NCBI GenBank assembly: GCA_026705605.1
Contig: JAPPAK010000007.1
Location: forward strand, 1-64,000
Direction of reading: 5' to 3'
DNA from: Chloroflexota bacterium
GTDB lineage: Bacteria > Chloroflexota > Dehalococcoidia > Tepidiformales > Tepidiformaceae
Length of the DNA: 64,000 bases
How positions within the stretch are numbered: position 1 is the stretch's first letter; each line of letters begins with the position of its first letter. This document shows positions 1 to 64,000 of this stretch, in pieces. The notes beneath the pieces were generated by a model. That model was not told the origin of the DNA, searched no databases, and saw nothing but the letters and a program-made list of their open reading frames with translations. The position numbers and the translations under genes are program-made.

Positions 1-2
1 GG

Positions 3-1106
3 CGCATCGTGCAGGTGCTGGGCAACCTGCTGTCCAACGCCGCCCGGCACTCCCCCGAGTCGTCGGTGATCCGGGTGACCGCCGTACGGGATGGCGTGCA
101 CGTCGCAGTCTCGGTGGCGAACGAGGGGCAGGGCATCCCGGCGGAGAGCCTGCCGCAGCTGTTCCGGAAGTTCTCGAGGGCGCAGCCCGAGGAGCAGGAA
201 GGGGACACGGGCCTCGGTCTGGCCATCTGCAAGGGCATCGTGGAGGCGCACGGTGGCCGTATCTGGGCCGAGAGCGACGGACCGGGACTGGGTGCGCGCT
301 TCACCTTCACGCTTCCCTCCGTGGAGGAGACGGGGAGCGGCGCTTCCGCCGCGCTTCCGGCCGTCCAGCGCCCGTCCCGCTCGCGGCGCGGACAGCGGGA
401 GGCGGACGAACGGGTGCGCGTGCTCGCCGTGGACGACGACCCCAACGACCTCCGCTACGTGCGCGACGCCCTCGTCCAGGCGGGCTACACGCCGCTGATG
501 GCCGGGGACGCGCGGGAGGCGCTCAGCCTGATGGAGGAGGAACGGCCGGACCTGGCCCTGCTGGACCTGATGTTGCCCGGCACGAACGGCATCGAGCTGA
601 TGAAGGAGATCCTGAAGAGGGTGGACGTGCCGGTCATCTTCCTTTCGGCCTACGGCGGGGACGAGCTCGTCACCCAGGCCCTCGAGACGGGCGCCGTCGA
701 CTACGTGGCCAAGCCGTTCTCGCCCACGGAGCTGGCGGCGCGGATCAAGGCGGCGCTGCGCCGGCGGGTGGCGGACGAGCCGGTGGAGCCCTACGTGCTC
801 GGCGACCTGACCATCGATTACCCCGAGCGCCGGGTGACCCTCGCTGGCCGGCCGGTGCAACTGACCGCGACGGAGTACGGGCTGCTCGCCGAGCTGGCGG
901 CCAACGCCGGCCGGGTGCTGACCTACCAGCACCTGCTGGAGCGGGTCTGGGGCGAGAAGGGCGACGGCGACGTGCGCCCCATGCGCACCATCGTCAGCAA
1001 GCTCCGCCGCAAGCTGGGTGAGGACGCCGACAACCCCCGCTACGTCTTCACCGAGCCCCGCGTCGGCTTCCGCATGCCCCGCGGCAGGCCGTCCGACGGG
1101 GAGTAG
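3..1106 (+). CDS. hybrid histidine kinase fused to an OmpR-type DNA-binding response regulator (5' end outside window)
   Basis: The frame is open from the window edge, so only the C-terminal part is seen. It starts in the kinase ATPase domain: N-box NLLSNAARHSP, G1 box GQGIP, F-box LFRKFSR and G2 box GLGLAICKGIVEAHGG. A short Pro/Arg linker follows, then a receiver domain (VDDD acidic pocket; phosphoacceptor Asp in LLDLMLPG, codon at 564; Lys in AKPFSP), then a winged-helix transcriptional domain ending near the C-terminus (RPMRTIVSKLRRKLG). Kinase, receiver and DNA-binding output on one chain should allow signal-to-DNA transfer without a separate regulator. Its signal is unknown because the sensor part is missing. 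It lies 368 bases upstream of the sterol cluster in the same orientation, so regulation of that cluster is possible but unproven. Confidence 0.9.
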   Translation, partial: RIVQVLGNLLSNAARHSPESSVIRVTAVRDGVHVAVSVANEGQGIPAESLPQLFRKFSRAQPEEQEGDTGLGLAICKGIVEAHGGRIWAESDGPGLGARFTFTLPSVEETGSGASAALPAVQRPSRSRRGQREADERVRVLAVDDDPNDLRYVRDALVQAGYTPLMAGDAREALSLMEEERPDLALLDLMLPGTNGIELMKEILKRVDVPVIFLSAYGGDELVTQALETGAVDYVAKPFSPTELAARIKAALRRRVADEPVEPYVLGDLTIDYPERRVTLAGRPVQLTATEYGLLAELAANAGRVLTYQHLLERVWGEKGDGDVRPMRTIVSKLRRKLGEDADNPRYVFTEPRVGFRMPRGRPSDGE

Positions 1107-1474
1107 CCGGGGGCGCGCACTGGCCTGGACAGCATCCCGCGGGAGCGTGGGAATGGGTGAGGTCCGGTGCTCGCTCGGGCGGAAGTCCGGGTACCGCTCC
1201 ACGGCGGCATTCCCCCTGCGCAGTCGCTGTGCCGCGGGGAGTTCGTGTGGTCCGGCGACTGCCCCGGGACGGCGATCGAGGGAGGCTGCTGGTCGCGTAT
1301 CGAGCCTGTCCCGGGAGCGGACGGACATCGCCTGACAGCCTCTCGGCACGACCCGGCGATGGGGCGCCTCGCGGGTCGGCGCGCTCACATGGCCAATCTT
1401 GCGTGTCTGACGGCCGCTGACTTAGCCTTCAGCCCCAAGTGTCGCCGTCCTGGACGCGATGCAGTGGGAATCGC
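1107..1474. other. gene-free spacer before the sterol cluster
   Basis: No reading frame here resembles a protein. The spacer contains an 8-base inverted repeat (GCAGTCGC at 1220-1227 with GCGACTGC at 1255-1262, 27-base loop). This could be an operator or a weak hairpin. I could not pick a convincing promoter pair, but the promoter of the plus-strand sterol genes most likely lies here. Confidence 0.4.
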
Positions 1475-2572
1475 ATGGGCTCACAGCCATCCTCCAACGT
1501 CTCAAACACATCGACGCCGCCCGTGTTCCTCACGGGCGCGGCGGGGCATGTGGGGGCCAATCTGGTCCGCAGGTTGCTCGATGACGGCGTGCCGGTGCGG
1601 GTGCTGCTGAGAGCGGAGGACGACAACGAAGCCCTGGAAGGGCTCGATGTTGAGCGGGCCTACGGCGACATTCGAGACCTGGACGCCACCAGGGAAGTCC
1701 TCGCGGGTTGCCGTGGCGTGTATCACGTCGCGGCCCTCGTCTCGACAATCGACGGGAACGACGCCCATCGGCGGGACATCTTCGAAAGCAACGTACTCGG
1801 CACACGCAACGTGCTCCGGGCGGCGCGGGAGGTGGAGGCCGGACGGGTGGTGGTCACAGGTTCCTTTAGCGCCGTTGGCTACGACCTGGACGACCCGTCT
1901 GCTCCGACCAGGGAATCCATGCCCTTCTATCCGATGGAACGCACGATGCCCTACGAGCGCAGCAAGGCGATGGTGGAGAGCGAGTGCTGGCATGCTGCGG
2001 CGACTGGTCAGGATGTCGTGGTGGCCACCTGCTGCGCGGTCGTCGGTGGCAACGACTTCCTGCCCTCGCGAGTGGGGCGAACGTTGTGCGACTTCGCCAA
2101 CCGCAAGCTCTTCGCCTACGTCGATGGGGGATTCGAGTTCGTGGCGGCCCAGGACATCGTGCAGGGGCACCTGTTGTGCATGGAGCGGGGGCGTTCGGGA
2201 GAAAAGTACATCTTCAGCACCGAGTTCAAGACCATCTCCGACCTCCTGGATCTGTTCCAGGAGGTTTCAGGCATTCAGCGACCGCGCCGGCAGGTACCCC
2301 TCCGCTTGATGCTCGCCTTCTCGGAAGTGGCGAGCTATGCCCTGAGCCGGCTGCATCCGAGCTACCCCCAGCGCTTCACGCCCGGCGCGATCCGCCTGTT
2401 GCAGCAACGCCGTCACGCCGACACCACCAAGGCGAGGGAGGAACTCGGCTTCCAGCCGACGACCATCCGCGCCGCGATTCAGGATGCCTACGCGTTTCAC
2501 TACCATCAGCGCAACGCGGTCACCAACCCCCGCGCGAAGCGACCGGAACTGCCTGCGACGGCAGGAGAGTGA
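1475..2572 (+). CDS. NAD(P)-dependent SDR of the 3-beta-hydroxysteroid dehydrogenase/epimerase type, SdmB-like (sterol C-4 demethylation)
   Basis: This is an extended short-chain dehydrogenase of 365 residues. The N-terminal Rossmann motif is TGAAGHVG (residues 20-27), and the catalytic YxxxK pair is in PYERSKAMVE. The nearest general families are the NSDHL/ERG26 3-beta-HSDs and the HpnA-like epimerases. In bacterial sterol makers such as Methylococcus, SdmB, an SDR, works with the Rieske oxygenase SdmA to remove C-4 methyls. Here the SDR lies 45 bases upstream of exactly such a Rieske gene, so a C-4 decarboxylating dehydrogenase role is the best inference. The ATG at 1475 is preferred over a GTG at 1439, because the extra 12 residues are unlike the family and the fold begins shortly after residue 15. 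Sequence alone does not exclude a sugar epimerase. Confidence 0.75.
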   Translation: MGSQPSSNVSNTSTPPVFLTGAAGHVGANLVRRLLDDGVPVRVLLRAEDDNEALEGLDVERAYGDIRDLDATREVLAGCRGVYHVAALVSTIDGNDAHRRDIFESNVLGTRNVLRAAREVEAGRVVVTGSFSAVGYDLDDPSAPTRESMPFYPMERTMPYERSKAMVESECWHAAATGQDVVVATCCAVVGGNDFLPSRVGRTLCDFANRKLFAYVDGGFEFVAAQDIVQGHLLCMERGRSGEKYIFSTEFKTISDLLDLFQEVSGIQRPRRQVPLRLMLAFSEVASYALSRLHPSYPQRFTPGAIRLLQQRRHADTTKAREELGFQPTTIRAAIQDAYAFHYHQRNAVTNPRAKRPELPATAGE

Positions 2573-2617
2573 CGGTGCCTGGGCGGGTGACCGGCGCAAC
2601 GCGGGGGGCTGCGTGAC

Positions 2618-3727
2618 ATGAGCGTCGACGTGGACACCGCGCCGGCCGGCCCGCCAGCTCTCGAGGATGCCCGCAACCTGCGTCAGCGGGCGCGCGCCGT
2701 GGGCATGAACCCGGACTACTGGTACGCCGTCGAGGAAGTGCGGCGGGTGAAGCCGGGCACGGTGACCGAGGTCGTGTTCTGGAAGCAGTCCATCGCGCTG
2801 TACCGGTCCGAAGACGGCTCATTTCACGCGATCGAGAATCGTTGCCTGCACCGCCAGATCAAGCTCTCCCTCGGCCAGGTCGACGGCTGCCGGCTCGTCT
2901 GCGGCTACCACGGCTGGGAGTACGACGAGGACGGGCGGGTCTCGGAGATCCCCGACTTGTTTGGGCGGCAAGAGGTGCCGAACCTGTCGGTCCGGACGTA
3001 TCCCGTCCAGGTCCGCTACGGGCTGGTCTGGATCTTCCCGGGAGACCCGGCACTTGCCGAAGAGCGTCAGATCCCGGAAATCCCCGAGCTCGAAGGGTCC
3101 TCGCGGTGGGCCTGCGTGCCGCTGGTTTTCGACCTTCAGGCCCATCACTCGATCATCATCGACAACGTGAGCGACTTCTCGCACGCCTATCTGCACCGTC
3201 GCTATCGACCGTTCGACGGCGCCACGCTCACGCGCCACGAGACCGTCGGCGACAACGTGCACCTCGCCTATGAGACGAGAGTCGGCCGCGGGCGCATCTC
3301 CGGGTTGTTCGTCGACCATGCGCGATTGAATACCAACCACATGGAGCTCTGCTACGAATATCCCTACCAACGGTCGAACACCGATGACGAAATCAAGCAC
3401 TGGCTCTTCGTGCTGCCGATCGATGAGCGGACGACGCGGACGTTTTTCCTCTTCTACTTCAGGTCGCTCAAGCTGCCCCTGATCCCCGTCCGCATCCCTC
3501 GCCTGGCCATGACCACCGTCCTGCGGATCGCCAACCGCATGCTGATAGGCCCGTTGCTCTCGCAGGACCGCGTGGCGGTCGAGGCGGAGCAGAAGGGCTA
3601 CGAGACCAATTGGGACGCTCCTCCGATCGAGGTCAATCCAGTCGTGCGGTCCTTCCAACAGGTGACGGTGCGCAAGTGGCAGGAACACCTGGATGGCGAG
3701 GGGGCGAAGAGTCTGAACGGTGCATGA
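2618..3727 (+). CDS. Rieske non-heme iron oxygenase, SdmA-like (sterol C-4 demethylase candidate)
   Basis: The protein has 369 residues. The N-terminal Rieske [2Fe-2S] site is CLH (Cys76, His78) with CGYH (Cys95, His98). The mononuclear iron site is DFSHAYLH (Asp186, His189, His193) in the C-terminal catalytic domain. This is the layout of single-component ring-hydroxylating-type oxygenases, including bacterial SdmA, which oxidises the sterol C-4 methyl group. No ferredoxin or reductase is encoded nearby, so electrons must come from elsewhere. The stop overlaps the next gene's start by 8 bases, indicating translational coupling with the sterol reductase gene. The exact substrate is inferred from its neighbours, not from residues. 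Confidence 0.82.
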   Translation: MSVDVDTAPAGPPALEDARNLRQRARAVGMNPDYWYAVEEVRRVKPGTVTEVVFWKQSIALYRSEDGSFHAIENRCLHRQIKLSLGQVDGCRLVCGYHGWEYDEDGRVSEIPDLFGRQEVPNLSVRTYPVQVRYGLVWIFPGDPALAEERQIPEIPELEGSSRWACVPLVFDLQAHHSIIIDNVSDFSHAYLHRRYRPFDGATLTRHETVGDNVHLAYETRVGRGRISGLFVDHARLNTNHMELCYEYPYQRSNTDDEIKHWLFVLPIDERTTRTFFLFYFRSLKLPLIPVRIPRLAMTTVLRIANRMLIGPLLSQDRVAVEAEQKGYETNWDAPPIEVNPVVRSFQQVTVRKWQEHLDGEGAKSLNGA

Positions 3728-4817
3728 CCTGCCGTCGGCCTGGACGGAGTTCTCAGGCCTGAGCCTCATCGAAGCAGCCGCAATCTTCCTGGTGTTCGTC
3801 GGCATCCTGCTGCTGGGTTCGATGTGGGTGCCGGGTCGGAAGGTGGCCGCCGGCCCCGATCTCGAGGGAGTGTCGCGCACCTACACCCTCAACGGGCTGG
3901 CGCTGTTCGTGATCGTCATCCTGCTGGCGGTGCTCGGCGAGATCCTCGACGTGATTTCACTGTCGGTGCTGTACTCGCACTTCGCCGAACTGTTCATCGT
4001 GGCGAACGTCTTCGCCTTCGCGCTCTCAGTCTGGTTGTACTGGCGCGCGGCACGCGGGCAAAGCGAATCGCCGGGGTTCTTGCGGGGAGTGTTCTTTGGC
4101 CGCCAGCTCAACCCGACCTGGTTTGGGGTCGACCTGAAGCTGTTCAGCTACCGACCTTCCCTGATAGCTCTGGCGCTCTTCAATGTGTCGTTCGCAGTTG
4201 TGCAATACGACACGTACGGCGAGCTCACCCTGCAGATGATCCTCTACCAGTCCTTCACGTTCCTGTACGTCGTGAATTACTTCCAGTTTGAAGGTGGAAT
4301 GATCTACACCTGGGACATCGTGTCCGAGCGTTTTGGGTGGATGTTGGCGTGGGGTGACTACGTGCTGGTGCCATTCTTCTATTGCCTGCCGGGCTGGTGG
4401 CTGGTGCATCAAACGGATTCGCTCCCTGCCATTGCAGCAGTGGCGCTCTGCTTGCTGTTTGTAGTCGGATTCTGCGTGTTCCGCGGCGCGAACCAACAGA
4501 AGCACCGGTTCAAGCAGAACGCGAAGACTTCGATCTGGGGACGGCCGGCCGAGTCCCTGGACGGGCGACTCCTGGTATCCGGATTCTGGGGCGTGGGGCG
4601 CCACTTGAACTATTCGGGCGAGATCTGCGTGTACTTCGCCTTCGCACTCACGACCGGGTTCTCGTCCTGGATCCCGTTTCTCCTGCCCGTGTGGCTGACG
4701 GCTCTGCTGTGGCATCGATCGACACGCGACGACCGCCGCTGCCGCATCAAGTATGGGGACCTGTGGGACCGCTACAGGCAGCGGGTGCCCTACGCATTGA
4801 TACCTCGTGTCTATTAG
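3720..4817 (+). CDS. sterol C-14(15) reductase, ERG24/DHCR7 family
   Basis: This polytopic membrane protein of 365 residues has about nine or ten hydrophobic segments. It carries the two family signatures near the C-terminus: LLVSGFWGVGRHLNYSGE (about residues 284-301) and the block RDDRRCRIKYGDLWDRY followed by RVPYALIPRVY at the very end. Eukaryotic members reduce the 14,15, 7,8 or 24(28) double bond of sterols with NADPH. Directly before a CYP51-type demethylase, which leaves a delta-14 double bond, the C-14 reductase role is the most likely. The start is a GTG that overlaps the Rieske gene. Base and codon use match the neighbours. The specific double bond reduced cannot be proven from sequence. 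Confidence 0.85.
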   Translation: MHDLPSAWTEFSGLSLIEAAAIFLVFVGILLLGSMWVPGRKVAAGPDLEGVSRTYTLNGLALFVIVILLAVLGEILDVISLSVLYSHFAELFIVANVFAFALSVWLYWRAARGQSESPGFLRGVFFGRQLNPTWFGVDLKLFSYRPSLIALALFNVSFAVVQYDTYGELTLQMILYQSFTFLYVVNYFQFEGGMIYTWDIVSERFGWMLAWGDYVLVPFFYCLPGWWLVHQTDSLPAIAAVALCLLFVVGFCVFRGANQQKHRFKQNAKTSIWGRPAESLDGRLLVSGFWGVGRHLNYSGEICVYFAFALTTGFSSWIPFLLPVWLTALLWHRSTRDDRRCRIKYGDLWDRYRQRVPYALIPRVY

Positions 4818-4843
4818 ATTCATGTCTCGGAAAGAAGGCTCCA

Positions 4844-6232
4844 GTGGCTCAATCGCGTAACGGTCTGGCGACTTCACAGGAGGATCGGGCGGTTCCCGAA
4901 CTTGGCGGAGGGGCGCCGCTGATAGGCCACCTGCGAGACTTCCAGCGCGACCCGGCGGCGATGTTGAGCCGGGGCTGGCGGCAATTGGGCGACCTGTTTC
5001 GATTTCGGCTGGGTCCCCGCCAGTTCGTGCTCTTCACCGGTCCCGAAGCGCACGACGCCTTCTTCAGCGCGCCCGACGACCAACTGGACGCCAAGTCCGT
5101 CTATCAGTTCACGGTCCCGATCTTCGGTCGAGGTGTGGCCTACGACGTCGCCCCCGAGGTGATGGCCGAACAACTCGGCTTTCTCTATCCGGCGCTACAG
5201 GACGCTGCCATGCAGAGGTCCGTCCGCTTCATGTTCGAGGAGACGTCGCGGTTCGCAGACTCCCTCGGCGAGGAGGGTGAGCTCGATCTGCCGGCCGCGA
5301 TGAACGAACTGACCGTCAAGATCGCCAGCCGCAGTCTCCTCGGACAGGAGGTCCGGGATCAGGTGGACGAGGGATTCGCCGATGCCTATCACGATCTGCA
5401 GAAGGGCATCAACACGCTCGGCTTCTTTCTTCCCAGGCTCCCCACCCCGGCGCATCGGAGCCGGGACCGAGCACGCAAGCACGTGGCGGAGCTCTTCAGC
5501 GGGATCATGGCGGCGCGCCGGCAGGCCGGGGTCCGTCCCGAGGACTTCATGCAGTCGCTCATGGACGCCAGCTACGGTGATGGCCGCACCCTGGACGACG
5601 ACGAGATCACGGGGATTCTCCTGACGGTGTTGTTTGCGGGGCAACACACCAGCGGGGTGCTGGCAACCTGGACCGGTCTGGAACTCCTGGGAGCGACGTC
5701 GTACCTGGCGCGGATACGGGAGGAAACGCAGGCCATCTACGGCGAGACGGGGAGCATGGACCTTGAGGGCCTGAAGCAACAGGTGACCATGGAAAACGCC
5801 GTCCGTGAGGGCGAGCGGCTTCACCCGCCGCTGATCCTGTTGATCCGCAAGGTGCTCAAGCCGATGCGGTACGGAGAGTACGTGGTGCCCGAGGGCTCCC
5901 TTGCGATGGTGTCGCCGGCGGTTTCTCACCGGCTGCCGCATCTGTTCGCCGACCCGGACCGCTTCAACCCGGATCGCTTCGCCCCGCCCGCTCGCGAGGA
6001 CAGGCAGCATCACTACGCCCTGATCGGTTTCGGTGGCGGCAACCACCGCTGCATGGGCAAGCACTTCGCCTATCTGCAGGTCCAGGCAATCTGGACCGTG
6101 CTGCTCGATCGGTTCGACCTGAGTCTGGAGACCGACGTGCCAGCTCCCAACTACGGCAGCTGGGTAACGGGTCCGGTAACACCCTGCAAGGTCCGTTACA
6201 GGCGCCGTGCAGAGGGAAGCGTCTTCCGGTGA
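4844..6232 (+). CDS. cyp51: cytochrome P450 of the CYP51 (sterol 14-alpha-demethylase) type
   Basis: The P450 has 462 residues. CYP51-like landmarks are visible: YQFTVPIFGRGVAYD in the B-C region (residues 87-101, with the Y/F-rich substrate-recognition motif), I-helix AGQHTSG (265-271, close to the classic AGQHTSS), ExxR in EGERLHPP, and heme loop FGGGNHRCMG with Cys403. Such enzymes remove the 14-alpha-methyl group of lanosterol or related sterols in three oxidations. The reading frame is open further upstream, but the GTG at 4844, preceded by an AGAAGG ribosome site, gives the proper N-terminus; anything earlier overlaps the reductase gene. The stop overlaps the next start (GTGA), so it is coupled to the epoxidase-cyclase. 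No ferredoxin gene is adjacent. Confidence 0.9.
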   Translation: MAQSRNGLATSQEDRAVPELGGGAPLIGHLRDFQRDPAAMLSRGWRQLGDLFRFRLGPRQFVLFTGPEAHDAFFSAPDDQLDAKSVYQFTVPIFGRGVAYDVAPEVMAEQLGFLYPALQDAAMQRSVRFMFEETSRFADSLGEEGELDLPAAMNELTVKIASRSLLGQEVRDQVDEGFADAYHDLQKGINTLGFFLPRLPTPAHRSRDRARKHVAELFSGIMAARRQAGVRPEDFMQSLMDASYGDGRTLDDDEITGILLTVLFAGQHTSGVLATWTGLELLGATSYLARIREETQAIYGETGSMDLEGLKQQVTMENAVREGERLHPPLILLIRKVLKPMRYGEYVVPEGSLAMVSPAVSHRLPHLFADPDRFNPDRFAPPAREDRQHHYALIGFGGGNHRCMGKHFAYLQVQAIWTVLLDRFDLSLETDVPAPNYGSWVTGPVTPCKVRYRRRAEGSVFR

Positions 6233-9200
6233 CCGACAGCCGAGGTGGCTCCTACGATGTAGCGATCGTCGGTGCCGGACCCGTGGGCAGCCTGTGCGCG
6301 ATTGCCCATGCCCGAAAGGGCTATCGCGTAGCGTTGTTCGAGGCGAACCCCGCGGCGTCCAAACGACTGGCGGGTGAATGGCTGCATCCTCCGGCGGCGC
6401 GAATCCTGCGTGAACTCGGGCTATCGGTTAGTGGTGATGCCCAGAGCGCCTCGGGTAAGGGGTTCGTGGTGTTCCCGGAAGACCGCGAGCACCCGATCGT
6501 GATCCCGTATTCGAACGGAACCCACGGTCTGGTCTGCGACCACGCGACGCTCGTCTCGCGTCTGCGCGAGGCGGTAGAGAGCGAGCCCGGTATCGACTTC
6601 AGACTGCACACACGGGTGTCTGAGGTCGAAGACGGGCGGCTGTCGTACGTGCAGAACGGCGCCAGCGAATTCGTTGACGCGGAGCGGATCGTTGGCGCGG
6701 ACGGCCGCTCCTCCGTCGTCCGGCGATCGCTGGGTCTCGCGACGCGATCGAAGATGTGCTCGCGGATGGTTGGGCTCACGCTGAAGGGGGTGAGCCTGCC
6801 GATGGAGGGGTACGGGCACATCGTCTGCGGTGCGCCCGGTCCGGTGCTGATTTACCGCCTCAGCGAAGACCGTGTCCGGGCAGTCGTCGACATCCCCCTG
6901 GAGTATTCGTCCCATGAATGGAAAGGCGTACTGGCGGACTCGTTTGCACGCTGGATGCCGGAGGGGCTCCAGTCGGCGTTCATCGAAGCGAGCGCCGAGG
7001 AGCGCCTTGACGCCTCTGCCAACGCCGTAAGTCCGCGGGTCACGTACGGAACCTCACGGCGGGTGCTGATCGGCGATGCGGCCGGGCACTATCACCCACT
7101 GACGGCCACGGGGCTCACGCTTGGCTTCGGGGATGCCATGGCGCTGGCCGAGGGTGAGGAGTTTCGCGACTTCAGCAACGAGCGATTCGAGGCGACGCGC
7201 GTTCCCGAAGTGTTGGCGATGGGGCTCTACGAGGTCTTCGCCGATCAACGGGCGGAAGCGACCGCGCTCCGACAGGCGATGTACAGGCGCTGGCGCTCCA
7301 GTTCCGCCGCCTGCGACAAGACCATGGGGCTCCTCGCCTGTGAGGACAGATCTGTGAGCAGCCTGAGCCGGGAGTTCACGACAACGATCGTGTGGGCATT
7401 GAGGGCCACCGTCCCGAGATCACTCAACGGGTCGGCCTGGCGCCGGTTCCGCGAGGTGGCTCGCGGAATGGGCAATCGTCTGGGGTGGCTCTCGCTGGGG
7501 GCCTGGCACCTGTACCGGGGCAGACGGGCGGGAGGCACGGCGCCGGAGCGACCTACCCGAACGCTGGCTCGCGCGTTTCTGGCCTCCATGCCATCGGCGT
7601 CGGGACCGGCTGGCGATGCGCTCCCGACCGAGACGGTGTCACCCGATGCAGGGACGGCGCTGGAGAGGGCCGCGACGCGCCTGCTGGACCTCCAGGCCGA
7701 GGATGGCAGCTGGGAAGGGGAGATGGTCTGGTGCCCCATGCTCACGGCGCAGTGGGTACTGCTGCACCACATCCTCGGGCGGCCGATCGACGACGGTCGG
7801 CGCCAGCGCGTGCTGCGTTACTTCGAGCAGTCCCGCCTGCCGGAAGGGGTGTGGGGTCTGCACGATCACTCGGCGCCCCATCTGTTCGTGACCACGCTGG
7901 TGTACATCGCGTCACGGCTGCTCGGCGTCGAACGGGACGATCAACTGATCGAACCGGCGCGGCGATTCCTGCAGGCGGAGGGGGTGCAGAACATCCCCAG
8001 CTGGGGAAAGTTCTGGCTGGCGCTCCTCAATCTCTACGACTGGACCGGGCTACACCCCATTCTCCCGGAACTGTGGAGCTTGCCCCGGCGCCTTCCGTTG
8101 CATCCCTCGAACTGGTACTGCCACACGCGGCTTATCTACATGGCCATGGCCGCGATCTACGCGGACCGGTTCCAGGCTCCCGTGACACCTACGATCTCGT
8201 CCTTGCGCGACGAGCTGTTCCCCCAGGGGTTCGGGAACGTCGACTTTCCCGCGAGTCGCAACCGGTTGCGCGAGGCTGACCTCTTCGCGAGACCGACCGT
8301 GTGGCTACGAGCCGGTTACCGAGGCGCGCAGCTGCTCGAGCGATTCCATGGCAAGCGCCTGCGCGCCAGGTCGGTGGACGCGCTCATCAGCCAGATCAAG
8401 TGGGAGCTGAACACGACAGATCACACGAGCATCTCCCCCGTCAGCGGCCTGCTGAACATCCTTGCCCTGTGGCTCCGCGATCCCGACGACCCCGACTGCC
8501 AGCGAGCGCTCGAGCAGCTCGACCTCTGGTTCTGGGAAGACGAGGAGCAGGGGGCGCGGATGACCGGAGCGAGAAGCGCCTCCTGGGACACCGGATTCGC
8601 ACTCCAGGCACTCTCCACCGCGCCCCGACTCGGCGGAGTGCCGGACGCGCTTCAGCGCGGATCCGCCTTCCTGCGCACACAGCAGATCGAGGACAGCTTC
8701 CCCGGATTCCGCGAGGCGTACCGGAACGACCCCCAGGGAGGCTGGTGTTTCGCGGGCAAGTGGCACGGCTGGCCGGTGACGGACTGTACCGCGGAAGCCG
8801 TGCTCGGGCTCATCGCCGTGGATCGCACGGCCGTACCCGAGACGGCCCTCCGCGATGCGGTTCGTTTCATGCTGCGTGGCCAGAATCGCGATGGCGGATT
8901 CGGCAGCTACGAGGCCCGGCGCACCGTGTTCGATCTCGAACGATTCAACCCCGCCGAGATGTTTGGCGAATCGATGACGGAGCATTCGTTCGTCGAATGC
9001 ACCGCCTCCTGCATGGCAGCGCTCGCCGCTTGCAGGGAGCACTTCCCGGAGGTCTTCGATGGACCTGCGGAGCGCGCCCTGTCGCAGGCAGACGTGTGGC
9101 TTCGCCACAATCAGGAACGCGATGGATCGTGGCGTGGCGTCTGGGGCGTTCAGTTCATTTACGGCACGTTGTTCGGGATACGAGGCCTGATTGCCGGCGG

Positions 9201-9576
9201 AGCGGGGCCGAACGATCCGGCCCTACGTTCGGCCTGCCAGTGGCTCCTGGATCGCCAGCGCGAAGACGGCGGATGGGGCGAGCATCCTGGTGGCTGCCTG
9301 ACCGGGCGCTACGTCGCACATGAGGAGAGCCAGGTCATCCACACCGCCTGGGCGTTGATTGCCCTTCTCGAGGCGGGGCATTCGAACTGGACCGCCATTT
9401 CGTGGGGCGTCCGCTTCCTGGTGGACGCGCAGGGGGAGGATGGAACGTGGCCCAGGCAAGACATGGCCGGGGTGTTTTTCCGGACGGCGCTCCTGGATTA
9501 CGTCCTGTATCGCCAGTACTTCCCGCTGCACGCGCTCGGGCTCTATGAAGAGCGACGCAAGACCCGCGGCAGCTGA
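6229..9576 (+). CDS. fused squalene epoxidase-oxidosqualene cyclase (bifunctional)
   Basis: One uninterrupted frame encodes 1115 residues with two enzymes. Residues about 8-440 are an FAD monooxygenase of the squalene epoxidase type: GAGPVG at 15-20, VGADGRSS (DG motif), and IGDAAGHYHPLTATGL with Asp283 (GD motif; HPLT resembles the epoxidase signature). After a short linker, residues about 470-1110 form a triterpene cyclase with oxidosqualene-type catalytic motif DCTAE (852-856), IPSWGKFWLALLNLYDW, WDTGFALQAL and several QW repeats (QAEDGSW, QNRDGGF, NQERDGSW, QREDGGWG). DCTAE, rather than the DxDD of squalene-hopene cyclases, points to epoxide-initiated cyclisation. The fusion would pass 2,3-oxidosqualene from one site to the other. 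Epoxidation needs O2 and an NADPH reductase encoded elsewhere. The GTG start is coupled to cyp51. Confidence 0.93.
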   Translation: MTDSRGGSYDVAIVGAGPVGSLCAIAHARKGYRVALFEANPAASKRLAGEWLHPPAARILRELGLSVSGDAQSASGKGFVVFPEDREHPIVIPYSNGTHGLVCDHATLVSRLREAVESEPGIDFRLHTRVSEVEDGRLSYVQNGASEFVDAERIVGADGRSSVVRRSLGLATRSKMCSRMVGLTLKGVSLPMEGYGHIVCGAPGPVLIYRLSEDRVRAVVDIPLEYSSHEWKGVLADSFARWMPEGLQSAFIEASAEERLDASANAVSPRVTYGTSRRVLIGDAAGHYHPLTATGLTLGFGDAMALAEGEEFRDFSNERFEATRVPEVLAMGLYEVFADQRAEATALRQAMYRRWRSSSAACDKTMGLLACEDRSVSSLSREFTTTIVWALRATVPRSLNGSAWRRFREVARGMGNRLGWLSLGAWHLYRGRRAGGTAPERPTRTLARAFLASMPSASGPAGDALPTETVSPDAGTALERAATRLLDLQAEDGSWEGEMVWCPMLTAQWVLLHHILGRPIDDGRRQRVLRYFEQSRLPEGVWGLHDHSAPHLFVTTLVYIASRLLGVERDDQLIEPARRFLQAEGVQNIPSWGKFWLALLNLYDWTGLHPILPELWSLPRRLPLHPSNWYCHTRLIYMAMAAIYADRFQAPVTPTISSLRDELFPQGFGNVDFPASRNRLREADLFARPTVWLRAGYRGAQLLERFHGKRLRARSVDALISQIKWELNTTDHTSISPVSGLLNILALWLRDPDDPDCQRALEQLDLWFWEDEEQGARMTGARSASWDTGFALQALSTAPRLGGVPDALQRGSAFLRTQQIEDSFPGFREAYRNDPQGGWCFAGKWHGWPVTDCTAEAVLGLIAVDRTAVPETALRDAVRFMLRGQNRDGGFGSYEARRTVFDLERFNPAEMFGESMTEHSFVECTASCMAALAACREHFPEVFDGPAERALSQADVWLRHNQERDGSWRGVWGVQFIYGTLFGIRGLIAGGAGPNDPALRSACQWLLDRQREDGGWGEHPGGCLTGRYVAHEESQVIHTAWALIALLEAGHSNWTAISWGVRFLVDAQGEDGTWPRQDMAGVFFRTALLDYVLYRQYFPLHALGLYEERRKTRGS

Positions 9577-9603
9577 TCCCCGAGCGCGACCCTCCCGCCC
9601 CGC

Positions 9604-10632
9604 TCAGTCTTCGGTACGGAGAGGCTTTCGGGCCAGGTAGTAGAACATCGGGGTAAACACACCGGACACACCGCCGTCGACAAGCGCATCGGCGCCCTCG
9701 TTCAACGCGCTGCTGACCTCGCGAGCGCCCTCCGGCACGATCCGCAGCTTCTCCCCAACTCTCAGGGCGAGATTCGTCAGGGCTCGGCCGGCGGGAGTGC
9801 GCGGAAGGCCGCGCAGGCTCAGATCGCCACCCTGCAACGGGCGGTACCACGGAGTCTCCGGATCGGAGTCAAGCGCGAGATCGCGGGCTTCCACCACCTC
9901 GAACCCTGCTGCCCGCAGCGCAGCGCGGATTTCCGAGGTGTGCGCGATATCGGGAAGTCCGTTCCCCTTCATGATTGACCCCTTGATCCGCCCGTGGTCT
10001 GCGTTGGACGGTTCAAAGGAGTCGGTAAGGCACCACTCGTAGCCTGCGAATTCCCCGCCTGGACGGAGGACTCGAAAGATCTCCCGGAACACGGCCGTCT
10101 TGTCCGGCGCGTGAGCGGTGGCCTCGATGTTGATCGCGGCGTCGAACTGGTCATCACCTTCCGGGATGTTCATGAAATCGCCGTGGATGAACCGGCACGG
10201 CGACTGGATATCCCTGGTGTGTTCCTGCGCGCGCTGGATCTGGTAGGCGTTCAGATTGATGCCGACGAAGCTGGCCCCGGTGTGACGGGCCAGATTTCGC
10301 ATCGGACCGCCGACCCCGCACCCCACGTCCAGCACCTGCATGCCCGCTCTCATGGAGAGTCGTTCGGCGAGAAAGTGCTCGTGCCTCAGCAGCGAAGCGT
10401 TGAGACTTTCGCCCCGTCGCCGGGGGGCAAAGTGAAATGACCGGCCCCAACCGAACTCGTAAAAGTCGGTCGCCAGGTTGTAGTAGTGGTCGACGACCGC
10501 GTGATAGCGACTCTTTCTCTGCTCCGCGCTTCCATCGAAGAGTCCTGTGTAGTCGTCGACCACGGACTTGAACTCATCAGGGTCCAGGTCTCCGATGGAG
10601 CGACGGCTCGGCCGCTTGGCGCGCTGGCTCAC
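9604..10632 (-). CDS. sterol C-24 methyltransferase, ERG6/SMT-like
   Basis: This S-adenosylmethionine methyltransferase has 342 residues and carries every hallmark of sterol methyltransferases: YEFGWG (58-63, region I), FHFAPRRRGES, SAM motif LDVGCGVGGP (101-110), EATAHAP (170-176, region II), YEWCLTD (198-204, region III), and the C-terminal sterol MT domain ending TPMFYYLARKP. It should add a methyl group to a delta-24 sterol side chain. It converges on the epoxidase-cyclase gene with 27 bases between the stops. The GTG at 10632, with GAGGG upstream, is chosen because the family's homology begins shortly after it and a longer upstream frame is low-complexity. The substrate side chain and whether one or two methyls are added are unknown. 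Confidence 0.92.
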   Translation of the reverse strand: MSQRAKRPSRRSIGDLDPDEFKSVVDDYTGLFDGSAEQRKSRYHAVVDHYYNLATDFYEFGWGRSFHFAPRRRGESLNASLLRHEHFLAERLSMRAGMQVLDVGCGVGGPMRNLARHTGASFVGINLNAYQIQRAQEHTRDIQSPCRFIHGDFMNIPEGDDQFDAAINIEATAHAPDKTAVFREIFRVLRPGGEFAGYEWCLTDSFEPSNADHGRIKGSIMKGNGLPDIAHTSEIRAALRAAGFEVVEARDLALDSDPETPWYRPLQGGDLSLRGLPRTPAGRALTNLALRVGEKLRIVPEGAREVSSALNEGADALVDGGVSGVFTPMFYYLARKPLRTED

Positions 10633-10971
10633 TCGGCAGCGCCCTCGGGTGTGGCAGAGCGTCGACGGGGGCCAGAACCTGCCCTCCCGGGCTCGGTTCG
10701 AGGTCTTTTGGAAGGCGGCCGCTTTGGAGCAGGCATAATGCATTCCCGATGGTTGTGGTGTGCTTCCCGAGGCGAGGCGCCGCCGCCTGCGTCGGGAGAC
10801 TTCGCGCGGTGAGCGTAGGCGCGGCGGAGATCCATCGTCAATGTCGGGAGCACGAAAACCCCGGCCCCAGCGGCGCCGGCCCGCTGTCGAACGCCCGCAG
10901 CCTGCCCCCGCGGGCCGCGGTTGGATAGGATCGCGAGCGAGCGCTCGAGAAGAGCGAGAGGAGTGGGTGGC
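10633..10971. other. divergent intergenic region between SMT and the ABM gene
   Basis: A 339-base GC-rich spacer with no supported gene. It must hold promoters for both directions. A CATAAT sequence sits near 10734-10739 but has no well-spaced -35 partner, so I do not call a promoter. Confidence 0.4.
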
Positions 10972-11295
10972 ATGAGCAACCTCGCCATATGGGTCAGGGT
11001 CACGGTGAAGCCGGAGGGACTCGAGAAGTTCCTCCATGCGATAGAGGTCGACGCACTTGGCTCGGAACGCGACGAGCCGGGCTGCATGCGCTTCAACGTC
11101 TTGCGGGATGCAGACGACGAACTGACCTACTACTTCTATGAGGTCTACGAGGACGAAGCCGCCCTGGCCGCGCATCGGGAGGCCCCCCACTACGCCGTCT
11201 GGTCGGCCGCTGCGGACACGCTCGATGGTGAAGTCCAAATCACCCGCACCTCGACCGTCTTCCCCTCCGACCAGGGTTACTGGTCGAAGGACTGA
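10972..11295 (+). CDS. ABM-domain (antibiotic biosynthesis monooxygenase-like) protein
   Basis: A 107-residue dimeric alpha/beta-barrel type protein. The visible family pattern is an N-terminal strand (SNLAIWVRVTVKPEG), then EPGCMRFNVL and YYFYEVYEDEAALAAHREAPHY, as in quinol or heme-type ABM monooxygenases and LsrG-like proteins. The ATG at 10972 has an AGAGGAG ribosome site nine bases upstream and is preferred over an in-frame start 51 bases earlier. It is transcribed away from the sterol methyltransferase. The substrate is unknown. Confidence 0.8.
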   Translation: MSNLAIWVRVTVKPEGLEKFLHAIEVDALGSERDEPGCMRFNVLRDADDELTYYFYEVYEDEAALAAHREAPHYAVWSAAADTLDGEVQITRTSTVFPSDQGYWSKD

Positions 11296-11458
11296 GCGGT
11301 CATCGAGCCCACGGCTACAGGCTGAACAGCACCTCGAAGGGAGTACTGCCTACCGTCACAGCCAGCGCCACCAGAAAATTCCGTACGACACATGCCAATT
11401 GGTGGGTCCGCACGCTGGTGCGAAGCCGTCCCCACTCCAGCCCCGAGGGTGTTACGTC

Positions 11459-11890
11459 ATGAGCACGCAAGACCGCGACCTGCAGAGCAATGCCCGCGCC
11501 ACGACCCGGCTGCGCGACCTCGTTTCGCGGCTGGACGAATCCGCGATGTCCCGTTCGCTCGGCGGTGGGTGGACGGTCGCCTTCGCCCTCGTCCACCTGG
11601 CCTTCTGGGATGTGCGCCAGGACGTCGCCCTGCAGCGCTTCGCGCGCGGTGACGAGTTCCCCGCCGAGGACGCGACGACCAACGCAACCCTGGAGGCAAT
11701 CGCCCCGCTCTTCGATGCCGGGGCCGCTGGCGACATGGCTGTTCGGGCCGCGGAACAGCTCGACGCCACCCTGGAGGCCCTCGCCGCCGATCAGCTCGAG
11801 TCACTGCGCCAGGAGGGCTTCGCCTACGCGATCGAACGCTGGCGGCACCGCGAGGATCATGTCGCCCAGATCGAGGCGGCCCTGTCCTGA
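11459..11890 (+). CDS. DinB-like four-helix protein
   Basis: A 143-residue, mostly helical protein. The pattern SMSRSLGGGWTVAFALVHLAFWDVRQ and the C-terminal RHREDHVAQIEAAL resemble DinB/YfiT/mycothiol maleylpyruvate isomerase N-terminal-type domains, which bind a metal through three His. Candidate His ligands are in LVHLAFWD and in HREDH. The ATG at 11459 follows a GAGGG stretch. It lies between two other small proteins on the same strand. Function is unknown; thiol-dependent or metal-dependent chemistry is possible. Confidence 0.65.
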   Translation: MSTQDRDLQSNARATTRLRDLVSRLDESAMSRSLGGGWTVAFALVHLAFWDVRQDVALQRFARGDEFPAEDATTNATLEAIAPLFDAGAAGDMAVRAAEQLDATLEALAADQLESLRQEGFAYAIERWRHREDHVAQIEAALS

Positions 11891-11971
11891 GCGACCGGCC
11901 TCTCCGAGAGTGCCTTGACCGCCCCTGCCCGCCGCTGGTAGGCATACAGGACTACCAGTTGGAGGAAGAAC

Positions 11972-12292
11972 ATGGGGAAGTACCTGCTTCAGGCGAGCTA
12001 CACGCAGACCGGCCTTGCGGGCCTGGTCAAGGAAGGCGGAACGAGCCGCCGGGCGGCCCTGACGGAGACCATCGAGGGTGTTGGCGGCTCTCTCGAGTCC
12101 CTCTACTTCGCGTTCGGCAAGAACGACCTCTTCATCACGGCGGACCTTCCCGATGACGCCGCCGCGACCGCCGTCTCGCTCGCCATCAGCTCCGCCGGCG
12201 CTCTTGGCGTGAGCGTCACCGTGCTGCTGACCGCCGAGACCGTGGACCAGGCCGTCGCCATGAACGTGCCCTACCGCCCGCCCGGCGCCTGA
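11972..12292 (+). CDS. GYD-domain protein
   Basis: A 106-residue small alpha/beta protein. It starts with MGKYLLQASYTQTGLAGLV and contains GGSLESLYFAFGKNDLFITADLPDD, typical of the GYD family (ferredoxin-like fold, function unknown). A strong GGAGGAAG ribosome site precedes the ATG. It is the last small gene before the polyketide synthase, 141 bases upstream, and may belong to its transcription unit. Confidence 0.8.
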   Translation: MGKYLLQASYTQTGLAGLVKEGGTSRRAALTETIEGVGGSLESLYFAFGKNDLFITADLPDDAAATAVSLAISSAGALGVSVTVLLTAETVDQAVAMNVPYRPPGA

Positions 12293-12433
12293 CCCGCTCC
12301 AGGCTGTCGGCTGGCCCGGTGGGGTAAGCCGACTCACACCGCGATTCGGAGCGCGCCACCAACAGGCCGGCGCTTCTTCATAATGACCCGGACGGGCTCC
12401 TGCGCAGGGAGACCCTGTCGCGGGTAGGACCCC

Positions 12434-15400
12434 ATGTCGGCCAACGAGCAGTCCAGCGCCCTGATGCAACCCCAATCCGCCGGTGGCGAGCCCATCGCCA
12501 TCGTCGGGATGGCCTGCCGGTTCCCCGGAGCGAACGACCTCGATTCCTTCTGGAAGCTCCTCGAAGAGGGCGGGAACGCGATTACCGAGAACGTCCCCGG
12601 CGCCGTTGGGGGACGCATGGGGACGCTCTTCGGCGATGCCGAGCTCCCCAACGAAGCCTGCCGCTTCGGCGCCTTCGTCGACGACATCGAGCAGTTCGAC
12701 GCCGCATTCTTCCGCATCTCCCCCGTCGAGGCGCAACTCCTCGATCCCCAGCAGCGCATGATGCTGGAGACGACCTGGCTGGCGCTCGAGGACGCCGGAA
12801 TCGACCCGGACAAGCTGCGGGAGACGCGCACCGGCGTCTACACCGGCATCAGCAACGACGAGTACCGCATGCTCGTCCTCGATACCACCAGGCCCACCGA
12901 GGCAGCTGGCTCTCTCTACGCCCTCAGCGGCACCAACCTGAACGGCACCAGCGGCCGGGTCTCCTTCGTCCTTGGCCTGATGGGGCCCGCCAAGGCCGTC
13001 GACGCCGCCTGCGCGTCCGCGCTCGTGGCCGTGCACGATGCCGTCGCGGACCTCCAGGCGGGAAAGGCCGACCTCGCCATCGCCGGCGGCGTCCAGGCAA
13101 TCCTCAACGGTCGCATCTATGAGCTGCGTGCCGACTCGATGATGTTGTCCCCGGATGGGCAGTGCAAGGCGTTCGACGCGTCCGCCAACGGCTACGTTCG
13201 CGGCGAGGGTTGTGGAGTCGTCGTGCTCAAGCGCCTGAGCGAGGCGGAGGCCGATGGCGACCGTATCTGGGCCGTCATCCGCGGCGCCGCCGTCAACCAC
13301 GGCGGCGCCAGCGTCGGCCTTACCGTCCCCCACACACCGGCGCTGGAAGCGGTCATCAAGGCGGCCCACGCCGACGCCGGCATCCCCCCCTCCGAGGTCG
13401 ACTATCTGGAGGCGCATGGAACCGGCACCGCCGTCGGCGACCCCATCGAGATCAACGCCGCCGCCACCGTGTACAGCGAGGGCCGCGACCCCGACCACCC
13501 GCTCCTCGTCGGGTCCGTCAAGACGAACATCGGCCACCTCGAGTCGGCCGCCGGAATCGCGGGCCTGATGAAGGCCGCCCTCGTCCTGAAGCGGGGCGTG
13601 ATTCCCAGGCACCTGCACTTCAATGACCCCAACCCCAGCCTCGATTGGGAGCACCTGCCCCTCCAGGTGACGTCCGAGAGCATGGAGCTCCCGCAGCGCA
13701 ACGGCCGCCCCCGCCTGGCGGGCGTGAATTCCTTCGGCATCTCCGGCACGAACGCCCACGTCGTCGTCGAGGAGTACTGCCGTCCCGACGGCGACGGCGC
13801 GGGGGCGGAAGGCGCCGCGCAGATCGTCGCGGCGGCGCTGCCCGCCCCCCTCGCCGGACTTCCCTTGCCGGAAGAAGCGCTGGATTCCCGCCCGACGCGC
13901 CTCCTGCCGCTCTCCGCCAAGTCCGAGAGCGCCCTCCGGGACCTCGCCCGGGGCTACCTTGCATGGCTCGACGAGCGAACCGCCGACCTCGCCTCCGAAA
14001 CCGCCGCCTCCGCCCCCCTCCTGTCGGACGCGGCCTGGACGGCAGCTATCGGCCGCAGTCACTTCGACTACCGAAGGGGCGTCGCCTTTGATGACGTTGC
14101 CTCCTTGCGCGAGCGGCTCGGCGAGCTGGCCGAAGGATCCGATCCGGTGGAGCCGCGATCCGCGAGCAAAATCGCGTTCGTCTACACCGGGCAGGGGAGC
14201 CAGTGGGCTGGCATGGGCCAGGCCCTCTACGAGAGCGAGCCCGTCGCCCGGGCGGTCCTCGACCGCTGCGAGGCTGTGTTTCGCGAGGCGCGGGGCGCTT
14301 CGCTGCTGGACGTGATGTTCGGTCGGGCGGAGGGCCAGGGTGACCTCGGCGATACCGCCTGGGAACAGCCTGCCCTCTACGCACTGGAGTGCGCGCTGAC
14401 CGCCCTCTGGTCCAGCGTTGGCATCGGGCCGAGCGTCGTCGTCGGCCATAGCGTCGGCGAGATAGCGGCGGCGCAAGCGGCGGGCGTGTTCAGCCTCGAA
14501 GACGGCATGCGCTTCGCCGAGGCGCGCGGCTCGCTGCTCTCCGGGATGGAAGGCGGCGGCATGGCCGCCGTCTTCGCGCCCCCGGAGCAGGTGGCCGCGG
14601 CGGTTGAAGCGTTCAACGCCGAGTCGGACGGCGTCGGGCTGAGCTTCGCGGCCGACAATGGCGCCCACCAGGTCGTCAGTGGACGGGTTGAGGACATCGA
14701 GACCATCTCGGAACAGCTGGAAGCTCAGGAGGAGCTCCGGGTCAGGCGGCTCAACACCGCCAAAGCCTTCCACAGCGCCCTCGTCGAGCCTGTCCTGGAG
14801 GGGCTGGAGGCCTCGCTCGAAGGCGTGGAGATCCGCTCGCCCGACCTGACCGTGATCAGCAACGTTACGGGCCGGCCGGTCGACGCCGGCACGCTCCTCG
14901 ACGCCGCCTACTGGAAGCGCCACGCGCGGCAAGCGGTCGCCTTCGCCGGCGGCGTCGACTCGCTCGCCGAGCTCGGTGTCGACCTCGTCGTCGAGATAGG
15001 CCCGGACTCCGTCCTCGGCACGATGGCGACGCTTTGCTGGCCGTCCGGCAGCGCCGCCCCCGCCGTCCTCGCCAGCCTGCGGCGTCCGCCCAGGGACGGT
15101 TCATCGCCCGAGCCCGAGGCCGGTTTCGTCGACGCGGTGGCCGCCGGTTACGAGGCCGGGCTGGACATCGCCTTCGAGGGACTCTTCGCCGGAGAAGCCC
15201 GCCGGCGCATCTCCCTGCCGAGCTACCCCTTCCAGCGCGAGCTTCACTGGGTCGAGGGGACGAGGCAGCGGCGCCTCGGCGCGGGTCACCCGCTGCTGGG
15301 CGCCCGTCACGAGTCCGCCCGCGGCGAGGTCGCGTTCGAGACGGAAGTCTTCCCCTCCGATCCGGCCTGGCTGGAGGACCACCGCGTGTTCGGCCGCTAT

Positions 15401-18400
15401 GTAGCCCCGGGGGCGCTGTACGGCGCCATGGCGGCCACCGCCTCGCTCGTCGAGGAGGGCAGCAGCTCGCTCGTGATCGAGGACATGCAGCTGCACAACC
15501 CCCTCGTCTTTGCAGAGCAGAACCCAGAAGACGGCGCGCCTGAAGAAGGCCGCAGGATGCAGGTCGTGCTCGACGTTTCCGAGGGAGCGTCCGCGCGACA
15601 GGTCACCGTCTTCAGCAAGGGGACAGAGGAAGGCTGGAAGGTCCACCTCGAAGGCCGCGTGTTGCCCGGCGCCCCGATGCCGGAGGCCGGCGAGCGGATC
15701 GACCTCGGCGAGCTGAAGGCCCGTCTCTCACAGGCCGACGTGTCCGACTACTACCGCGCCAAGGCCGCGACTGGCATCAATCTCGGGCCGTTCTTCCGCA
15801 CGCTGGGAAGGGTCTGGTCCGCCCCGGGTGAGGCGCTCGGTGAGGTCACCCTCCCCGAGGCCCTTGGGCGGAACGAGTTGGACATCCACCCGCTTGTGCT
15901 CGACGGCTGCTTCCAGGTGGTCGGCGTGGCGAGAAACATGTCCGGCGCCCCCGGCGAGGCCACCTACCTGCCCTTCGGCTGGGACCGCATGTGGCTGAGC
16001 GGGCGGCTGCCCGACCGCGTCCTCTGCCACGTGGTCATGAGCGACTCCGCCCCGGACGCGGAGTCGAGCGAGGCCCCCGAGGTTCTGACCGGCGAGGTGC
16101 GCATCTACGACACGAACGGCGTCCTCCTCGGCGGGCTCGGCGGGTACACCGTCAAGCGCGCCACCCGCGCCGCCCTCCTCTCAGCCGTCGAAGGCGTGCG
16201 CGACCTGCTCTACGAGGTCACCTGGCGCGATCGCGCCCTCGAGTCGGGCATCCAGCCCGCGGACTTCTTCCCGAGCGCCGCCAGCGTCGCCGCCGCCTCG
16301 GACTCGTTCTCGGAATACCTTGCCGCTGCCGAAGTCGACCCCGACGACCGCGTTGCGCTCCTTGCCGACCTGGAACGCTGGTCGCACGCCTACGCCCTGC
16401 TGAACCTGGAAAAGCTTGGCTGGCAGCGCCGGTCGGGCGACGTCGTCGACGCAGACGAGCTGAGGGAGCGCCTCGGCGTTGTCGAGGAGCACGAACGCCT
16501 CTTCCGGCGGATGTTCGAGATGCTCGCCAGGTCCGGCGTCGTTGAGGAGAAGGACGGAAGCTTCGTCGTCGTGATCGGGGCGGACGATCCCCTGTCCGAA
16601 CAGCTACCCGCCGACCCCGAGACGTACGCCGCCGAGATGGAGGCCCGCTACTCCCATGGCCTGACCGAAGTCGGCCTGTTCAGCCGCTCCGCAGGCGCCC
16701 TCGCCGACGTGCTGCGCGGCGAGATGGACCCGTTGACGCTCCTCTTCAGCAGCGGCGAACCGACCGCCGGCGACCTCTACCTGAAGGCGCCCGTCGCCCG
16801 TGCCGCCAACGGCATGCTCGCCGACGCCGTCCGGGCGATCGTCGCCGAGCTGCCCGAGGGACGGCGGCTGCGCGTGCTGGAAGTTGGCGCCGGCACCGGC
16901 TCGGCCACCGCCTCCGTCCTCCCGGAGCTGCCCGAGGGCCGGTTCGACTACGTCTACACCGACATCTCCGCCGGCTTCTTCGCGGAAGCGGAGGAGCGCT
17001 TCGGCAACGGCGGGGGGAGCATCGACTACCGCCCCCTGGACATCGAGAAGGACCCGATCCCGCAGGGCTTCGACTCGCACGGCTACGACCTCATCATCGC
17101 CTCCAACGTCCTCCATGCCACGCGCTACCTCAGCGAGACGCTGACGCACTGCCTGGACGTGCTCTCGCCGTCCGGACACCTCGTCGCCCTCGAGAACCTT
17201 CGCGGCCTGGGCTGGATGGACCTGACCTTCGGCCAACTCGACGGCTGGTGGCGGTTCGCGGACCCCTTCCGCACCGAGCACGCCCTCATGGGCCCGACGA
17301 TGTGGCGCCAGGCGCTTCGCGACGCCGGGTTCGACGAGGCCGAGGTCATCGGCGTCGGAGAAGACGCCCCGACCGAGAAGCTGGACAAGGGCGTGATCGT
17401 GGCCCGGGGACCCTCGCAGATCACCGAGCCGCCGGGCGCCTGGATCCTGTCGGCCGATCAGGGTGGCCTTGCCGAGGAGCTCGCTGCCGAGCTGACTGAA
17501 CGCAACCAGACGGTCGTGCTGGCCGCCAACGAAGCCGTCGATCCTGAGAGCCGCGAGTCCTGGGCGGCGCTCATTGCAGGCCTCCCCACGGACCTCCCCC
17601 TCAACGGTGTCGTGCACCTCCAGGCGCTTGAGGGCCACGGCGAAGAGGCGACCACCAACGAGATCGTGGAGGACGTCAAGGATGCTGGCGCGAGCGGGCT
17701 GGCGCTGGTCCAGGCGATTTCCGACTCCGACGTCATCCCCGAGAAGGGCATCTGGTTCGTCACGCGCGGAGCGCAGGTCCTCGATCGCGAGCGCGGCGGG
17801 GAGCTCGCCGGCGCCGTGTTGTGGGGGCTGGGCAAGGTGGTGGCGCTGGAAGCTCCACACCTCCAGCCGCGCATGATCGACCTCGACCCCGCCGGGACGG
17901 GCTCGCTGTCCGACCTCGTGAACGAACTCCTCCATCCCGACGAGGAGAACCACATCGCCTACCGCCTCGGACGCCGTCTCGCCGCGCGACTCGTGCGGCC
18001 CGAGGACGCGGCGCAGCGCCTCGCCCTGCCCGAAGACTCGGAGTGGGTGCTGGCCCCGGACCGCGCCGGTGTCTTCGAGCGCCCCGAGGTGAAGCAGCTT
18101 CCCGCACGCCCCCTGGAGCCGAAGGAGGTGCGCGTTGCCGTTGAGGCCTCCGGCCTCAACTTCTGGGATGTCTTCCGTTCGCTCGGCTTCATCGAGGAAG
18201 GCGACCTCGGGCGGGAGCTCTGCGGCTTCGTCGTCGACACCGGCTCCGAGGTCTCGACCGTCTCCCCCGGCGACCACGTCGTCGGACTTGGGTTCGGCGC
18301 CTTCGCGCAGGAAATGGTGACCCGCGAGGAGCTGGTGGCGCCCGCGCCCGAGGGTGTATCCGTGTCCGCGCTCGCGACCATCCCGAGCGCGTTTGTCTCG

Positions 18401-21400
18401 GCCGACCTCTCCTTCCGCTTCACCGGCCTCGAACCCGGCGAGCGCGTGCTGATCCACGCCGGTGCGGGTGGCGTCGGTCTCGCGGCCATCCAGCTTGCGC
18501 AGGCCGCCGGTGCGGAGGTGTTCGCCACCGCCAGCGCCCCCAAGCAGGACTACCTCCGCTCGCTCGGCGTCGAGCACATCTTCGACAGCCGCACCACCGA
18601 CTTCGGCGAGGAGATTCTCGAAGCCACCGGCGGCGAGGGCGTCCACGTCGTCCTCAACAGCCTCACGAGCGAGGGCTTCATCGACGCCAGCCTCGCCTGC
18701 CTGGCGAAGGGTGGCCGCTTCGTCGAGATGGCCCGCCGCGACATCCTCAGCTACGAGGAGATGGCCGCCCTCCGTCCCGACGTGCCCTACCACATCCTCG
18801 AGCTCGACGTCCTCAAGAAGACCGACCCGGCGCACGTCGGCGTCGTCCTGACCGAGCTCATGGCGCGCTTCGCAACAGGTGAGCTGAAGCCCATCATCCA
18901 TAGCCGCTGGCCGCTGGCCGAGGCGGGATCGGCGCTCGGCTTCATGCGGTCGGCCCGGCACATGGGCAAGATCGTCCTCACGGCGCCCCCCATTGTGGAC
19001 GGCCAGCTGCGGCAGGACCGCACCTACCTCGTGACCGGTGGTCTCGGCGGCATCGGCGTAGCCGTTGCCAACTGGCTCGCCGACAACGACGCCGGCGCCA
19101 TCGTGCTCAACGGCCGCCGCGACCCCGACCCTGAGGCCGTCGAGGCAATCGAGGCCCTGCGCGCCCGTGGCGTTCGCATCAAAGTCGAGCTCGCTGACGT
19201 GACTGACCCCGCCGCCATCGACGCCATGCTGGCTCGCATCGACGAGAACCTCCCGCCCCTCGGCGGCGTCATCCATAGCGTCGGCGTGCTCTCCGACGCC
19301 GCTCTCGGCAACCAGACCTGGGAGAGCTTCGAAACCGTCCTCTCGCCAAAGATCGTCGGAGCCTGGCACCTGCACCGCGCGACCATCGACCGCGACCTGC
19401 ACATGTTCCTGCTCTTCTCCAGCCGGGTCGGCGTCATGGGCAATCCGGGCCAGGCGAACCACGCCGCCGCCAACGCCTTCCTCGACCAGCTCGCAGGCCA
19501 CCGGCGCGCGCTCGGCCTGCCCGGACAGGCCATCGCCTGGGGCGCCTGGTCCGAGATCGGCGAGGCCGCGGAGCAGCGCGAGCGCATCGAACGCCAGCGC
19601 GCGTCCCGCGGCGGGCGCTGGTTCACCCCGCAGCAAGGCATCAGGGCCCTCGAACGCATCGTCCGCCAGGACGCCACCACCTCCGTCGTCATGTCGATGG
19701 ACTGGTCCGTCTTCGAGGAAGCCGTCGAGGAGCGCCCCGCCTTCCTCGAGGACATGCTGTCGTCACCGGACGACGCGGCCGGTGACTCGGCATCGTCCGA
19801 AGACGTGCTCTCGCAGCTCCGCATGGCCTCCGCTGCGGGGCACGAGGAGTTGCTCGCGTCTTTCCTCCAGCAGGAAGTGCGGGCCGTGCTCCGGCTGCCG
19901 ACGGCCCCCTCCCCGACGATCGGCTTCTTCGACCTCGGCATGGACTCGCTTATGGCGGTCGAGCTTCGGAATCGCCTCAACCGTGCCTTCGCCGGCGAGT
20001 ACGTCGCGTCCAACACCGTCGTCTTCGACTATCCCGACATCTCCAGCCTCGCGCGCCACATCGCCGAGGAACTCGGCGAACCCGGTGAGCCCCGCGAGGC
20101 CCCCTCCGCCCCCGAGCCTGCCCCACCCGAACGGCTCGTGCCTGGCCGCACCAGCGACGACGGCATCGCCGTCGTCGGCATGGCCTGCCGCTTCCCCGGC
20201 GCCGGCGATCTGGCGGCATTCTGGGAGCTTCTGGAGTCGGGCGCCGACGCCGTCACCGACGGCCGCCGGGACGCCGGTGAGTGGAGCGGCGCCGTCGGAG
20301 ACCCCGACGCGAAGGACGTCGCGAACCTCCGCGGCGGCTTCGTCGACGAGATCGACAGGTTCGATGCGCGCTTCTTCCGTATCTCCCCCATCGAAGCGCG
20401 GGCGATGGACCCCCGCCAGCGGATGATGCTCGAGATCAGCTGGGAAGCCCTCGAAGACGCCGGCTTCGCTCCGGACCAGCTTCGCGGCAGCCGCACCGGT
20501 GTCTACGCCGGCCTTGGCGGCAGCGAATACCGCGACCTGGTCGCGGCCAGCGACAAGGTCCAGAGCTACCTCGGCACCACCGGCAGCGTCACCGTCGGAC
20601 GCATCGCCTTCGTGCTGGGCCTGGAAGGCCCCGCCATGCCTATCGACCTCGCCTGCGCGTCCTCGCTGGCGGCGGTTCACCAGGCGGGCGTGGCCCTGCA
20701 GCGTGGCGAGGTCGACCTCGCGCTCGCCGGCGGCGTCAACGTCGTCCTTTCGCCCGAGGTTTCCCGCTTCATGATGGAGCTCGGGATGCTCTCGCCCACG
20801 GGCGAGTGCCGCCCCTTCGACGCCTCCGCCAACGGCTACGTCCGCGGCGAGGGCTGCGGGATGGTCGTGCTCAAGCGCCTGCGCGATGCCGAGGCGGACG
20901 GCGACCGCATCTGGGGCGTGATCCGGGGCTCCGCCGTCAACCAGAACGGCGCCAGCGCCGCCCTGACGGTCCCCAACGGACCCGCCCAGGAACGCATCAT
21001 GGCCGAGGCGCTTGCGCAGGCCAGCGTCCTGCCCTCCGAAGTCGACTACCTTGAAGCGCACGCGACGGGCTCGCAGCTCGGAGACCCGATCGAGCTGAAC
21101 GCCGCCGCCTCCGTCTACGGCAAGGGTCGCGACGCCGACCGCCCCCTGCTTGTCGGCTCCGTCAAGTCGAACATTGGCCACACCGAGTCGGCGGCTGGAA
21201 TGGCGGCTCTCATCAAGACCGTCCTCGCCATGAACCGCGGCGTCATTCCCCAGCACCTCCACTTCGACGACCCGAATCCCCACGTCGAGTGGGACGACAT
21301 GCCCCTGCGCGTCGTCTCGGAGGCGACCGACTGGCCAGACGTGTCCGGCCGCCGGCCGCTGGCGGGCGTCAACGCCTTCGGTCTCTCCGGCGCGAACGCC

Positions 21401-22654
21401 CACGTCCTCGTCGAGGGCTACGAACCACCGCTGGGAGCGTCTGAGAGCAACGGCGCTGCTCTGCCTGAAGGCAGTTCCCGGCCCGTACCCGTCACGCTTC
21501 CGGATTCGCTTGCCGCCGCCGCTGAGGAATCCCCGGAGCGCTCAGCCCGCTTCCTGCCCCTCTCGGCGAGGTCGGCGGGTTCGCTCCGCGACCTGGCGGA
21601 GCGCTACCGCTCGTGGCTCGATGGCGAGGATGGCTCCGCCTCCTCCGAAGCACTCTCCGACCTTGCCTGGACAGCCAGCACTGGCCGCGGCCACTTCCCC
21701 CACCGGGCCGGCCTCGTCTTCTCCGACGCCGCGCAGCTCCGGCAGGAGCTGGATGCAGTTGCCGCCACCTACGACGCCCCCGACCAGCCGCCACCCGAAC
21801 CCGCGACCCGCGTGGCGCTCGCGTTCAGCGCGCACGGGAGCCAGTGGTCGGGCATGGGCGAACCGCTCTATCGCAGCGAGCCGGTCGCCCGAGCGGTCCT
21901 GGACCGCTGCGACGCGCTGATGCGGGAGGCGCGAGGCGCCTCGCTGCTCGATGTCCTGTTCGGCGCGGAGCAGAAGCTGGACGACCCCGCCTGGGCACAG
22001 CCCGCCGTGTACGCGCTCGAGTGCGCCCTTACGGCGCAGTGGGCGAGCATCGGCATCCGTCCGAATGCAGTTGTCGGGAGCGGTCCCGGAGCGCTGGCGG
22101 CGGCTCAGGCTGCCGGAGCCATCAGCCTGGAGGAGGGCCTGCGGCTCGCATCGGCGTTCGGTGCTCTGGAGGCGAGTCCGGACGAGGGCGCACTTGAGGG
22201 CCTGGAAGCCGCGCTCGCCGCCGTGTCACCCGAAGCCCCGTCCGGTTCGCTGGTCAACGGCGTGACCGGCCGCGTCGTCGAGTCTGCCGACGAGCTCGGC
22301 GCGGACTACTGGCGAAGCCAAGGCCGCGACTCCGTCGAGCCTGCGGCCTGCGCCAAGGCACTTGCCCAGCTGGGCGTCGACATCGTAATTGAGGTGGGCC
22401 CCGATGCAGCCCTCGGACCGGCACTCGGCGAAGCGTGGCCCGATTCCTCCGACGCGCCCGCTGTTCTCTCGACCCTGGCGTGCCCGCCCGCCGAGGCGGA
22501 GTCGTCGGAGCCCCGTGACGGCTTCATGAACGCCGTCGCCGCCGCCTACAACGCCGGACTCGACTTCGCGTTCGCCGGGCTGTTCGCCGGTGAGGATCGC
22601 CGCCGCGTTGCCCTCCCGACCTATCCCTTCCAGCGCAAGCGCCACTGGTTCTAG
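12434..22654 (+). CDS. type I polyketide synthase: KS-AT-DH-MT-ER-KR-ACP-KS-AT(degenerate)
   Basis: This is a 3406-residue modular synthase. KS1 (about 18-450) has Cys193 in [15 protein letters not shown] and [11 protein letters not shown]1 (about 575-885) has GHSVGE with Ser673 and KAFHS, the malonyl-type motif. DH (about 950-1235) has His983 in [10 protein letters not shown] and DGCFQ. MT (about 1470-1640) has [11 protein letters not shown] (about 1870-2190) has [18 protein letters not shown] (about 2195-2390) has TGGLGGIG, but His2343 stands where the catalytic Tyr is expected (NHAAAN). The ACP has Ser2505 in GMDSL. KS2 (about 2575-3000) has Cys2741 and EAHATGS. AT2 (about 3110-3390) has GSGPGA instead of GHSxG, so its Ser is lost (Gly3217). 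The protein ends at [10 protein letters not shown], the post-AT linker. A fully reducing, methylating module is implied. No thioesterase or second ACP is visible. Confidence 0.93.
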
Positions 22655-22661
22655 TCGAGCC

Positions 22662-24149
22662 CTACTCCTCGGCTTCCGCCTCCTGCCAGCGGAGCACGGG
22701 GCGTCGTGCGGCCTTCGCCTCGTCGAGGCGCCCGATGGGAGCGGTGAGGGGAGCGGCGTGCAGCGTGTCGGGATCGCGTTCCGCCTCTTCCGCGATCGCG
22801 ACCATCGCCTCTGCTAGCGCCTCGATCGCTTCCGGCGGCTCTGTCTCCGTCGGCTCCATCATGAGCGCCTCTTCGACGATCAGGGGGAAGTAGACCGTCG
22901 GCGGGTGGAAACCGTGGTCGATCAGCCGCTTCGCGATGTCGTACGTCCGCACGCCGTTCGCTCGCCGCTGGCGCGACCCCGAGAAGACGACTTCGTGCAG
23001 CACGGGGCGGTCGTAGGGTAGGTCGTAGTAGCCGTGCAGCAGCACGCGCAGGTAGTTCGCGTTGAGCACCGCCTGCCCGGAGACGGCCCGCAACCCCTCG
23101 AGGCCCAACGCGCGCATGTAGGCATACGCGCGAATCAGCACCCCAACGTTCCCGTGGAACTGCTGCAGCTGCCCGATGCTGCGCTCCGGCGCGGTCAGCC
23201 GCACGACCCCGTCCTCGCACTCATCGACGACCGGCGTCGGGAGGTACGGGGCCAGCTCCTCGCTGCAGCAGACCGGCCCTGCGCCGGGACCGCCGCCCCC
23301 GTGCGGCGTGCTGAAGCTCTTGTGGAGGTTCAGGTGGACAACGTCGAATCCAAGGTCGCCGTACCGCACCCGCCCCATGATCGCGTTGAAGTTCGCCCCG
23401 TCCCCGTACAGGTACGCGCCCGCGTCGTGGATCAGCCCCGCTACTTCCTCGATGCCCTGCTCCCAGAGCCCCAGCGTGTTCGGCGCCGTGACCATCACTG
23501 CCGCGACGCTCTCGTCCAGCTCCTGCTCGATCGTCGCCCGGTCGAGCGAGCCGTCGGCCGCCGTCGGGATCTGGGTCACCGTGAAGCCCGCCATCGCCGC
23601 TGTTGCGGGATTCGTTCCGTGCGCCGAGTCCGGCACGAGGATGCGGCGGCGCTTCTCCAGTTCGCCCCGGTCCTCCAGCGCACGCGTGATCATCAGGACG
23701 CCCGCCAGCTCGCCCTGCGCCCCGGCGGCGGGCGCGAGGCTCACCGCCGGCAGGCCCGTCGCTTCGGCCAGCCCGCGACGCAGCTCCAGCAGCGTGCGCA
23801 GGGTGCCCTGCGCATCCTCTGCGGGCGCCTGCGGATGCGCGGCCGCGAACCCCGGCAGCGAGGCCACGAGGTCGTCGACCTTGGGGTTGTACTTCATCGT
23901 GCAGGAACCGAGCGGATACGTGCCGGAGTCGATGCCGTAGTTCCGCGCCGAGAGCGCCGTGTAGTAGCGCACGAGCTCGCCCTGGCTCAGCTCAGGCAGC
24001 CGAAGCGAGTCCCGCAGCAGATGGGCGTCCGGGAGTGGCGTCGCCTTCCCGGTCCACGCCGGTACGTCGACCGCGCGTCGCCCCGGCCCGCCGCGGTCGA
24101 AGCTGAGGCGCGCTCCGAAATCCTCGCCGCCCGGTCGCAACGCGCTCAC
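22662..24149 (-). CDS. gcvPB: glycine dehydrogenase (decarboxylating) subunit 2
   Basis: A 495-residue PLP enzyme, the C-terminal-half subunit of the split glycine decarboxylase P-protein. Visible landmarks are YPLGSCTMKYNPK, SAHGTNPATAAMAGF, DGANFNAIMG and the PLP lysine in HLNLHKSFSTPHGGGGPG. Together with GcvPA it decarboxylates glycine and passes the aminomethyl group to lipoyl-GcvH. It is the last gene of the gcv operon; its GTG start overlaps the gcvPA stop by four bases. It converges on the polyketide synthase with a 7-base gap and no room for a normal terminator. Confidence 0.96.
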   Translation of the reverse strand: MSALRPGGEDFGARLSFDRGGPGRRAVDVPAWTGKATPLPDAHLLRDSLRLPELSQGELVRYYTALSARNYGIDSGTYPLGSCTMKYNPKVDDLVASLPGFAAAHPQAPAEDAQGTLRTLLELRRGLAEATGLPAVSLAPAAGAQGELAGVLMITRALEDRGELEKRRRILVPDSAHGTNPATAAMAGFTVTQIPTAADGSLDRATIEQELDESVAAVMVTAPNTLGLWEQGIEEVAGLIHDAGAYLYGDGANFNAIMGRVRYGDLGFDVVHLNLHKSFSTPHGGGGPGAGPVCCSEELAPYLPTPVVDECEDGVVRLTAPERSIGQLQQFHGNVGVLIRAYAYMRALGLEGLRAVSGQAVLNANYLRVLLHGYYDLPYDRPVLHEVVFSGSRQRRANGVRTYDIAKRLIDHGFHPPTVYFPLIVEEALMMEPTETEPPEAIEALAEAMVAIAEEAERDPDTLHAAPLTAPIGRLDEAKAARRPVLRWQEAEAEE

Positions 24150-25513
24150 GCGTCTGCCTCGATTGCAGCCAGCGCCTCGACCAGCGCGTCGACGTGCGCG
24201 TCCGGTGTCGCCTCCGTCACGGCGAACAGCAGCGCGTCCTGAGCCTCAGGCTCGACCCGCGAGGAGACGTCGAGCCCGGGCCCGATGCCCCGTTCCCTGA
24301 GCCGTTGCGCCAGTTCCGCCGTGGGAACGGGCCCGCGAACGAGGAACTCCTGGAACCACGGCCCGCGGTCGGGGGTCTCGTAGCCGGGCAGCGCGGCGAT
24401 CCGTGCGGCGGCGTCGTGCGCGCGCTGGTAGCACAGCTCCGCTGCCTCGCGCAGCCCCTGGGGGCCGAGCGCCTGCACGGTGATGGTGAAGGCCAGCGCG
24501 ATCAGCGACTGTGCCGTCGAGACGTTCGAGGTCGCGCGCTCGCGCCGGATGAACTGCTCCCGCGCCTGCAGCGTGAGCACGTAGCCCGTTCGGGGCTCGC
24601 CTCCCTCCGGTGGCTCGTGCAGCTCCTGTGTGCGCCCCACGATGCGCCCGGGCATCTGCCGCATGAACGGCGTTCGCGCGGCGAACAGCCCCAGGGACGG
24701 CCCCCCGAAGGCAGGCGCTCCCGCCAGGTCGCGTCCCTCGCCCGTGACGATGTCGGCCCCCGCGTCGCCCGGCGAGCGCAGCAGCCCCAGCGCGAACGGG
24801 TCGGCGACCGTGACCAGCAGCACGCCGCTGGCGTGTGCCGCCTCGGCCAGCGGTTCGAGGTCCACGATCGCGCCCAGGAAGTCTGGCTGCTGGACCACGA
24901 GGCAGGCGTGCTCTTCGCTCACCGCATCCACCGACGTCAGGATGTCGACGCGCAGCCCCGCGCCGCGGGTGTAGGTGCGAACCACCTCGATGGTTCCGGG
25001 GTGGATGGGCTCAAGCAGCGCGACCGCGCCGCGCCTCGTCGCCCGCGTCGCCAGGAGGCAGGCTTCGGCCGTGGCGCTGGCCACGTCGTAGAGGCCCGTG
25101 TTCGACACGTTCATCCCCGTCAACTCGCAAACCACCGACTGGTATTCGAACGCCGATTGCAGCGTCCCCTGGCTGATCTCCGGCTGGTACGGCGTGTAGG
25201 CCGTTACGAACTCGGATCGGGAGGTCAGGTGCGCGGCCACGGCCGGGATCGAGCGCCGGTACGCGCCCGCGCCGAGAAAGTTCGGCTGCGAGGCGCCGGC
25301 GTTCTCGCCGGCGCGCTCCTCCAGCAGTGCGATCAGCTCCGGCTCCGTGAGCGCGGGGGGAAGGTCGATGGTGGGGTCTCGCATCGCCGCCGGCAGGTCC
25401 GCGAACAGCGCGTCGAGGTCGTCAACGCCGACTCGCTCCAGCATGCGCGCGCGATCAGCTTCCGTGGCGGGAATGTACGGATGAGGCGCCCCGCCCGGCG
25501 CCGGCGATGCCAA
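24146..25513 (-). CDS. gcvPA: glycine dehydrogenase (decarboxylating) subunit 1
   Basis: A 455-residue N-terminal-half subunit of the split P-protein. Family landmarks: YIPATEADRARMLERVGV, FLGAGAYRRSIPA, TAYTPYQPEISQGTLQ and ERATSNVSTAQSLIAL. The frame is open upstream, but the family N-terminus begins just before YIP. No ATG or GTG is available there. A TTG at 25513 has a perfect GGAGGA site five bases upstream and lies two bases past the gcvH stop, so TTG is taken as the start. It is coupled to gcvH before and gcvPB after. Confidence 0.94.
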   Translation of the reverse strand: MASPAPGGAPHPYIPATEADRARMLERVGVDDLDALFADLPAAMRDPTIDLPPALTEPELIALLEERAGENAGASQPNFLGAGAYRRSIPAVAAHLTSRSEFVTAYTPYQPEISQGTLQSAFEYQSVVCELTGMNVSNTGLYDVASATAEACLLATRATRRGAVALLEPIHPGTIEVVRTYTRGAGLRVDILTSVDAVSEEHACLVVQQPDFLGAIVDLEPLAEAAHASGVLLVTVADPFALGLLRSPGDAGADIVTGEGRDLAGAPAFGGPSLGLFAARTPFMRQMPGRIVGRTQELHEPPEGGEPRTGYVLTLQAREQFIRRERATSNVSTAQSLIALAFTITVQALGPQGLREAAELCYQRAHDAAARIAALPGYETPDRGPWFQEFLVRGPVPTAELAQRLRERGIGPGLDVSSRVEPEAQDALLFAVTEATPDAHVDALVEALAAIEADA

Positions 25514-25515
25514 CG

Positions 25516-25914
25516 CTAGTCCTCCGGTAGCTGCGCGCGGTAACCGGCGGCGTCGAGCAATGCGTCGAGGTCGGCCTCGTCGGCGATGCGCACGCGGATC
25601 ATCCAACCCTCGTCGTAGGGGGAGGAGTTGACCAGCTCCGGTTGGTCCTCCAGCGCCCCGTTCGCCGCGATCACCTCGCCGCTGACCGGCGAGTACAGGT
25701 CGGAGACCGTCTTCGCCGACTCGATCTCGCCGCACCGCTCGCCCGCGGTCACGGCGTCCCCCTCGGCAGGCAGGTCGAGGTAGACCACGTCGCCTACCTG
25801 GTCCTGGGCGAAGTCGGTGATGCCGATCGTGCCTTCGTCGGGGCTGCCGGCGTCGCGGCGCAGCCACTCGTGGTTCGGCGAGTAGAGCAGCTCCTCGGGG
25901 GTTTCGTGGTCCAT
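25516..25914 (-). CDS. gcvH: glycine cleavage system H protein
   Basis: A 132-residue lipoyl carrier. The lipoylation lysine is in EIESAKTVSDLYSPVSGEV, the H-protein signature, and the N-terminal YSPNHEWLRR is typical. It shuttles the aminomethyl group among the P, T and L proteins. It starts four bases after the gcvT stop and ends two bases before gcvPA. No L-protein (dihydrolipoyl dehydrogenase) gene is in the operon; it is presumably shared with other complexes. Confidence 0.96.
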   Translation of the reverse strand: MDHETPEELLYSPNHEWLRRDAGSPDEGTIGITDFAQDQVGDVVYLDLPAEGDAVTAGERCGEIESAKTVSDLYSPVSGEVIAANGALEDQPELVNSSPYDEGWMIRVRIADEADLDALLDAAGYRAQLPED

Positions 25915-25918
25915 CGTG

Positions 25919-27034
25919 TTAGTCCTTCGGTTTTCGATAGAACGGCCGGCGCACCACCTCGACGGGGAGCGCGCGACCGCGCACGTCCACCTCGAGCATG
26001 ACGCCGGGTTTCGCAAGCCGGACGGGAAGGTAGGCCATGCCGATGCCGAGGCGCAAGCTGGGGCTGAAAGCGCCGCTCGTCAGGTGCGCCACGGGCTCCC
26101 CGCTTCCGGGCTCGTGCACCGCATAGTGCGCCCGCAGGACGCCCCGTTCCCTGGCCACGAGATGGGCGAGCCGTCGCGTGCGGGGCTGCGCCTTCGCCTC
26201 CGCCAGCGCCTCCCGCCCCGTGAACGGAGCGCCGTCGTCGAGCGTCACGGCGAACCCGAGCCCGGCCTCGTAGGGATGCGTGGTGGTGTCGATGTCGTTG
26301 CCGTGCAGCGGCAGCGCTGCCTCCAGCCGAAGCGTGTCGCGCGCCCCGAGCCCCGCGGGAGTCGCGCCCCCCTCGATGAAGGCGTCCCAGAGAGTTGCCG
26401 CGTGGTCCGCGCCGACAATGCACTCGCCCCCGTCCTCGCCCGTGTAGCCGGTGCGCGCGACGAGCACGGATGTGCCGTTCCAGTCGAGCTCCGCGCAGTC
26501 ACGCTGCTCCAGGCCCGCAAACCCGTCGCCGAGCACGTTGCTCAGCAAGGCGACGGCCTCCGGTCCCTGCACGGCCAGCATCACCGTCTCCGGTGTCACC
26601 TCCGAGGCGGCGTCTCCGGCGACGGCGCGCAGCCGTTCGAAGTCGATGTCCGCGTTGGCGGCGTTGTGGATGACGAGCCAGCGGTCTCCGGGCAGGTGGT
26701 ACAGGAAGATGTCGTCCTCGATGCCGCCGTCCTCGGTGCAGTAGAGCGAGTAGTGCGCCTTCCCCAACGGCAGCGTGGTCACGTCGAACGTCGTAACCGA
26801 GCGCAGCAGCGCCGCCGCCTGCGGCCCCTCAACCCAGGCGCGCGCCAGGTGCGAGACATCGAAGACGCCCACGCGTTCACGCACGGCGTGGTGCTCGCCC
26901 ACGATCCCCTCGTACTGAAGCGGCATCTCCCAGCCCGCGAACGGCGCGAACCGAGCGCCGAGCGCCTCGTGGCGGTCGTGAAGGGCCAGCCTCGTGAGCA
27001 CGCCGCTACTGCCGGAGTGGTCGGATCCAGCCAT
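25919..27034 (-). CDS. gcvT: glycine cleavage system T protein (aminomethyltransferase)
   Basis: A 371-residue folate-dependent enzyme that releases ammonia and makes 5,10-methylenetetrahydrofolate from the H-protein intermediate. Visible: FAGWEMPLQYEGIVGEHHAVR near the N-terminus, FDVSHLAR, ARTGYTGEDGGE (folate-site Asp region) and GARDTLRLEAALPLHGND. The ATG at 27034 fits the family N-terminus. It is the first gene of the operon. The 111-base region upstream is shared with a divergent gene, and I see no glycine-riboswitch aptamer in it. Confidence 0.96.
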   Translation of the reverse strand: MAGSDHSGSSGVLTRLALHDRHEALGARFAPFAGWEMPLQYEGIVGEHHAVRERVGVFDVSHLARAWVEGPQAAALLRSVTTFDVTTLPLGKAHYSLYCTEDGGIEDDIFLYHLPGDRWLVIHNAANADIDFERLRAVAGDAASEVTPETVMLAVQGPEAVALLSNVLGDGFAGLEQRDCAELDWNGTSVLVARTGYTGEDGGECIVGADHAATLWDAFIEGGATPAGLGARDTLRLEAALPLHGNDIDTTTHPYEAGLGFAVTLDDGAPFTGREALAEAKAQPRTRRLAHLVARERGVLRAHYAVHEPGSGEPVAHLTSGAFSPSLRLGIGMAYLPVRLAKPGVMLEVDVRGRALPVEVVRRPFYRKPKD

Positions 27035-27145
27035 GCTTGCGACTGTAGCCCACTGCCTGCCGGGGCCGCTAGCTCCCGGGTAAAGGCCGCCGCCCTTCCC
27101 GGTTGCCGTCTGGAGCGTCGCACCTGGCAGGCGATGCGCTAGGCT

Positions 27146-28069
27146 GTGCCCGTGGCCATCCGTGGACTCTGGAAGCGAAGGCACTGGGGCCTCGGGAGCG
27201 GGGTCGAAGCGCCGGGGGCGCCGGCCGAAGAGGAGCGCATCCTCTTGCGCGCCCTCCAGGACCTCGCGGGCGCCGCTCGCGGCGTCATCTATGACGTATC
27301 CCGCGTGGAACGCCCCTTGCGATTGCCACTCAGCCCCGTCTACCTCGAAGGGTCGTCCTCGTGGAGACGCTTCCTGCGGACTCGTCGCGCCCTTGATGAC
27401 GGCCACCTGACGCTGCTCCTGTCCCTGCGCCAGTTGCCCGAAGACGAGCGCCGGCTTGTCGTCGACTGGGGCACGGCCCATGCGAACACCTTCCTGCTCG
27501 TCGAGCCCGGCGAGCCTGGCTGCGACCTCACCGACCCGCGCTCGCCCGTCGCCTCCGAACTCCGCGACCTCTCCCGGCAGGCTGCGACGGTCGAGCCCGC
27601 CGACGGCGCGCCGCACGAGCCCTGGACGTCGCGCACGCCCCTGGGCGAGCGGCTCCGTGAGCTGTACGGTCGCTGGGTGTGGTGGGACGAGCCCCTCCCC
27701 CGGGGCCGGTCGCGCGAGGAGCCCCTGCGGCTGACCGGCCCTTCCGACACGCTCTCCGTCCACCTCCTGCCCCTGCTCTACGAGCGTTTCCCCCAGCAGA
27801 GCTTCGATGTGGCCCTCGCGGAGTTGCGGTCGACCGAACGCGAGCTCTTCGGCGGCGAGGTCGCGACCGCCCGCTCCGTCTTCCGCACGCGCCTCGGGCT
27901 GCCCGTCCTCCACGACGCTCGCGCCGCCGACCGCGCCGTCCGGCAGCTCGTCAATCTCGGCCGGATGTCGGTCACGACCGGAGGCGGTGATGCTCTCGTC
28001 TTCGGCCCCGGCAACCCCGTCCCGGAGGACATGCCCGACGAGGAGTTCGAACGTCTCCTGATGGTGTAG
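27146..28069 (+). CDS. protein of unknown function
   Basis: 307 residues, soluble, rich in Arg, Leu and Glu. I recognise no family. There is a central WWDEPLPRGRSREEPLR stretch and an acidic C-terminal tail (EDMPDEEFERLLMV). The length, codon use and divergent position relative to gcvT support a real gene. GTG at 27146 or GTG at 27152 are both possible starts. The neighbours (glycine cleavage, toxin-antitoxin) do not indicate its role. Confidence 0.65.
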   Translation: MPVAIRGLWKRRHWGLGSGVEAPGAPAEEERILLRALQDLAGAARGVIYDVSRVERPLRLPLSPVYLEGSSSWRRFLRTRRALDDGHLTLLLSLRQLPEDERRLVVDWGTAHANTFLLVEPGEPGCDLTDPRSPVASELRDLSRQAATVEPADGAPHEPWTSRTPLGERLRELYGRWVWWDEPLPRGRSREEPLRLTGPSDTLSVHLLPLLYERFPQQSFDVALAELRSTERELFGGEVATARSVFRTRLGLPVLHDARAADRAVRQLVNLGRMSVTTGGGDALVFGPGNPVPEDMPDEEFERLLMV

Positions 28070-28080
28070 ACGCGCCCCGC

Positions 28081-28105
28081 CTTACCGAAGTACCCTATTG
28101 GTAAG
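28081..28105. promoter_or_regulatory. inverted repeat upstream of the toxin-antitoxin pair, candidate operator
   Basis: CTTACC (28081-28086) and GGTAAG (28100-28105) form a perfect inverted repeat, with an inner TACC/GGTA pair nested inside. It ends in the AAGGAG ribosome site of the antitoxin gene. AbrB/MazE-type antitoxins usually bind palindromes at this place, so autoregulation is a reasonable inference. Confidence 0.4.
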
Positions 28106-28116
28106 GAGCCGTCGCC

Positions 28117-28356
28117 ATGATCGTCAAGGTCACCTCGAAACGCCAGGTCACTTTCCCCAAGCGCGTCCTCGAAGCGCTGGGCGTGGGGCCCGGCGACCAG
28201 ATTGAGCTGCAAGAGCACCAAGACGGCTTCATCCTGCGCCCGCGGCGTATCGAGGACTGGGTACCGCCGTTGGCCGGGCAGATTCCGCCTGGCCTCCCCC
28301 CCCCGGACCTCGAGAAGCTCAGGGAAGAGGGCTATGACTGGTCGCTTCGGGATTGA
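28117..28356 (+). CDS. AbrB/MazE-family antitoxin (VapB-like)
   Basis: 79 residues. The N-terminal swapped-hairpin DNA-binding domain is plain: VKVTSKRQVTFPKRVLEALGVGPGDQIEL. The C-terminal tail with PPLAGQIPPGLPPPDLEKL is the likely toxin-neutralising segment. The ATG has AAGGAG upstream. Its 3' end overlaps the PIN-domain toxin gene by 23 bases, as in vapBC pairs. Confidence 0.88.
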   Translation: MIVKVTSKRQVTFPKRVLEALGVGPGDQIELQEHQDGFILRPRRIEDWVPPLAGQIPPGLPPPDLEKLREEGYDWSLRD

Positions 28357-28729
28357 CACGTCGGTCCTGCTCCGGCTGGTTACCGGCGAGCCAGAGCAGG
28401 ATCTGGAGCGCTGCCTCACTGGGCTGTCCGCCGAGATCGAAGCGGGCGGGGAGATCCTCGTCTCGAACCAGGTTCTTGGAGAGGCCTACATCGTCCTGCA
28501 GCAGTACTACGGCACGTCGAAGCCTGCCGCCCGCGCTGCCCTGCATGAGGTGTTGAGGAGGGGTCTTGTGGCTCCGCTCAACGGGGATTCCGTCCTCGAC
28601 CTGCTTCGGGAGCCGGGCGGCCCCGGTCTCGTCGACCGCCTCATCGTCGACGGCTACTCCCGGGACGACGTTGAGACCCTGACCCTCGATCGCCGGATGG
28701 CTGGTCTCCCCCGTTCCCGGCTCCTGTAG
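28334..28729 (+). CDS. PIN-domain ribonuclease toxin (VapC-like)
   Basis: 131 residues. The N-terminal FGIDTSVLLRLVTGEP gives the first metal-binding Asp of the PIN fold. NQVLGEAYIVLQQYY supplies the Glu, and DGYSRDDVETLTLDRRM the later acidic residues. The expected activity is RNA cleavage, blocked by the overlapping antitoxin. The ATG at 28334 has AGGGAAGAGG before it. The protein is a normal length for the family. Confidence 0.87.
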   Translation: MTGRFGIDTSVLLRLVTGEPEQDLERCLTGLSAEIEAGGEILVSNQVLGEAYIVLQQYYGTSKPAARAALHEVLRRGLVAPLNGDSVLDLLREPGGPGLVDRLIVDGYSRDDVETLTLDRRMAGLPRSRLL

Positions 28730-28763
28730 CCGCCCGGGTTCTAGAATTCCCGGCATAGCGCCG

Positions 28764-30014
28764 ATGCCTGAACGTAACGCGGACGACCCGGCAGGCCTCT
28801 GGACACTCGTCCAGCGACGAGGAATGCCCCGCCGCCGCTTCCTCCAGCTCCTCGCCGCGGGCGGCGCGAGCGCCGTCCTTGCGGCCTGCGGCGCCGACAC
28901 GTCCGGCGACGAGGCCACCGCTCCCGAGGGTTCAGGGGCACCCTCCCCTGAGCGTTCCGGCTGGTTCAAGGACACGGGGCCCTTCATCGCCCACGCCGAC
29001 GGCAAGAGCCTCGAAGCGCGCCTTGAGAGCATGCAGGGCCTCATCACGCCCGTCCCCCTCTTCTTCGTCCGCAACAACTCCGTGAGCGTCGATGTGGATG
29101 CCGGTGACTGGCGACTCGTGGTGGAAGGCGACGCCGTCGCCGACCGGGTCGAGCTCTCCTACGACGCCATCCGCCAGTTGCCGAGTCGCGCCTTCATCTC
29201 CTACCTCGAGTGCGCCGGGAACCATCGCGCCATGTTCGACCGCGTCCAGGGACGTCCTGCCGAGGGCACCCAGTGGGGTACCGGCGGTGTCGGAAACGGC
29301 GAGTGGACCGGCGTCGCCCTCCGCGACGTGCTGGAGCTGGCCGGCATCCGCGACGACGCCGTCAGCGTCCTCCTCGTCGGCCTCGACGAAGAGTCGCCCG
29401 AGGACGGCTTCCGCCGCGCCCTCCCGGTCGAGAAGGCCATGCACCCCGACACCCTCCTCGCCTACGCCCTCAACGGCGAGCCTCTCACCCGCGATCACGG
29501 CTACCCCCTGCGGGCCGTCATCCCCGGCTGGGTCGGCGCCGCGAACATCAAGTGGCTCGGCCGCATTGTCGTCTCCTCGAAGAAGCACTGGACCCGCAAC
29601 AACACCACCTCCTACGTCCTCATCGGCGACGACTACCCGCCCGAGGGCGAAGCGCTCGGCCAGCCGGTCACGACCCAGACCGTGAAGAGCGCGCTTGCCC
29701 TCCCCTGGCCCGCCGAGCTGGCTTCGGGATCGCAGCGCCTGCAGGGCTTCGCCCACTCCCCCGACGGCCCCATCACCCGGGTCGAGTGGAGCGACGATTC
29801 GGGGCGGACGTGGCGCGAAGCGTCCGTCCTCGAACCCCGGTTCCGCTACTCGTGGTCGCGTTTCGAACTGGTGTGGGAGGCCCGCCCGGGCGAGCACACC
29901 ATCATGACGCGCGCCACCGACGCCTCCGGCGCCACCCAGCCCGACAGCGTCCCCTTCAACACGAAGGGCTACCTCTTCAACCAGCCCGTTCCCCACCCGA
30001 TCCGGGTGGGCTAG
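28764..30014 (+). CDS. Tat-exported molybdopterin sulfite oxidase-family lipoprotein
   Basis: 416 residues. The N-terminus has a Tat motif (PRRRFLQLLAAGG) running into a lipobox-like LAAC, so the mature protein is probably anchored outside the membrane by a lipidated Cys. The oxidoreductase molybdopterin domain carries the Mo-ligand Cys in YLECAGNHR (about residue 150), RDHGYPLRAVIPGWVG and WLGRIVV. A C-terminal Mo-cofactor dimerisation domain follows (ITRVEWSDDSGRTWREA). It resembles SorA/SoxC sulfite dehydrogenases and MsrP-like reductases; no heme partner or quinol subunit is adjacent. It converges with the P450 gene, with a 6-base gap. Confidence 0.87.
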   Translation: MPERNADDPAGLWTLVQRRGMPRRRFLQLLAAGGASAVLAACGADTSGDEATAPEGSGAPSPERSGWFKDTGPFIAHADGKSLEARLESMQGLITPVPLFFVRNNSVSVDVDAGDWRLVVEGDAVADRVELSYDAIRQLPSRAFISYLECAGNHRAMFDRVQGRPAEGTQWGTGGVGNGEWTGVALRDVLELAGIRDDAVSVLLVGLDEESPEDGFRRALPVEKAMHPDTLLAYALNGEPLTRDHGYPLRAVIPGWVGAANIKWLGRIVVSSKKHWTRNNTTSYVLIGDDYPPEGEALGQPVTTQTVKSALALPWPAELASGSQRLQGFAHSPDGPITRVEWSDDSGRTWREASVLEPRFRYSWSRFELVWEARPGEHTIMTRATDASGATQPDSVPFNTKGYLFNQPVPHPIRVG

Positions 30015-30020
30015 GAGCGC

Positions 30021-31295
30021 CTACGCGAGCTTGGTGAAGCTCAGCTTCAGCCTGATCGGGATGCGCTGGATCACGCTCGGAACGTAGGGAGGATCGCCTT
30101 CCATCATGCGGATTTCGCCCATCCGCCTCAGGAGCTCCTGCATCGCCACGCGACCCTCCTGCCGCGCCAGGCCCGCCCCGGGGCAGTAGTGAACCCCGTG
30201 CCCGAATCCCAGGTGTGGACAGGTCTGCTCGCGGCCGAGGTCGAACACCTCGCCGTCGTCGAACTTCTCCGCGTCGTGGTTCCCCGACCCGTAGATGACC
30301 ATCAGCTTCTCGCCCCGCTTTACGGGAACGCCGCCGACGCTCGTGTCCTGCAGCGCAATGCGGAATACGCCCGGCACGGGCGTGTCGTACCGCAGGACCT
30401 CTTCGATGAAGCCACCCGCGAGCGACGGGTCGTCCCGTAGCGCCTGCATTACGTCCGGCTGCCGCAGCAGCACGAGCATCGCGTTCGTCATCAGCTCCGG
30501 CGTGTTCGCGTCGCCCCCCGCCGCGTACAGCAGCGTGATCATGCTCACGAGGGACTCCAGCGCCACCGGCTCGCCAGAATCCACGAAGGTGGCGTTCGCG
30601 AGGTCGCTCATGATGTCGCCCCGCGGATGCTCCCTCCGCTCTGCCATCGCCTTCATGAAGTAGTCCGTGAGGAACTCGTTCTCGGTGATCTCCTCGCGCT
30701 CTTCTTCCTGCCGCTGGTAGGCCCCCGTCGGGTCCGCCGCCGCCTTCGCCATCACGGCGAGCCGGTCCATGAAGTACTGCTTGAAGTAGTCGTGGTCCTC
30801 GGGCGGCAGGCCGATCAGCTCGCCAACCACGAGCCGCGGCAGCATGTGCGAGAACTGTGTGACGAACTCGACCTCGCCTTCGTCGATGAACGTGTCGATG
30901 ATCTCGTTCGTGATTTCGCGTACCCGCGGCTCCAGCCCCGCCACGTGGCGCGGCGTGAAGAAGCGGTTGATCAGCCGCTTGTGGCGCGTGTGGTCGGGCG
31001 GGTCGTTCGAGAGGATCTTGTCGCTGAACGGCTGCGAGTCGCGCCACGCCGGCAGGTCCTCGAGTGCCGCCGGCGGGTCCGTGTACGGCGCGTTCGCCAC
31101 GAGGATGCTCGAGAACACCTCGGGCTGGGCGTTCACCTCCAGGATGTCCTCGTACCGGCTGAGCAGGAACACCCCGTAATCCGGCTCCCGGTAGATGGGC
31201 GACTGCTCACGCAGCGCCCGGTAGAACGGGTACGGATTGGCCAGGATCTCCTCGTTCAGCTTGAGGAAACCGTAGTTCTCCAGCGCCTGGGTCAT
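30021..31295 (-). CDS. cytochrome P450
   Basis: 424 residues, soluble bacterial type. I-helix AAGGDANT, ExxR in EEVLRY, and heme loop FGHGVHYCPGAGLARQE are visible. It sits three bases downstream of the long Rieske oxygenase gene on the same strand, so the two are co-transcribed and may act on the same substrate. It differs clearly from the three paralogous P450s at 33.7, 42.6 and 48.7 kb, which carry a different pre-heme segment. The substrate is unknown. Confidence 0.92.
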   Translation of the reverse strand: MTQALENYGFLKLNEEILANPYPFYRALREQSPIYREPDYGVFLLSRYEDILEVNAQPEVFSSILVANAPYTDPPAALEDLPAWRDSQPFSDKILSNDPPDHTRHKRLINRFFTPRHVAGLEPRVREITNEIIDTFIDEGEVEFVTQFSHMLPRLVVGELIGLPPEDHDYFKQYFMDRLAVMAKAAADPTGAYQRQEEEREEITENEFLTDYFMKAMAERREHPRGDIMSDLANATFVDSGEPVALESLVSMITLLYAAGGDANTPELMTNAMLVLLRQPDVMQALRDDPSLAGGFIEEVLRYDTPVPGVFRIALQDTSVGGVPVKRGEKLMVIYGSGNHDAEKFDDGEVFDLGREQTCPHLGFGHGVHYCPGAGLARQEGRVAMQELLRRMGEIRMMEGDPPYVPSVIQRIPIRLKLSFTKLA

Positions 31296-31298
31296 GCC

Positions 31299-32987
31299 CT
31301 ACTCAACCCCGAGCCACTGGTCGTACAGCTCGTGGAAGTGTCGGATCTTCCCCTCCGAGTAGGCGGAGAAGTAGACGTACGGGTCCTGTTTCGTCTTCAG
31401 GCCCTTCTGGATCTTGGGCAGGTTGTAGCAGTCCTGGTTCAGGACTCGCGCCAGCCCGCCCATCTCCGGCGCGAGCGTGAAGTCCTCGTCCTCCTCCAGC
31501 CAGTGCATCTGCGCCGCCGGCGGCATCTCCTCGCCTTCCGGCCAGGGCACCAGGTAGAGCACCTCCATGATGCTCCGATCCGGGTCGTCCCCGTACGGAC
31601 GGAATCGGTACACGATGCGGCTGAAGCAGCCCCACGGGTGGAAGTTCGGGAACAGGTTGTTGAAGTACCCGTCCAGCACCTCCGCGTCACAGAAGATGTC
31701 GGCCTTGTCGCCCATCACCTGGCGCAGGCCCTCGCGAGCCATCTCCGCGCCGCCCCTGCGCATCGCGAAGATCTCCTCGTTGTCCGGGTAGATGCCCCGC
31801 TGCGGGCTCGTGTTGGCGCCGACCGTGATCGCCCGGCACCAGTTCCCGAAGACGTCGTACTGCATGTTCGCGCCGTCGCCGCCGAAGGCCATCGCCTGCG
31901 GGTGCGTCGCCATCACGTGGTAGCCCTCCATGAAGGCTTCCTGCGTGATCTTCCAGTTCGCCGCGATCACCTTCGCCACGTGCATCTGCTTGTAGCGCTT
32001 CTCGTACTCGTACTTCGCGTAGTGCTGCGGGAGCGACCCGATGAAGTCCTCGAACGGCTCGCAGTCCGGGTCCGGGTTGATGAACACGAACCCACCCCAT
32101 GTGCCCGTCTTCGCCTCGCGCAGGTGGCTGGCGTCCTCGCGCACCTCGGGGAAGTCCCACTCCGAGGGGATCTCGCGCAGCGAGCCATCGATCTCCCAGC
32201 ACCAGCCGTGGAAGGGGCAGCGGAACTCGGTCGCCTTCTTCCCGTCGAACTCACGGATCTGGCGGCCACGATGGAGACAGGCGTTGTTGTACGCCTTGAA
32301 CTCGTCCTCGCCCGTCCGCACCACGATGTACGAGAGATGGGCGATGTCGTAGACGATGTAGTCCCCCACCTCGGGGATGTCGTCGACGTGGGCGGCGTAC
32401 TGCCACACCTTCTTCCACAGCTTCTCAACCTCGAGGTCGTGCCACGCCTGGCTCGTGAACCGCTCCGTGGGCACGCGCGTGACGCCGCCCGTCATGGGCG
32501 AGTCCTCCCACAGCTCCGGCGGGATGCGCTCGGGGTAGGTATCGCCCGCCAGCACCTCGTGGAACGAGATGCCCTTCGAGCGCGGCCCCTTCTCCGTCTC
32601 GCGGCCAGGGTCGCCCACGTACTTCGCGACCGTCGTCTGGCCCTGCGCCATGATCATGTTGCGAACCCCGTAGCGGGGGTCGCGCACCGAGCCCGTGTAC
32701 GCATCCTCGGCCAGGTCGCCGGCGCTCAGCTCCTGGGTCTCTTGCTCCGCCTGCGCCGCCTTCTCGCGCGCCGCATCGAGCTGCGCTGCCATCTCGTCGA
32801 CGCCCGGCGGCAGGTCAGGGCCGCCCACGTACTGGAGCAGGTGCGGGTCGGCGCGCGTGATGTCGCCCTCTTCCCAGCGCCCCTCCCAGTCGAAGATGCC
32901 GTAGCTCTCGCCCTTGTGGACGCGCACGCGCCCATCGCCAAGGTCGTCATAAGTCGCGCCACTGATGGCATGCACTTCACTTCGCAT
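31299..32987 (-). CDS. Rieske non-heme iron oxygenase alpha subunit with long N-terminal extension
   Basis: 562 residues. The Rieske site CLHRG and CPFHGW lies in the middle of the chain, followed by the catalytic domain with the iron-site segment EAFMEGYHVMATHP. It is longer than the usual 430-460 residues because about 170 residues precede the Rieske domain, including a charged, Ala/Glu-rich helical stretch (about 65-90) that could be a coiled coil. No beta subunit, ferredoxin or reductase is adjacent; the next gene is a P450 three bases away. An aromatic or alicyclic hydroxylase role is likely, substrate unknown. Confidence 0.88.
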   Translation of the reverse strand: MRSEVHAISGATYDDLGDGRVRVHKGESYGIFDWEGRWEEGDITRADPHLLQYVGGPDLPPGVDEMAAQLDAAREKAAQAEQETQELSAGDLAEDAYTGSVRDPRYGVRNMIMAQGQTTVAKYVGDPGRETEKGPRSKGISFHEVLAGDTYPERIPPELWEDSPMTGGVTRVPTERFTSQAWHDLEVEKLWKKVWQYAAHVDDIPEVGDYIVYDIAHLSYIVVRTGEDEFKAYNNACLHRGRQIREFDGKKATEFRCPFHGWCWEIDGSLREIPSEWDFPEVREDASHLREAKTGTWGGFVFINPDPDCEPFEDFIGSLPQHYAKYEYEKRYKQMHVAKVIAANWKITQEAFMEGYHVMATHPQAMAFGGDGANMQYDVFGNWCRAITVGANTSPQRGIYPDNEEIFAMRRGGAEMAREGLRQVMGDKADIFCDAEVLDGYFNNLFPNFHPWGCFSRIVYRFRPYGDDPDRSIMEVLYLVPWPEGEEMPPAAQMHWLEEDEDFTLAPEMGGLARVLNQDCYNLPKIQKGLKTKQDPYVYFSAYSEGKIRHFHELYDQWLGVE

Positions 32988-33113
32988 GGTGGAACCTCCG
33001 AGACCCGCGCGGGGTCGCTCGTACGGCCAATCCTACGCCGGTGGGCTGGGCGTGGGAGTGCCTTGCGCTGTTGGCACTGCTCCGTCGACGATTGTTGGAC
33101 GCAGGAGCCACCC

Positions 33114-33332
33114 GTTAAGCTGAGTTACGACCCGACCACCGACATGCTCCACATCTCGTTCGGACAGCGAGTCGAGGTGGAAGGGTTCGACCTGTGCGAT
33201 GGGGTGGTCGTTCACCTTGACGCGGAGGAGAACGTCGCCGGTATCGAGATCGAGAACGCCTCAGAGCAGGTTGACTTGGAGAGACTGCAGGCGATTGTTG
33301 AGCGCCAGGAGCGGTTGACAAGCCTGACCTAG
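33114..33332 (+). CDS. DUF2283-like small protein with unusual or damaged start
   Basis: About 72 residues. KLSYDPTTDMLHISF, then DGVVVHLDAEENVAGIEIENAS, match the DUF2283 pattern, often found near toxin-antitoxin-like genes. The family normally begins with Met-Lys. Here the codon at that place (33114) is GTT, six bases after AGGAG. No ATG or GTG is in frame close by; only a TTG at 33063 and a CTG at 33120. Either GTT is used, a single-base change has killed the start, or there is a sequence error. Confidence 0.5.
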   Translation, partial: VKLSYDPTTDMLHISFGQRVEVEGFDLCDGVVVHLDAEENVAGIEIENASEQVDLERLQAIVERQERLTSLT

Positions 33333-33363
33333 CGAGCTGCTTACTCCGGGGAGAACCTGGTAC

Positions 33364-33606
33364 TCACTGCCAGCCCTCGTCGTCCGACCACACCTGGATG
33401 CTCGCCCACTCAAGGTCCTCGTCAGTTTGCGGGTACTTCCCGTAGCCCTCTCGGTACTGGCGCGCGATGTCCTCGGACCGCTTCTTCGCGAGGTATTCGC
33501 TGACCAACTCACGCAGCAATGCAGAGCGCCCGCGGCTGCGAACCTCAGGCCTTTGGTCGAGTTCCCGAAGCAGGTCCTCGTCGAGCGTCACCCGGACCGC
33601 TTTCAT
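33364..33606 (-). CDS. ribbon-helix-helix (CopG/Arc-type) DNA-binding protein
   Basis: 80 residues. MKAVRVTLDEDLLRELDQ is the ribbon and first helix, and RSALLRELVSEYLAKK the second helix of an RHH fold. The C-terminal half (EDLEWASIQVWSDDEGWQ) is acidic and aromatic, like antitoxin tails. No toxin gene adjoins it; the neighbour is the convergent DUF2283-like gene. Confidence 0.8.
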   Translation of the reverse strand: MKAVRVTLDEDLLRELDQRPEVRSRGRSALLRELVSEYLAKKRSEDIARQYREGYGKYPQTDEDLEWASIQVWSDDEGWQ

Positions 33607-33684
33607 GGAACACGAGAGTACCTCTTCTGACGCAAGGCGCCGTCACGCTCCTACCCCAACTCCACCCGTTATCCTGACCCCGCC

Positions 33685-34950
33685 ATGACTGCCGACACCT
33701 TCGACTCCGCCCTCCTTGAGGGCGAGGAGTTCCACCTGAACCCCTACCCCGCGCTCAAGCGCCTGCGCGACGAGCACCCCGTCTGGCAGCACCCCCGCGA
33801 GAAGATGTGGTTCGTCACCCGGTACGAGGACGTCGTCGCCGGTTTCCTCGACCACGACGTGCTCTCCAGCACCATCTTCGAGTCCTCCCACAGCGCCGTC
33901 TTCGGGCCCTCCCTCACCGCCATGGATGGCGACGAGCACTCCCAGAAGCGCGCCATCATCGCCCCCGAGTTCGTCGGCCGGAAGCTTGAGGCCTTTCTCC
34001 CGGTCATCGAGGACAACGTCCGCCGCCTCATCGTCGGTTTCACCGAGAAGGCCGCCCGCGAGCTCGTCGAGGGCTTCATCGATCGCCGCGAGACGGACCT
34101 CGTCGATACCTTCAGCACGCGCCTCCCCGTCAACGTCATCGTCGACATGCTCGCCCTCCCCCAGTCCGACCACGAGCGCTTCCACTACTGGTACCCCACC
34201 TTCCTCGCCGGTCTCGCCCCCGACCCCGTCCTCCGCAAGAAGGGCATCGAGGCCAACGCCGAGTTCCACGACTACCTCGAACCGTTCGTTCAGGAGCGAC
34301 TGCGTAACCCCGGGGATGACCTCATCTCCAAGCTCTGCGAGGCCGAGGTCGACGGCGAGAAGCTCACCGTCCACGACATCAAATCGTTCGTGAGCCTCCT
34401 CCTGACCGCCGGTGGGGAGACTACCGACCGCGCCATCGCCAACCTCTGGTGGCTCCTCCTCAACCACCCCGAGCAGTTCGAGGCCGTGCGCCAGGACCAC
34501 TCCCTCATCGACCAGGCCTTCACCGAGACCATGCGCTGCGAAGCCCCGGTGGGGGGCGAGGTCCGCCTCGTCATGCAGGACTGGGAGATGCGCGGCGTGA
34601 CCGTTCCCGCGGGGAGCGTCGTGAACCTCTCGATCCACGGCGCCAACCACGACGAGCGCGTGTTCAGCGACCCCGAGACGTTCGACATCTTCCGCGACGA
34701 CCTCTACATCGGCCGCGAGATGCGCGTCGGCTACCGCGAGGGAGGCAGGGCCAGCCACATCGGCTTCGGCCTCGGCAAGCACTTCTGCGTCGGCTACCAG
34801 CTCGCCCGCACCGAGGCCGTGGTCGGAACCCGCATGATCCTCGAAGCCATCTCAGACGTGCGCATCAAGCCGGGCCGCAACCCCGTCATGGGCGGGAACG
34901 CCGGCATGCGCTCCGTCACGTCCCTCGATATCGAGTTCGACCCCGCCTGA
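33685..34950 (+). CDS. cytochrome P450, paralogue group A
   Basis: 421 residues. I-helix LTAGGETTD, ExxR in ETMRCE, heme loop FGLGKHFCVGYQLAR. Directly before the heme loop is the segment FDIFRDDLYIGREMRVGYREGG, which is shared with the P450s at 42.6 and 48.7 kb and makes this stretch longer than in typical CYP families. The three are probably paralogues. It is followed on the same strand, 76 bases later, by an aldo/keto reductase. The substrate is not predictable. Confidence 0.92.
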   Translation: MTADTFDSALLEGEEFHLNPYPALKRLRDEHPVWQHPREKMWFVTRYEDVVAGFLDHDVLSSTIFESSHSAVFGPSLTAMDGDEHSQKRAIIAPEFVGRKLEAFLPVIEDNVRRLIVGFTEKAARELVEGFIDRRETDLVDTFSTRLPVNVIVDMLALPQSDHERFHYWYPTFLAGLAPDPVLRKKGIEANAEFHDYLEPFVQERLRNPGDDLISKLCEAEVDGEKLTVHDIKSFVSLLLTAGGETTDRAIANLWWLLLNHPEQFEAVRQDHSLIDQAFTETMRCEAPVGGEVRLVMQDWEMRGVTVPAGSVVNLSIHGANHDERVFSDPETFDIFRDDLYIGREMRVGYREGGRASHIGFGLGKHFCVGYQLARTEAVVGTRMILEAISDVRIKPGRNPVMGGNAGMRSVTSLDIEFDPA

Positions 34951-34981
34951 GCCCACGGGCGCGCCCCGCGCCCCGTTGCCC

Positions 34982-34987
34982 TACACT
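34982..34987 (+). promoter_or_regulatory. candidate -10 element (TACACT)
   Basis: TACACTGCC lies 40 bases upstream of the aldo/keto reductase start; the identical nonamer precedes the SDR at 40445. No good -35 is visible at the right spacing, so this is only a candidate. Confidence 0.25.
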
Positions 34988-35026
34988 GCCCCACGCGAAC
35001 GAAACCCTCAGGAGGCGCACCCCCTT

Positions 35027-35986
35027 ATGGAATACCGCAACATCGGCAGCTCGGACCTGCAGGTCTCGGTCGTTGGGCTTGGCTGCAACAACTTCGGCAT
35101 GCGCATCGGCCAGGACGGCGCCAACGCCGTTGTCGACAAGGCGATCGAGCTCGGCGTCAACTTCTTCGATACCGCCGAGATGTACGCCGGCGAGCACGGC
35201 CCCTCCGAGGAGATCCTTGGCAAGGCCCTCGGCGACCGTCGCGGCGACGTCATCATCGCAACCAAGTTCGGCATGCCCACGTCGATGACCGCAACCGGCA
35301 TCGAGTCCCCCGGTAGCGGCACCCGCGAGTACATCACGAACGCCCTCAACAACAGCCTGCAGCGGCTCGGCACCGACTACATCGACCTGTACATGGTCCA
35401 CTTCCCCGATCCCGATACCCCCGCCGAAGAGACCGCGGGCGTGCTCAACGACATCGTGAAGGAAGGGAAGATCCGCAACGCTGGCATCTCCAACGTCTCC
35501 GGCGACCAGATCCGCGAAGCGAAGCAGGTCACCGAGTCGAACGGCTTCGCCCCCTACATCTCCGTTGAGAACGAGTGGAGCCTCGTCGACCGCAACATCG
35601 AGGCCGATGCCGCCCCCGCCGCCGTCGAGTGCGGCTACGGCATCTTCCCCTACTTCCCCCTCGCCGGCGGCTTCCTCACCGGCAAGTACAAGCAGGGCGA
35701 GGAGATGCCCGCCGGCGGCCGCCTCACCGAGGGCGCCCTCGCCGGCCTCGCCGGCAAGTACATCAACGACAAGAACTGGGGCATCCTCCACGCCGCCGAG
35801 GCGTATGCCGCCGACCAGGGCCACTCCGTGCTTGATCTCGCGATCGCCTGGTTGCTCGCCCAGGACGGCGTGCCCAGCGTTATCTCCGGCGCCACCCGCC
35901 CCGACCAGCTCGAGTCGAACGTCGCCGCCGGCGGCTGGAGCCTCAGCGGCGACGACGTGGCCGCCATCAACGCCTTCGCGAGCTAG
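35027..35986 (+). CDS. aldo/keto reductase
   Basis: 319 residues, TIM-barrel oxidoreductase using NADPH. The catalytic tetrad is visible: Asp and Tyr in FFDTAEMYAGEHG, Lys in IIATKFGMP, His in MVHFPDPD. The C-terminal cofactor loop SVISGATRPDQLESNV is typical of the group of potassium-channel-beta-like reductases. GGAGG precedes the ATG at 35027. It is followed after three bases by a VOC-family gene. Confidence 0.9.
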   Translation: MEYRNIGSSDLQVSVVGLGCNNFGMRIGQDGANAVVDKAIELGVNFFDTAEMYAGEHGPSEEILGKALGDRRGDVIIATKFGMPTSMTATGIESPGSGTREYITNALNNSLQRLGTDYIDLYMVHFPDPDTPAEETAGVLNDIVKEGKIRNAGISNVSGDQIREAKQVTESNGFAPYISVENEWSLVDRNIEADAAPAAVECGYGIFPYFPLAGGFLTGKYKQGEEMPAGGRLTEGALAGLAGKYINDKNWGILHAAEAYAADQGHSVLDLAIAWLLAQDGVPSVISGATRPDQLESNVAAGGWSLSGDDVAAINAFAS

Positions 35987-35989
35987 CCG

Positions 35990-36367
35990 TTGGCGATCCT
36001 GCCAGCGCTCTCGCTCAACCTCGGGAGCCCGGAGCCTGAGCGGTTGATCGTGTTCTACCGCGACACCCTCGGGCTCACCCCCGCCCCCGAGATGAGTCCC
36101 GGCGCCTTCGCGCTCGGCAGCGGCTTCCTCATCGTCAGCGGCCACAGCGAGGTCACCGGCCCCGCCACCGACCCGGTGCGCTACCTCATCAACTTCGTGG
36201 TCGATGACCTCGACGCGGAGCAGGCGCGCCTCGAAGCAGCCGGAGTCGAGTTCGTGCGAAGCAAGGGCGAGGAATTCTGGGGAGGCCGCATCTCCACCTT
36301 CCTCGACCCGGACGGCAACTACTGCCAGCTCATCGAGACACCCGAAACGCGGGCGCTCGGCGGTTAG
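35990..36367 (+). CDS. VOC (glyoxalase/bleomycin resistance/dioxygenase) superfamily protein
   Basis: 125 residues with one or two beta-alpha-beta-beta-beta units: PERLIVFYRDTLGLTP, then INFVVDDLDAEQARLEAAGVEF and FLDPDGNYCQLIE. The final Glu and the DPDGN motif are characteristic. The start appears to be TTG at 35990, three bases after the reductase stop; no ATG is available. Function within the family (lyase, isomerase or binding protein) is unknown. Confidence 0.8.
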   Translation: MAILPALSLNLGSPEPERLIVFYRDTLGLTPAPEMSPGAFALGSGFLIVSGHSEVTGPATDPVRYLINFVVDDLDAEQARLEAAGVEFVRSKGEEFWGGRISTFLDPDGNYCQLIETPETRALGG

Positions 36368-36379
36368 CGCAGGGGCAAG

Positions 36380-37330
36380 TCAGGAAACGTCGAGCTCGGC
36401 GATGCCGATCCCGTGCTCGCCCTCCACGGCGTACAGCAGCCAGGCCCGGCCGTCTTCCTCGAATACCGCCGGGTCGCGTAGCTGGTTGACCGGCTCCGGG
36501 GCGTAGCCCCGCATACTCGGGGCGAGCGGGAGCGCGGCGCCCTCCCACTCCCGCTCCGGTCGCAGCGCCTCTTCGGCGGGCCCCGCCTCCCACTCCCGCC
36601 AGTCTCCCCGCAGCGACACCGGCGACACGAGGATGCGTTCGGGAACGTCTCCGACGTTGCTCCAGAAGACCCAGAGCGTGTCGCCCCGCCGGAGCAGGGC
36701 GCAGTGCCGCATCGTGTCGGGGAAGAGCTGCGGGCCGCGTTCGAACCCGCCCACGCCGTCGTCCGAGCGGTAGACGATGCCCGGCATCGACATGCCGTAC
36801 CAGCCGGGTTCCGCAACGTCGTCGAGCCGGATCATGCGCAGGTAGCTGGTCGACAGGACCTCCTCCCGAGCCTCGAAGTGAATCCCGTCACCCGACAGGG
36901 CGAGCCGCGAGACCTGGCGGCCATCTCGCAACTGCCCGTGGTAGTAGAGCCGGACCTGCCGCGCCTCGTCGTCGACGTGCACCTCCGGCGAGGCCACGTG
37001 GGGGTACACGTCACCGCGCTCGATGGCGTCCGCCAGCTCGGGAGCGAACTCGTCGAGCGCCGCCGGAAAGTACGACTCCTCCAGCTGGAGCGTGCCGGGC
37101 TCGTAGGTCGTCCACGGGCCGACAATGTCGTCCGCATAGGCCAGGCGGATGTAGCGGCCCTTGTGGTGGGCGAAGTACAGGTAGTACTCCCCCAGCCGCC
37201 CCACTTCCGTCTCCGAGAGCCACTCCGGCGCGCGAATGAGCGAGGGGCCATTCACGTTAGCGCCCATGTGGGCGTCCATGTCGGGACGGATGATGGGGGC
37301 GTCAACGAGTCGGGTGGCGCGGATCACCAT
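36380..37330 (-). CDS. beta-propeller glycosidase-like protein (GH43/GH130-type fold)
   Basis: 316 residues. Repeated blade-like patterns: NVNGPSLIRAPEW, YYLYFAHHKGRYIRLAYADDIVGPW, ASPEVHVDDEARQVRLYYHG, and NQLRDPAVFEEDGRAWLLYAVEG. This is the five-bladed propeller pattern of GH43, GH32 and GH130 enzymes. DMDAHMGANVNGPS near the N-terminus is in the usual catalytic-base region, but I cannot assign the acid and base with certainty. No signal peptide, so it is cytoplasmic. No sugar-transport genes adjoin. Confidence 0.65.
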   Translation of the reverse strand: MVIRATRLVDAPIIRPDMDAHMGANVNGPSLIRAPEWLSETEVGRLGEYYLYFAHHKGRYIRLAYADDIVGPWTTYEPGTLQLEESYFPAALDEFAPELADAIERGDVYPHVASPEVHVDDEARQVRLYYHGQLRDGRQVSRLALSGDGIHFEAREEVLSTSYLRMIRLDDVAEPGWYGMSMPGIVYRSDDGVGGFERGPQLFPDTMRHCALLRRGDTLWVFWSNVGDVPERILVSPVSLRGDWREWEAGPAEEALRPEREWEGAALPLAPSMRGYAPEPVNQLRDPAVFEEDGRAWLLYAVEGEHGIGIAELDVS

Positions 37331-37366
37331 GGGCAGTGGCCAGCCTGCTTTCCCGCGAGCACCGGG

Positions 37367-40264
37367 TCAACGCCCGCCCGCGACTCGGCGCCCCAGGGCA
37401 CGCCCGAGCAGGCGCACGACCAGAGAGGTCGCCCCGGCGCTGGCCGTGAACGATGCGACTGCCGCGGCGATGTTCGTCGCCAGATCGCTCCCCGAACCAG
37501 CGTCCGCAACATAGATCTCGTTCAGCCTTGGCCGTGAGGCGTATCCCTCGTCCGCCCCTGGCGTCTGCGCAGTCGGAGCCGGTCTTGCGGGCGGTGACAG
37601 GGGCTCCGGAGTGGCAGTCGGCGCCGGAGCGGGAGCCGGGGCGGGCGCGGGGACTCGGATCGGCGTCTCCGTGGCCGTCGGCGCCTGGGTGGGAGCAGGA
37701 GAACGAAGCGCTCTCCGCGCAGCCTCCGGCGCTGCCGATGCCGTTGTCGAGGGGATCGCCCTGGGTGTGGGTGCGGGTGTTGCCGTTGGGGTGGGTGTCG
37801 GCATTGCGGGAGTAGGCGTACCTGTCGGCGTGGGAGTAGGGCTCGGGCTGGGTGTGGGGGTTGGCGTTGGCGTCGGCGTTGGGGTCGGCGTGGGCGTCGG
37901 CATCGGGGTCGGCGTAGGCGTCGGGGTTGGTGTTGGCGTCGGGGTTGGTGTTGGCGTCGGTGTTGGCGTCGGTGTTGGCGTCGGTGTTGGCGTCGGTGTT
38001 GGCGTCGGTGTTGGCGTCGGTGTTGGCGTCGGTGTTGGCGTCGGTGTTGGCGTTGGTGTCGGGGTAGGCGTGGGAGTAGGTGTGGGCGGGGGAGTGGGCG
38101 TCGGCGTAGGTGTGGGCGTCGGGGTCGGGGTCGGCGTCACTCTTGCTGGCGGGACGTAGATGATGACGGGACGCGCGCGGGGTGTCGGAGTTGGGGTGGG
38201 CGTTGGTGTTGGCGTCGGCGTAGGAGTGGGAGTGGGCGTCGGCGTTGGCGTTGGTGTCGGCGTTGGTGTCGGAGTCGGTGTTGGCGTCGGTGTTGGCGTG
38301 GGACTCGGCGTCGGTGTCGGTGTGGGACTCGGCGTAGGAGTGGGCGTCACAGCTGCCGACGGGTTGATGGCTACTGTGAGAGTGCGCCATGACCGTTTCG
38401 TTCCTTCCGCGAAGGAGAACGTCGCCGTCGCACTGTCGCCGGGCGCCGTCAACAGCGCGTCGGCCGCACCGGCCTGGACGCCCGTGCTTCCCCTGCTGCT
38501 TCTGGAGAACCGGTCCTCGGTGTCCTTCGGCGCACCGACGCGGCGGTCCCCGTCACCGACCGCGTAGATGTACAGGACCCGCGCCCCGGCATCCGCCACC
38601 GTGATGCCGGGCGCGAGTGGCGCGTTCCCCTCCCCCGTGCTCGTGGCAATTGTGCCGATCGGCGCCGTGGGGTTGATGTCGCCGTAGCGGAGGATGGCTC
38701 CCACGGCCTGGCTCTCCCCCCACAGCCAGCTCAGGGTGTGGCTCGTCAACTCCGTCCCGTCCGCCAGCCGGTACCAGACCGCAAGCGTCGCTTCCTTGTC
38801 GTGAGCCAGCCCGCTGTCAATGAGCGTCCAGCCGTCCGGCGCGCTCGGCGAGCGCTCATGGCGGGTCGCGAGGATGGCCACGAGCAGGTCCCCTGGCTGT
38901 CCCTGGGGCGTGCTGATGGTGAGCTCCTGACTCCCTCCGCTCCGGGTCTTCGCTTCTGACTCGCTCCCGAGGAGCTTCGGGCCTTGGGGCGTGGGGGTAG
39001 GTGTCGGCGCGGGAGTCGGTGTGGGGGTGGGAGTCGGTGTTGGCGTGGGAGTCGGTGTTGGCGTGGGGGTCGGGGCTGGCGTGGGAGTCGGTGTTGGCGT
39101 GGGAGTTGGGGTTGGCGTGGGAGTCGGTGTTGGCGTGGGGGTAGGTGTTGGCGTGGGAGTCGGTGTTGGCGTGGGGGTAGGTGTCGGCGTGGGAGTCGGT
39201 GTTGGCGTGGGAGTCGGTGTTGGCGTGGGAGTTGGGGTTGGCGTGGGAGTCGGTGTTGGCGTGGGGGTAGGTGTTGGCGTGGGAGTCGGTGTTGGCGTGG
39301 GGGTAGGTGTCGGCGTGGGAGTCGGTGTTGGCGTGGGAGTCGGTGTTGGCGTGGGAGTTGGGGTTGGCGTGGGAGTCGGTGTTGGCGTGGGAGTCGGTGT
39401 CGGCGTCGGGGTGGGAGTAGGAGTCGGCGTCGGGGTGGGCGTTGGCGTGGGCGTTGGCGTGGGCGTTGGCGTGGGCGTAGGAGTCGGCGTCGGGGTGGGA
39501 GTCGGTGTGGGCGTCGGCGCGGGCGCAGGGTTCAGGACGATGGTGCCGGTTCGCCAGGCCCTTCCCTTTGGCAGGTCGAGGTTGAAGACCGCCGAGCCGG
39601 TGGTCCCAGCCGTCGGAAGCGCCGAGTCTGCCGCGCCCGCAATTACGCCGTTGCTGCCCTGGGCGCCCACGAAAAAGCGCTCGTCGTGGCCCGTTGGCGG
39701 TCCCTCGGTCGCCCTGATTGAGGCCCCGAACACCGCAAACACCCGCACCACGCGGACTGCCCCGGCAGCCGTGGCCACATCGGGGGCCGTTGGAGGATCG
39801 CGAGTCTCCCCGGTCGCGAAGCTGCTCAGACCCAGCGGCTTCTCCGGATCGACACCTCGATATCGCAGGATGGCCGCCCCGCCCCGGGCCCTCCCCTCCC
39901 AGGTGAATGCATACGCCTCGCCTTCCGGGCTGCCTGCCACGCGGTACCAGACGCCCAGCCGTGCCTCGTCCTTGTCCGCGACTCCGCTGTCGAGGAGCGT
40001 CCACCCCTCTGGCGCCACGATGGTGCGGTCCCGGGCCAGCGCCACGACCGCGATGAGCAGGTCACCGGCCTCGCCGGATGGCGTCTCGACCTCGATGCGC
40101 TGCTGGCCGCCGCTCGTTCGCTTCTCCGTGGTCGTCACGTCGATGAACCTGGGCGAGGGCGAGTCGGCCCCCGCGCTGAACGGTGGCCGGGCACAGAGGG
40201 CTGCGGTTACGACTCCTAGCGCAAGGGAAAGGCCAGCCGCTGCGACGAGGGCGCGGAGCTCCAC
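37367..40264 (-). CDS. Pro-Thr-repeat surface protein with duplicated beta domain
   Basis: 965 residues. A signal peptide ([22 protein letters not shown]) leads into a globular domain of about 200 residues. A long (Pro-Thr)n tract follows, then a second copy of the domain, more (Pro-Thr)n tracts, and a C-terminal hydrophobic segment with a basic tail ([13 protein letters not shown]) that may anchor it. The duplication is clear: [14 protein letters not shown]...[11 protein letters not shown] in copy 1 and [14 protein letters not shown]...[11 protein letters not shown] in copy 2. The Pro-Thr tracts should form extended, possibly glycosylated, stalks across the cell wall. The start is GTG with AGAGG upstream. 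The repeat tracts are prone to length change and assembly error. Confidence 0.85.
37840..38142. repeat. GT-rich tandem repeat tract encoding Pro-Thr
   Basis: Imperfect hexamer-based repeats such as GTTGGCGTCGGT. On the minus strand they encode alternating Pro and Thr in the surface protein. Confidence 0.9.
38187..38348. repeat. GT-rich tandem repeat tract encoding Pro-Thr
   Basis: A second, shorter tract of the same hexamer type, separated from the first by the coding segment for [14 protein letters not shown]. Confidence 0.85.
38987..39527. repeat. long GT-rich repeat tract with 126-base higher-order unit
   Basis: Hexamer-derived Pro-Thr repeats. Within it a 126-base (42-codon) unit beginning GTTGGGGTTGGC is tandemly repeated: copies start at 39105 and 39231, and the unit start recurs at 39357. 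Confidence 0.88.
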
Positions 40265-40409
40265 GGGATGCCTCTGCGAACGGAACGGTCAGGATGATGG
40301 CGTTCCGTGCCGCGCGAAAGCATACATTTAAGTCGACAACAGTTTCCGGAGCGCTATCCGGTTTCTCGCCTGATTCAGGGGGCGTGCAGCCGCACTGACC
40401 GGCCTCGCG

Positions 40410-40415
40410 TACACT
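40410..40415 (+). promoter_or_regulatory. candidate -10 element (TACACT)
   Basis: TACACTGCC is placed 30 bases upstream of the SDR start, identical to the sequence before the aldo/keto reductase. No -35 partner is obvious. Confidence 0.25.
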
Positions 40416-40444
40416 GCCGGAAATCTCTTCGCGGGAGCGTGCGC

Positions 40445-41218
40445 ATGGGAATCCTCGATCTGTTCAGCCTGGAAGGAAAGATCGCAATGGTGACGGGCGG
40501 TGGAGGCGGCATCGGCCGCGGCATCGCCCTCGGCCTTGCGGAGGCGGGCGCTGACGTTGCCGTCGCGGGACGCCGTGAGCAGCTCCTCAAGGATGTCGGC
40601 AAGGAGATCGAGGACCGCGGTCGCCGCACCCTCGCCCTCCCCACCGACGTTCGTGACTGGTCCAACGTCGAGGGCCTCGTCCAGTCGATGATGGACCACT
40701 TCGGCCGCATCGATGTCTGGGTCAGCAACGCCGGCGGCCTGCAGGAGCAGAGCGTCAACTTCCTCGTGAAGACCCCCGAGGAATCGTGGGACGCCACCAC
40801 CACCCTCAACTTCAAAGCCCCGTGGATGTGCGCCAAGGCCGTCTGGCCCGCGATGCGCAGCACCGGCGGCGGAGCCATCATCAACGTCAGCTCCGTCGGC
40901 GCCATTTCGCGTGGCGCTCCGACCAATGGCGTCTACACCGCCTCCAAGGCCGGCCTCAACCACCTCACCAAGACCCTGGCCCTCGAGATGGCCCCCTTCA
41001 ACATCCGTGTCAACGCCATCCTTCCCGGCTCGGTCCGCACCGAGGACTACGAGGACGCCTCCGGCGGCGACGACGAGTACTTCGCGAAGATGGCCGAGAA
41101 CGAGCCCCTCAAGCGCCTCGGCAAAGAGGAAGACTTCGGCGCCGCCGCCGTCTACCTCGCCTCCGACGCCTCGAGCTGGGTCACCGGCACGCTCCTCATG
41201 GTGGCCGGACACCCGTAG
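40445..41218 (+). CDS. short-chain dehydrogenase/reductase
   Basis: 257 residues, classical SDR. TGGGGGIGRG is the cofactor motif and NAG is present in SNAGG. The catalytic Ser is in INVSSVGAI, and Tyr and Lys are in YTASKAG. The C-terminal YLASDASSWVTGTLLMVAGHP is standard. The ATG at 40445 is preferred to an earlier in-frame start because MGILDLFSLEGKIAMVTG is a normal family N-terminus. It is followed on the same strand by a PPOX-like flavoprotein. The substrate is unknown. Confidence 0.9.
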   Translation: MGILDLFSLEGKIAMVTGGGGGIGRGIALGLAEAGADVAVAGRREQLLKDVGKEIEDRGRRTLALPTDVRDWSNVEGLVQSMMDHFGRIDVWVSNAGGLQEQSVNFLVKTPEESWDATTTLNFKAPWMCAKAVWPAMRSTGGGAIINVSSVGAISRGAPTNGVYTASKAGLNHLTKTLALEMAPFNIRVNAILPGSVRTEDYEDASGGDDEYFAKMAENEPLKRLGKEEDFGAAAVYLASDASSWVTGTLLMVAGHP

Positions 41219-41286
41219 TCCGGACCCTTTGCGGTCGCGCTCCGGTCTGGCTACCGTACGCGCCTGACTCCAGGGAGGTTCATCCA

Positions 41287-41880
41287 ATGCCCGAAGGTAT
41301 GCGCGACCACGAGGTCGTCTCCGTCTATCCCTACAGCGACGAGCAGATCGACCAGCTCATGAACGACGCCAGCGAGTGCATCCTGATGTGGGGCACCAAG
41401 GACGGCTGGCCCGTGGGTGTCTACCACTCCTTCGTCTGGAAGGACGGCAAGTTCTGGATCACCTGCGCGGCGCACCGTCACCGCGTCGCGGCCATTCGCC
41501 GCGACGGACGCGTCTCCGTTGCCGTCAGTGGCATCTCCGCCCAGAGCCCGGATTCCCCGCGTGGCGCCGCCACGGCCAAGTGCCGCGCCATCGTCCGCGA
41601 GGACCAGGAGACCAAGGACTGGTTCTATCGTGCCCTTGCCCACAAGGCGAACCCAGACGACAAGGCCGCCGAGGACGACTTCGTCGAGCGCCTCGACTCG
41701 CCCCTGCGCATCATCATCGAGGCCACTCCCGAGAAGTGGATCACCTTCGATAGCGCCAAGTCGGGGAAGGATGTCGCCGGCACTCTCACCGACGAGGAGC
41801 GCGGCCCGCGCCTCGAGTCGGACGCCGTCCGCATGCGCGCCGAGCGCGAGCGTCGCGGCCTCGACCCGGACGCCCGCTAG
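41287..41880 (+). CDS. PPOX-type (pyridoxamine 5'-phosphate oxidase fold) flavin/F420-binding protein
   Basis: 197 residues, split-barrel fold. The core has LMWGTKDGWPVGVYHSFVWKDG, CAAHRHRVAAIRRDGRVSVAV and KCRAIVRED, as in FMN- or F420-binding PPOX members. GGAGG lies before the ATG. It is 68 bases downstream of the SDR on the same strand. A role in reducing or oxidising a small molecule is likely, but not identifiable. Confidence 0.8.
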   Translation: MPEGMRDHEVVSVYPYSDEQIDQLMNDASECILMWGTKDGWPVGVYHSFVWKDGKFWITCAAHRHRVAAIRRDGRVSVAVSGISAQSPDSPRGAATAKCRAIVREDQETKDWFYRALAHKANPDDKAAEDDFVERLDSPLRIIIEATPEKWITFDSAKSGKDVAGTLTDEERGPRLESDAVRMRAERERRGLDPDAR

Positions 41881-41969
41881 GGAGCCCGCGTCGCCCGCAG
41901 CTCGCACGTAGCCGGACGCTGCGTGCTGAATCGTGATTCGCCGGACACCGGGCGTGCTAACATGGTTGT

Positions 41970-42323
41970 GTGAGCACAAGTGCAGCGACTCCCGCATCCA
42001 GTGATTCCCTTGAGTGGAAACCGCTGCTGTTCGTCCGCTACCGCGAGGGCAAGAAGATGCGGACCGCCGATCTGCGCGGGCCCGAGTGGCGGGAGTCGGC
42101 CGAGTCTCCTTTGAAGCACTTGTTCGCTGCGCAGGCGCGGTTGTGGGAGGAGAAGGCCATCGATATCGCCCTCCGCGACGGCGTGCCGGAGTGGGTCAGG
42201 ATCGTTAGACAGTATGAAAGTGACACGGGGACCGCGTTCGTTCCCTGGTGTGATGTGTTGGCGTTCGAATACCAGGGAGAAGTGCTTCCCGAAGATGCAG
42301 TAGTTCTACCGTCACCGCGGTGA
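41970..42323 (+). CDS. small protein of unknown function
   Basis: 117 residues with a GTG start. I recognise no family. The core LEWKPLLFVRYREGKKMRTADLRGPEW and RLWEEKAIDIALRDGVPEWV looks folded. A possible -10 (TAACAT) lies about 13 bases upstream of the start. Its stop overlaps the next small gene (GTGA), so the two are probably co-translated. Confidence 0.6.
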   Translation: MSTSAATPASSDSLEWKPLLFVRYREGKKMRTADLRGPEWRESAESPLKHLFAAQARLWEEKAIDIALRDGVPEWVRIVRQYESDTGTAFVPWCDVLAFEYQGEVLPEDAVVLPSPR

Positions 42324-42547
42324 CGGCCCCCCGGTCCTATGTGGTCACGATGGATGACAGGCGGGTCCTCACGGTCACAGCCGACAACGCCCGCACAACC
42401 GACTTCCACATCGAGTTCTACCGTTCCGGGAGCGAAAGCGAGATCTTCATCGCCATGTTCTCGCTGAGTGACGTGGACAGCGTCATCGACCTCGATTCCG
42501 TCCGGAGCCACTCTCGCGAGGGTGATGGTCCCGAACAGGTCGACTAG
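42320..42547 (+). CDS. small protein of unknown function
   Basis: 75 residues, GTG start overlapping the preceding gene by four bases. It is rich in beta-strand patterns (YVVTMDDRRVLTVTADNAR) and acidic at the C-terminus. It matches no family I know. The coupling suggests it works with its upstream partner. Confidence 0.55.
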   Translation: MTAPRSYVVTMDDRRVLTVTADNARTTDFHIEFYRSGSESEIFIAMFSLSDVDSVIDLDSVRSHSREGDGPEQVD

Positions 42548-42565
42548 ACCTCCCGGACGAATCTC

Positions 42566-43831
42566 TCAGACCACCTCGAATTCGAGGTCCAATCGAGGTT
42601 GCTCGTTCATCGGGCCGGCCACCTGGATGTGCGCCGCCCCGCCCGCCTTCACGCGGGGGTTCCCCATCGCCTGCAGCAGCGCCTTCGAGCCGATAACCGC
42701 CTCCGAGCGCGCCAGCTGGTAGCCCACGCAGAAGTGCTTGCCCAGCCCGAAGCCGAGGTGCCCCGCGCGCCCGCCCTCGAAGTACCCCGACCGTAGCTCC
42801 CGTCCGAAGTACAGGTCGTCCCGGAAGATGTCGAACTCGTCCGGGTGGTCGAACACGCGCTCGTCGTGGTTCGCCGCGAATATCGAGAAGTGCGCCTCCG
42901 CCCCCACCGGGATCGTCTGGCCGTACAGCTCCACCGGCTCGATCACGTCCCGCTGCTGGCTCCCCGCCGGCGGCGTTATCCGCATCGTCTCCGTGAATAC
43001 GCGGTCGAAAAGCTCCGGGTCGCGCTTCACCTCCGCGAACTGATCGGGGTTCTCCATCATGTGTACCCACATGTTCCCGATCGCCTTGTCCGTCGTCTCC
43101 CCGCCGGCCACGAGCAGCAGGCTCGAGAACGCCTTGATGTCTTCCTTCGACATCCGCGCCCCGTCCACCTCCGCGGTACACAACTTCGAGATCAGGTCCT
43201 CGCCCGGGTTCACGCTGCGCTCGTCCACCAGCTTGTCGATGTAGGCGTGGAACTGCTGGTTGCACTCGATGCCGTAGGTGCGCTGCTCCGGCGTGCCCGT
43301 CAGCCCCGCCATCATCGCCGGGTACCACTCGTGGAAGAGGTCGTGGTCCTTCTGCGGCAGCCCCAGCATGTCGATGATCACCATCACCGGCAGCCGCGAG
43401 CTGAACGCATCGATCAGCTCCACCTCGCCCTTGTCCGCGAACCCTTGCGCCAGCCGCTCCGCCGCCTGCGCCGTGATCCGGTCCACGAGGTCCTGCGTGT
43501 TCTTCTCGATGATTGGAATCAGCGGGTCCATCCGCCGCCCCGAGAACTCCGGCGCCACGATGTTCCGACGCTTCGTGTGCTCCTCCCCGTCGAACTGCAT
43601 CATCGTCGTGCCGAACACCAGCGCCATCGAGCGCTCCAGGTTCTTGCTCGAGTAGTGCACGTTGTCCTTGAAGGCGTTGCACACGTCGTCGTAGCGCGTG
43701 ATGTACCAGAGCCCGTGCATCTCGTCGTGGTACACGGGGAAGTGGTCCCGCAGCACCTTCAGGTGCGGGTAGGGGTCGCGCCAGTACTCCGGCGTGTCGA
43801 ACACCGCCGGGTCGAAGCTCACGGCCGTCAT
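42566..43831 (-). CDS. cytochrome P450, paralogue group A
   Basis: 421 residues. I-helix VAGGETTDK, ExxR in ETMRIT, heme loop FGLGKHFCVGYQLARSE. It carries the segment FDIFRDDLYFGRELRSGYFEGG before the heme loop, as in the P450 at 33.7 kb, with which it shares its length exactly. It is the last gene of a minus-strand run: PPOX protein, two tandem SDRs, this P450. It lies 13 bases after the second SDR, so hydroxylation followed by alcohol oxidation on one substrate is a reasonable inference. Confidence 0.92.
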   Translation of the reverse strand: MTAVSFDPAVFDTPEYWRDPYPHLKVLRDHFPVYHDEMHGLWYITRYDDVCNAFKDNVHYSSKNLERSMALVFGTTMMQFDGEEHTKRRNIVAPEFSGRRMDPLIPIIEKNTQDLVDRITAQAAERLAQGFADKGEVELIDAFSSRLPVMVIIDMLGLPQKDHDLFHEWYPAMMAGLTGTPEQRTYGIECNQQFHAYIDKLVDERSVNPGEDLISKLCTAEVDGARMSKEDIKAFSSLLLVAGGETTDKAIGNMWVHMMENPDQFAEVKRDPELFDRVFTETMRITPPAGSQQRDVIEPVELYGQTIPVGAEAHFSIFAANHDERVFDHPDEFDIFRDDLYFGRELRSGYFEGGRAGHLGFGLGKHFCVGYQLARSEAVIGSKALLQAMGNPRVKAGGAAHIQVAGPMNEQPRLDLEFEVV

Positions 43832-43844
43832 CGTGTCCCTCCCG

Positions 43845-44714
43845 CTAGCTCGGCGGCTCCCAGATCGCGGGCTCGAGCCCCATCAGCCCGTGGTGGAACT
43901 GCTCAGCCGGCAGGTTCGAGACGGGCTGCCCCATCCCCGACCGTGGCGGCAGCTCGACCGGGTGTCCCGGCTCTGACGAGATCAGGTCGCCCGTGCGCCC
44001 GTCCTGCAGCAGGTCGAGCATGAGCTGCCCCTGCTGCGCCGGCGTCATCCAGCCCGCCACGACGTCGTCCGGAGGACTGCCGCCCGGGAAGACGCCCCGC
44101 AGCATCGGCGTGTCCGTCGCGCCCATGGCGATGCCGTTCACGCGAACGTTCTGACCGTTCGCCGCGAACCCCAGCGCCCACGCCTGGATGTAGCCGTTCA
44201 GCACCCATTTCGAGGCGTCGTACAGGTCCGTCGACGGCCCCCCGCGCGTCCCTCCCGGCTCCAGCGGTGGCAGGATGTGGTCGGTCGAGATGACGACGAT
44301 GTCGCCCTCCCGCTCCACCAGCGAGGGCGCGAACGCCCGCTCCAGCACGTAGATGCTCTTCACGTTCGTGTCCATGAAGCGCTGGTACTCCGACAGCGCC
44401 TCCTCGCGCGGCAGGTCCATCGGCGTCGAGCCGTAGATGCCCGCGTTCATCACGACCACGTCGACCCCGCCGAAGTCCCGCAGGACCGCATCGACGAAGC
44501 CCGTAACCGCCTCCGTGTCCGAGACGTCGCACGGGTACGCCCGTACGGTCTGCCCCGAGGTTGCCGCGATCTCGTCCGCGACCGCGCTCACCTCCGGCTT
44601 CACGTCGCACACCGCGACGTCCGCCCCCTCGCTCGCGAGCGCCCGCGCGTAGGCAGTCCCCAGCCCCTGCGCCGCCCCCGTCACGACTCCGACCTTTCCG
44701 TCCAGGAATCCCAT
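43845..44714 (-). CDS. short-chain dehydrogenase/reductase (tandem copy 2)
   Basis: 289 residues. The N-terminus MGFLDGKVGVVTGAAQGLG gives the cofactor motif. NAG and LYDASKWVLNG (YxxxK) are present. Where classical SDRs have the catalytic Ser, this one has VVISTDHILPP and an extra loop before the Tyr. The adjacent SDR shows the same TDHI feature and an almost identical N-terminus, so the two arose by tandem duplication. GGAGGA precedes the ATG. The C-terminal tail is longer than usual. Confidence 0.9.
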   Translation of the reverse strand: MGFLDGKVGVVTGAAQGLGTAYARALASEGADVAVCDVKPEVSAVADEIAATSGQTVRAYPCDVSDTEAVTGFVDAVLRDFGGVDVVVMNAGIYGSTPMDLPREEALSEYQRFMDTNVKSIYVLERAFAPSLVEREGDIVVISTDHILPPLEPGGTRGGPSTDLYDASKWVLNGYIQAWALGFAANGQNVRVNGIAMGATDTPMLRGVFPGGSPPDDVVAGWMTPAQQGQLMLDLLQDGRTGDLISSEPGHPVELPPRSGMGQPVSNLPAEQFHHGLMGLEPAIWEPPS

Positions 44715-44724
44715 CGTGTCCTCC

Positions 44725-45546
44725 TTAGGCCTCGAAGGCCGACTTCATGACGCCGACCTTCAGGGAGACGTCGTCGGTCTGGGGCGTCAGGACCACGGGG
44801 TCGTCGACCCAGACCGGAATGTTGTAGCCGCTGCGCCCGTCTTCGATCAGGTCCATCACCACCTGCGCCACGTCCGCCGGCTTCATCCAGCTCGCGATCA
44901 CCTCGGGCGTCAGGTTCTCCTCGCCCGTGAACCCCCGCAGCATGTGCGAGTCCGTCGCCCCCAGGCAGATGCCGTTCACGCGGATGTTGTGCGGCTCCCC
45001 CGCCTTCGACCAGCTCAGCAGGAACCCGTTCAGCCCCCACTTCGAGGCGTCGTAGGTGTCCATCACCCAGCCGCCGCCCGTGGGCCGGTTCTTCTGCGTG
45101 AAGATGTGGTCGGTGGCGATGTTCACGATCTCGCCCCCGCCCTGCTCCTGCATGATCGGCCACACCGCCCGCGCGAACAGGTAGTAGGCGCGGTTGTTCA
45201 CGTTCATCACGAGGTCGTAGTCCGCGATCGACTTATCCACCGGGTCGGTCGGCGAGGTCATCGCGATCGTGCCCGCGTTGTTGATCAGCACGTCGATCCG
45301 TCCGAAGCGCTCCATCGTGCTGTCGACCACGCGCCAGCAGTCCTCCGGGACGCCCGTGTCCGCGTGGAACGAGGCCGTCTCGACCCCGTGCGCGTCGCCG
45401 ATCTGGCTTGCGCGCTCGTCGACGTTCTCGCGAATGTCGCAGATCGCGACCTTCGCGCCCGCCGCCGCGGCGGCGTTCGCAAAGGCGACGCCGAGTCCCT
45501 CGGCGGCGCCCGTCACGAGCGCCACCTTCCCGTCAAGAAATCCCAT
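44725..45546 (-). CDS. short-chain dehydrogenase/reductase (tandem copy 1)
   Basis: 273 residues. MGFLDGKVALVTGAAEGLG, then NNAGTIAMTS and TYDASKWGLNG (YxxxK). The Ser position reads NIATDHIFTQ. The ATG at 45546 is chosen over an in-frame start 36 bases upstream by comparison with its tandem partner, which starts the same way. Ten bases separate the two genes. Confidence 0.9.
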   Translation of the reverse strand: MGFLDGKVALVTGAAEGLGVAFANAAAAAGAKVAICDIRENVDERASQIGDAHGVETASFHADTGVPEDCWRVVDSTMERFGRIDVLINNAGTIAMTSPTDPVDKSIADYDLVMNVNNRAYYLFARAVWPIMQEQGGGEIVNIATDHIFTQKNRPTGGGWVMDTYDASKWGLNGFLLSWSKAGEPHNIRVNGICLGATDSHMLRGFTGEENLTPEVIASWMKPADVAQVVMDLIEDGRSGYNIPVWVDDPVVLTPQTDDVSLKVGVMKSAFEA

Positions 45547-45662
45547 GACAGCCTCCGGTTCGCGCGCGCCGCTGCGTATCACGGAGCGCGATGCACGCGC
45601 ATCCTACGAGCCTCAACGGCCCCTCGCATGGCGACCGACCACCGATCGCCGGCCACCGGCCA

Positions 45663-46106
45663 CTATCGGTTCTTCTGGACGTGCTCCCGCCGGTCCGCCG
45701 ACGAGCTCCAGGTCAGGATCCGGGTGGGCTTGTACGACACCACCACGCGATCCGGCGTGTTCGCGATGTGCTCGTAGCTGGTCTCCCAGTTGTCGCCGCC
45801 GTACTTGCGCGCGATCGTCTCCGTCACCGTCCCCAGACCCGGCGTGATCGTGCAGGACTCCGCCGCCAGCACCACCGTGCGCTGGTCCGGGTCGCCCGGC
45901 TCATCGACGCAGATGGACACGCGCCCGTCGCGCTCCAGGTTCCGCGTCTTCAGGCGCGGCGCGGTCGTGCTGAAGTAGACCGTCCCGTCCTCCCAGTGGA
46001 ACCAGATCGGCGTCAGCTGGGGGAACCCGTCCGGGTTCACCGTCGCCACGATCGCGTTCCTCGGCTCCGCCAGGAACGCATCCATCTCCTCACGGGACAT
46101 CGGCAT
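45663..46106 (-). CDS. PPOX-class F420/FMN-dependent protein
   Basis: 147 residues. MSREEMDAFLAEPRNAIVATVNPDGFPQLTPIWFHWEDG is a textbook N-terminus for the F420-dependent PPOX group, followed by TRNLERDGRVSICVDEP. The ATG at 46106 has GGAGG upstream; an earlier in-frame start would precede that site. It is the most upstream gene of the minus-strand SDR/P450 run, 116 bases before the first SDR. F420 use is inferred from the family. Confidence 0.85.
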   Translation of the reverse strand: MPMSREEMDAFLAEPRNAIVATVNPDGFPQLTPIWFHWEDGTVYFSTTAPRLKTRNLERDGRVSICVDEPGDPDQRTVVLAAESCTITPGLGTVTETIARKYGGDNWETSYEHIANTPDRVVVSYKPTRILTWSSSADRREHVQKNR

Positions 46107-46195
46107 AGCGCCACCTCCACGGCCCACGTCAGGCCGCGCGCAAGTGTAGCGCGGGGGGAGGGTAATTCGGAGGTCGAAGCGCTACGCTCGCGTTC

Positions 46196-47935
46196 ATGAC
46201 GCGAAGAGGTCGGGGACGCCCACCCCATCCCGACATCCTCACCCCTGCCGAGTGGCGCGTCCTGGAAGAGCTGCGGGCAGGCGACACCTACGCCGAGATC
46301 GCCGTCCGTCTCGGCGTCAGTCCCGACGCCATCAGGTTCCACGTCAGGAACATGCGCGACAAACTCAACCTTCGCGACCGCGCCGAGCTCGTGGCCTGGA
46401 CGCCCCCGGACGGCGAGCGGCGCCGCTTCCCGGCACTGCTCGCGCCCCTCGCGTCCCTGCCGTTGGCCGCACGAACGATTGCGGCGGTCGCTGCGGGCAC
46501 GGTCGTGACCGGTGCCATCGTCGTCGCGATCGCGCTGGTCGTGGCGTCGGGGAGTGGGGAAGGTACTCCCCCCGCAGTCGTCGTTCCGGACGAGGCCGCC
46601 ACGACTCCCGGGCCCACCGGCACGCCCGCAACCACGCCCAGCCCAATACCGGAGGCAACGCCCGTCGCGACGCCTGAGGCCACTCCCACCCCTACCCCCG
46701 ACCCGGCGACCGTGGAGACTTCGGATGTCACCCCGATCCGTGCTGGTGCACCCCAAGCCACAGCAACCCCCCCAGAACCTGAGGGCACGGCAACGCCGGA
46801 ATCGGTGTCCACGTCCGTGCCGATCACTGTCAGAGATGACCCAGTACACCAATTTATTCAGTCGATCGAGCATTCTTCGCCCCAGACCGACCACCCCTTC
46901 CCCATTGAGCTGTGGCCGTACTGGGGTGTTGGATTGGGACAGCACGACTGCCAAAACGTCATGCTGGGACGGGTAGTGAGTGCGGACTTCTTGCCGAGAG
47001 GGTCGGATTCCTCCCAGGGTCACCGTCAGCACTATCTCACGTTCGAGATCGAGGTCACCGAGGTGCTATGGGGAGATGCTACCGATGACCGGTACATCCG
47101 AGCGCTTGTGTCCGATGCCATCTTCGATATGGAGTTGTTGGAAGCTTCCAGGGACGCCATCGGCGGCAGTCGGGGAGTCTTTAGCTTCCGAGGTTGTTAC
47201 GGCGAGAAGTGGATGGGCGCACACGACTTCCTCATCGAGACGGAAGCTGGCTCGATTGCCAGGTCAGGAGGAGGTAGCCCCTTCTCCTTGGAGTCGCTCG
47301 ACGACTTCGTTTCGGACCTGCGTCGCGCGGTTCAAGGAAGGGTTCCTCATTCCTGTTCACTATTTGAGAAAGGTCTCATTCACTACGTTGGGAATGACGC
47401 TTCACTTGTCGAGCGACGGTCTCTACGTTTCCCGTCGCCGGTGGAATCTGAACTCTTCCTCAGCGACACCGTTCTGGTGGGGTCGCTCTCCGGCATCGCT
47501 GAAACGGAGCTCAGGGCCGAGCGCAAGTGGGGTAACCCTGAAGGCCCCTTTGCCCTGTTTACTATCTCAGCCACAGAGGTGATCAAAGGAAGTGTTCCAG
47601 GAGACCTCCTGCTGCTGCTTCCCTTGGCAGAAGGACATTCTCGCGACGTGATACTGGCCGAGCTTCCCTGCGAAGGTGCCCTGTTCCTTGTCAAGGACAT
47701 CACCAAGTCCTTCGAGGATGTCTTCGAGCGCCCGGCCAATGGGGTGCGCGTGTATGGCCTCGTTGGGGACGGGCTGTTCCTGGAGACCGAAGGAGGCCTC
47801 TTTCATGGGCCCTATGAGGATCCCCCGGCGCGCGACGGCCTGCGACCGAAGTACAACCTCGACTTCCTCTCCACAATGCAAGAGCTCATCGCAGCTCTTA
47901 AGCGTGAACAAGCCTCCAAAACTGATGCCGATTGA
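46196..47935 (+). CDS. membrane-anchored LuxR-type HTH protein with extracytoplasmic domain
   Basis: 579 residues. An N-terminal LuxR-type helix-turn-helix (about 15-65: LTPAEWRVLEELRAGDTYAEIAVRLG, DAIRFHVRNMRDKLNL) is followed by one hydrophobic span (about 93-116). A Pro/Thr/Ala-rich linker then leads to a C-terminal domain of about 380 residues with several Cys, presumably outside the membrane. I do not recognise the outer domain; it has two similar-looking halves (VLGRVVSADFL and TVLVGSLSGIAE regions). The 3' two-thirds looks less GC-rich than the neighbours, hinting at a different origin. It could be a one-component membrane transcription factor. Confidence 0.75.
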   Translation: MTRRGRGRPPHPDILTPAEWRVLEELRAGDTYAEIAVRLGVSPDAIRFHVRNMRDKLNLRDRAELVAWTPPDGERRRFPALLAPLASLPLAARTIAAVAAGTVVTGAIVVAIALVVASGSGEGTPPAVVVPDEAATTPGPTGTPATTPSPIPEATPVATPEATPTPTPDPATVETSDVTPIRAGAPQATATPPEPEGTATPESVSTSVPITVRDDPVHQFIQSIEHSSPQTDHPFPIELWPYWGVGLGQHDCQNVMLGRVVSADFLPRGSDSSQGHRQHYLTFEIEVTEVLWGDATDDRYIRALVSDAIFDMELLEASRDAIGGSRGVFSFRGCYGEKWMGAHDFLIETEAGSIARSGGGSPFSLESLDDFVSDLRRAVQGRVPHSCSLFEKGLIHYVGNDASLVERRSLRFPSPVESELFLSDTVLVGSLSGIAETELRAERKWGNPEGPFALFTISATEVIKGSVPGDLLLLLPLAEGHSRDVILAELPCEGALFLVKDITKSFEDVFERPANGVRVYGLVGDGLFLETEGGLFHGPYEDPPARDGLRPKYNLDFLSTMQELIAALKREQASKTDAD

Positions 47936-47977
47936 GCCGAGTGCGCATGTGATCGGTTGGCCTGGTAGCCCACTCAG

Positions 47978-48004
47978 CCGCGCGTCAGCGCGGCGCTCTC
48001 CTCT
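47978..48004 (+). terminator. possible hairpin between convergent genes
   Basis: CCGCGC (47978-47983), loop GTCA, GCGCGG (47988-47993), then CGCTCTCCTCTTT. A related GC hairpin (around 48012-48033) lies next to it on the side of the converging gene. The T-run is weak, so this is tentative. Confidence 0.3.
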
Positions 48005-48040
48005 TTCCTCAGCGACGCGCCAGCGGCGCGCTCTCCTCGC

Positions 48041-48592
48041 CTACCCCACGGGCGCCTTCGGGAACTCGTACACCGGCGGCTTGCCGCCTCGCTTCGCCTT
48101 GCTCGCGGGCAGCGACTCCGTCCGCTTGGTCCACTCGTCCGGCGACCAGCCCCAGTTGCTGATGATGCGGTAGTGCGAGATGCGCCACTTGTCGCCGTCC
48201 GGCACGAAGGTCCCCTGGTACAGACCCCCGCCCAGGCCCCCGTGCCCGCCCGACGTCATGAAGTAGGCGCTCAGCTCCGCGCTCGAGCAGTCCTCCGCCA
48301 CGTTCACCTGCACGTTCGCCGAGTGGTGCCCGCCCGAGAGCGTCGGCTCCGCGCTCGAGTGCGGCCCGTACAGCTCCCGCATCGCCTCGCGGCCCTCGAA
48401 CCGCAGGTCGTCCATTGTCCCCGGCGGGAAGTTGATCACGTCCAGCACCGCGTCCTCGTGGAACACGTCCAGGATGCCGTCCGTGTAGCCGATATCCATG
48501 TTGTAGAAGTACTCGTTGAAGGTGCTGATCACCGCTCGCTCCGCCTCCAGGCGGGCGACTCGTGCGCGCAGTTCCGCAAGCTCGTCCGACAT
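48041..48592 (-). CDS. SnoaL/NTF2-like protein
   Basis: 183 residues. A short N-terminal helix (AELRARVARLEAERAVISTFNEYF), then the cone-shaped NTF2-like pattern: DGILDVFHEDAVLDV, RFEGREAMRELYG, GGLYQGTFVPDGDKWRISHYRI. Members are ketosteroid-isomerase-like enzymes, polyketide cyclases or binding proteins. The ATG at 48592 is preferred to a start 60 bases upstream. It is divergent from a P450 gene. The substrate is unknown. Confidence 0.82.
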   Translation of the reverse strand: MSDELAELRARVARLEAERAVISTFNEYFYNMDIGYTDGILDVFHEDAVLDVINFPPGTMDDLRFEGREAMRELYGPHSSAEPTLSGGHHSANVQVNVAEDCSSAELSAYFMTSGGHGGLGGGLYQGTFVPDGDKWRISHYRIISNWGWSPDEWTKRTESLPASKAKRGGKPPVYEFPKAPVG

Positions 48593-48740
48593 CGCAATTC
48601 GCTCCTGTTTCCGGTTGTCGCGGAGGATGGACCGCCCGCCGAGCCTTCGCAAGACCCCGATCCCCCCTCACTGTCCGTTGACACGCCCCGCGAGCGGCCT
48701 AGACTCGCTTGCAAGACCATCCCCCTGCGGCGAGGCCACC

Positions 48741-50060
48741 ATGACGGCTCCAACTGAAGCCCCCATCATCGAACCTGGCGAGTTCCTTACCGAGGACCAC
48801 CGCCTCGACCCCTTCCCCCTCTACAAGAAGATCCGCGACTGGGAGCCCGTCTACCACGACCGCCTCCAGAACCGCTTCTTCGTCAGCCGCTACGAGGACA
48901 TCTGGGACGCCTACAAGCGCAGCCGTCCCGGCGGCGACTTCACCCGTGGCGTGTACGACATGCAGGGGAAGTACGACTTCGGCTCCGAGTCGCCCCTCGG
49001 CGAGACCATCCTCGATATGGGCGAGGGCCCCGAGCACCGCTGGAGCCGCGGCATCGTCGCCGGCGAGTTCGTCGGCAAGAAGCTGGTCACCTGGCTCCCC
49101 GTTATCGAGGAGACCGCCGCCGAGATGATCGAGCAGTTCTCGCAAGAAGCTGCCGAGGACCTTGCCTCGGGCATCGCGAAGACAGGCGAGATCGACCTCG
49201 TCACGCAGTTCAGTCAGCGGTTCCCCATCCGCGTCATCGCCGGGATGCTCGGCCTCCCGCGCGAGGACTTCGACTACTTCGAGAGCATCTACAACACCCT
49301 CTTTGCCGGCATGGGCTACGGGCGCGCCTACTTCCGCTCCGCCGAAAAGGCGAAGTTCGCGTTGCACGACTACCTCACGCCCATCATCGCCGACCGGCGC
49401 GCCAACCCCCGGACCGACCTCATCTCCAAGTTCGTTACGGCCGAGATGTCCGGCGAGATGATGACCGACCACCAGATCAAGTCGTTCGTCGCCCTCCTCC
49501 TCGTTGGTGGCGGCGACACCACCCACAAGGCCATCGACTCCATGTGGTGGAACCTGCTCAACAACTACGAGCAGTACGAAGCCGTCCGCGAGAACCCCGA
49601 GCTGATGGACCGCGTCTTCACCGAGATGCTCCGCTTCGACGGCTCCAACCACTACCAACCGCGCCGCGCGACTCGCGAGACCGAGCTCGGCAACCGCGTC
49701 GTCCCCTACGGCGCCAACGTCGCCCTCTGCCTCGGCTCCGGCAACCGCGACGAGCGCGTCTTCAAGGACCCCGACCAGTTCAACATCTTCCGCGACGACC
49801 TCTACTTCGGGAAGGAGCTGCGCGTCGGCTACTGGCAGGACGGCGTCGCCAGCCACCTCGGCTTCGGCCAGGAGCGGCACTTCTGCATGGGCTACGCCAT
49901 GGCCCGCCAGGAGGCCGTCATGGCCGGCAAGATGCTCCTCCAGGTCCTCAAGAACCCGCGCCTCAAGGACGTCCCCAACGACGGCATCGTCTTTCCGCCG
50001 CCGGGCAAGGGCGGCGTCCGCGGCGTGACCCACCTGGAGATCGAGTTCGACGTGAACTAG
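48741..50060 (+). CDS. cytochrome P450, paralogue group A (divergent member)
   Basis: 439 residues. I-helix VGGGDTTHK, ExxR in EMLRFD, heme loop FGQERHFCMGYAMARQE. It has the pre-heme segment FNIFRDDLYFGKELRVGYWQDG shared with the P450s at 33.7 and 42.6 kb. The frame is open upstream, but the ATG at 48741 fits the family N-terminus. It is divergent from the SnoaL-like gene, with 148 bases between the starts. Confidence 0.92.
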   Translation: MTAPTEAPIIEPGEFLTEDHRLDPFPLYKKIRDWEPVYHDRLQNRFFVSRYEDIWDAYKRSRPGGDFTRGVYDMQGKYDFGSESPLGETILDMGEGPEHRWSRGIVAGEFVGKKLVTWLPVIEETAAEMIEQFSQEAAEDLASGIAKTGEIDLVTQFSQRFPIRVIAGMLGLPREDFDYFESIYNTLFAGMGYGRAYFRSAEKAKFALHDYLTPIIADRRANPRTDLISKFVTAEMSGEMMTDHQIKSFVALLLVGGGDTTHKAIDSMWWNLLNNYEQYEAVRENPELMDRVFTEMLRFDGSNHYQPRRATRETELGNRVVPYGANVALCLGSGNRDERVFKDPDQFNIFRDDLYFGKELRVGYWQDGVASHLGFGQERHFCMGYAMARQEAVMAGKMLLQVLKNPRLKDVPNDGIVFPPPGKGGVRGVTHLEIEFDVN

Positions 50061-50213
50061 GGCGTGAGGCACACCAGACCGGACAACGTCGCGGACTCTC
50101 CCTCTGGTCTCAGGTCAGCTCTGTAGTTGCCTATCTGGCTTCAGGCGAGGTGCGCCTCACATCCGGATACGTACTGCGCCTGAGATGAGTGTCGCCGAGC
50201 AGGAAGAACTGAG

Positions 50214-50987
50214 ATGACCTACGCCTTTGGAGACACCGAACTTGCCGCCCAGCGGCTCGCGCTGCTCGCCGAGACCTTCGCCCAATCCTCACGCGCCTTC
50301 ATGGGCGAGGCCGCCCAGAAGGGACTGCGGCTGGCTGCGGACCTCGGCTGCGGTCCCGGCTACTCGACCGACCTCCTGGCCGGCACCTTGGAAGTCGCCC
50401 ACACCATCGGTTTGGACAACTCCCGGAGCTTCCTCGAGCTCGCGCGTCCCACTGCCTCCGAAAGGGTCTCGTTTCGCCTCCACGACATCACAACTGGCCC
50501 GTTCCCGTCGGGCCCTTACGACCTGCTCTTCAGTCGCTTCGAGCTGACCCACCTGCAGCATCCCGAGGCCGTCGTCGAATTGTGGGGCAGGCAGCTCGAC
50601 GTGGGCGGACGCCTGCTCATCGAGGAGGTCGAGTACATCGAAACGACCCACCCCGTGTTCACCTCGTACATGGAAATCAATCAGGCAATGCTGACCGAGC
50701 AGGGCAACTCCCTTTACATCGGCCCCGTGCTCGACGCTATTCCCGACCCTCCCTCGCTGAAGCGCTCTTCCAGCCACGTGCAGACTGTCCCTGTTCCCGC
50801 CGACCGTGCCGCCGCGATGTTTCACATGAACCTTGGCGTTTGGAGGCACAACGACTTCGTCCGCCGCAGCTTCGACCCATCAGAGCTCGACGACCTCGAA
50901 CGCCATCTGGAGGCAATCTCTTCCGGCGGAACCGCCATCACCCCAGTGGAGTGGGGCCTCCGCCACATCGTCATGGATCGCGCATAG
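50214..50987 (+). CDS. SAM-dependent methyltransferase (class I)
   Basis: 257 residues. Motif I is LAADLGCGPGYSTDLL, then GLDNSRSFLELAR (motif II) and FSRFELTHLQHPEAVV (acidic and hydrophobic post-motifs). AGGAAG lies before the ATG. It resembles ubiquinone/menaquinone-type and small-molecule methyltransferases, and has no sterol-MT signature. Target unknown. The 153-base spacer before it holds no gene. Confidence 0.85.
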   Translation: MTYAFGDTELAAQRLALLAETFAQSSRAFMGEAAQKGLRLAADLGCGPGYSTDLLAGTLEVAHTIGLDNSRSFLELARPTASERVSFRLHDITTGPFPSGPYDLLFSRFELTHLQHPEAVVELWGRQLDVGGRLLIEEVEYIETTHPVFTSYMEINQAMLTEQGNSLYIGPVLDAIPDPPSLKRSSSHVQTVPVPADRAAAMFHMNLGVWRHNDFVRRSFDPSELDDLERHLEAISSGGTAITPVEWGLRHIVMDRA

Positions 50988-51135
50988 TTCTCCAGATGCG
51001 GCCCCTGCAGAGGCGGGCTTGGAAGACACCTCCCACGACTGCACCAGAACGCCTAGAATCGCCGCGCGGCGCAGGCGTGCTCCCCTCGCGGCGATAGCCG
51101 TCCGGGCGCGCCAAATCCAGCCGATCCAGAGAAAA

Positions 51136-51543
51136 ATGGCGACGATTCTGGCCCATATCAAGATCAAGGAAGGCAAGGAAGCCCGCTTCGAGGAGCTCGA
51201 AGGCGAGCTCTGGCGCGATACCCACGCCAACGAGTCGAACGTCCGCCGCTACGAGTTCTGGCGCGGCGCCGAGAAGGGCTCCTACTACGGCCTGCTCTCC
51301 TTCAACAGCTACAACGGCTTCATCGAGCACCAGGCCAGCCCCCACCACGAGGACTCCGGCCTCGGCGAGGTGATCGAGGGCATCCAGCTTGAGTGGATCG
51401 ACCCCGTCCCCAGCGCCTCCGATCTCGCCACCACTGACACCGAGCCCCTCTTCGAGGGCGCAAACGATCTGCAGAAGCAGTACCACGCCAACTTCCAGCC
51501 CGACGTTCAGGACTGGTGGAGGGCACTCCGCGCAGGGGCGTAA
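51136..51543 (+). CDS. ABM-like/dimeric alpha-beta barrel protein
   Basis: 135 residues. ATILAHIKIKEGKEARFEELEGEL is the typical first strand and helix, followed by RRYEFWRGAEKGSYYGLLSF and HQASPHHEDSG. The ATG at 51136 is chosen because homology starts there; the longer upstream frame overlaps the methyltransferase. It is similar in type to the ABM protein at 10.97 kb. Function unknown. Confidence 0.75.
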   Translation: MATILAHIKIKEGKEARFEELEGELWRDTHANESNVRRYEFWRGAEKGSYYGLLSFNSYNGFIEHQASPHHEDSGLGEVIEGIQLEWIDPVPSASDLATTDTEPLFEGANDLQKQYHANFQPDVQDWWRALRAGA

Positions 51544-51638
51544 CCCCGCCGAACGTATTGCCAAGCGCTATGCGCATCCGCCAGAATCGCCGCGCCTTGT
51601 GGTCAGCGATCGCTGGCCGGGGAGCGTGAGGGGGAGAC

Positions 51639-52583
51639 ATGCGGACATACATCCTCCGCCGCCTCATCGCCATTCCCCTCATGCTGCTGCTTCTCTCCCT
51701 GGTCCTTTTCCTGCTCATCTGGACGCTGCCGGGCGACGCCTCCTTCTCTGCCGCCCTGAGCATCTCGGACGTCCCCAATCTCGAAGTCGCCCGCGAGAGG
51801 CTGGGGCTGGACCGCCCCTGGTACGTTCAGTACGGGGACTGGCTTGGCGGCATCTTCGTGGGTGACCTCGGCGAGTCGCTGACGCCTCCGCACGATTCCA
51901 TCATGGGCTCCGTCAAGGAGCGCCTGCCGAAGACCCTCGAGGTTGGCCTGTTGACGATCCTCCTGTCCGCGGTCCTCAGCGTGCCCGTGGGCGTGATCTC
52001 GGCGGTGAGGCGGAACAAGCCCGAGGACTACCTGCTCAGGGCGGGTACGATCCTCGGCATCTCCGTCCCCAACTTCTGGACGGGAACGCTGATCATCATC
52101 TACGCCTTCGTGTGGTTCGACTGGAATCCAATCCAGGACTGGGTCGACTTCACCGAGGACCCCCTCAAGAACCTCGCCATCGTCATCTTCCCAGCGGGCG
52201 TGCTGGCCTATGCGGGGGCGGCCTACACGGCCCGCATCATGCGCTCGGCCATGCTCGAGGTGCTCCACTCGGACCACGTACGCACGGCCCGCGCGAAGGG
52301 GTTGCGGGAGCGCGTCGTCATCTTCCGGCACGTCTTCCGGAGCGCCCTCATCCCCGTGCTTACGGTGGTGGGCCTGCAGCTCGGGGCCATCCTCGGCGGA
52401 GCCATCGTGGCCGAGCAGATCTTCGCCATTCCCGGGATGGGCCTCTTCGCCCTGGAGCGGCTTATCGCGCGGGACTACCCCGCTGTCCTCATGGTCACGA
52501 TGATCTTCGCCGCGATGTTCATGGTCGTGACTCTCCTGGTTGACGTCCTCTACACCTACGTCGACCCGCGGATCAGGTACTAG
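51639..52583 (+). CDS. ABC transporter permease, DppB/OppB type
   Basis: 314 residues, about six membrane segments. The N-terminus RTYILRRLIAIPLMLLLLSLVLFLLI is characteristic, and the EAA-like loop is EVLHSDHVRTARAKGLRERVV. DPRIRY at the end is typical. The best partner guess is a peptide, nickel or oligosaccharide importer. Three genes (two permeases and a binding protein) follow each other; no ATPase genes are seen in this window. Confidence 0.93.
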   Translation: MRTYILRRLIAIPLMLLLLSLVLFLLIWTLPGDASFSAALSISDVPNLEVARERLGLDRPWYVQYGDWLGGIFVGDLGESLTPPHDSIMGSVKERLPKTLEVGLLTILLSAVLSVPVGVISAVRRNKPEDYLLRAGTILGISVPNFWTGTLIIIYAFVWFDWNPIQDWVDFTEDPLKNLAIVIFPAGVLAYAGAAYTARIMRSAMLEVLHSDHVRTARAKGLRERVVIFRHVFRSALIPVLTVVGLQLGAILGGAIVAEQIFAIPGMGLFALERLIARDYPAVLMVTMIFAAMFMVVTLLVDVLYTYVDPRIRY

Positions 52584-52585
52584 CG

Positions 52586-53533
52586 ATGAGCGACGCGTCG
52601 GAAGCGGCCACCACCTCGGCATCGGGCACACTCCTGGAGCAGGAATACGCGATCCCGCCGCACCAGCGGTTCAATCCGCTGCGCTGGGCCCGCCGTGAGC
52701 CGGCGGGCGCCCTCGGCGTCATCGTCATCATCATCGTCGGGTTTATGGCCGGCGCCGCGCCCGTCCTGAATACGACGAATCCGGACACGCTGGAGTCGTT
52801 CACACCGCACGTTCTCGTCGGGCCGAACAGTGACTACTACTTCGGCACCGATCGCCAGGGGCGGGATCTGTGGTCGAGCGTGCTCTACGGCGGTCGTATC
52901 TCCCTCAAGATCGGTATGGCGACCGTGCTCGTGGGGACGGTCGGGGGCACGCTTCTGGCTCTCATCGCGGGCTTCCTCGCCGGCGCCGTCGACTTCGGCC
53001 TGAGTCGCCTGGCTGACATGCTCTTCGCCGTCCCTTCCCTCCTGTTAGCAATGATCATGGACATTGTCCTGGTGGATAAGCTGCCAGACTTACCCGCCCT
53101 GCCGGCGGAGGAGTTGGCGCGCGTGCTGGCGATCGCGTTCTTCTTCATGCCGGGCGCCTTCCGCATCATGCGGGGGTCGGTGCTGGAGCAGCGCAGCGCG
53201 CAATACGTGGAGGCGGCCACGCTGATCGGCGCGGGCCAGTTCCGCATCATGCTGCGCCACATCCTGCCCAATATCACCGGCCTCATGATCGTCCTCACCA
53301 CCATCAGCCTGCCCGCCGCCATCCTCACCGAGGCGACCCTCTCCTTCCTGATCGGGTCTGACGCACCGTCGTGGGGGGCCGAATTGAGTGGGGATTCGCG
53401 CCAGTTCTTCAGGCGCGCTCCCTGGCTCGCCATCTTCCCTGGCGCCGCTCTGGCGCTCACGGTGTTCGCTTTCAACATGTTTGGCGACTCCGTCCGCGAT
53501 ACCCTCGACCCCCGGCTGCGGGGGCGAATCTAG
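52586..53533 (+). CDS. ABC transporter permease, DppC/OppC type
   Basis: 315 residues, six membrane segments. GTDRQGRDLWSSVLYGGRISLKIG is the classic DppC signature, and AATLIGAGQFRIMLRHILPNI is the coupling loop. NMFGDSVRDTLDPRLRGR ends the protein. It starts two bases after the DppB-like stop, so the two are co-translated. Confidence 0.94.
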   Translation: MSDASEAATTSASGTLLEQEYAIPPHQRFNPLRWARREPAGALGVIVIIIVGFMAGAAPVLNTTNPDTLESFTPHVLVGPNSDYYFGTDRQGRDLWSSVLYGGRISLKIGMATVLVGTVGGTLLALIAGFLAGAVDFGLSRLADMLFAVPSLLLAMIMDIVLVDKLPDLPALPAEELARVLAIAFFFMPGAFRIMRGSVLEQRSAQYVEAATLIGAGQFRIMLRHILPNITGLMIVLTTISLPAAILTEATLSFLIGSDAPSWGAELSGDSRQFFRRAPWLAIFPGAALALTVFAFNMFGDSVRDTLDPRLRGRI

Positions 53534-53558
53534 CCCCGCACTTCCCCGATGAACCCCG

Positions 53559-53587
53559 TTGAAACGCGATCCCCGCAGGGCTTATTG
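53559..53587 (+). promoter_or_regulatory. candidate sigma-70-type promoter for the binding-protein gene
   Basis: TTGAAA (53559-53564) and TTATTG (53582-53587) are separated by 17 bases and lie 63 bases upstream of the ATG. This would allow extra expression of the binding protein over the permeases. Confidence 0.4.
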
Positions 53588-53650
53588 TGTGCGCGCCACA
53601 GCATCTGCTGAACGCTCCGGCAAACTATCGGGAGCGGGGAGGGCATTGAG

Positions 53651-55576
53651 ATGCGCGATCGAGACAACTACTGGCTTCGCCTGCGTGGGCGAAAGCTCAG
53701 CCGCCGCCGTTTCCTGGCGAGCACCGGCGTAGCCGCTGCCGGGTCGGCGGCAATCCTCGCCGGCTGCGGCGACGACGACGATGACGACGACGACGCTGCG
53801 GCCCCGGCTGCCACGCAGGCCGCCGCTGCCACGCAGGCCGCCGCCGCCACGCAGGCCGCCGCTGATGACGACGACGCGGCCGCCGATGCCGACGCCGGGT
53901 CCGAGGACACGCAGGCTGCCGCTGCAGAGGAGGAAGCGCCTGCCGCCGGCCCGAAGCGCGGCGGCACGTACCGCTCCTGGAAGCGAACGGAAGACATGGG
54001 CATGGACCCCGCGGTCTTCCACACCGACAACCAGGAGGTCGTCTACCAGGTCTACAACCACCTGCTCGACTTCCAGGTCAGCAAGGGCACCTTCTCGCTC
54101 GACGGCGTCGTCGGCTACGAGCAGGTCGACGACACCACGCTCGTCTGGAGCCTGCGCGAGGGAATGCAGTTCCACAACGGCGACCCCGTCACCTCCGAGG
54201 ATGTCGCCTTTACCATCGAGCGGCCCCCCGAGCTGCTCGCCTCGCTGGGCGCCACCCACGTGCCCGCCAGCATCTACAACTACTTCGACAGCGTCGTGCC
54301 GGTCGACGCCACGCACGTGCAGGAGAACTGGACCGGGCCTCGCGCCGACGCCCTGCTCCATCGCTCCCGCCAGTACTTCGGCATGATCAACAAGAAGCTG
54401 GTGCTGGCCCAGCCCGACCAGACGGGCCAGGAGCACGTGCGCGGCATGGCCGCCGGGCCGTTCATCCTCTCCGAGCGCAGCGCCGAGGGAACCCACCTCG
54501 TCCGCAACCCGGACTACTACGCCCATCCCAACCCCGATGACGGCTTCGTCGAGGATGGGCCCTACATCGACGAGTACGACGTCCGCATCGTCGCCGACAA
54601 CGTGACGGCGCGGTCCCTCCTCGAAAGCGGCGACCTTGACGCCTACGGCTCCATCGACGCCCTTGAGGCGGAGGGGCTGGAGGGCAACCCGAACGTGGCG
54701 GTCGAGGGCGCGCCCGCCGGCGGCTGGGCCGTCCTCGGCTTCGACGGCGGCAAGTGGCGCGACGAGCGCGCACGGAAGGCAATCCGCAACGCGTTCAACT
54801 ACCAGGCCTTCATCAACAGCATCCACGCCGGCAACGCAAGGTTGCAGGCGCCCCTCACCATCATCAACGCCCGCTTCCAGCGCCTCACCCAGGAGGACCT
54901 GGCGGGCTACTACCGGTACGATCCCGACGAGGCCCGGGCCCTCTGGGAGGCCGCCAAGAGCGACGCTGCCTCCCGCGGCGAGGACCAGGCCAAGTACGAC
55001 TCCATCTACGAGTACGTCGACATCCACACCATCCAGGGACCGGCGTACCTCGCCATCGCCGAGTTCGCCGCCACGAACCTCACCGAGGTGCTCGGCACCA
55101 CCTTCGAGGTGTCCAGCGCGGACATCCAGACCTGGGTGAGCGCCGCCAACGACAATACCGACGACGTGAAGCCCTGGGGCCTGCTCCAGAGCGGCACCGG
55201 CGTCGGCGGCGGTACCGACGGCGCTCCGGACGCGTCCTACCTCTCGTGGTTCGACCCCCAGCAGTACGGCAGTGTCGCTTTCAACTTCCGAACCGACTCG
55301 CCGCACCCCGAGATCGCCGAAGGCTCCGCGCACGTCGGCGAGCAGATGCTCGCGCAGACGCAGGAGCTGGACCACGAGACCCGCGTGCAGATCATCACCG
55401 ACCTGCAGCGCTGGATCCTCGATCGCGCCTGGGGCATCTTCACCATGCCGATGGCCGCCGAGTCCTACCTCGCCGTCAGCTCGCGCCTGCGCGACTATGG
55501 CAAGGACGACTGGTTCAACGGCTACTCTGGCAACAACACGCCGCGCCGCGAGGCGGCCTGGCTGGACGACGCCTAG
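53651..55576 (+). CDS. ABC transporter solute-binding lipoprotein, family 5 (DppA/OppA type)
   Basis: 641 residues. The N-terminus has a Tat-like SRRRFLAS motif and a lipobox (ILAGC), so it should be a lipoprotein. A low-complexity linker (poly-Asp and repeated Ala-Thr-Gln-Ala-Ala) precedes the binding domain. Family landmarks are WSLREGMQFHNGDPVTSEDVAFTIE and FILSERSAEGTHLVRNPDYY. It binds a peptide-like or other small ligand for the adjacent permeases. A perfect hairpin terminator follows. Confidence 0.94.
   Translation: MRDRDNYWLRLRGRKLSRRRFLASTGVAAAGSAAILAGCGDDDDDDDDAAAPAATQAAAATQAAAATQAAADDDDAAADADAGSEDTQAAAAEEEAPAAGPKRGGTYRSWKRTEDMGMDPAVFHTDNQEVVYQVYNHLLDFQVSKGTFSLDGVVGYEQVDDTTLVWSLREGMQFHNGDPVTSEDVAFTIERPPELLASLGATHVPASIYNYFDSVVPVDATHVQENWTGPRADALLHRSRQYFGMINKKLVLAQPDQTGQEHVRGMAAGPFILSERSAEGTHLVRNPDYYAHPNPDDGFVEDGPYIDEYDVRIVADNVTARSLLESGDLDAYGSIDALEAEGLEGNPNVAVEGAPAGGWAVLGFDGGKWRDERARKAIRNAFNYQAFINSIHAGNARLQAPLTIINARFQRLTQEDLAGYYRYDPDEARALWEAAKSDAASRGEDQAKYDSIYEYVDIHTIQGPAYLAIAEFAATNLTEVLGTTFEVSSADIQTWVSAANDNTDDVKPWGLLQSGTGVGGGTDGAPDASYLSWFDPQQYGSVAFNFRTDSPHPEIAEGSAHVGEQMLAQTQELDHETRVQIITDLQRWILDRAWGIFTMPMAAESYLAVSSRLRDYGKDDWFNGYSGNNTPRREAAWLDDA
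53810..53863 (+). repeat. three 18-base tandem repeats in the lipoprotein linker
   Basis: The unit GCCACGCAGGCCGCCGCT (one copy ends GCC) occurs three times, at 53810, 53828 and 53846, and encodes Ala-Thr-Gln-Ala-Ala-Ala. Confidence 0.85.
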
Positions 55577-55610
55577 ACCGGCTCCCGCCGGTAGCACCGG
55601 AACCGACCGA

Positions 55611-55642
55611 GGGCCCCGGGGATTTCCCCGGGGCCTCTCTTT
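55611..55642 (+). terminator. Rho-independent terminator after the transporter genes
   Basis: A perfect 10-base stem (GGCCCCGGGG at 55611-55620 with CCCCGGGGCC at 55625-55634), a 4-base ATTT loop and TCTCTTTT downstream. It separates the transporter genes from the histidine operon. Confidence 0.92.
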
Positions 55643-55666
55643 TGGCGGCGGCTACGTGCGAACCCG

Positions 55667-55672
55667 CTACAC
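55667..55672 (+). promoter_or_regulatory. candidate -10 element for the histidine operon
   Basis: TACACT lies 12 bases before the hisZ start and no ribosome site is evident, so the transcript may be almost leaderless. Similar TACACT elements precede two other genes in the window. No -35 pair can be named. Confidence 0.3.
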
Positions 55673-55684
55673 TGGCGAATAGCC

Positions 55685-56902
55685 ATGACCGACCAGGCAG
55701 CCCCTGTTGCGACCCCCTCCGCGGTCCCCGTTCCGCGCGCCCGTGGCATGCGTGATCTGCTCCCCGAGCAGATGCGCGCCTTCCGCCACGTCGAGGACGC
55801 CTTCCGCGCGGTCGCCCGGCACTGGGGCTACGAGGAGATCCGCACACCGACCGTCGAGAGCTACAGCCTGTTCACCTCCGCGGGCGCTCTCTCGCCGGAG
55901 ATGCTCGCGGGCGCCTACACCTTTCTTGACTGGGACGGCTGGAGCGGCGAGCGCGTCATGCTCCGCTACGACTCGACTATCCCCGTCGCCCGCGCCGCTG
56001 CCGACGCCGGCATCGAGCCCCCCGCCCGCCTCCTCTACGTGCAGAGCGTCTTCCGCGGCGCCGAGGGTGAGGACTGGCAGTGCGGCCTCGAGTATCTCGG
56101 CGCCCCGCCCGTGGTTGGCGACCTCGAGGTGCTTGCCGTCGCCGCCGACACGTTCGCGGCGCTCTCCCTGCCGGTCGATCTCCGCCTCACGCACGCCGGC
56201 GTGGCCCGCGCCGCCGTCGACGCTGCCGGCCTCACCGATGTGCTCGCCCGCCGCGCCCTTCTCGACGATGTCGCCGGGAACGGGCTCGCGGCCGTCCAGG
56301 GCGCGTTTGCCGATGATCCTGCCGCGCTCGCTTTCGTCCAGGCGGCGCTTGGCGGGTCGGGCGAGCTCGCCCTCGTCGACAACCTGATCGCGCTGGCCCG
56401 CACCGGCCTCCCCGGCGCTGCCGCTCCCCTGGAGGAGCTGCGAGAGGTCGCCGCCGCGCTCGTCGCGACCGGCCGTGCCGTCGCCATCGACTTCACCCTG
56501 CCCTTCGACTTCGACTACTACTCAGGCGTCACCTGGGAGCTGCGCGGCGAGGGTGGCGCCTGGGGACGTGGTGGCCGCTACCAGCCCGCCGGTTCGGGCG
56601 CGCCCGAGAGCGCCTGCGGTTTCGCTCTCGACGCCGATCGGCTCTCGGGGCACTTCGCCGACGCGCCTTCGCGCGGCGCCTCCGTCGCCATCGTCGCCGA
56701 GCGCGAGGCCGGCCTCGCCGGCGCCCTCCGCCTGGCCAGCTCCCTGCACCGCCACGGCATCTCCGCCGCCCTCGGCGACGCCCGCGATGCCTCCATCCGC
56801 CTCATCGTCGGACCCGAGGGCATCTCCGCCTCGTCGTCCAGCTCCTCCCTCGACCGCGCCACCCTCGACGAGGTGGTGCAGTTCGTGCTGCAGCACAAAT
56901 GA
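55685..56902 (+). CDS. hisZ: ATP phosphoribosyltransferase regulatory subunit
   Basis: 405 residues, a histidyl-tRNA synthetase-like protein without tRNA-charging function. GMRDLLPEQMRAFRHVEDAF, motif 2-like LYVQSVFRG, and DFDYYSGVTWEL are visible. The C-terminal domain (about 330-395) resembles the HisRS anticodon-binding domain, which many HisZ proteins lack; the Ser-rich loop SASSSSSSLD sits in it. The overlap with hisG (ATGA) and the position first in the his operon support HisZ, which activates short-form HisG. A true HisRS would retain fuller catalytic histidine-binding motifs. Confidence 0.85.
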   Translation: MTDQAAPVATPSAVPVPRARGMRDLLPEQMRAFRHVEDAFRAVARHWGYEEIRTPTVESYSLFTSAGALSPEMLAGAYTFLDWDGWSGERVMLRYDSTIPVARAAADAGIEPPARLLYVQSVFRGAEGEDWQCGLEYLGAPPVVGDLEVLAVAADTFAALSLPVDLRLTHAGVARAAVDAAGLTDVLARRALLDDVAGNGLAAVQGAFADDPAALAFVQAALGGSGELALVDNLIALARTGLPGAAAPLEELREVAAALVATGRAVAIDFTLPFDFDYYSGVTWELRGEGGAWGRGGRYQPAGSGAPESACGFALDADRLSGHFADAPSRGASVAIVAEREAGLAGALRLASSLHRHGISAALGDARDASIRLIVGPEGISASSSSSSLDRATLDEVVQFVLQHK

Positions 56903-58365
56903 GCAGCCCCGGAGCCCCGCTCGGCCTCGCCGTGCCGACCGGTTCGCTGCGCGAGCCGGTGGGCGAACTGCTTGCCTCGCATGGCCTCGTCATGGACGGC
57001 TACGAGGCCGGCTCCCGCCTTCTGCGTTCCGAGGTAAACGACCGCGGCTTCCGCTTCCGCGTCTTCCGCGAACGCGACATCCCCATCCAGGTCGCCCTCG
57101 GCAACTACGACCTTGGTATCTGCAGCGATGTCTGGGTGGCCGAACTGCAGGCGCGCTTCCCCGGGCAGCAGGTCGTGCGCGTGGGAGCCCTGCCTGGCCC
57201 CGCCACCGAGGTCTGGCTGTGCGCTTCCCCGGCCGCCGGCCTTGCCCCCGGCGAGGTTCCCGACCCCCGTTCCCTCGACGGCGTCCGGCTCGCGACGGAG
57301 CTCCCCAACCTCACCGACCTCCTCGCCGCCCGCCTCCGCCTGCCCCGCTACACCCTCCTCGACCTCTACGGCTCCGTCGAGGCTTACCCGCCCGAGGATG
57401 CCGACCTCGCCGTCGTCGCCGCTGCTGACGCCGCCGGCGTCGAGGCGCTCGGCCTCGTACCGCTCCACCGCCTCTTCCACGGTGGCGTCGCAATCGTTGC
57501 GAACGCCGACTCCCTCCGCACGCGCGACTGCAGTGCCGTCGTCGAGCCGCTCACGCCGGCGTTCGTCCCCAGCGAGGCCGCCCTGACTCTGCCCGATCGC
57601 GCCAGCGATGTGCCCCTCGGCCGCGTTCAGCGGGACACGAGCGTGCTTCGCCTCGCCCTTCCCGACGGTCACGCCCAGCGCCACACCTTCGCCGCCCTCG
57701 CCGATGCGGGGCTCGCCTTCGACGGCTACGGCGAACGCGACTTCGTGCGCCGCCCCACCTCTCCCATCGAGGGCATCGAGGTGAAGGTCGTGCGCCCCCA
57801 GGACATGCCCGGACTTGTTGCGATGGGCGCCTTCGACATCGCCGTCAGTGGGGTCGACCGTTTGCGCGAACACCTCGCCTTCTTCCCCGGCTCCCCCGTC
57901 GAAATGGTGCTCGACCTGCGCCGCAGCCGCTACCGTATCGGCCCCGTCGTCCACAACGACTTCCCCGCAGGAACCACGCAGGAAGCGCTCGCGATCTGGT
58001 CGCGGCTGGGACGCCCGGTACGCATCGCCAGCGAGTTCCCCGGCCTCGCCGAGGAGTGGGCGCGCGAGCTCCGTCTCCCCCACACCGCCATAATCCCCAT
58101 CGCCGGCGCAAGCGAGGCGTTCGTCCCCGAGGACGCCGACATCCTCGTCGAAGGCACCGAGACCGGTACGAGCCTGCGCGTGAACAACCTCCGCATGCTC
58201 GACCCCTTCCTCGATTCCACGAACTGCGTCATCGCCGCCACGAAGCCTCGGACCTCCCGCCGTGACCTGCTCGACATGCTCCTCGACCGGCTCCGCGAAG
58301 GCGTTCGCGCGGCCGCTGCCGGGGAGGCCGAAGCGGTGGCGCAGGGGGCCCAGGGAGGCGCCTGA
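56899..58365 (+). CDS. hisG: ATP phosphoribosyltransferase, internally duplicated (two HisG-like halves)
   Basis: 488 residues, more than double the short form (about 210). Two HisG-like units follow each other: residues about 8-225 (LGLAVPTGSLREPVGELLASHG, ALGNYDLGICSD, LATELPNL) and about 250-475 (LRLALPDGHAQRHTFAALADAG, AMGAFDIAVSGVD, IASEFPGL). The second ends with the PRPP loop EGTETGTSLRVNNL (about 418-431). The matching place in the first half, DLAVVAAADAAGVEALGLV, has lost that loop. So the C-half is probably catalytic and the N-half may be structural or regulatory. This enzyme catalyses the first step of histidine synthesis with HisZ. Confidence 0.87.
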   Translation: MSSPGAPLGLAVPTGSLREPVGELLASHGLVMDGYEAGSRLLRSEVNDRGFRFRVFRERDIPIQVALGNYDLGICSDVWVAELQARFPGQQVVRVGALPGPATEVWLCASPAAGLAPGEVPDPRSLDGVRLATELPNLTDLLAARLRLPRYTLLDLYGSVEAYPPEDADLAVVAAADAAGVEALGLVPLHRLFHGGVAIVANADSLRTRDCSAVVEPLTPAFVPSEAALTLPDRASDVPLGRVQRDTSVLRLALPDGHAQRHTFAALADAGLAFDGYGERDFVRRPTSPIEGIEVKVVRPQDMPGLVAMGAFDIAVSGVDRLREHLAFFPGSPVEMVLDLRRSRYRIGPVVHNDFPAGTTQEALAIWSRLGRPVRIASEFPGLAEEWARELRLPHTAIIPIAGASEAFVPEDADILVEGTETGTSLRVNNLRMLDPFLDSTNCVIAATKPRTSRRDLLDMLLDRLREGVRAAAAGEAEAVAQGAQGGA

Positions 58366-59123
58366 TGCCGCCCATCACCCTCCACATGATCCTCGCCAGG
58401 AGGCTCGGCGAGGCCCTCCCCGATGACGCCCTCTCCCCCGAATCCGGGCACTACCTGCTGGGCGCCACGGCCCCCGACATCCGCATCCTTACCCGTGCCG
58501 ACCGCCGCACGACCCACTTCTTCGACCTCTCCGTGTTCGAGCACCAGGACTCCGTCGCGGGCTTCTTCGAAGCGCACGGTCGCCTCGCCGACCCCGCCCG
58601 TCTCAACGAGGAAACCCGCGCCTTCGTCGCCGGGTACCTCACCCACCTCGTGCTCGATGAACAGTACATAACGGGCATCTACCGCCGCTTCTTCTACCCC
58701 CACGACACGATGGGCGGCCCCCTGCGCGCCAACGTCATGGACCGCCTCCTCCAGTTCGACCTCGAGCGCGCCCACGGCGATGTCGAGCTCCGCGCCGACA
58801 TCTGCGACGCCCTTGCCTGCACCATTGACACCATCGACGCCGGCTTCGTCGATGCCGAGACGCTCGAACGCTGGCGGCAGGTCGCCTGTGACATCGCCGC
58901 CCGCGGCATGGACTGGGATCGCGCCCGCGGCATGATCGAGAACCACCTCCGCCGCAGCGGCGTCGACGACTCCGAGGGCGAGCTCTCCGGCTTCCTCGAT
59001 TCGCTCCCCGACCTGCTCGGTGAGACAATCGGCCACGTGACGAGCGCGGAGCTCGATGCCTTCATCGAGCGCTCCACCGAAGCCGCCGCCGCTGCCGTCG
59101 CGAGGTACCTCGAATGCGGATAG
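58365..59123 (+). CDS. zinc-dependent phospholipase C-like protein
   Basis: 252 residues, mostly helical. The His/Asp pattern of the family is visible: LHMILARRLG, SGHYLLGATAPDIR, RRTTHFFDL and AFVAGYLTHLVLDEQY, which could bind metal. It overlaps the hisG stop by one base and hisD by ten bases, so it is a fully integrated member of the his operon. It has no signal peptide, so a secreted phospholipase role is unlikely. A hydrolase role linked to histidine or phosphate metabolism is only a guess; this family includes uncharacterised cytoplasmic proteins. Confidence 0.65.
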   Translation: MPPITLHMILARRLGEALPDDALSPESGHYLLGATAPDIRILTRADRRTTHFFDLSVFEHQDSVAGFFEAHGRLADPARLNEETRAFVAGYLTHLVLDEQYITGIYRRFFYPHDTMGGPLRANVMDRLLQFDLERAHGDVELRADICDALACTIDTIDAGFVDAETLERWRQVACDIAARGMDWDRARGMIENHLRRSGVDDSEGELSGFLDSLPDLLGETIGHVTSAELDAFIERSTEAAAAAVARYLECG

Positions 59124-60439
59124 TCCGGAACGCCGAGGAAGGCCGCCGTACGCTCCTCGCCCGCGCCCCCCTCGGCACGGGCGAAATGCCGCTCGAAGTG
59201 CGCGAGACGACCTTCCGCACCTTCGGCAAGGAACTCGACCCCGACGAGGTCGTCCGTCGCATCCTCCGCGACGTCCGCGAGGATGGCGACAACGCCGTCC
59301 GCTACTACAACGGCCGCATCGACGGCGCCCAGGTCGAAGACCTGCGCGTCTCCGAAGAGGAGATTCGCGCTGCTCACGACCAGGTGGAACCTGAGGTCGT
59401 CGAGGCGCTCACCTTCGCCGCTGGACGCATCCGCGCCTACCACGAGCAGCAGCTCCGGGGCGCCTTCGTTGACTTCCAGCTGAACGGCCTCGGGCAGCTC
59501 ACGCGCGCCATCCAGCGCGCCGCCATCTACGTGCCCGGCGGCGCCGCGCCCTTGCCCAGCACCGTGCTCATGTGCGCCATCCCCGCGCGCATCGCCGGTG
59601 TCGACGAGGTCTACCTCGGCAGCCCCGTCCTCCCCGACGGCTCCGTGCCCCCAGTCAAGCTCGTGGCCGCCGAGATTGCGGGCGTCGATGGCGTCTTCAA
59701 GGCGGGTGGCGCCCAGGCCATCGCCGCCTTCGCTTTCGGCACCGAGACCATCCCGAAGGTCGACAAGATCTGCGGTCCCGGCAACCTCTTCGTCACGCTC
59801 GCGAAGAAGCAGGTCTTCGGCGAAGTCGGCATCGACGCCGTCTACGGCCCGACCGAGACCATGATCATCGCCGACGAGAGCGCCGACCCCGAGCTCGTCG
59901 CCTCCGACCTGCTCGCCCAGGCCGAGCACGACCGTCTTGCCAGCCCCATTCTGCTGACGCCCTCGCACCATCTCGCCGAGCAGGTCGGCGCGGCCATCCG
60001 CCGCCAACTGCGAGACCTCGACCGCAGCAAGATCGCGAACGAGGCCATCGAGACCCGCGGCGGCTGCGTCCTCGTGAACGACATCGACCACGCCATCGAA
60101 CTCGCCAACGAGTATGCCCCCGAGCACCTCTGCCTGCTCGTCGAGAACGCCTCTGCCTACGCCATGAAGGTGCGGAACGCCGGCGGACTCTTCCTCGGCG
60201 AAAGCTCTCCCGAGGCGGTCGGCGACTACACCGCCGGACCGAGCCACACCATGCCCACCGGCGGCAGCGCCCGCTGGAGTTCGCCCCTCGGCGTGAGCGA
60301 CTTCCTCAAGACCGTCAGCCTCGTGAACATCCCGCCCGAGGACGTGGAGGAGCTTGCCGAAGCCGCCCGCGTCATCGCCCGCGCCGAGGGTCTCGATGGC
60401 CACGCCGCCTCCGTCGAGCGCCGCCTCCAGGGCCGCTAG
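59114..60439 (+). CDS. hisD: histidinol dehydrogenase
   Basis: 441 residues, the family's normal length. GGAQAIAAFAFGTETIP, DKICGPGNLFVTLAK, GPTETMIIADESAD and AGPSHTMPTGGSARW are all diagnostic. It oxidises histidinol to histidine with NAD in two steps, with Zn2+ at the active site. It overlaps the preceding gene by ten bases. Confidence 0.97.
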   Translation: MRIVRNAEEGRRTLLARAPLGTGEMPLEVRETTFRTFGKELDPDEVVRRILRDVREDGDNAVRYYNGRIDGAQVEDLRVSEEEIRAAHDQVEPEVVEALTFAAGRIRAYHEQQLRGAFVDFQLNGLGQLTRAIQRAAIYVPGGAAPLPSTVLMCAIPARIAGVDEVYLGSPVLPDGSVPPVKLVAAEIAGVDGVFKAGGAQAIAAFAFGTETIPKVDKICGPGNLFVTLAKKQVFGEVGIDAVYGPTETMIIADESADPELVASDLLAQAEHDRLASPILLTPSHHLAEQVGAAIRRQLRDLDRSKIANEAIETRGGCVLVNDIDHAIELANEYAPEHLCLLVENASAYAMKVRNAGGLFLGESSPEAVGDYTAGPSHTMPTGGSARWSSPLGVSDFLKTVSLVNIPPEDVEELAEAARVIARAEGLDGHAASVERRLQGR

Positions 60440-60450
60440 CGAGCCGCACC

Positions 60451-61530
60451 GTGGACCTCCGCCGCTTCCTCCGGGACGACATCGACGATCTCGCGCACTA
60501 CGCGCCCGTGCAGCCCCTCGACGTGCTCGCGGCGGAGATCGGCGTGCCCGTCGACCAGCTCGTCAAGCTCGACGCCAACGAGAACATCTACGGCGCGCCC
60601 GAGGCCGTTCGCGAGGCCGCCGCTGCCGCCCCCCTCCACATCTACCCCGATCCCGACCAGGCCGGGCTCCGTTCCGACATCGCCGCCTACCTGGGCGTCC
60701 GTCCCGAGAACGTCGTCGCTGGCTCCGGCTCCGACGACCTCCTCGATGTCGTCCTCCGCCTCTCCCTCCCCGACGCCACCGCCACCGCCACCCCCACGTT
60801 CGGCATGTACAGCTTCCTCAGCGGCATCGCCGGCATCCGCCACATCGAGGTCCCCCGCACAGCCGGCTACGGGCTCGACCTCCCCGGCCTCCGCGCCTCC
60901 GTCGAGGATGGCGCCGGCGTCGTCTTTGTCGCCTCGCCCAACAACCCGACCGGCAACGCCGCCGGCCTCGAGGAGATCGAGGCGCTCTGCGCGCTCGATA
61001 CCCTCGTCGTCGTCGATGAGGCCTACGCCGAGTTCGCCGGCACGAGCGCCGTCCCCCTCCTCGAAGCCCATCCCAACCTCGTCGTCATGCGCACCTTCAG
61101 CAAGTGGGCGGGGCTCGCCGGCTTGCGCGTTGGCTACGCCGTCGCGCACGCTGACCTTGTGGAACCGATGCTCGCCATCAAGCAGCCCTACAACGTGAAC
61201 GCCGCCGGAGACGCCGCCGCGCGCGCCGCCCTCGCCCACCGCGAGGAGTTGTTGGCGAACGTGCGCGCCATCGTCGCCGAGCGCGATCGCATGGCCGAGG
61301 AGGTCGGCGCGCTCGGCTGGCTCGACCCCCACCCCTCCGACGCCAACTTCGTGCTTTGCGACGTGAAAGCGGGTGACTCCGGCGAGATCGCCGACGCGCT
61401 CCGCCGGCGTGGCGTCCTCGTGCGTCGCTACGACCGGCCCGACCTCGCGAACAAGCTGCGTATCAGCGCCGGACGTCCCCGGGACACCGACCGCCTGCTC
61501 GAAGCCCTTAAGGAGGTCGCCCCTCAATGA
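60451..61530 (+). CDS. hisC: histidinol-phosphate aminotransferase
   Basis: 359 residues, class I/II aminotransferase. KLDANENIYGAPEAVREA, VAGSGSDDLLDVV, SPNNPTGN and the PLP lysine in RTFSKWAGLAGLRVGY fit HisC. The frame is open far upstream inside hisD; the GTG at 60451, 11 bases after the hisD stop, is the sensible start. It overlaps hisB by four bases. Confidence 0.95.
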   Translation: MDLRRFLRDDIDDLAHYAPVQPLDVLAAEIGVPVDQLVKLDANENIYGAPEAVREAAAAAPLHIYPDPDQAGLRSDIAAYLGVRPENVVAGSGSDDLLDVVLRLSLPDATATATPTFGMYSFLSGIAGIRHIEVPRTAGYGLDLPGLRASVEDGAGVVFVASPNNPTGNAAGLEEIEALCALDTLVVVDEAYAEFAGTSAVPLLEAHPNLVVMRTFSKWAGLAGLRVGYAVAHADLVEPMLAIKQPYNVNAAGDAAARAALAHREELLANVRAIVAERDRMAEEVGALGWLDPHPSDANFVLCDVKAGDSGEIADALRRRGVLVRRYDRPDLANKLRISAGRPRDTDRLLEALKEVAPQ

Positions 61531-62126
61531 GTGACAGTGACCGGACCGCCACCGTCAGCCGCCAGACCGCCGAGACGACCATCGCCATCACCGTCGACCT
61601 CGATGGCACGGGCCAGTTCGAGATCGCCACGGGCCTCGGCTTCTTCGACCACATGCTCAGCCACATCGCCAAGCACGGCGTCTTCGATGTCTCCATCAAG
61701 GCCGAGGGCGACCTCCACGTCGATGCCCACCACACCGTCGAGGACACCGCCATCGCGCTCGGCGAAGCCTTCCGCGGGGCCCTTGGCGACAAGGCGGGGA
61801 TCGTGCGGGCCGGCTCCGCCCACATGCCCCTCGACGAAGCCCTCGCCTTCGCCGCCGTTGACCTGAGTGGCCGCCCCTACGCCGAGCTCGACCTGCGCCT
61901 GCTCGGCCGCACCGTCGGCGAGCTGCCTGCCGACCTGCTCGCGCACTTCCTCGAGTCCTTCGCCGCCTCCCTCGGCGCGAACGTGCACGTCCGCACCCTC
62001 GCCGGGGCGAACGACCACCACAAGGCCGAGGCCTGCTTCAAGGCGCTCGCCCGCGCCCTCGACGCCGCCACCCGCGTCGACCCCCGCCGCGGCGGCGACC
62101 TCCCCTCCACCAAGGGCGCGCTCTAG
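61527..62126 (+). CDS. hisB: imidazoleglycerol-phosphate dehydratase
   Basis: 199 residues, single-domain bacterial form. GLGFFDHMLSHIAKHG, DAHHTVEDTAIALGEA and ANDHHKAEACFKALARAL are the manganese-binding signatures. The ATG overlaps the hisC stop. It is the last his gene here; hisA, hisF, hisH, hisI and hisE must lie elsewhere. Confidence 0.97.
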   Translation: MSDSDRTATVSRQTAETTIAITVDLDGTGQFEIATGLGFFDHMLSHIAKHGVFDVSIKAEGDLHVDAHHTVEDTAIALGEAFRGALGDKAGIVRAGSAHMPLDEALAFAAVDLSGRPYAELDLRLLGRTVGELPADLLAHFLESFAASLGANVHVRTLAGANDHHKAEACFKALARALDAATRVDPRRGGDLPSTKGAL

Positions 62127-62197
62127 CCGTTCACGTTCGGTTGACGTCGTTTGACAGCCCGAGCGGGCGCGTTGACCATGCCCGGCGAGTCATCCGT

Positions 62198-62794
62198 ATG
62201 GCGCTCCAGGACCGCACCGCCGCCTCGCTCAGGGAGCAGTTACGCGCCGCACTCGCCACGTACGAGCCGGGCCGCACCGACCGTCGCGAGGCAACCCCCG
62301 CCGCCGCCCTGCTCCTCCTCTACGAGCGCGACGACGGCATCCACCTGCTCTTCCAGGAACGCTCCCACCTGGTCGAACACCACAAGGGCGAGATCAGCTT
62401 TCCCGGTGGCGCCCGCGACGAGGGTGACGGCAGCGCCGCCTTCACCGCCCTGCGCGAGACCCACGAGGAGGTCGGCGTTGCCCCCGAGGATGTCGACCTG
62501 CTGGGGGAGATCGACGAGATCTGGACGCGCAGCGACTTCCGCCTGCGCCCGTTCGTCGGCTGGCTGCGCGAGTGGCCGTACACCTTCGAGTTTGCCCCCG
62601 AGGAGGTTGCGTCCCTCCTTGAGGTGCCCCTTGCCCACCTCACCGACCCCGCCAACCTCGTCGACGACGTGCGCGAGATCGACGGCCGCCGGGTGGTCCT
62701 CCCCTCCTACCGCTGGGGTGAGCACCTCATCTGGGGAGCGACCGCCCGCGTGCTCACGAATTTCCTTGACGTGTGTCGTACCCTCGATGACTGA
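62198..62794 (+). CDS. Nudix hydrolase, CoA pyrophosphatase-like
   Basis: 198 residues from the ATG at 62198. The Nudix box is GGARDEGDGSAAFTALRETHEEVG; the first acidic position is Asp, as in the CoA-specific NudL branch. SHLVEHHKGEISFPGG before it is the NudL/PCD1 pattern. TTG at 62141 is an alternative start giving 217 residues. It lies between hisB and murE on the same strand. Confidence 0.85.
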   Translation: MALQDRTAASLREQLRAALATYEPGRTDRREATPAAALLLLYERDDGIHLLFQERSHLVEHHKGEISFPGGARDEGDGSAAFTALRETHEEVGVAPEDVDLLGEIDEIWTRSDFRLRPFVGWLREWPYTFEFAPEEVASLLEVPLAHLTDPANLVDDVREIDGRRVVLPSYRWGEHLIWGATARVLTNFLDVCRTLDD

Positions 62795-62818
62795 ACAGCT
62801 CGGCGCCGGACGCGACCT

Positions 62819-64000
62819 ATGAGCGACGCTCGTGTACTTGCATCGCTCATCGAGGAGATTCCCGGCGCCGAGTTGGTGCGTGGCGACGGTGACGCCGTCA
62901 TCGAGCACGTCGAGCACGACTCCCGCCGTGTCGAAACCGGGGCCCTCTTCGTCGCCGTTCCCGGCTTCAACGTCGATGGCCACGCCTTCCTCACGGATGC
63001 CCTCGATGCCGGAGCCGCCGCCGTCGTCGTCGAGCGGGGCCGGCGGGGAACCTGGCGCCACCTCCCCGGCGACCAGCCCATCGTCGCCGTCGAGGATACC
63101 CGCGCGGCGCTCGCGCAGGCCGCCGCCGCCCTCCACGGCCACCCCGGCCGCGAGCTCACCGTAATCGGCATCACCGGCACGGACGGCAAGACGACCACTG
63201 CCTACATCCTGACTGCCATCCTCGAAGCCGCCGGCGCCCGCGTCGGCCGCCTCGGCACCGTCGACGCCTACGTGCCCGGCACCGACATCGACAGCCACAC
63301 CCACCGCATGACCACCCCCGAGGCGCCCGAGGTGCAGCGTCTGCTCCGCGAGATGGTCGAGGCGGGCTGCGAGTACGCCGTCGTCGAAGCCACCAGCCAC
63401 GGCCTCGCCCTCCACCGCCTCGACGAGGTCGCCTTCGACATCGCCGTCCTCACGAACCTCACCGGGGACCACCTCGACTTCCACGAGACCTTCGAGGCCT
63501 ACCGCGAGGCCAAGGGCCAGCTCTTCGCCGCCCTCGACCACACGCCTGTCGCCCCCGGCAGGGCCGCCGTTGCCAACGCCGACGACCCCTCCGCCAGCTT
63601 TCTGCTCGGCCTCACCTCGCAGCGCGCCGTCCGCTACGGCCTTGAAACGCCCGGCGTCGATGTCACCGCTCGCCACATCGAGCTGCACGCCGACGGCAGC
63701 CAGTTCCGCCTCGCCCTCCCCGGCGCGGAGGTGGGCACGGAGATCCGCATGCCCGCCCTCTTCAACGTCGCCAACGCCCTTGCGGCCGCGGGCGCCGCCC
63801 TCGCCCTGGGCATCGAGCCCGAGGCCATCGGCCGCGGCATCGCCGCCTGTCACGGCGTGCCCGGCCGGATGGAGCGCATCGACATGGGCCAGCCGTTCAG
63901 CGTCGTCGTCGACTACGCCCACACCGGCGAATCCGTCCGCAAAGTGCTTTCCGTTCTGCGAGAGATCGCCGAGCACAGCCTCATCATCGTGGCCGGCGCC
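62819..64000 (+). CDS. murE: UDP-N-acetylmuramoyl-tripeptide synthetase (3' end outside window)
   Basis: 394 codons are seen and the frame runs off the window. The N-terminal uridine-binding domain (HDSRRVETGALFVAVPG) is followed by the ATP loop TGTDGKTTTAY, LTNLTGDHLDFHETFEAY (substrate region) and GVPGRMERIDMGQ with VVVDYAHTGES near the cut. It adds the third residue, usually diaminopimelate or lysine, to UDP-MurNAc-Ala-Glu. The DNPR-type specificity motif lies beyond the window. The ATG at 62819 starts 24 bases after the Nudix stop. Confidence 0.95.
   Translation, partial: MSDARVLASLIEEIPGAELVRGDGDAVIEHVEHDSRRVETGALFVAVPGFNVDGHAFLTDALDAGAAAVVVERGRRGTWRHLPGDQPIVAVEDTRAALAQAAAALHGHPGRELTVIGITGTDGKTTTAYILTAILEAAGARVGRLGTVDAYVPGTDIDSHTHRMTTPEAPEVQRLLREMVEAGCEYAVVEATSHGLALHRLDEVAFDIAVLTNLTGDHLDFHETFEAYREAKGQLFAALDHTPVAPGRAAVANADDPSASFLLGLTSQRAVRYGLETPGVDVTARHIELHADGSQFRLALPGAEVGTEIRMPALFNVANALAAAGAALALGIEPEAIGRGIAACHGVPGRMERIDMGQPFSVVVDYAHTGESVRKVLSVLREIAEHSLIIVAGA

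Follow-up and report, generated by a model that had tools for sequence, protein, structure and literature searches.

The 64,000-nucleotide stretch of DNA analysed here, hereafter the window, carries at 6229..9576 (+) a gene in which squalene epoxidase (SE) and oxidosqualene cyclase (OSC) are joined. It is a single open reading frame of 1,115 residues with a GTG start and no internal stops. The SE domain occupies 6229..7533 (residues 1-435) and the OSC domain 7642..9573 (residues 472-1115), separated by a linker at 7534..7641 (residues about 436-471), all on the plus strand; the linker includes a short helix at residues 440-449 and is the least conserved part of the fusion protein. In profile searches, the SE half matched PF01494 at residues 9-307 (80 bits) and PF08491 at residues 154-390, the latter at 91.6 bits against a cut-off of 20.1, which places it in the SE family. 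The OSC half matched PF13249 at residues 479-772 and PF13243 at residues 783-1107. Its top-scoring NCBIfam model, TIGR03463 (2,3-oxidosqualene cyclase), reached 743 bits over residues 483-1105, under the curated cut-off of 851, and we therefore file the fusion under the wider OSC family only: TIGR01787 (squalene/oxidosqualene cyclases) scored 501 bits, above its cut-off of 322.7, and DCTAE stands at residues 852-856. The best PDB matches were human squalene monooxygenase for the SE half (95 bits) and human lanosterol synthase for the OSC half (444 bits). An initial annotation, made from the letters alone, had proposed an epoxidase and a cyclase in one frame; the domain, NCBIfam and PDB matches of both halves, together with their fold matches to human SQLE and human OSC, bear out the fused gene and the identity of each part, and the motifs that the annotation listed are present.

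Residues 7-436 of a structural model of the fusion align to human SQLE 122-572 (6c6n/6c6r), with a similar catalytic-core length and a match that runs up to the C-terminal end of SQLE. Identity is 24%, SQLE residues before 122 have no counterpart, and the window protein, unlike SQLE, continues into the OSC domain. Human lanosterol synthase (LSS; 1w6k) and the OSC half have in common their fold, DCTAE and the aligned H232, W387, C533 and V453, at 36% identity in the structure alignment, whereas LSS residues before 71 are replaced by the SE domain and linker and the C449 and T381 positions are His and Ala in the fusion. A squalene-hopene cyclase (SHC) was considered as an alternative identity for the OSC half and is ruled out by motif and score: DCTAE stands in place of DxDDTA, TIGR01507 gives 271.5 bits against a cut-off of 431.1, and the SHC of the same genome, on contig C7, has DTDDTA.

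The fusion is the last gene of a sterol row on the plus strand. Upstream of it lie an sdmB-like SDR of the sterol C-4 demethylation family (1439..2572; NF052578 294 bits, below its cut-off of 600), an sdmA-like Rieske oxygenase of the 4-methylsterol monooxygenase family (2618..3727; NF052579 405 bits, likewise below a cut-off of 600), an ERG24-type sterol C-14 reductase (3720..4817; PF01222 244 bits, and 245 bits to 4quv, a delta(14)-sterol reductase) and the sterol 14-alpha-demethylase CYP51 (4844..6232, start codon inferred; a search with 4895-6232 put CYP51 entries in all 18 top PDB rows, the best of them at 341 bits). Beyond the fusion, on the minus strand, a sterol C-24 methyltransferase-like (SMT-like) gene at 9604..10557 matched PF08498 (Sterol_MT_C) at 69.3 bits against a cut-off of 21.7; its reading frame extends to 11238 and its start is inferred. 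The order ERG24-CYP51-ERG7, accompanied by SMT and sdm-like genes, marks the row as a bacterial sterol gene cluster (CSG). The CYP51 stop codon overlaps the GTG start of the fusion (GTGA, 6229-6232), which suggests that translation of the two genes is coupled. On contig C7, two SQS_PSY genes adjoin the SHC gene, and these are probably the source of squalene.

The architecture recurs widely. A whole-protein search returned 614 database proteins at E<=1e-3; among the 120 matches listed, every one has both PF08491 and PF13243, and lengths fall within 1,109-1,168 aa in 117. In a scan of named genomes 208 relatives turned up, the best 80 of which were taken as named loci. Both halves lie in one open frame in 79 of these best 80 (including L040, L047 and L094, each cut by a contig end), and their best segments are 56-95% identical to the window fusion, a wide divergence; the nearest relatives, at 95%, are L024 (titled Dehalococcoidia) and L025 (titled Chloroflexi), which makes an origin of the window in that group probable. 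The sole split fusion among the 80, at L079:7950-11408, has an in-frame stop inside its OSC half. Over the 98 loci examined altogether, one frame held both halves in 92, although 7 of the 92 repeat another locus. By record names, the 80 loci fall into Pseudomonadota (46), Chloroflexota (9), Actinomycetota (9), Nitrospirota (4), Gemmatimonadota (3), Acidobacteriota (2), Candidatus Binatota (2) and Rhodothermota (1), with 4 lacking an assignment; across these phyla, at least eight in number, the fusion protein probably serves as the entry to sterols. That assembly or gene calling wrongly joined two adjacent genes is scarcely credible: almost every source record is titled metagenome-assembled, and there is the stop in L079, but the identical single frame comes from assemblies of many records and phyla, and given its recurrence in 79 of the 80 named loci we set an artefact aside. 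The junction at 7.4-7.7 kb is, by the same reading of frames in other assemblies, supported.

The surrounding row is conserved too. The order sdmB-sdmA-ERG24-CYP51-fusion, with the fusion last, is intact in 52 of the 63 named loci whose upstream flank exceeds 5 kb; the remaining 11 are four Actinomycetota, two Gemmatimonadota, three Pseudomonadota and two without assignment. Of the 80 named loci, 39 have an SMT-like gene, and in 28 of these it lies on the opposite strand. Among 30 named fusion genomes, 15 have an SHC above its cut-off. A role of the fusion in shielding oxidosqualene from SHC is thus not general, the other 15 having no SHC above the cut-off; SHC was present in all three further fused genomes and in all three with a separate OSC, numbers too few for comparison.

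Within phyla, the distribution of the fusion is patchy. With the centre genome of each draw included in every count, 301 genomes of the window's own phylum yielded 2 with the fusion (E<=1e-60). At E<=1e-70, the corresponding figures were 3 of 297 for the phylum of L031 (Acidobacteriota), 3 of 289 for the class of L052, 1 of 148 for the phylum of L032, 3 of 150 for the phylum of L085 (two of them partial) and 6 of 369 for the class of L066, the last comprising three fused genomes and three with a separate OSC. Within the window's own family, 3 of 38 genomes, its own among them, have the full fusion. A further genome of the same genus, G032, has an OSC half 80% identical to that of the window (L135:6802-9090, contig C74) in a frame of 762 codons with only about 77 SE residues ahead of it, and no sterol gene row was found beside that frame; judging from these remnants, the G032 fusion seems to have lost most of its epoxidase half. 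A sponge is named in two record titles, L038 (Spongia_Bin9) and L060 (lac_sponge), and from the bin names we tentatively read the majority of the 80 named loci as belonging to sponge symbionts.

Of the 51 fused and 45 separate rows in a larger quick tree, the main SE tree used 27 and 25 respectively, leaving out P0138 and P0221 (broken), L112 (very long branch) and others to save time. Fused and separate forms are interleaved in the main SE tree, with 11 changes, at least 8 of them forced by well-supported branches, and the fused rows formed one clade in 0% of 200 bootstraps, a bootstrap that had not fully settled; the larger quick tree gave 12 changes, 9 forced. Such interleaving implies that joining or splitting happened more than once, and a single fusion origin without later change stands against the SE tree. 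The first OSC tree required 5 changes, 3 forced, and placed three database proteins consisting of OSC alone, P0242-P0244, within the fused clade. When these three were left out, a second OSC tree required 2 changes and united 23 fused rows from many phyla in one clade (99/100). Just outside it, next to two fused rows that branch deeper, fall the separate OSCs of G835 and of a Planktothrix plasmid. Phyla intermingle in this tree, with modest support: Rhodothermales group with a Gammaproteobacterium (80/88) and Bryobacterales with Acidimicrobiia (96/64). One fusion followed by repeated splitting and several independent fusions both fit the trees. The number of such events is unsure, since some 'separate' database proteins, as the tails of P0138 and P0221 suggest, may be cut or broken fusions.

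Several separate forms deserve description. P0125, P0132, P0140, P0149 and their kin make up a well-supported SE-only clade, many members being 462 aa long, which is nested among fused SE halves and numbers 20 rows in the larger quick SE tree and 8 in the smaller one. Because the SE of G835 reaches a contig end, it does not demonstrate a separate SE, although its sister, P0226, appears complete. At L127 and L128 the two enzymes are separate genes with OSC ahead of SE, the reverse of the fusion order. The L055 genome, which has the fusion, also encodes a separate SE of 475 aa in L124:939-9919. The start of this SE meets the end of a CYP51 remnant (its last 78 residues, 64% identical), the place that the fusion takes in the gene row, a position suggesting that this SE was once part of a sterol row. 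Its neighbours are an SHC, a protein with GPP34 and cytochrome P450, an APH/ecdysteroid-kinase-like gene and an MFS transporter, and the stretch is possibly a triterpenoid cluster that reuses the SE. Plasmid p2 of Planktothrix agardhii (L133) carries separate OSC and SE-like genes and a squalene synthase-type gene, with four CDSs annotated as P450, beside transposases. Its OSC, which has DCTAE, and its SE are 55% and 44% identical to the window halves; the two genes, unlike the fusion, lie on opposite strands. In two other cyclases of the OSC lineage, L112 (G797) and L134 (a Streptomyces plasmid), the DCTAE string was absent from the frames examined.

Conservation of catalytic positions was assessed over 92 single-frame loci, 7 of them repeats, the denominators being the loci with a residue at the position. 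In the SE half, Y94, D283 and H289 are present in 92 of 92 loci, D158 in 91 of 92 and the glycines G15 and G20 in 91 of 91, so that the FAD-binding and conserved-residue pattern of the family (GxGxxG, DG, GD...HP, Tyr94) is complete. In the OSC half, H632 and W786 are found in 92 of 92 and D852, C853, Y894, C924 and W972 in 91 of 91. When the fusion was compared with six Chloroflexota relatives, in loci titled Dehalococcoidia, Chloroflexi or Chloroflexota, dN/dS was 0.07-0.19 for the SE half and 0.13-0.19 for the OSC half; by these ratios, both halves are under purifying selection. The linker, at 0.21-0.92 over 30 codons, offers too few sites to weigh.

As a rule, no further strong SE accompanies the fusion in its genome. 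The window's own genome has no PF08491 match besides it. Among the 30 of the 80 named genomes tested, the best SE match always lay in a frame of 1,130-1,484 codons, and a second strong SE was not found in 29; the exception is the L055 genome, at 78 bits. Weak extra matches of 18-26.5 bits occur in 13 other genomes of the 30, with one above the family cut-off of 20.1 in 10 of them, a level at which E. coli and Caulobacter also score. These observations bear on the possibility that one half is degenerate or differently employed, for example that the flavin half epoxidises another substrate while oxidosqualene comes from another enzyme. The SE-only relatives in the SE tree, the separate SE following a CYP51 remnant near SHC, P450 and transporter genes in L124, and the G032 OSC without most of its SE speak for it; nevertheless, we consider this explanation unlikely in view of the intact catalytic positions, the purifying selection on both halves, and the rarity of a second strong SE. 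We predict with high confidence that the fusion catalyses both steps.

The nature of the product can be approached through three positions. The LSS V453 equivalent, V850, is Val in 91 of 91 loci, as in lanosterol synthase. T381 corresponds to A781 in 91 of 92 loci and position 449 to H846 in 88 of 91, so that these two positions, Ala and mostly His, do not fit the lanosterol set of T381 and C/Q449. In Wei (2016), V453 is tied to lanosterol rather than cycloartenol, and among bacterial cyclases V/I453 is the only one of positions 381, 449 and 453 to hold. By the V453 rule, the predicted product is lanosterol. Taking the two halves together, one protein with SE joined to OSC would very probably convert squalene to lanosterol in two consecutive steps.

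Whether the two steps are also coupled is a separate question. The initial annotation held that the fusion implies substrate channelling; proximity finds support, a tunnel does not. The AlphaFold model of the fusion (pLDDT 87.3, pTM 0.72, superseding an earlier model at 73.9 and 0.51) drops below a pLDDT of 50 at linker residues 460-468. Over 73 aligned rows, mean pairwise identity is 0.42 at residues 435-455 and 0.31 at 456-475, against 0.71-0.74 in the OSC half. Linker length is 38-48 residues in the 73 aligned fusions, compared with 42 in the window, and the gap between aligned halves ranges from 21 to 72 residues in 92 loci. Because the linker is short, variable and low in confidence, we read any coupling as membrane proximity and not as a rigid tunnel. 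Squalene, likely from the two SQS_PSY-family (HpnC/D-like) proteins of the genome, would enter the SE domain from the membrane, where the flavin would epoxidise it at the expense of O2 and reducing power. The resulting 2,3-oxidosqualene would remain within one membrane leaflet until the tethered OSC domain captures it, and Asp852 would protonate the epoxide so that cyclisation begins. Lanosterol would then be handed to the CYP51, ERG24, SdmA/SdmB and methyltransferase encoded alongside. Tethering could thereby raise the local substrate concentration and fix a 1:1 ratio.

It is quite possible, if short of probable, that both domains are active and the fusion brings no kinetic coupling, only equal amounts and co-inheritance, so that the entry to the pathway moves between species as one gene. 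The variable, low-confidence linker speaks for this, as do the mixed phyla of the OSC tree, with their modest supports, and the existence of SE and OSC as separate genes in L127, L128 and the Planktothrix plasmid. Against it, the fused state persists in 79 of the 80 named loci over wide divergence, albeit in loci picked as best matches to a fused query. Our fullest reading, offered tentatively, is of a bifunctional squalene-to-lanosterol synthase that would pass its reactive intermediate from flavin site to cyclase site and keep free oxidosqualene scarce. It would travel between phyla as one gene in the sterol row of uncultured, mostly sponge-associated bacteria, its SE half repeatedly split off, lost or redeployed. 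Irrespective of coupling, the enzyme is real, conserved and bifunctional-looking.

Oxygen-dependent epoxidation and ring closure form the entry to sterols, and to our knowledge separate enzymes carry them out in characterised pathways. A natural fusion provides a ready test of whether these two steps profit from coupling, and a single-gene tool for triterpenol engineering. It also provides a marker for finding bacteria that make sterols, and so touches on the debate, set out in Brown et al. (2023, Nat Commun; PMC10070321), about where sponge sterols and sterane biomarkers come from.

The initial annotation knew of no characterised fusion of this kind. The claim stands as regards characterisation, of which our search found none within the article texts covered; as regards existence it does not, since one methods sentence of Brown et al. 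names 'fused SMO/OSC homologs', an architecture that agrees with ours. There the epoxidase part was trimmed for the OSC tree, and 'fused' occurs once in the main text. The clusters described there hold sterol genes, SMT, sdmA and sdmB among them, and belong to uncultured bacteria, several of which come from sponges. The Ircinia symbiont CSGs of Kelly et al. (2022, Microbiome; PMC9531527) have a gene order equal to the window row: DFR and a hypothetical gene, corresponding to sdmB and sdmA, then ERG24, CYP51 and ERG7, followed by an opposite-strand SMT or FDFT1. In its main text, CSGs are reported from 115 of 537 MAGs in 10 phyla, with horizontal transfer; ERG7 is taken as a plain lanosterol synthase (LSS/ERG7), and 'fused' and 'fusion' do not appear. 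No mention of an SE-OSC fusion was found in the portions consulted of PMC13277303, PMC9531527, PMC4919349 and PMC12004948. The existence of the fusion is accordingly not new; within the literature searched, characterisation of the fused enzyme would be.

Two further frames of the window were noted. At 12434-22654 (+), near the sterol genes, a 3,406-aa frame encodes a type I polyketide synthase with the order KS-AT-DH-MT-ER-KR-ACP-KS-AT; at E<=1e-8, neither a terminal ACP nor a TE was matched. At 9-1106 (+), at the start of contig C2, a 365-aa frame combines histidine-kinase ATPase, receiver and winged-helix output domains.
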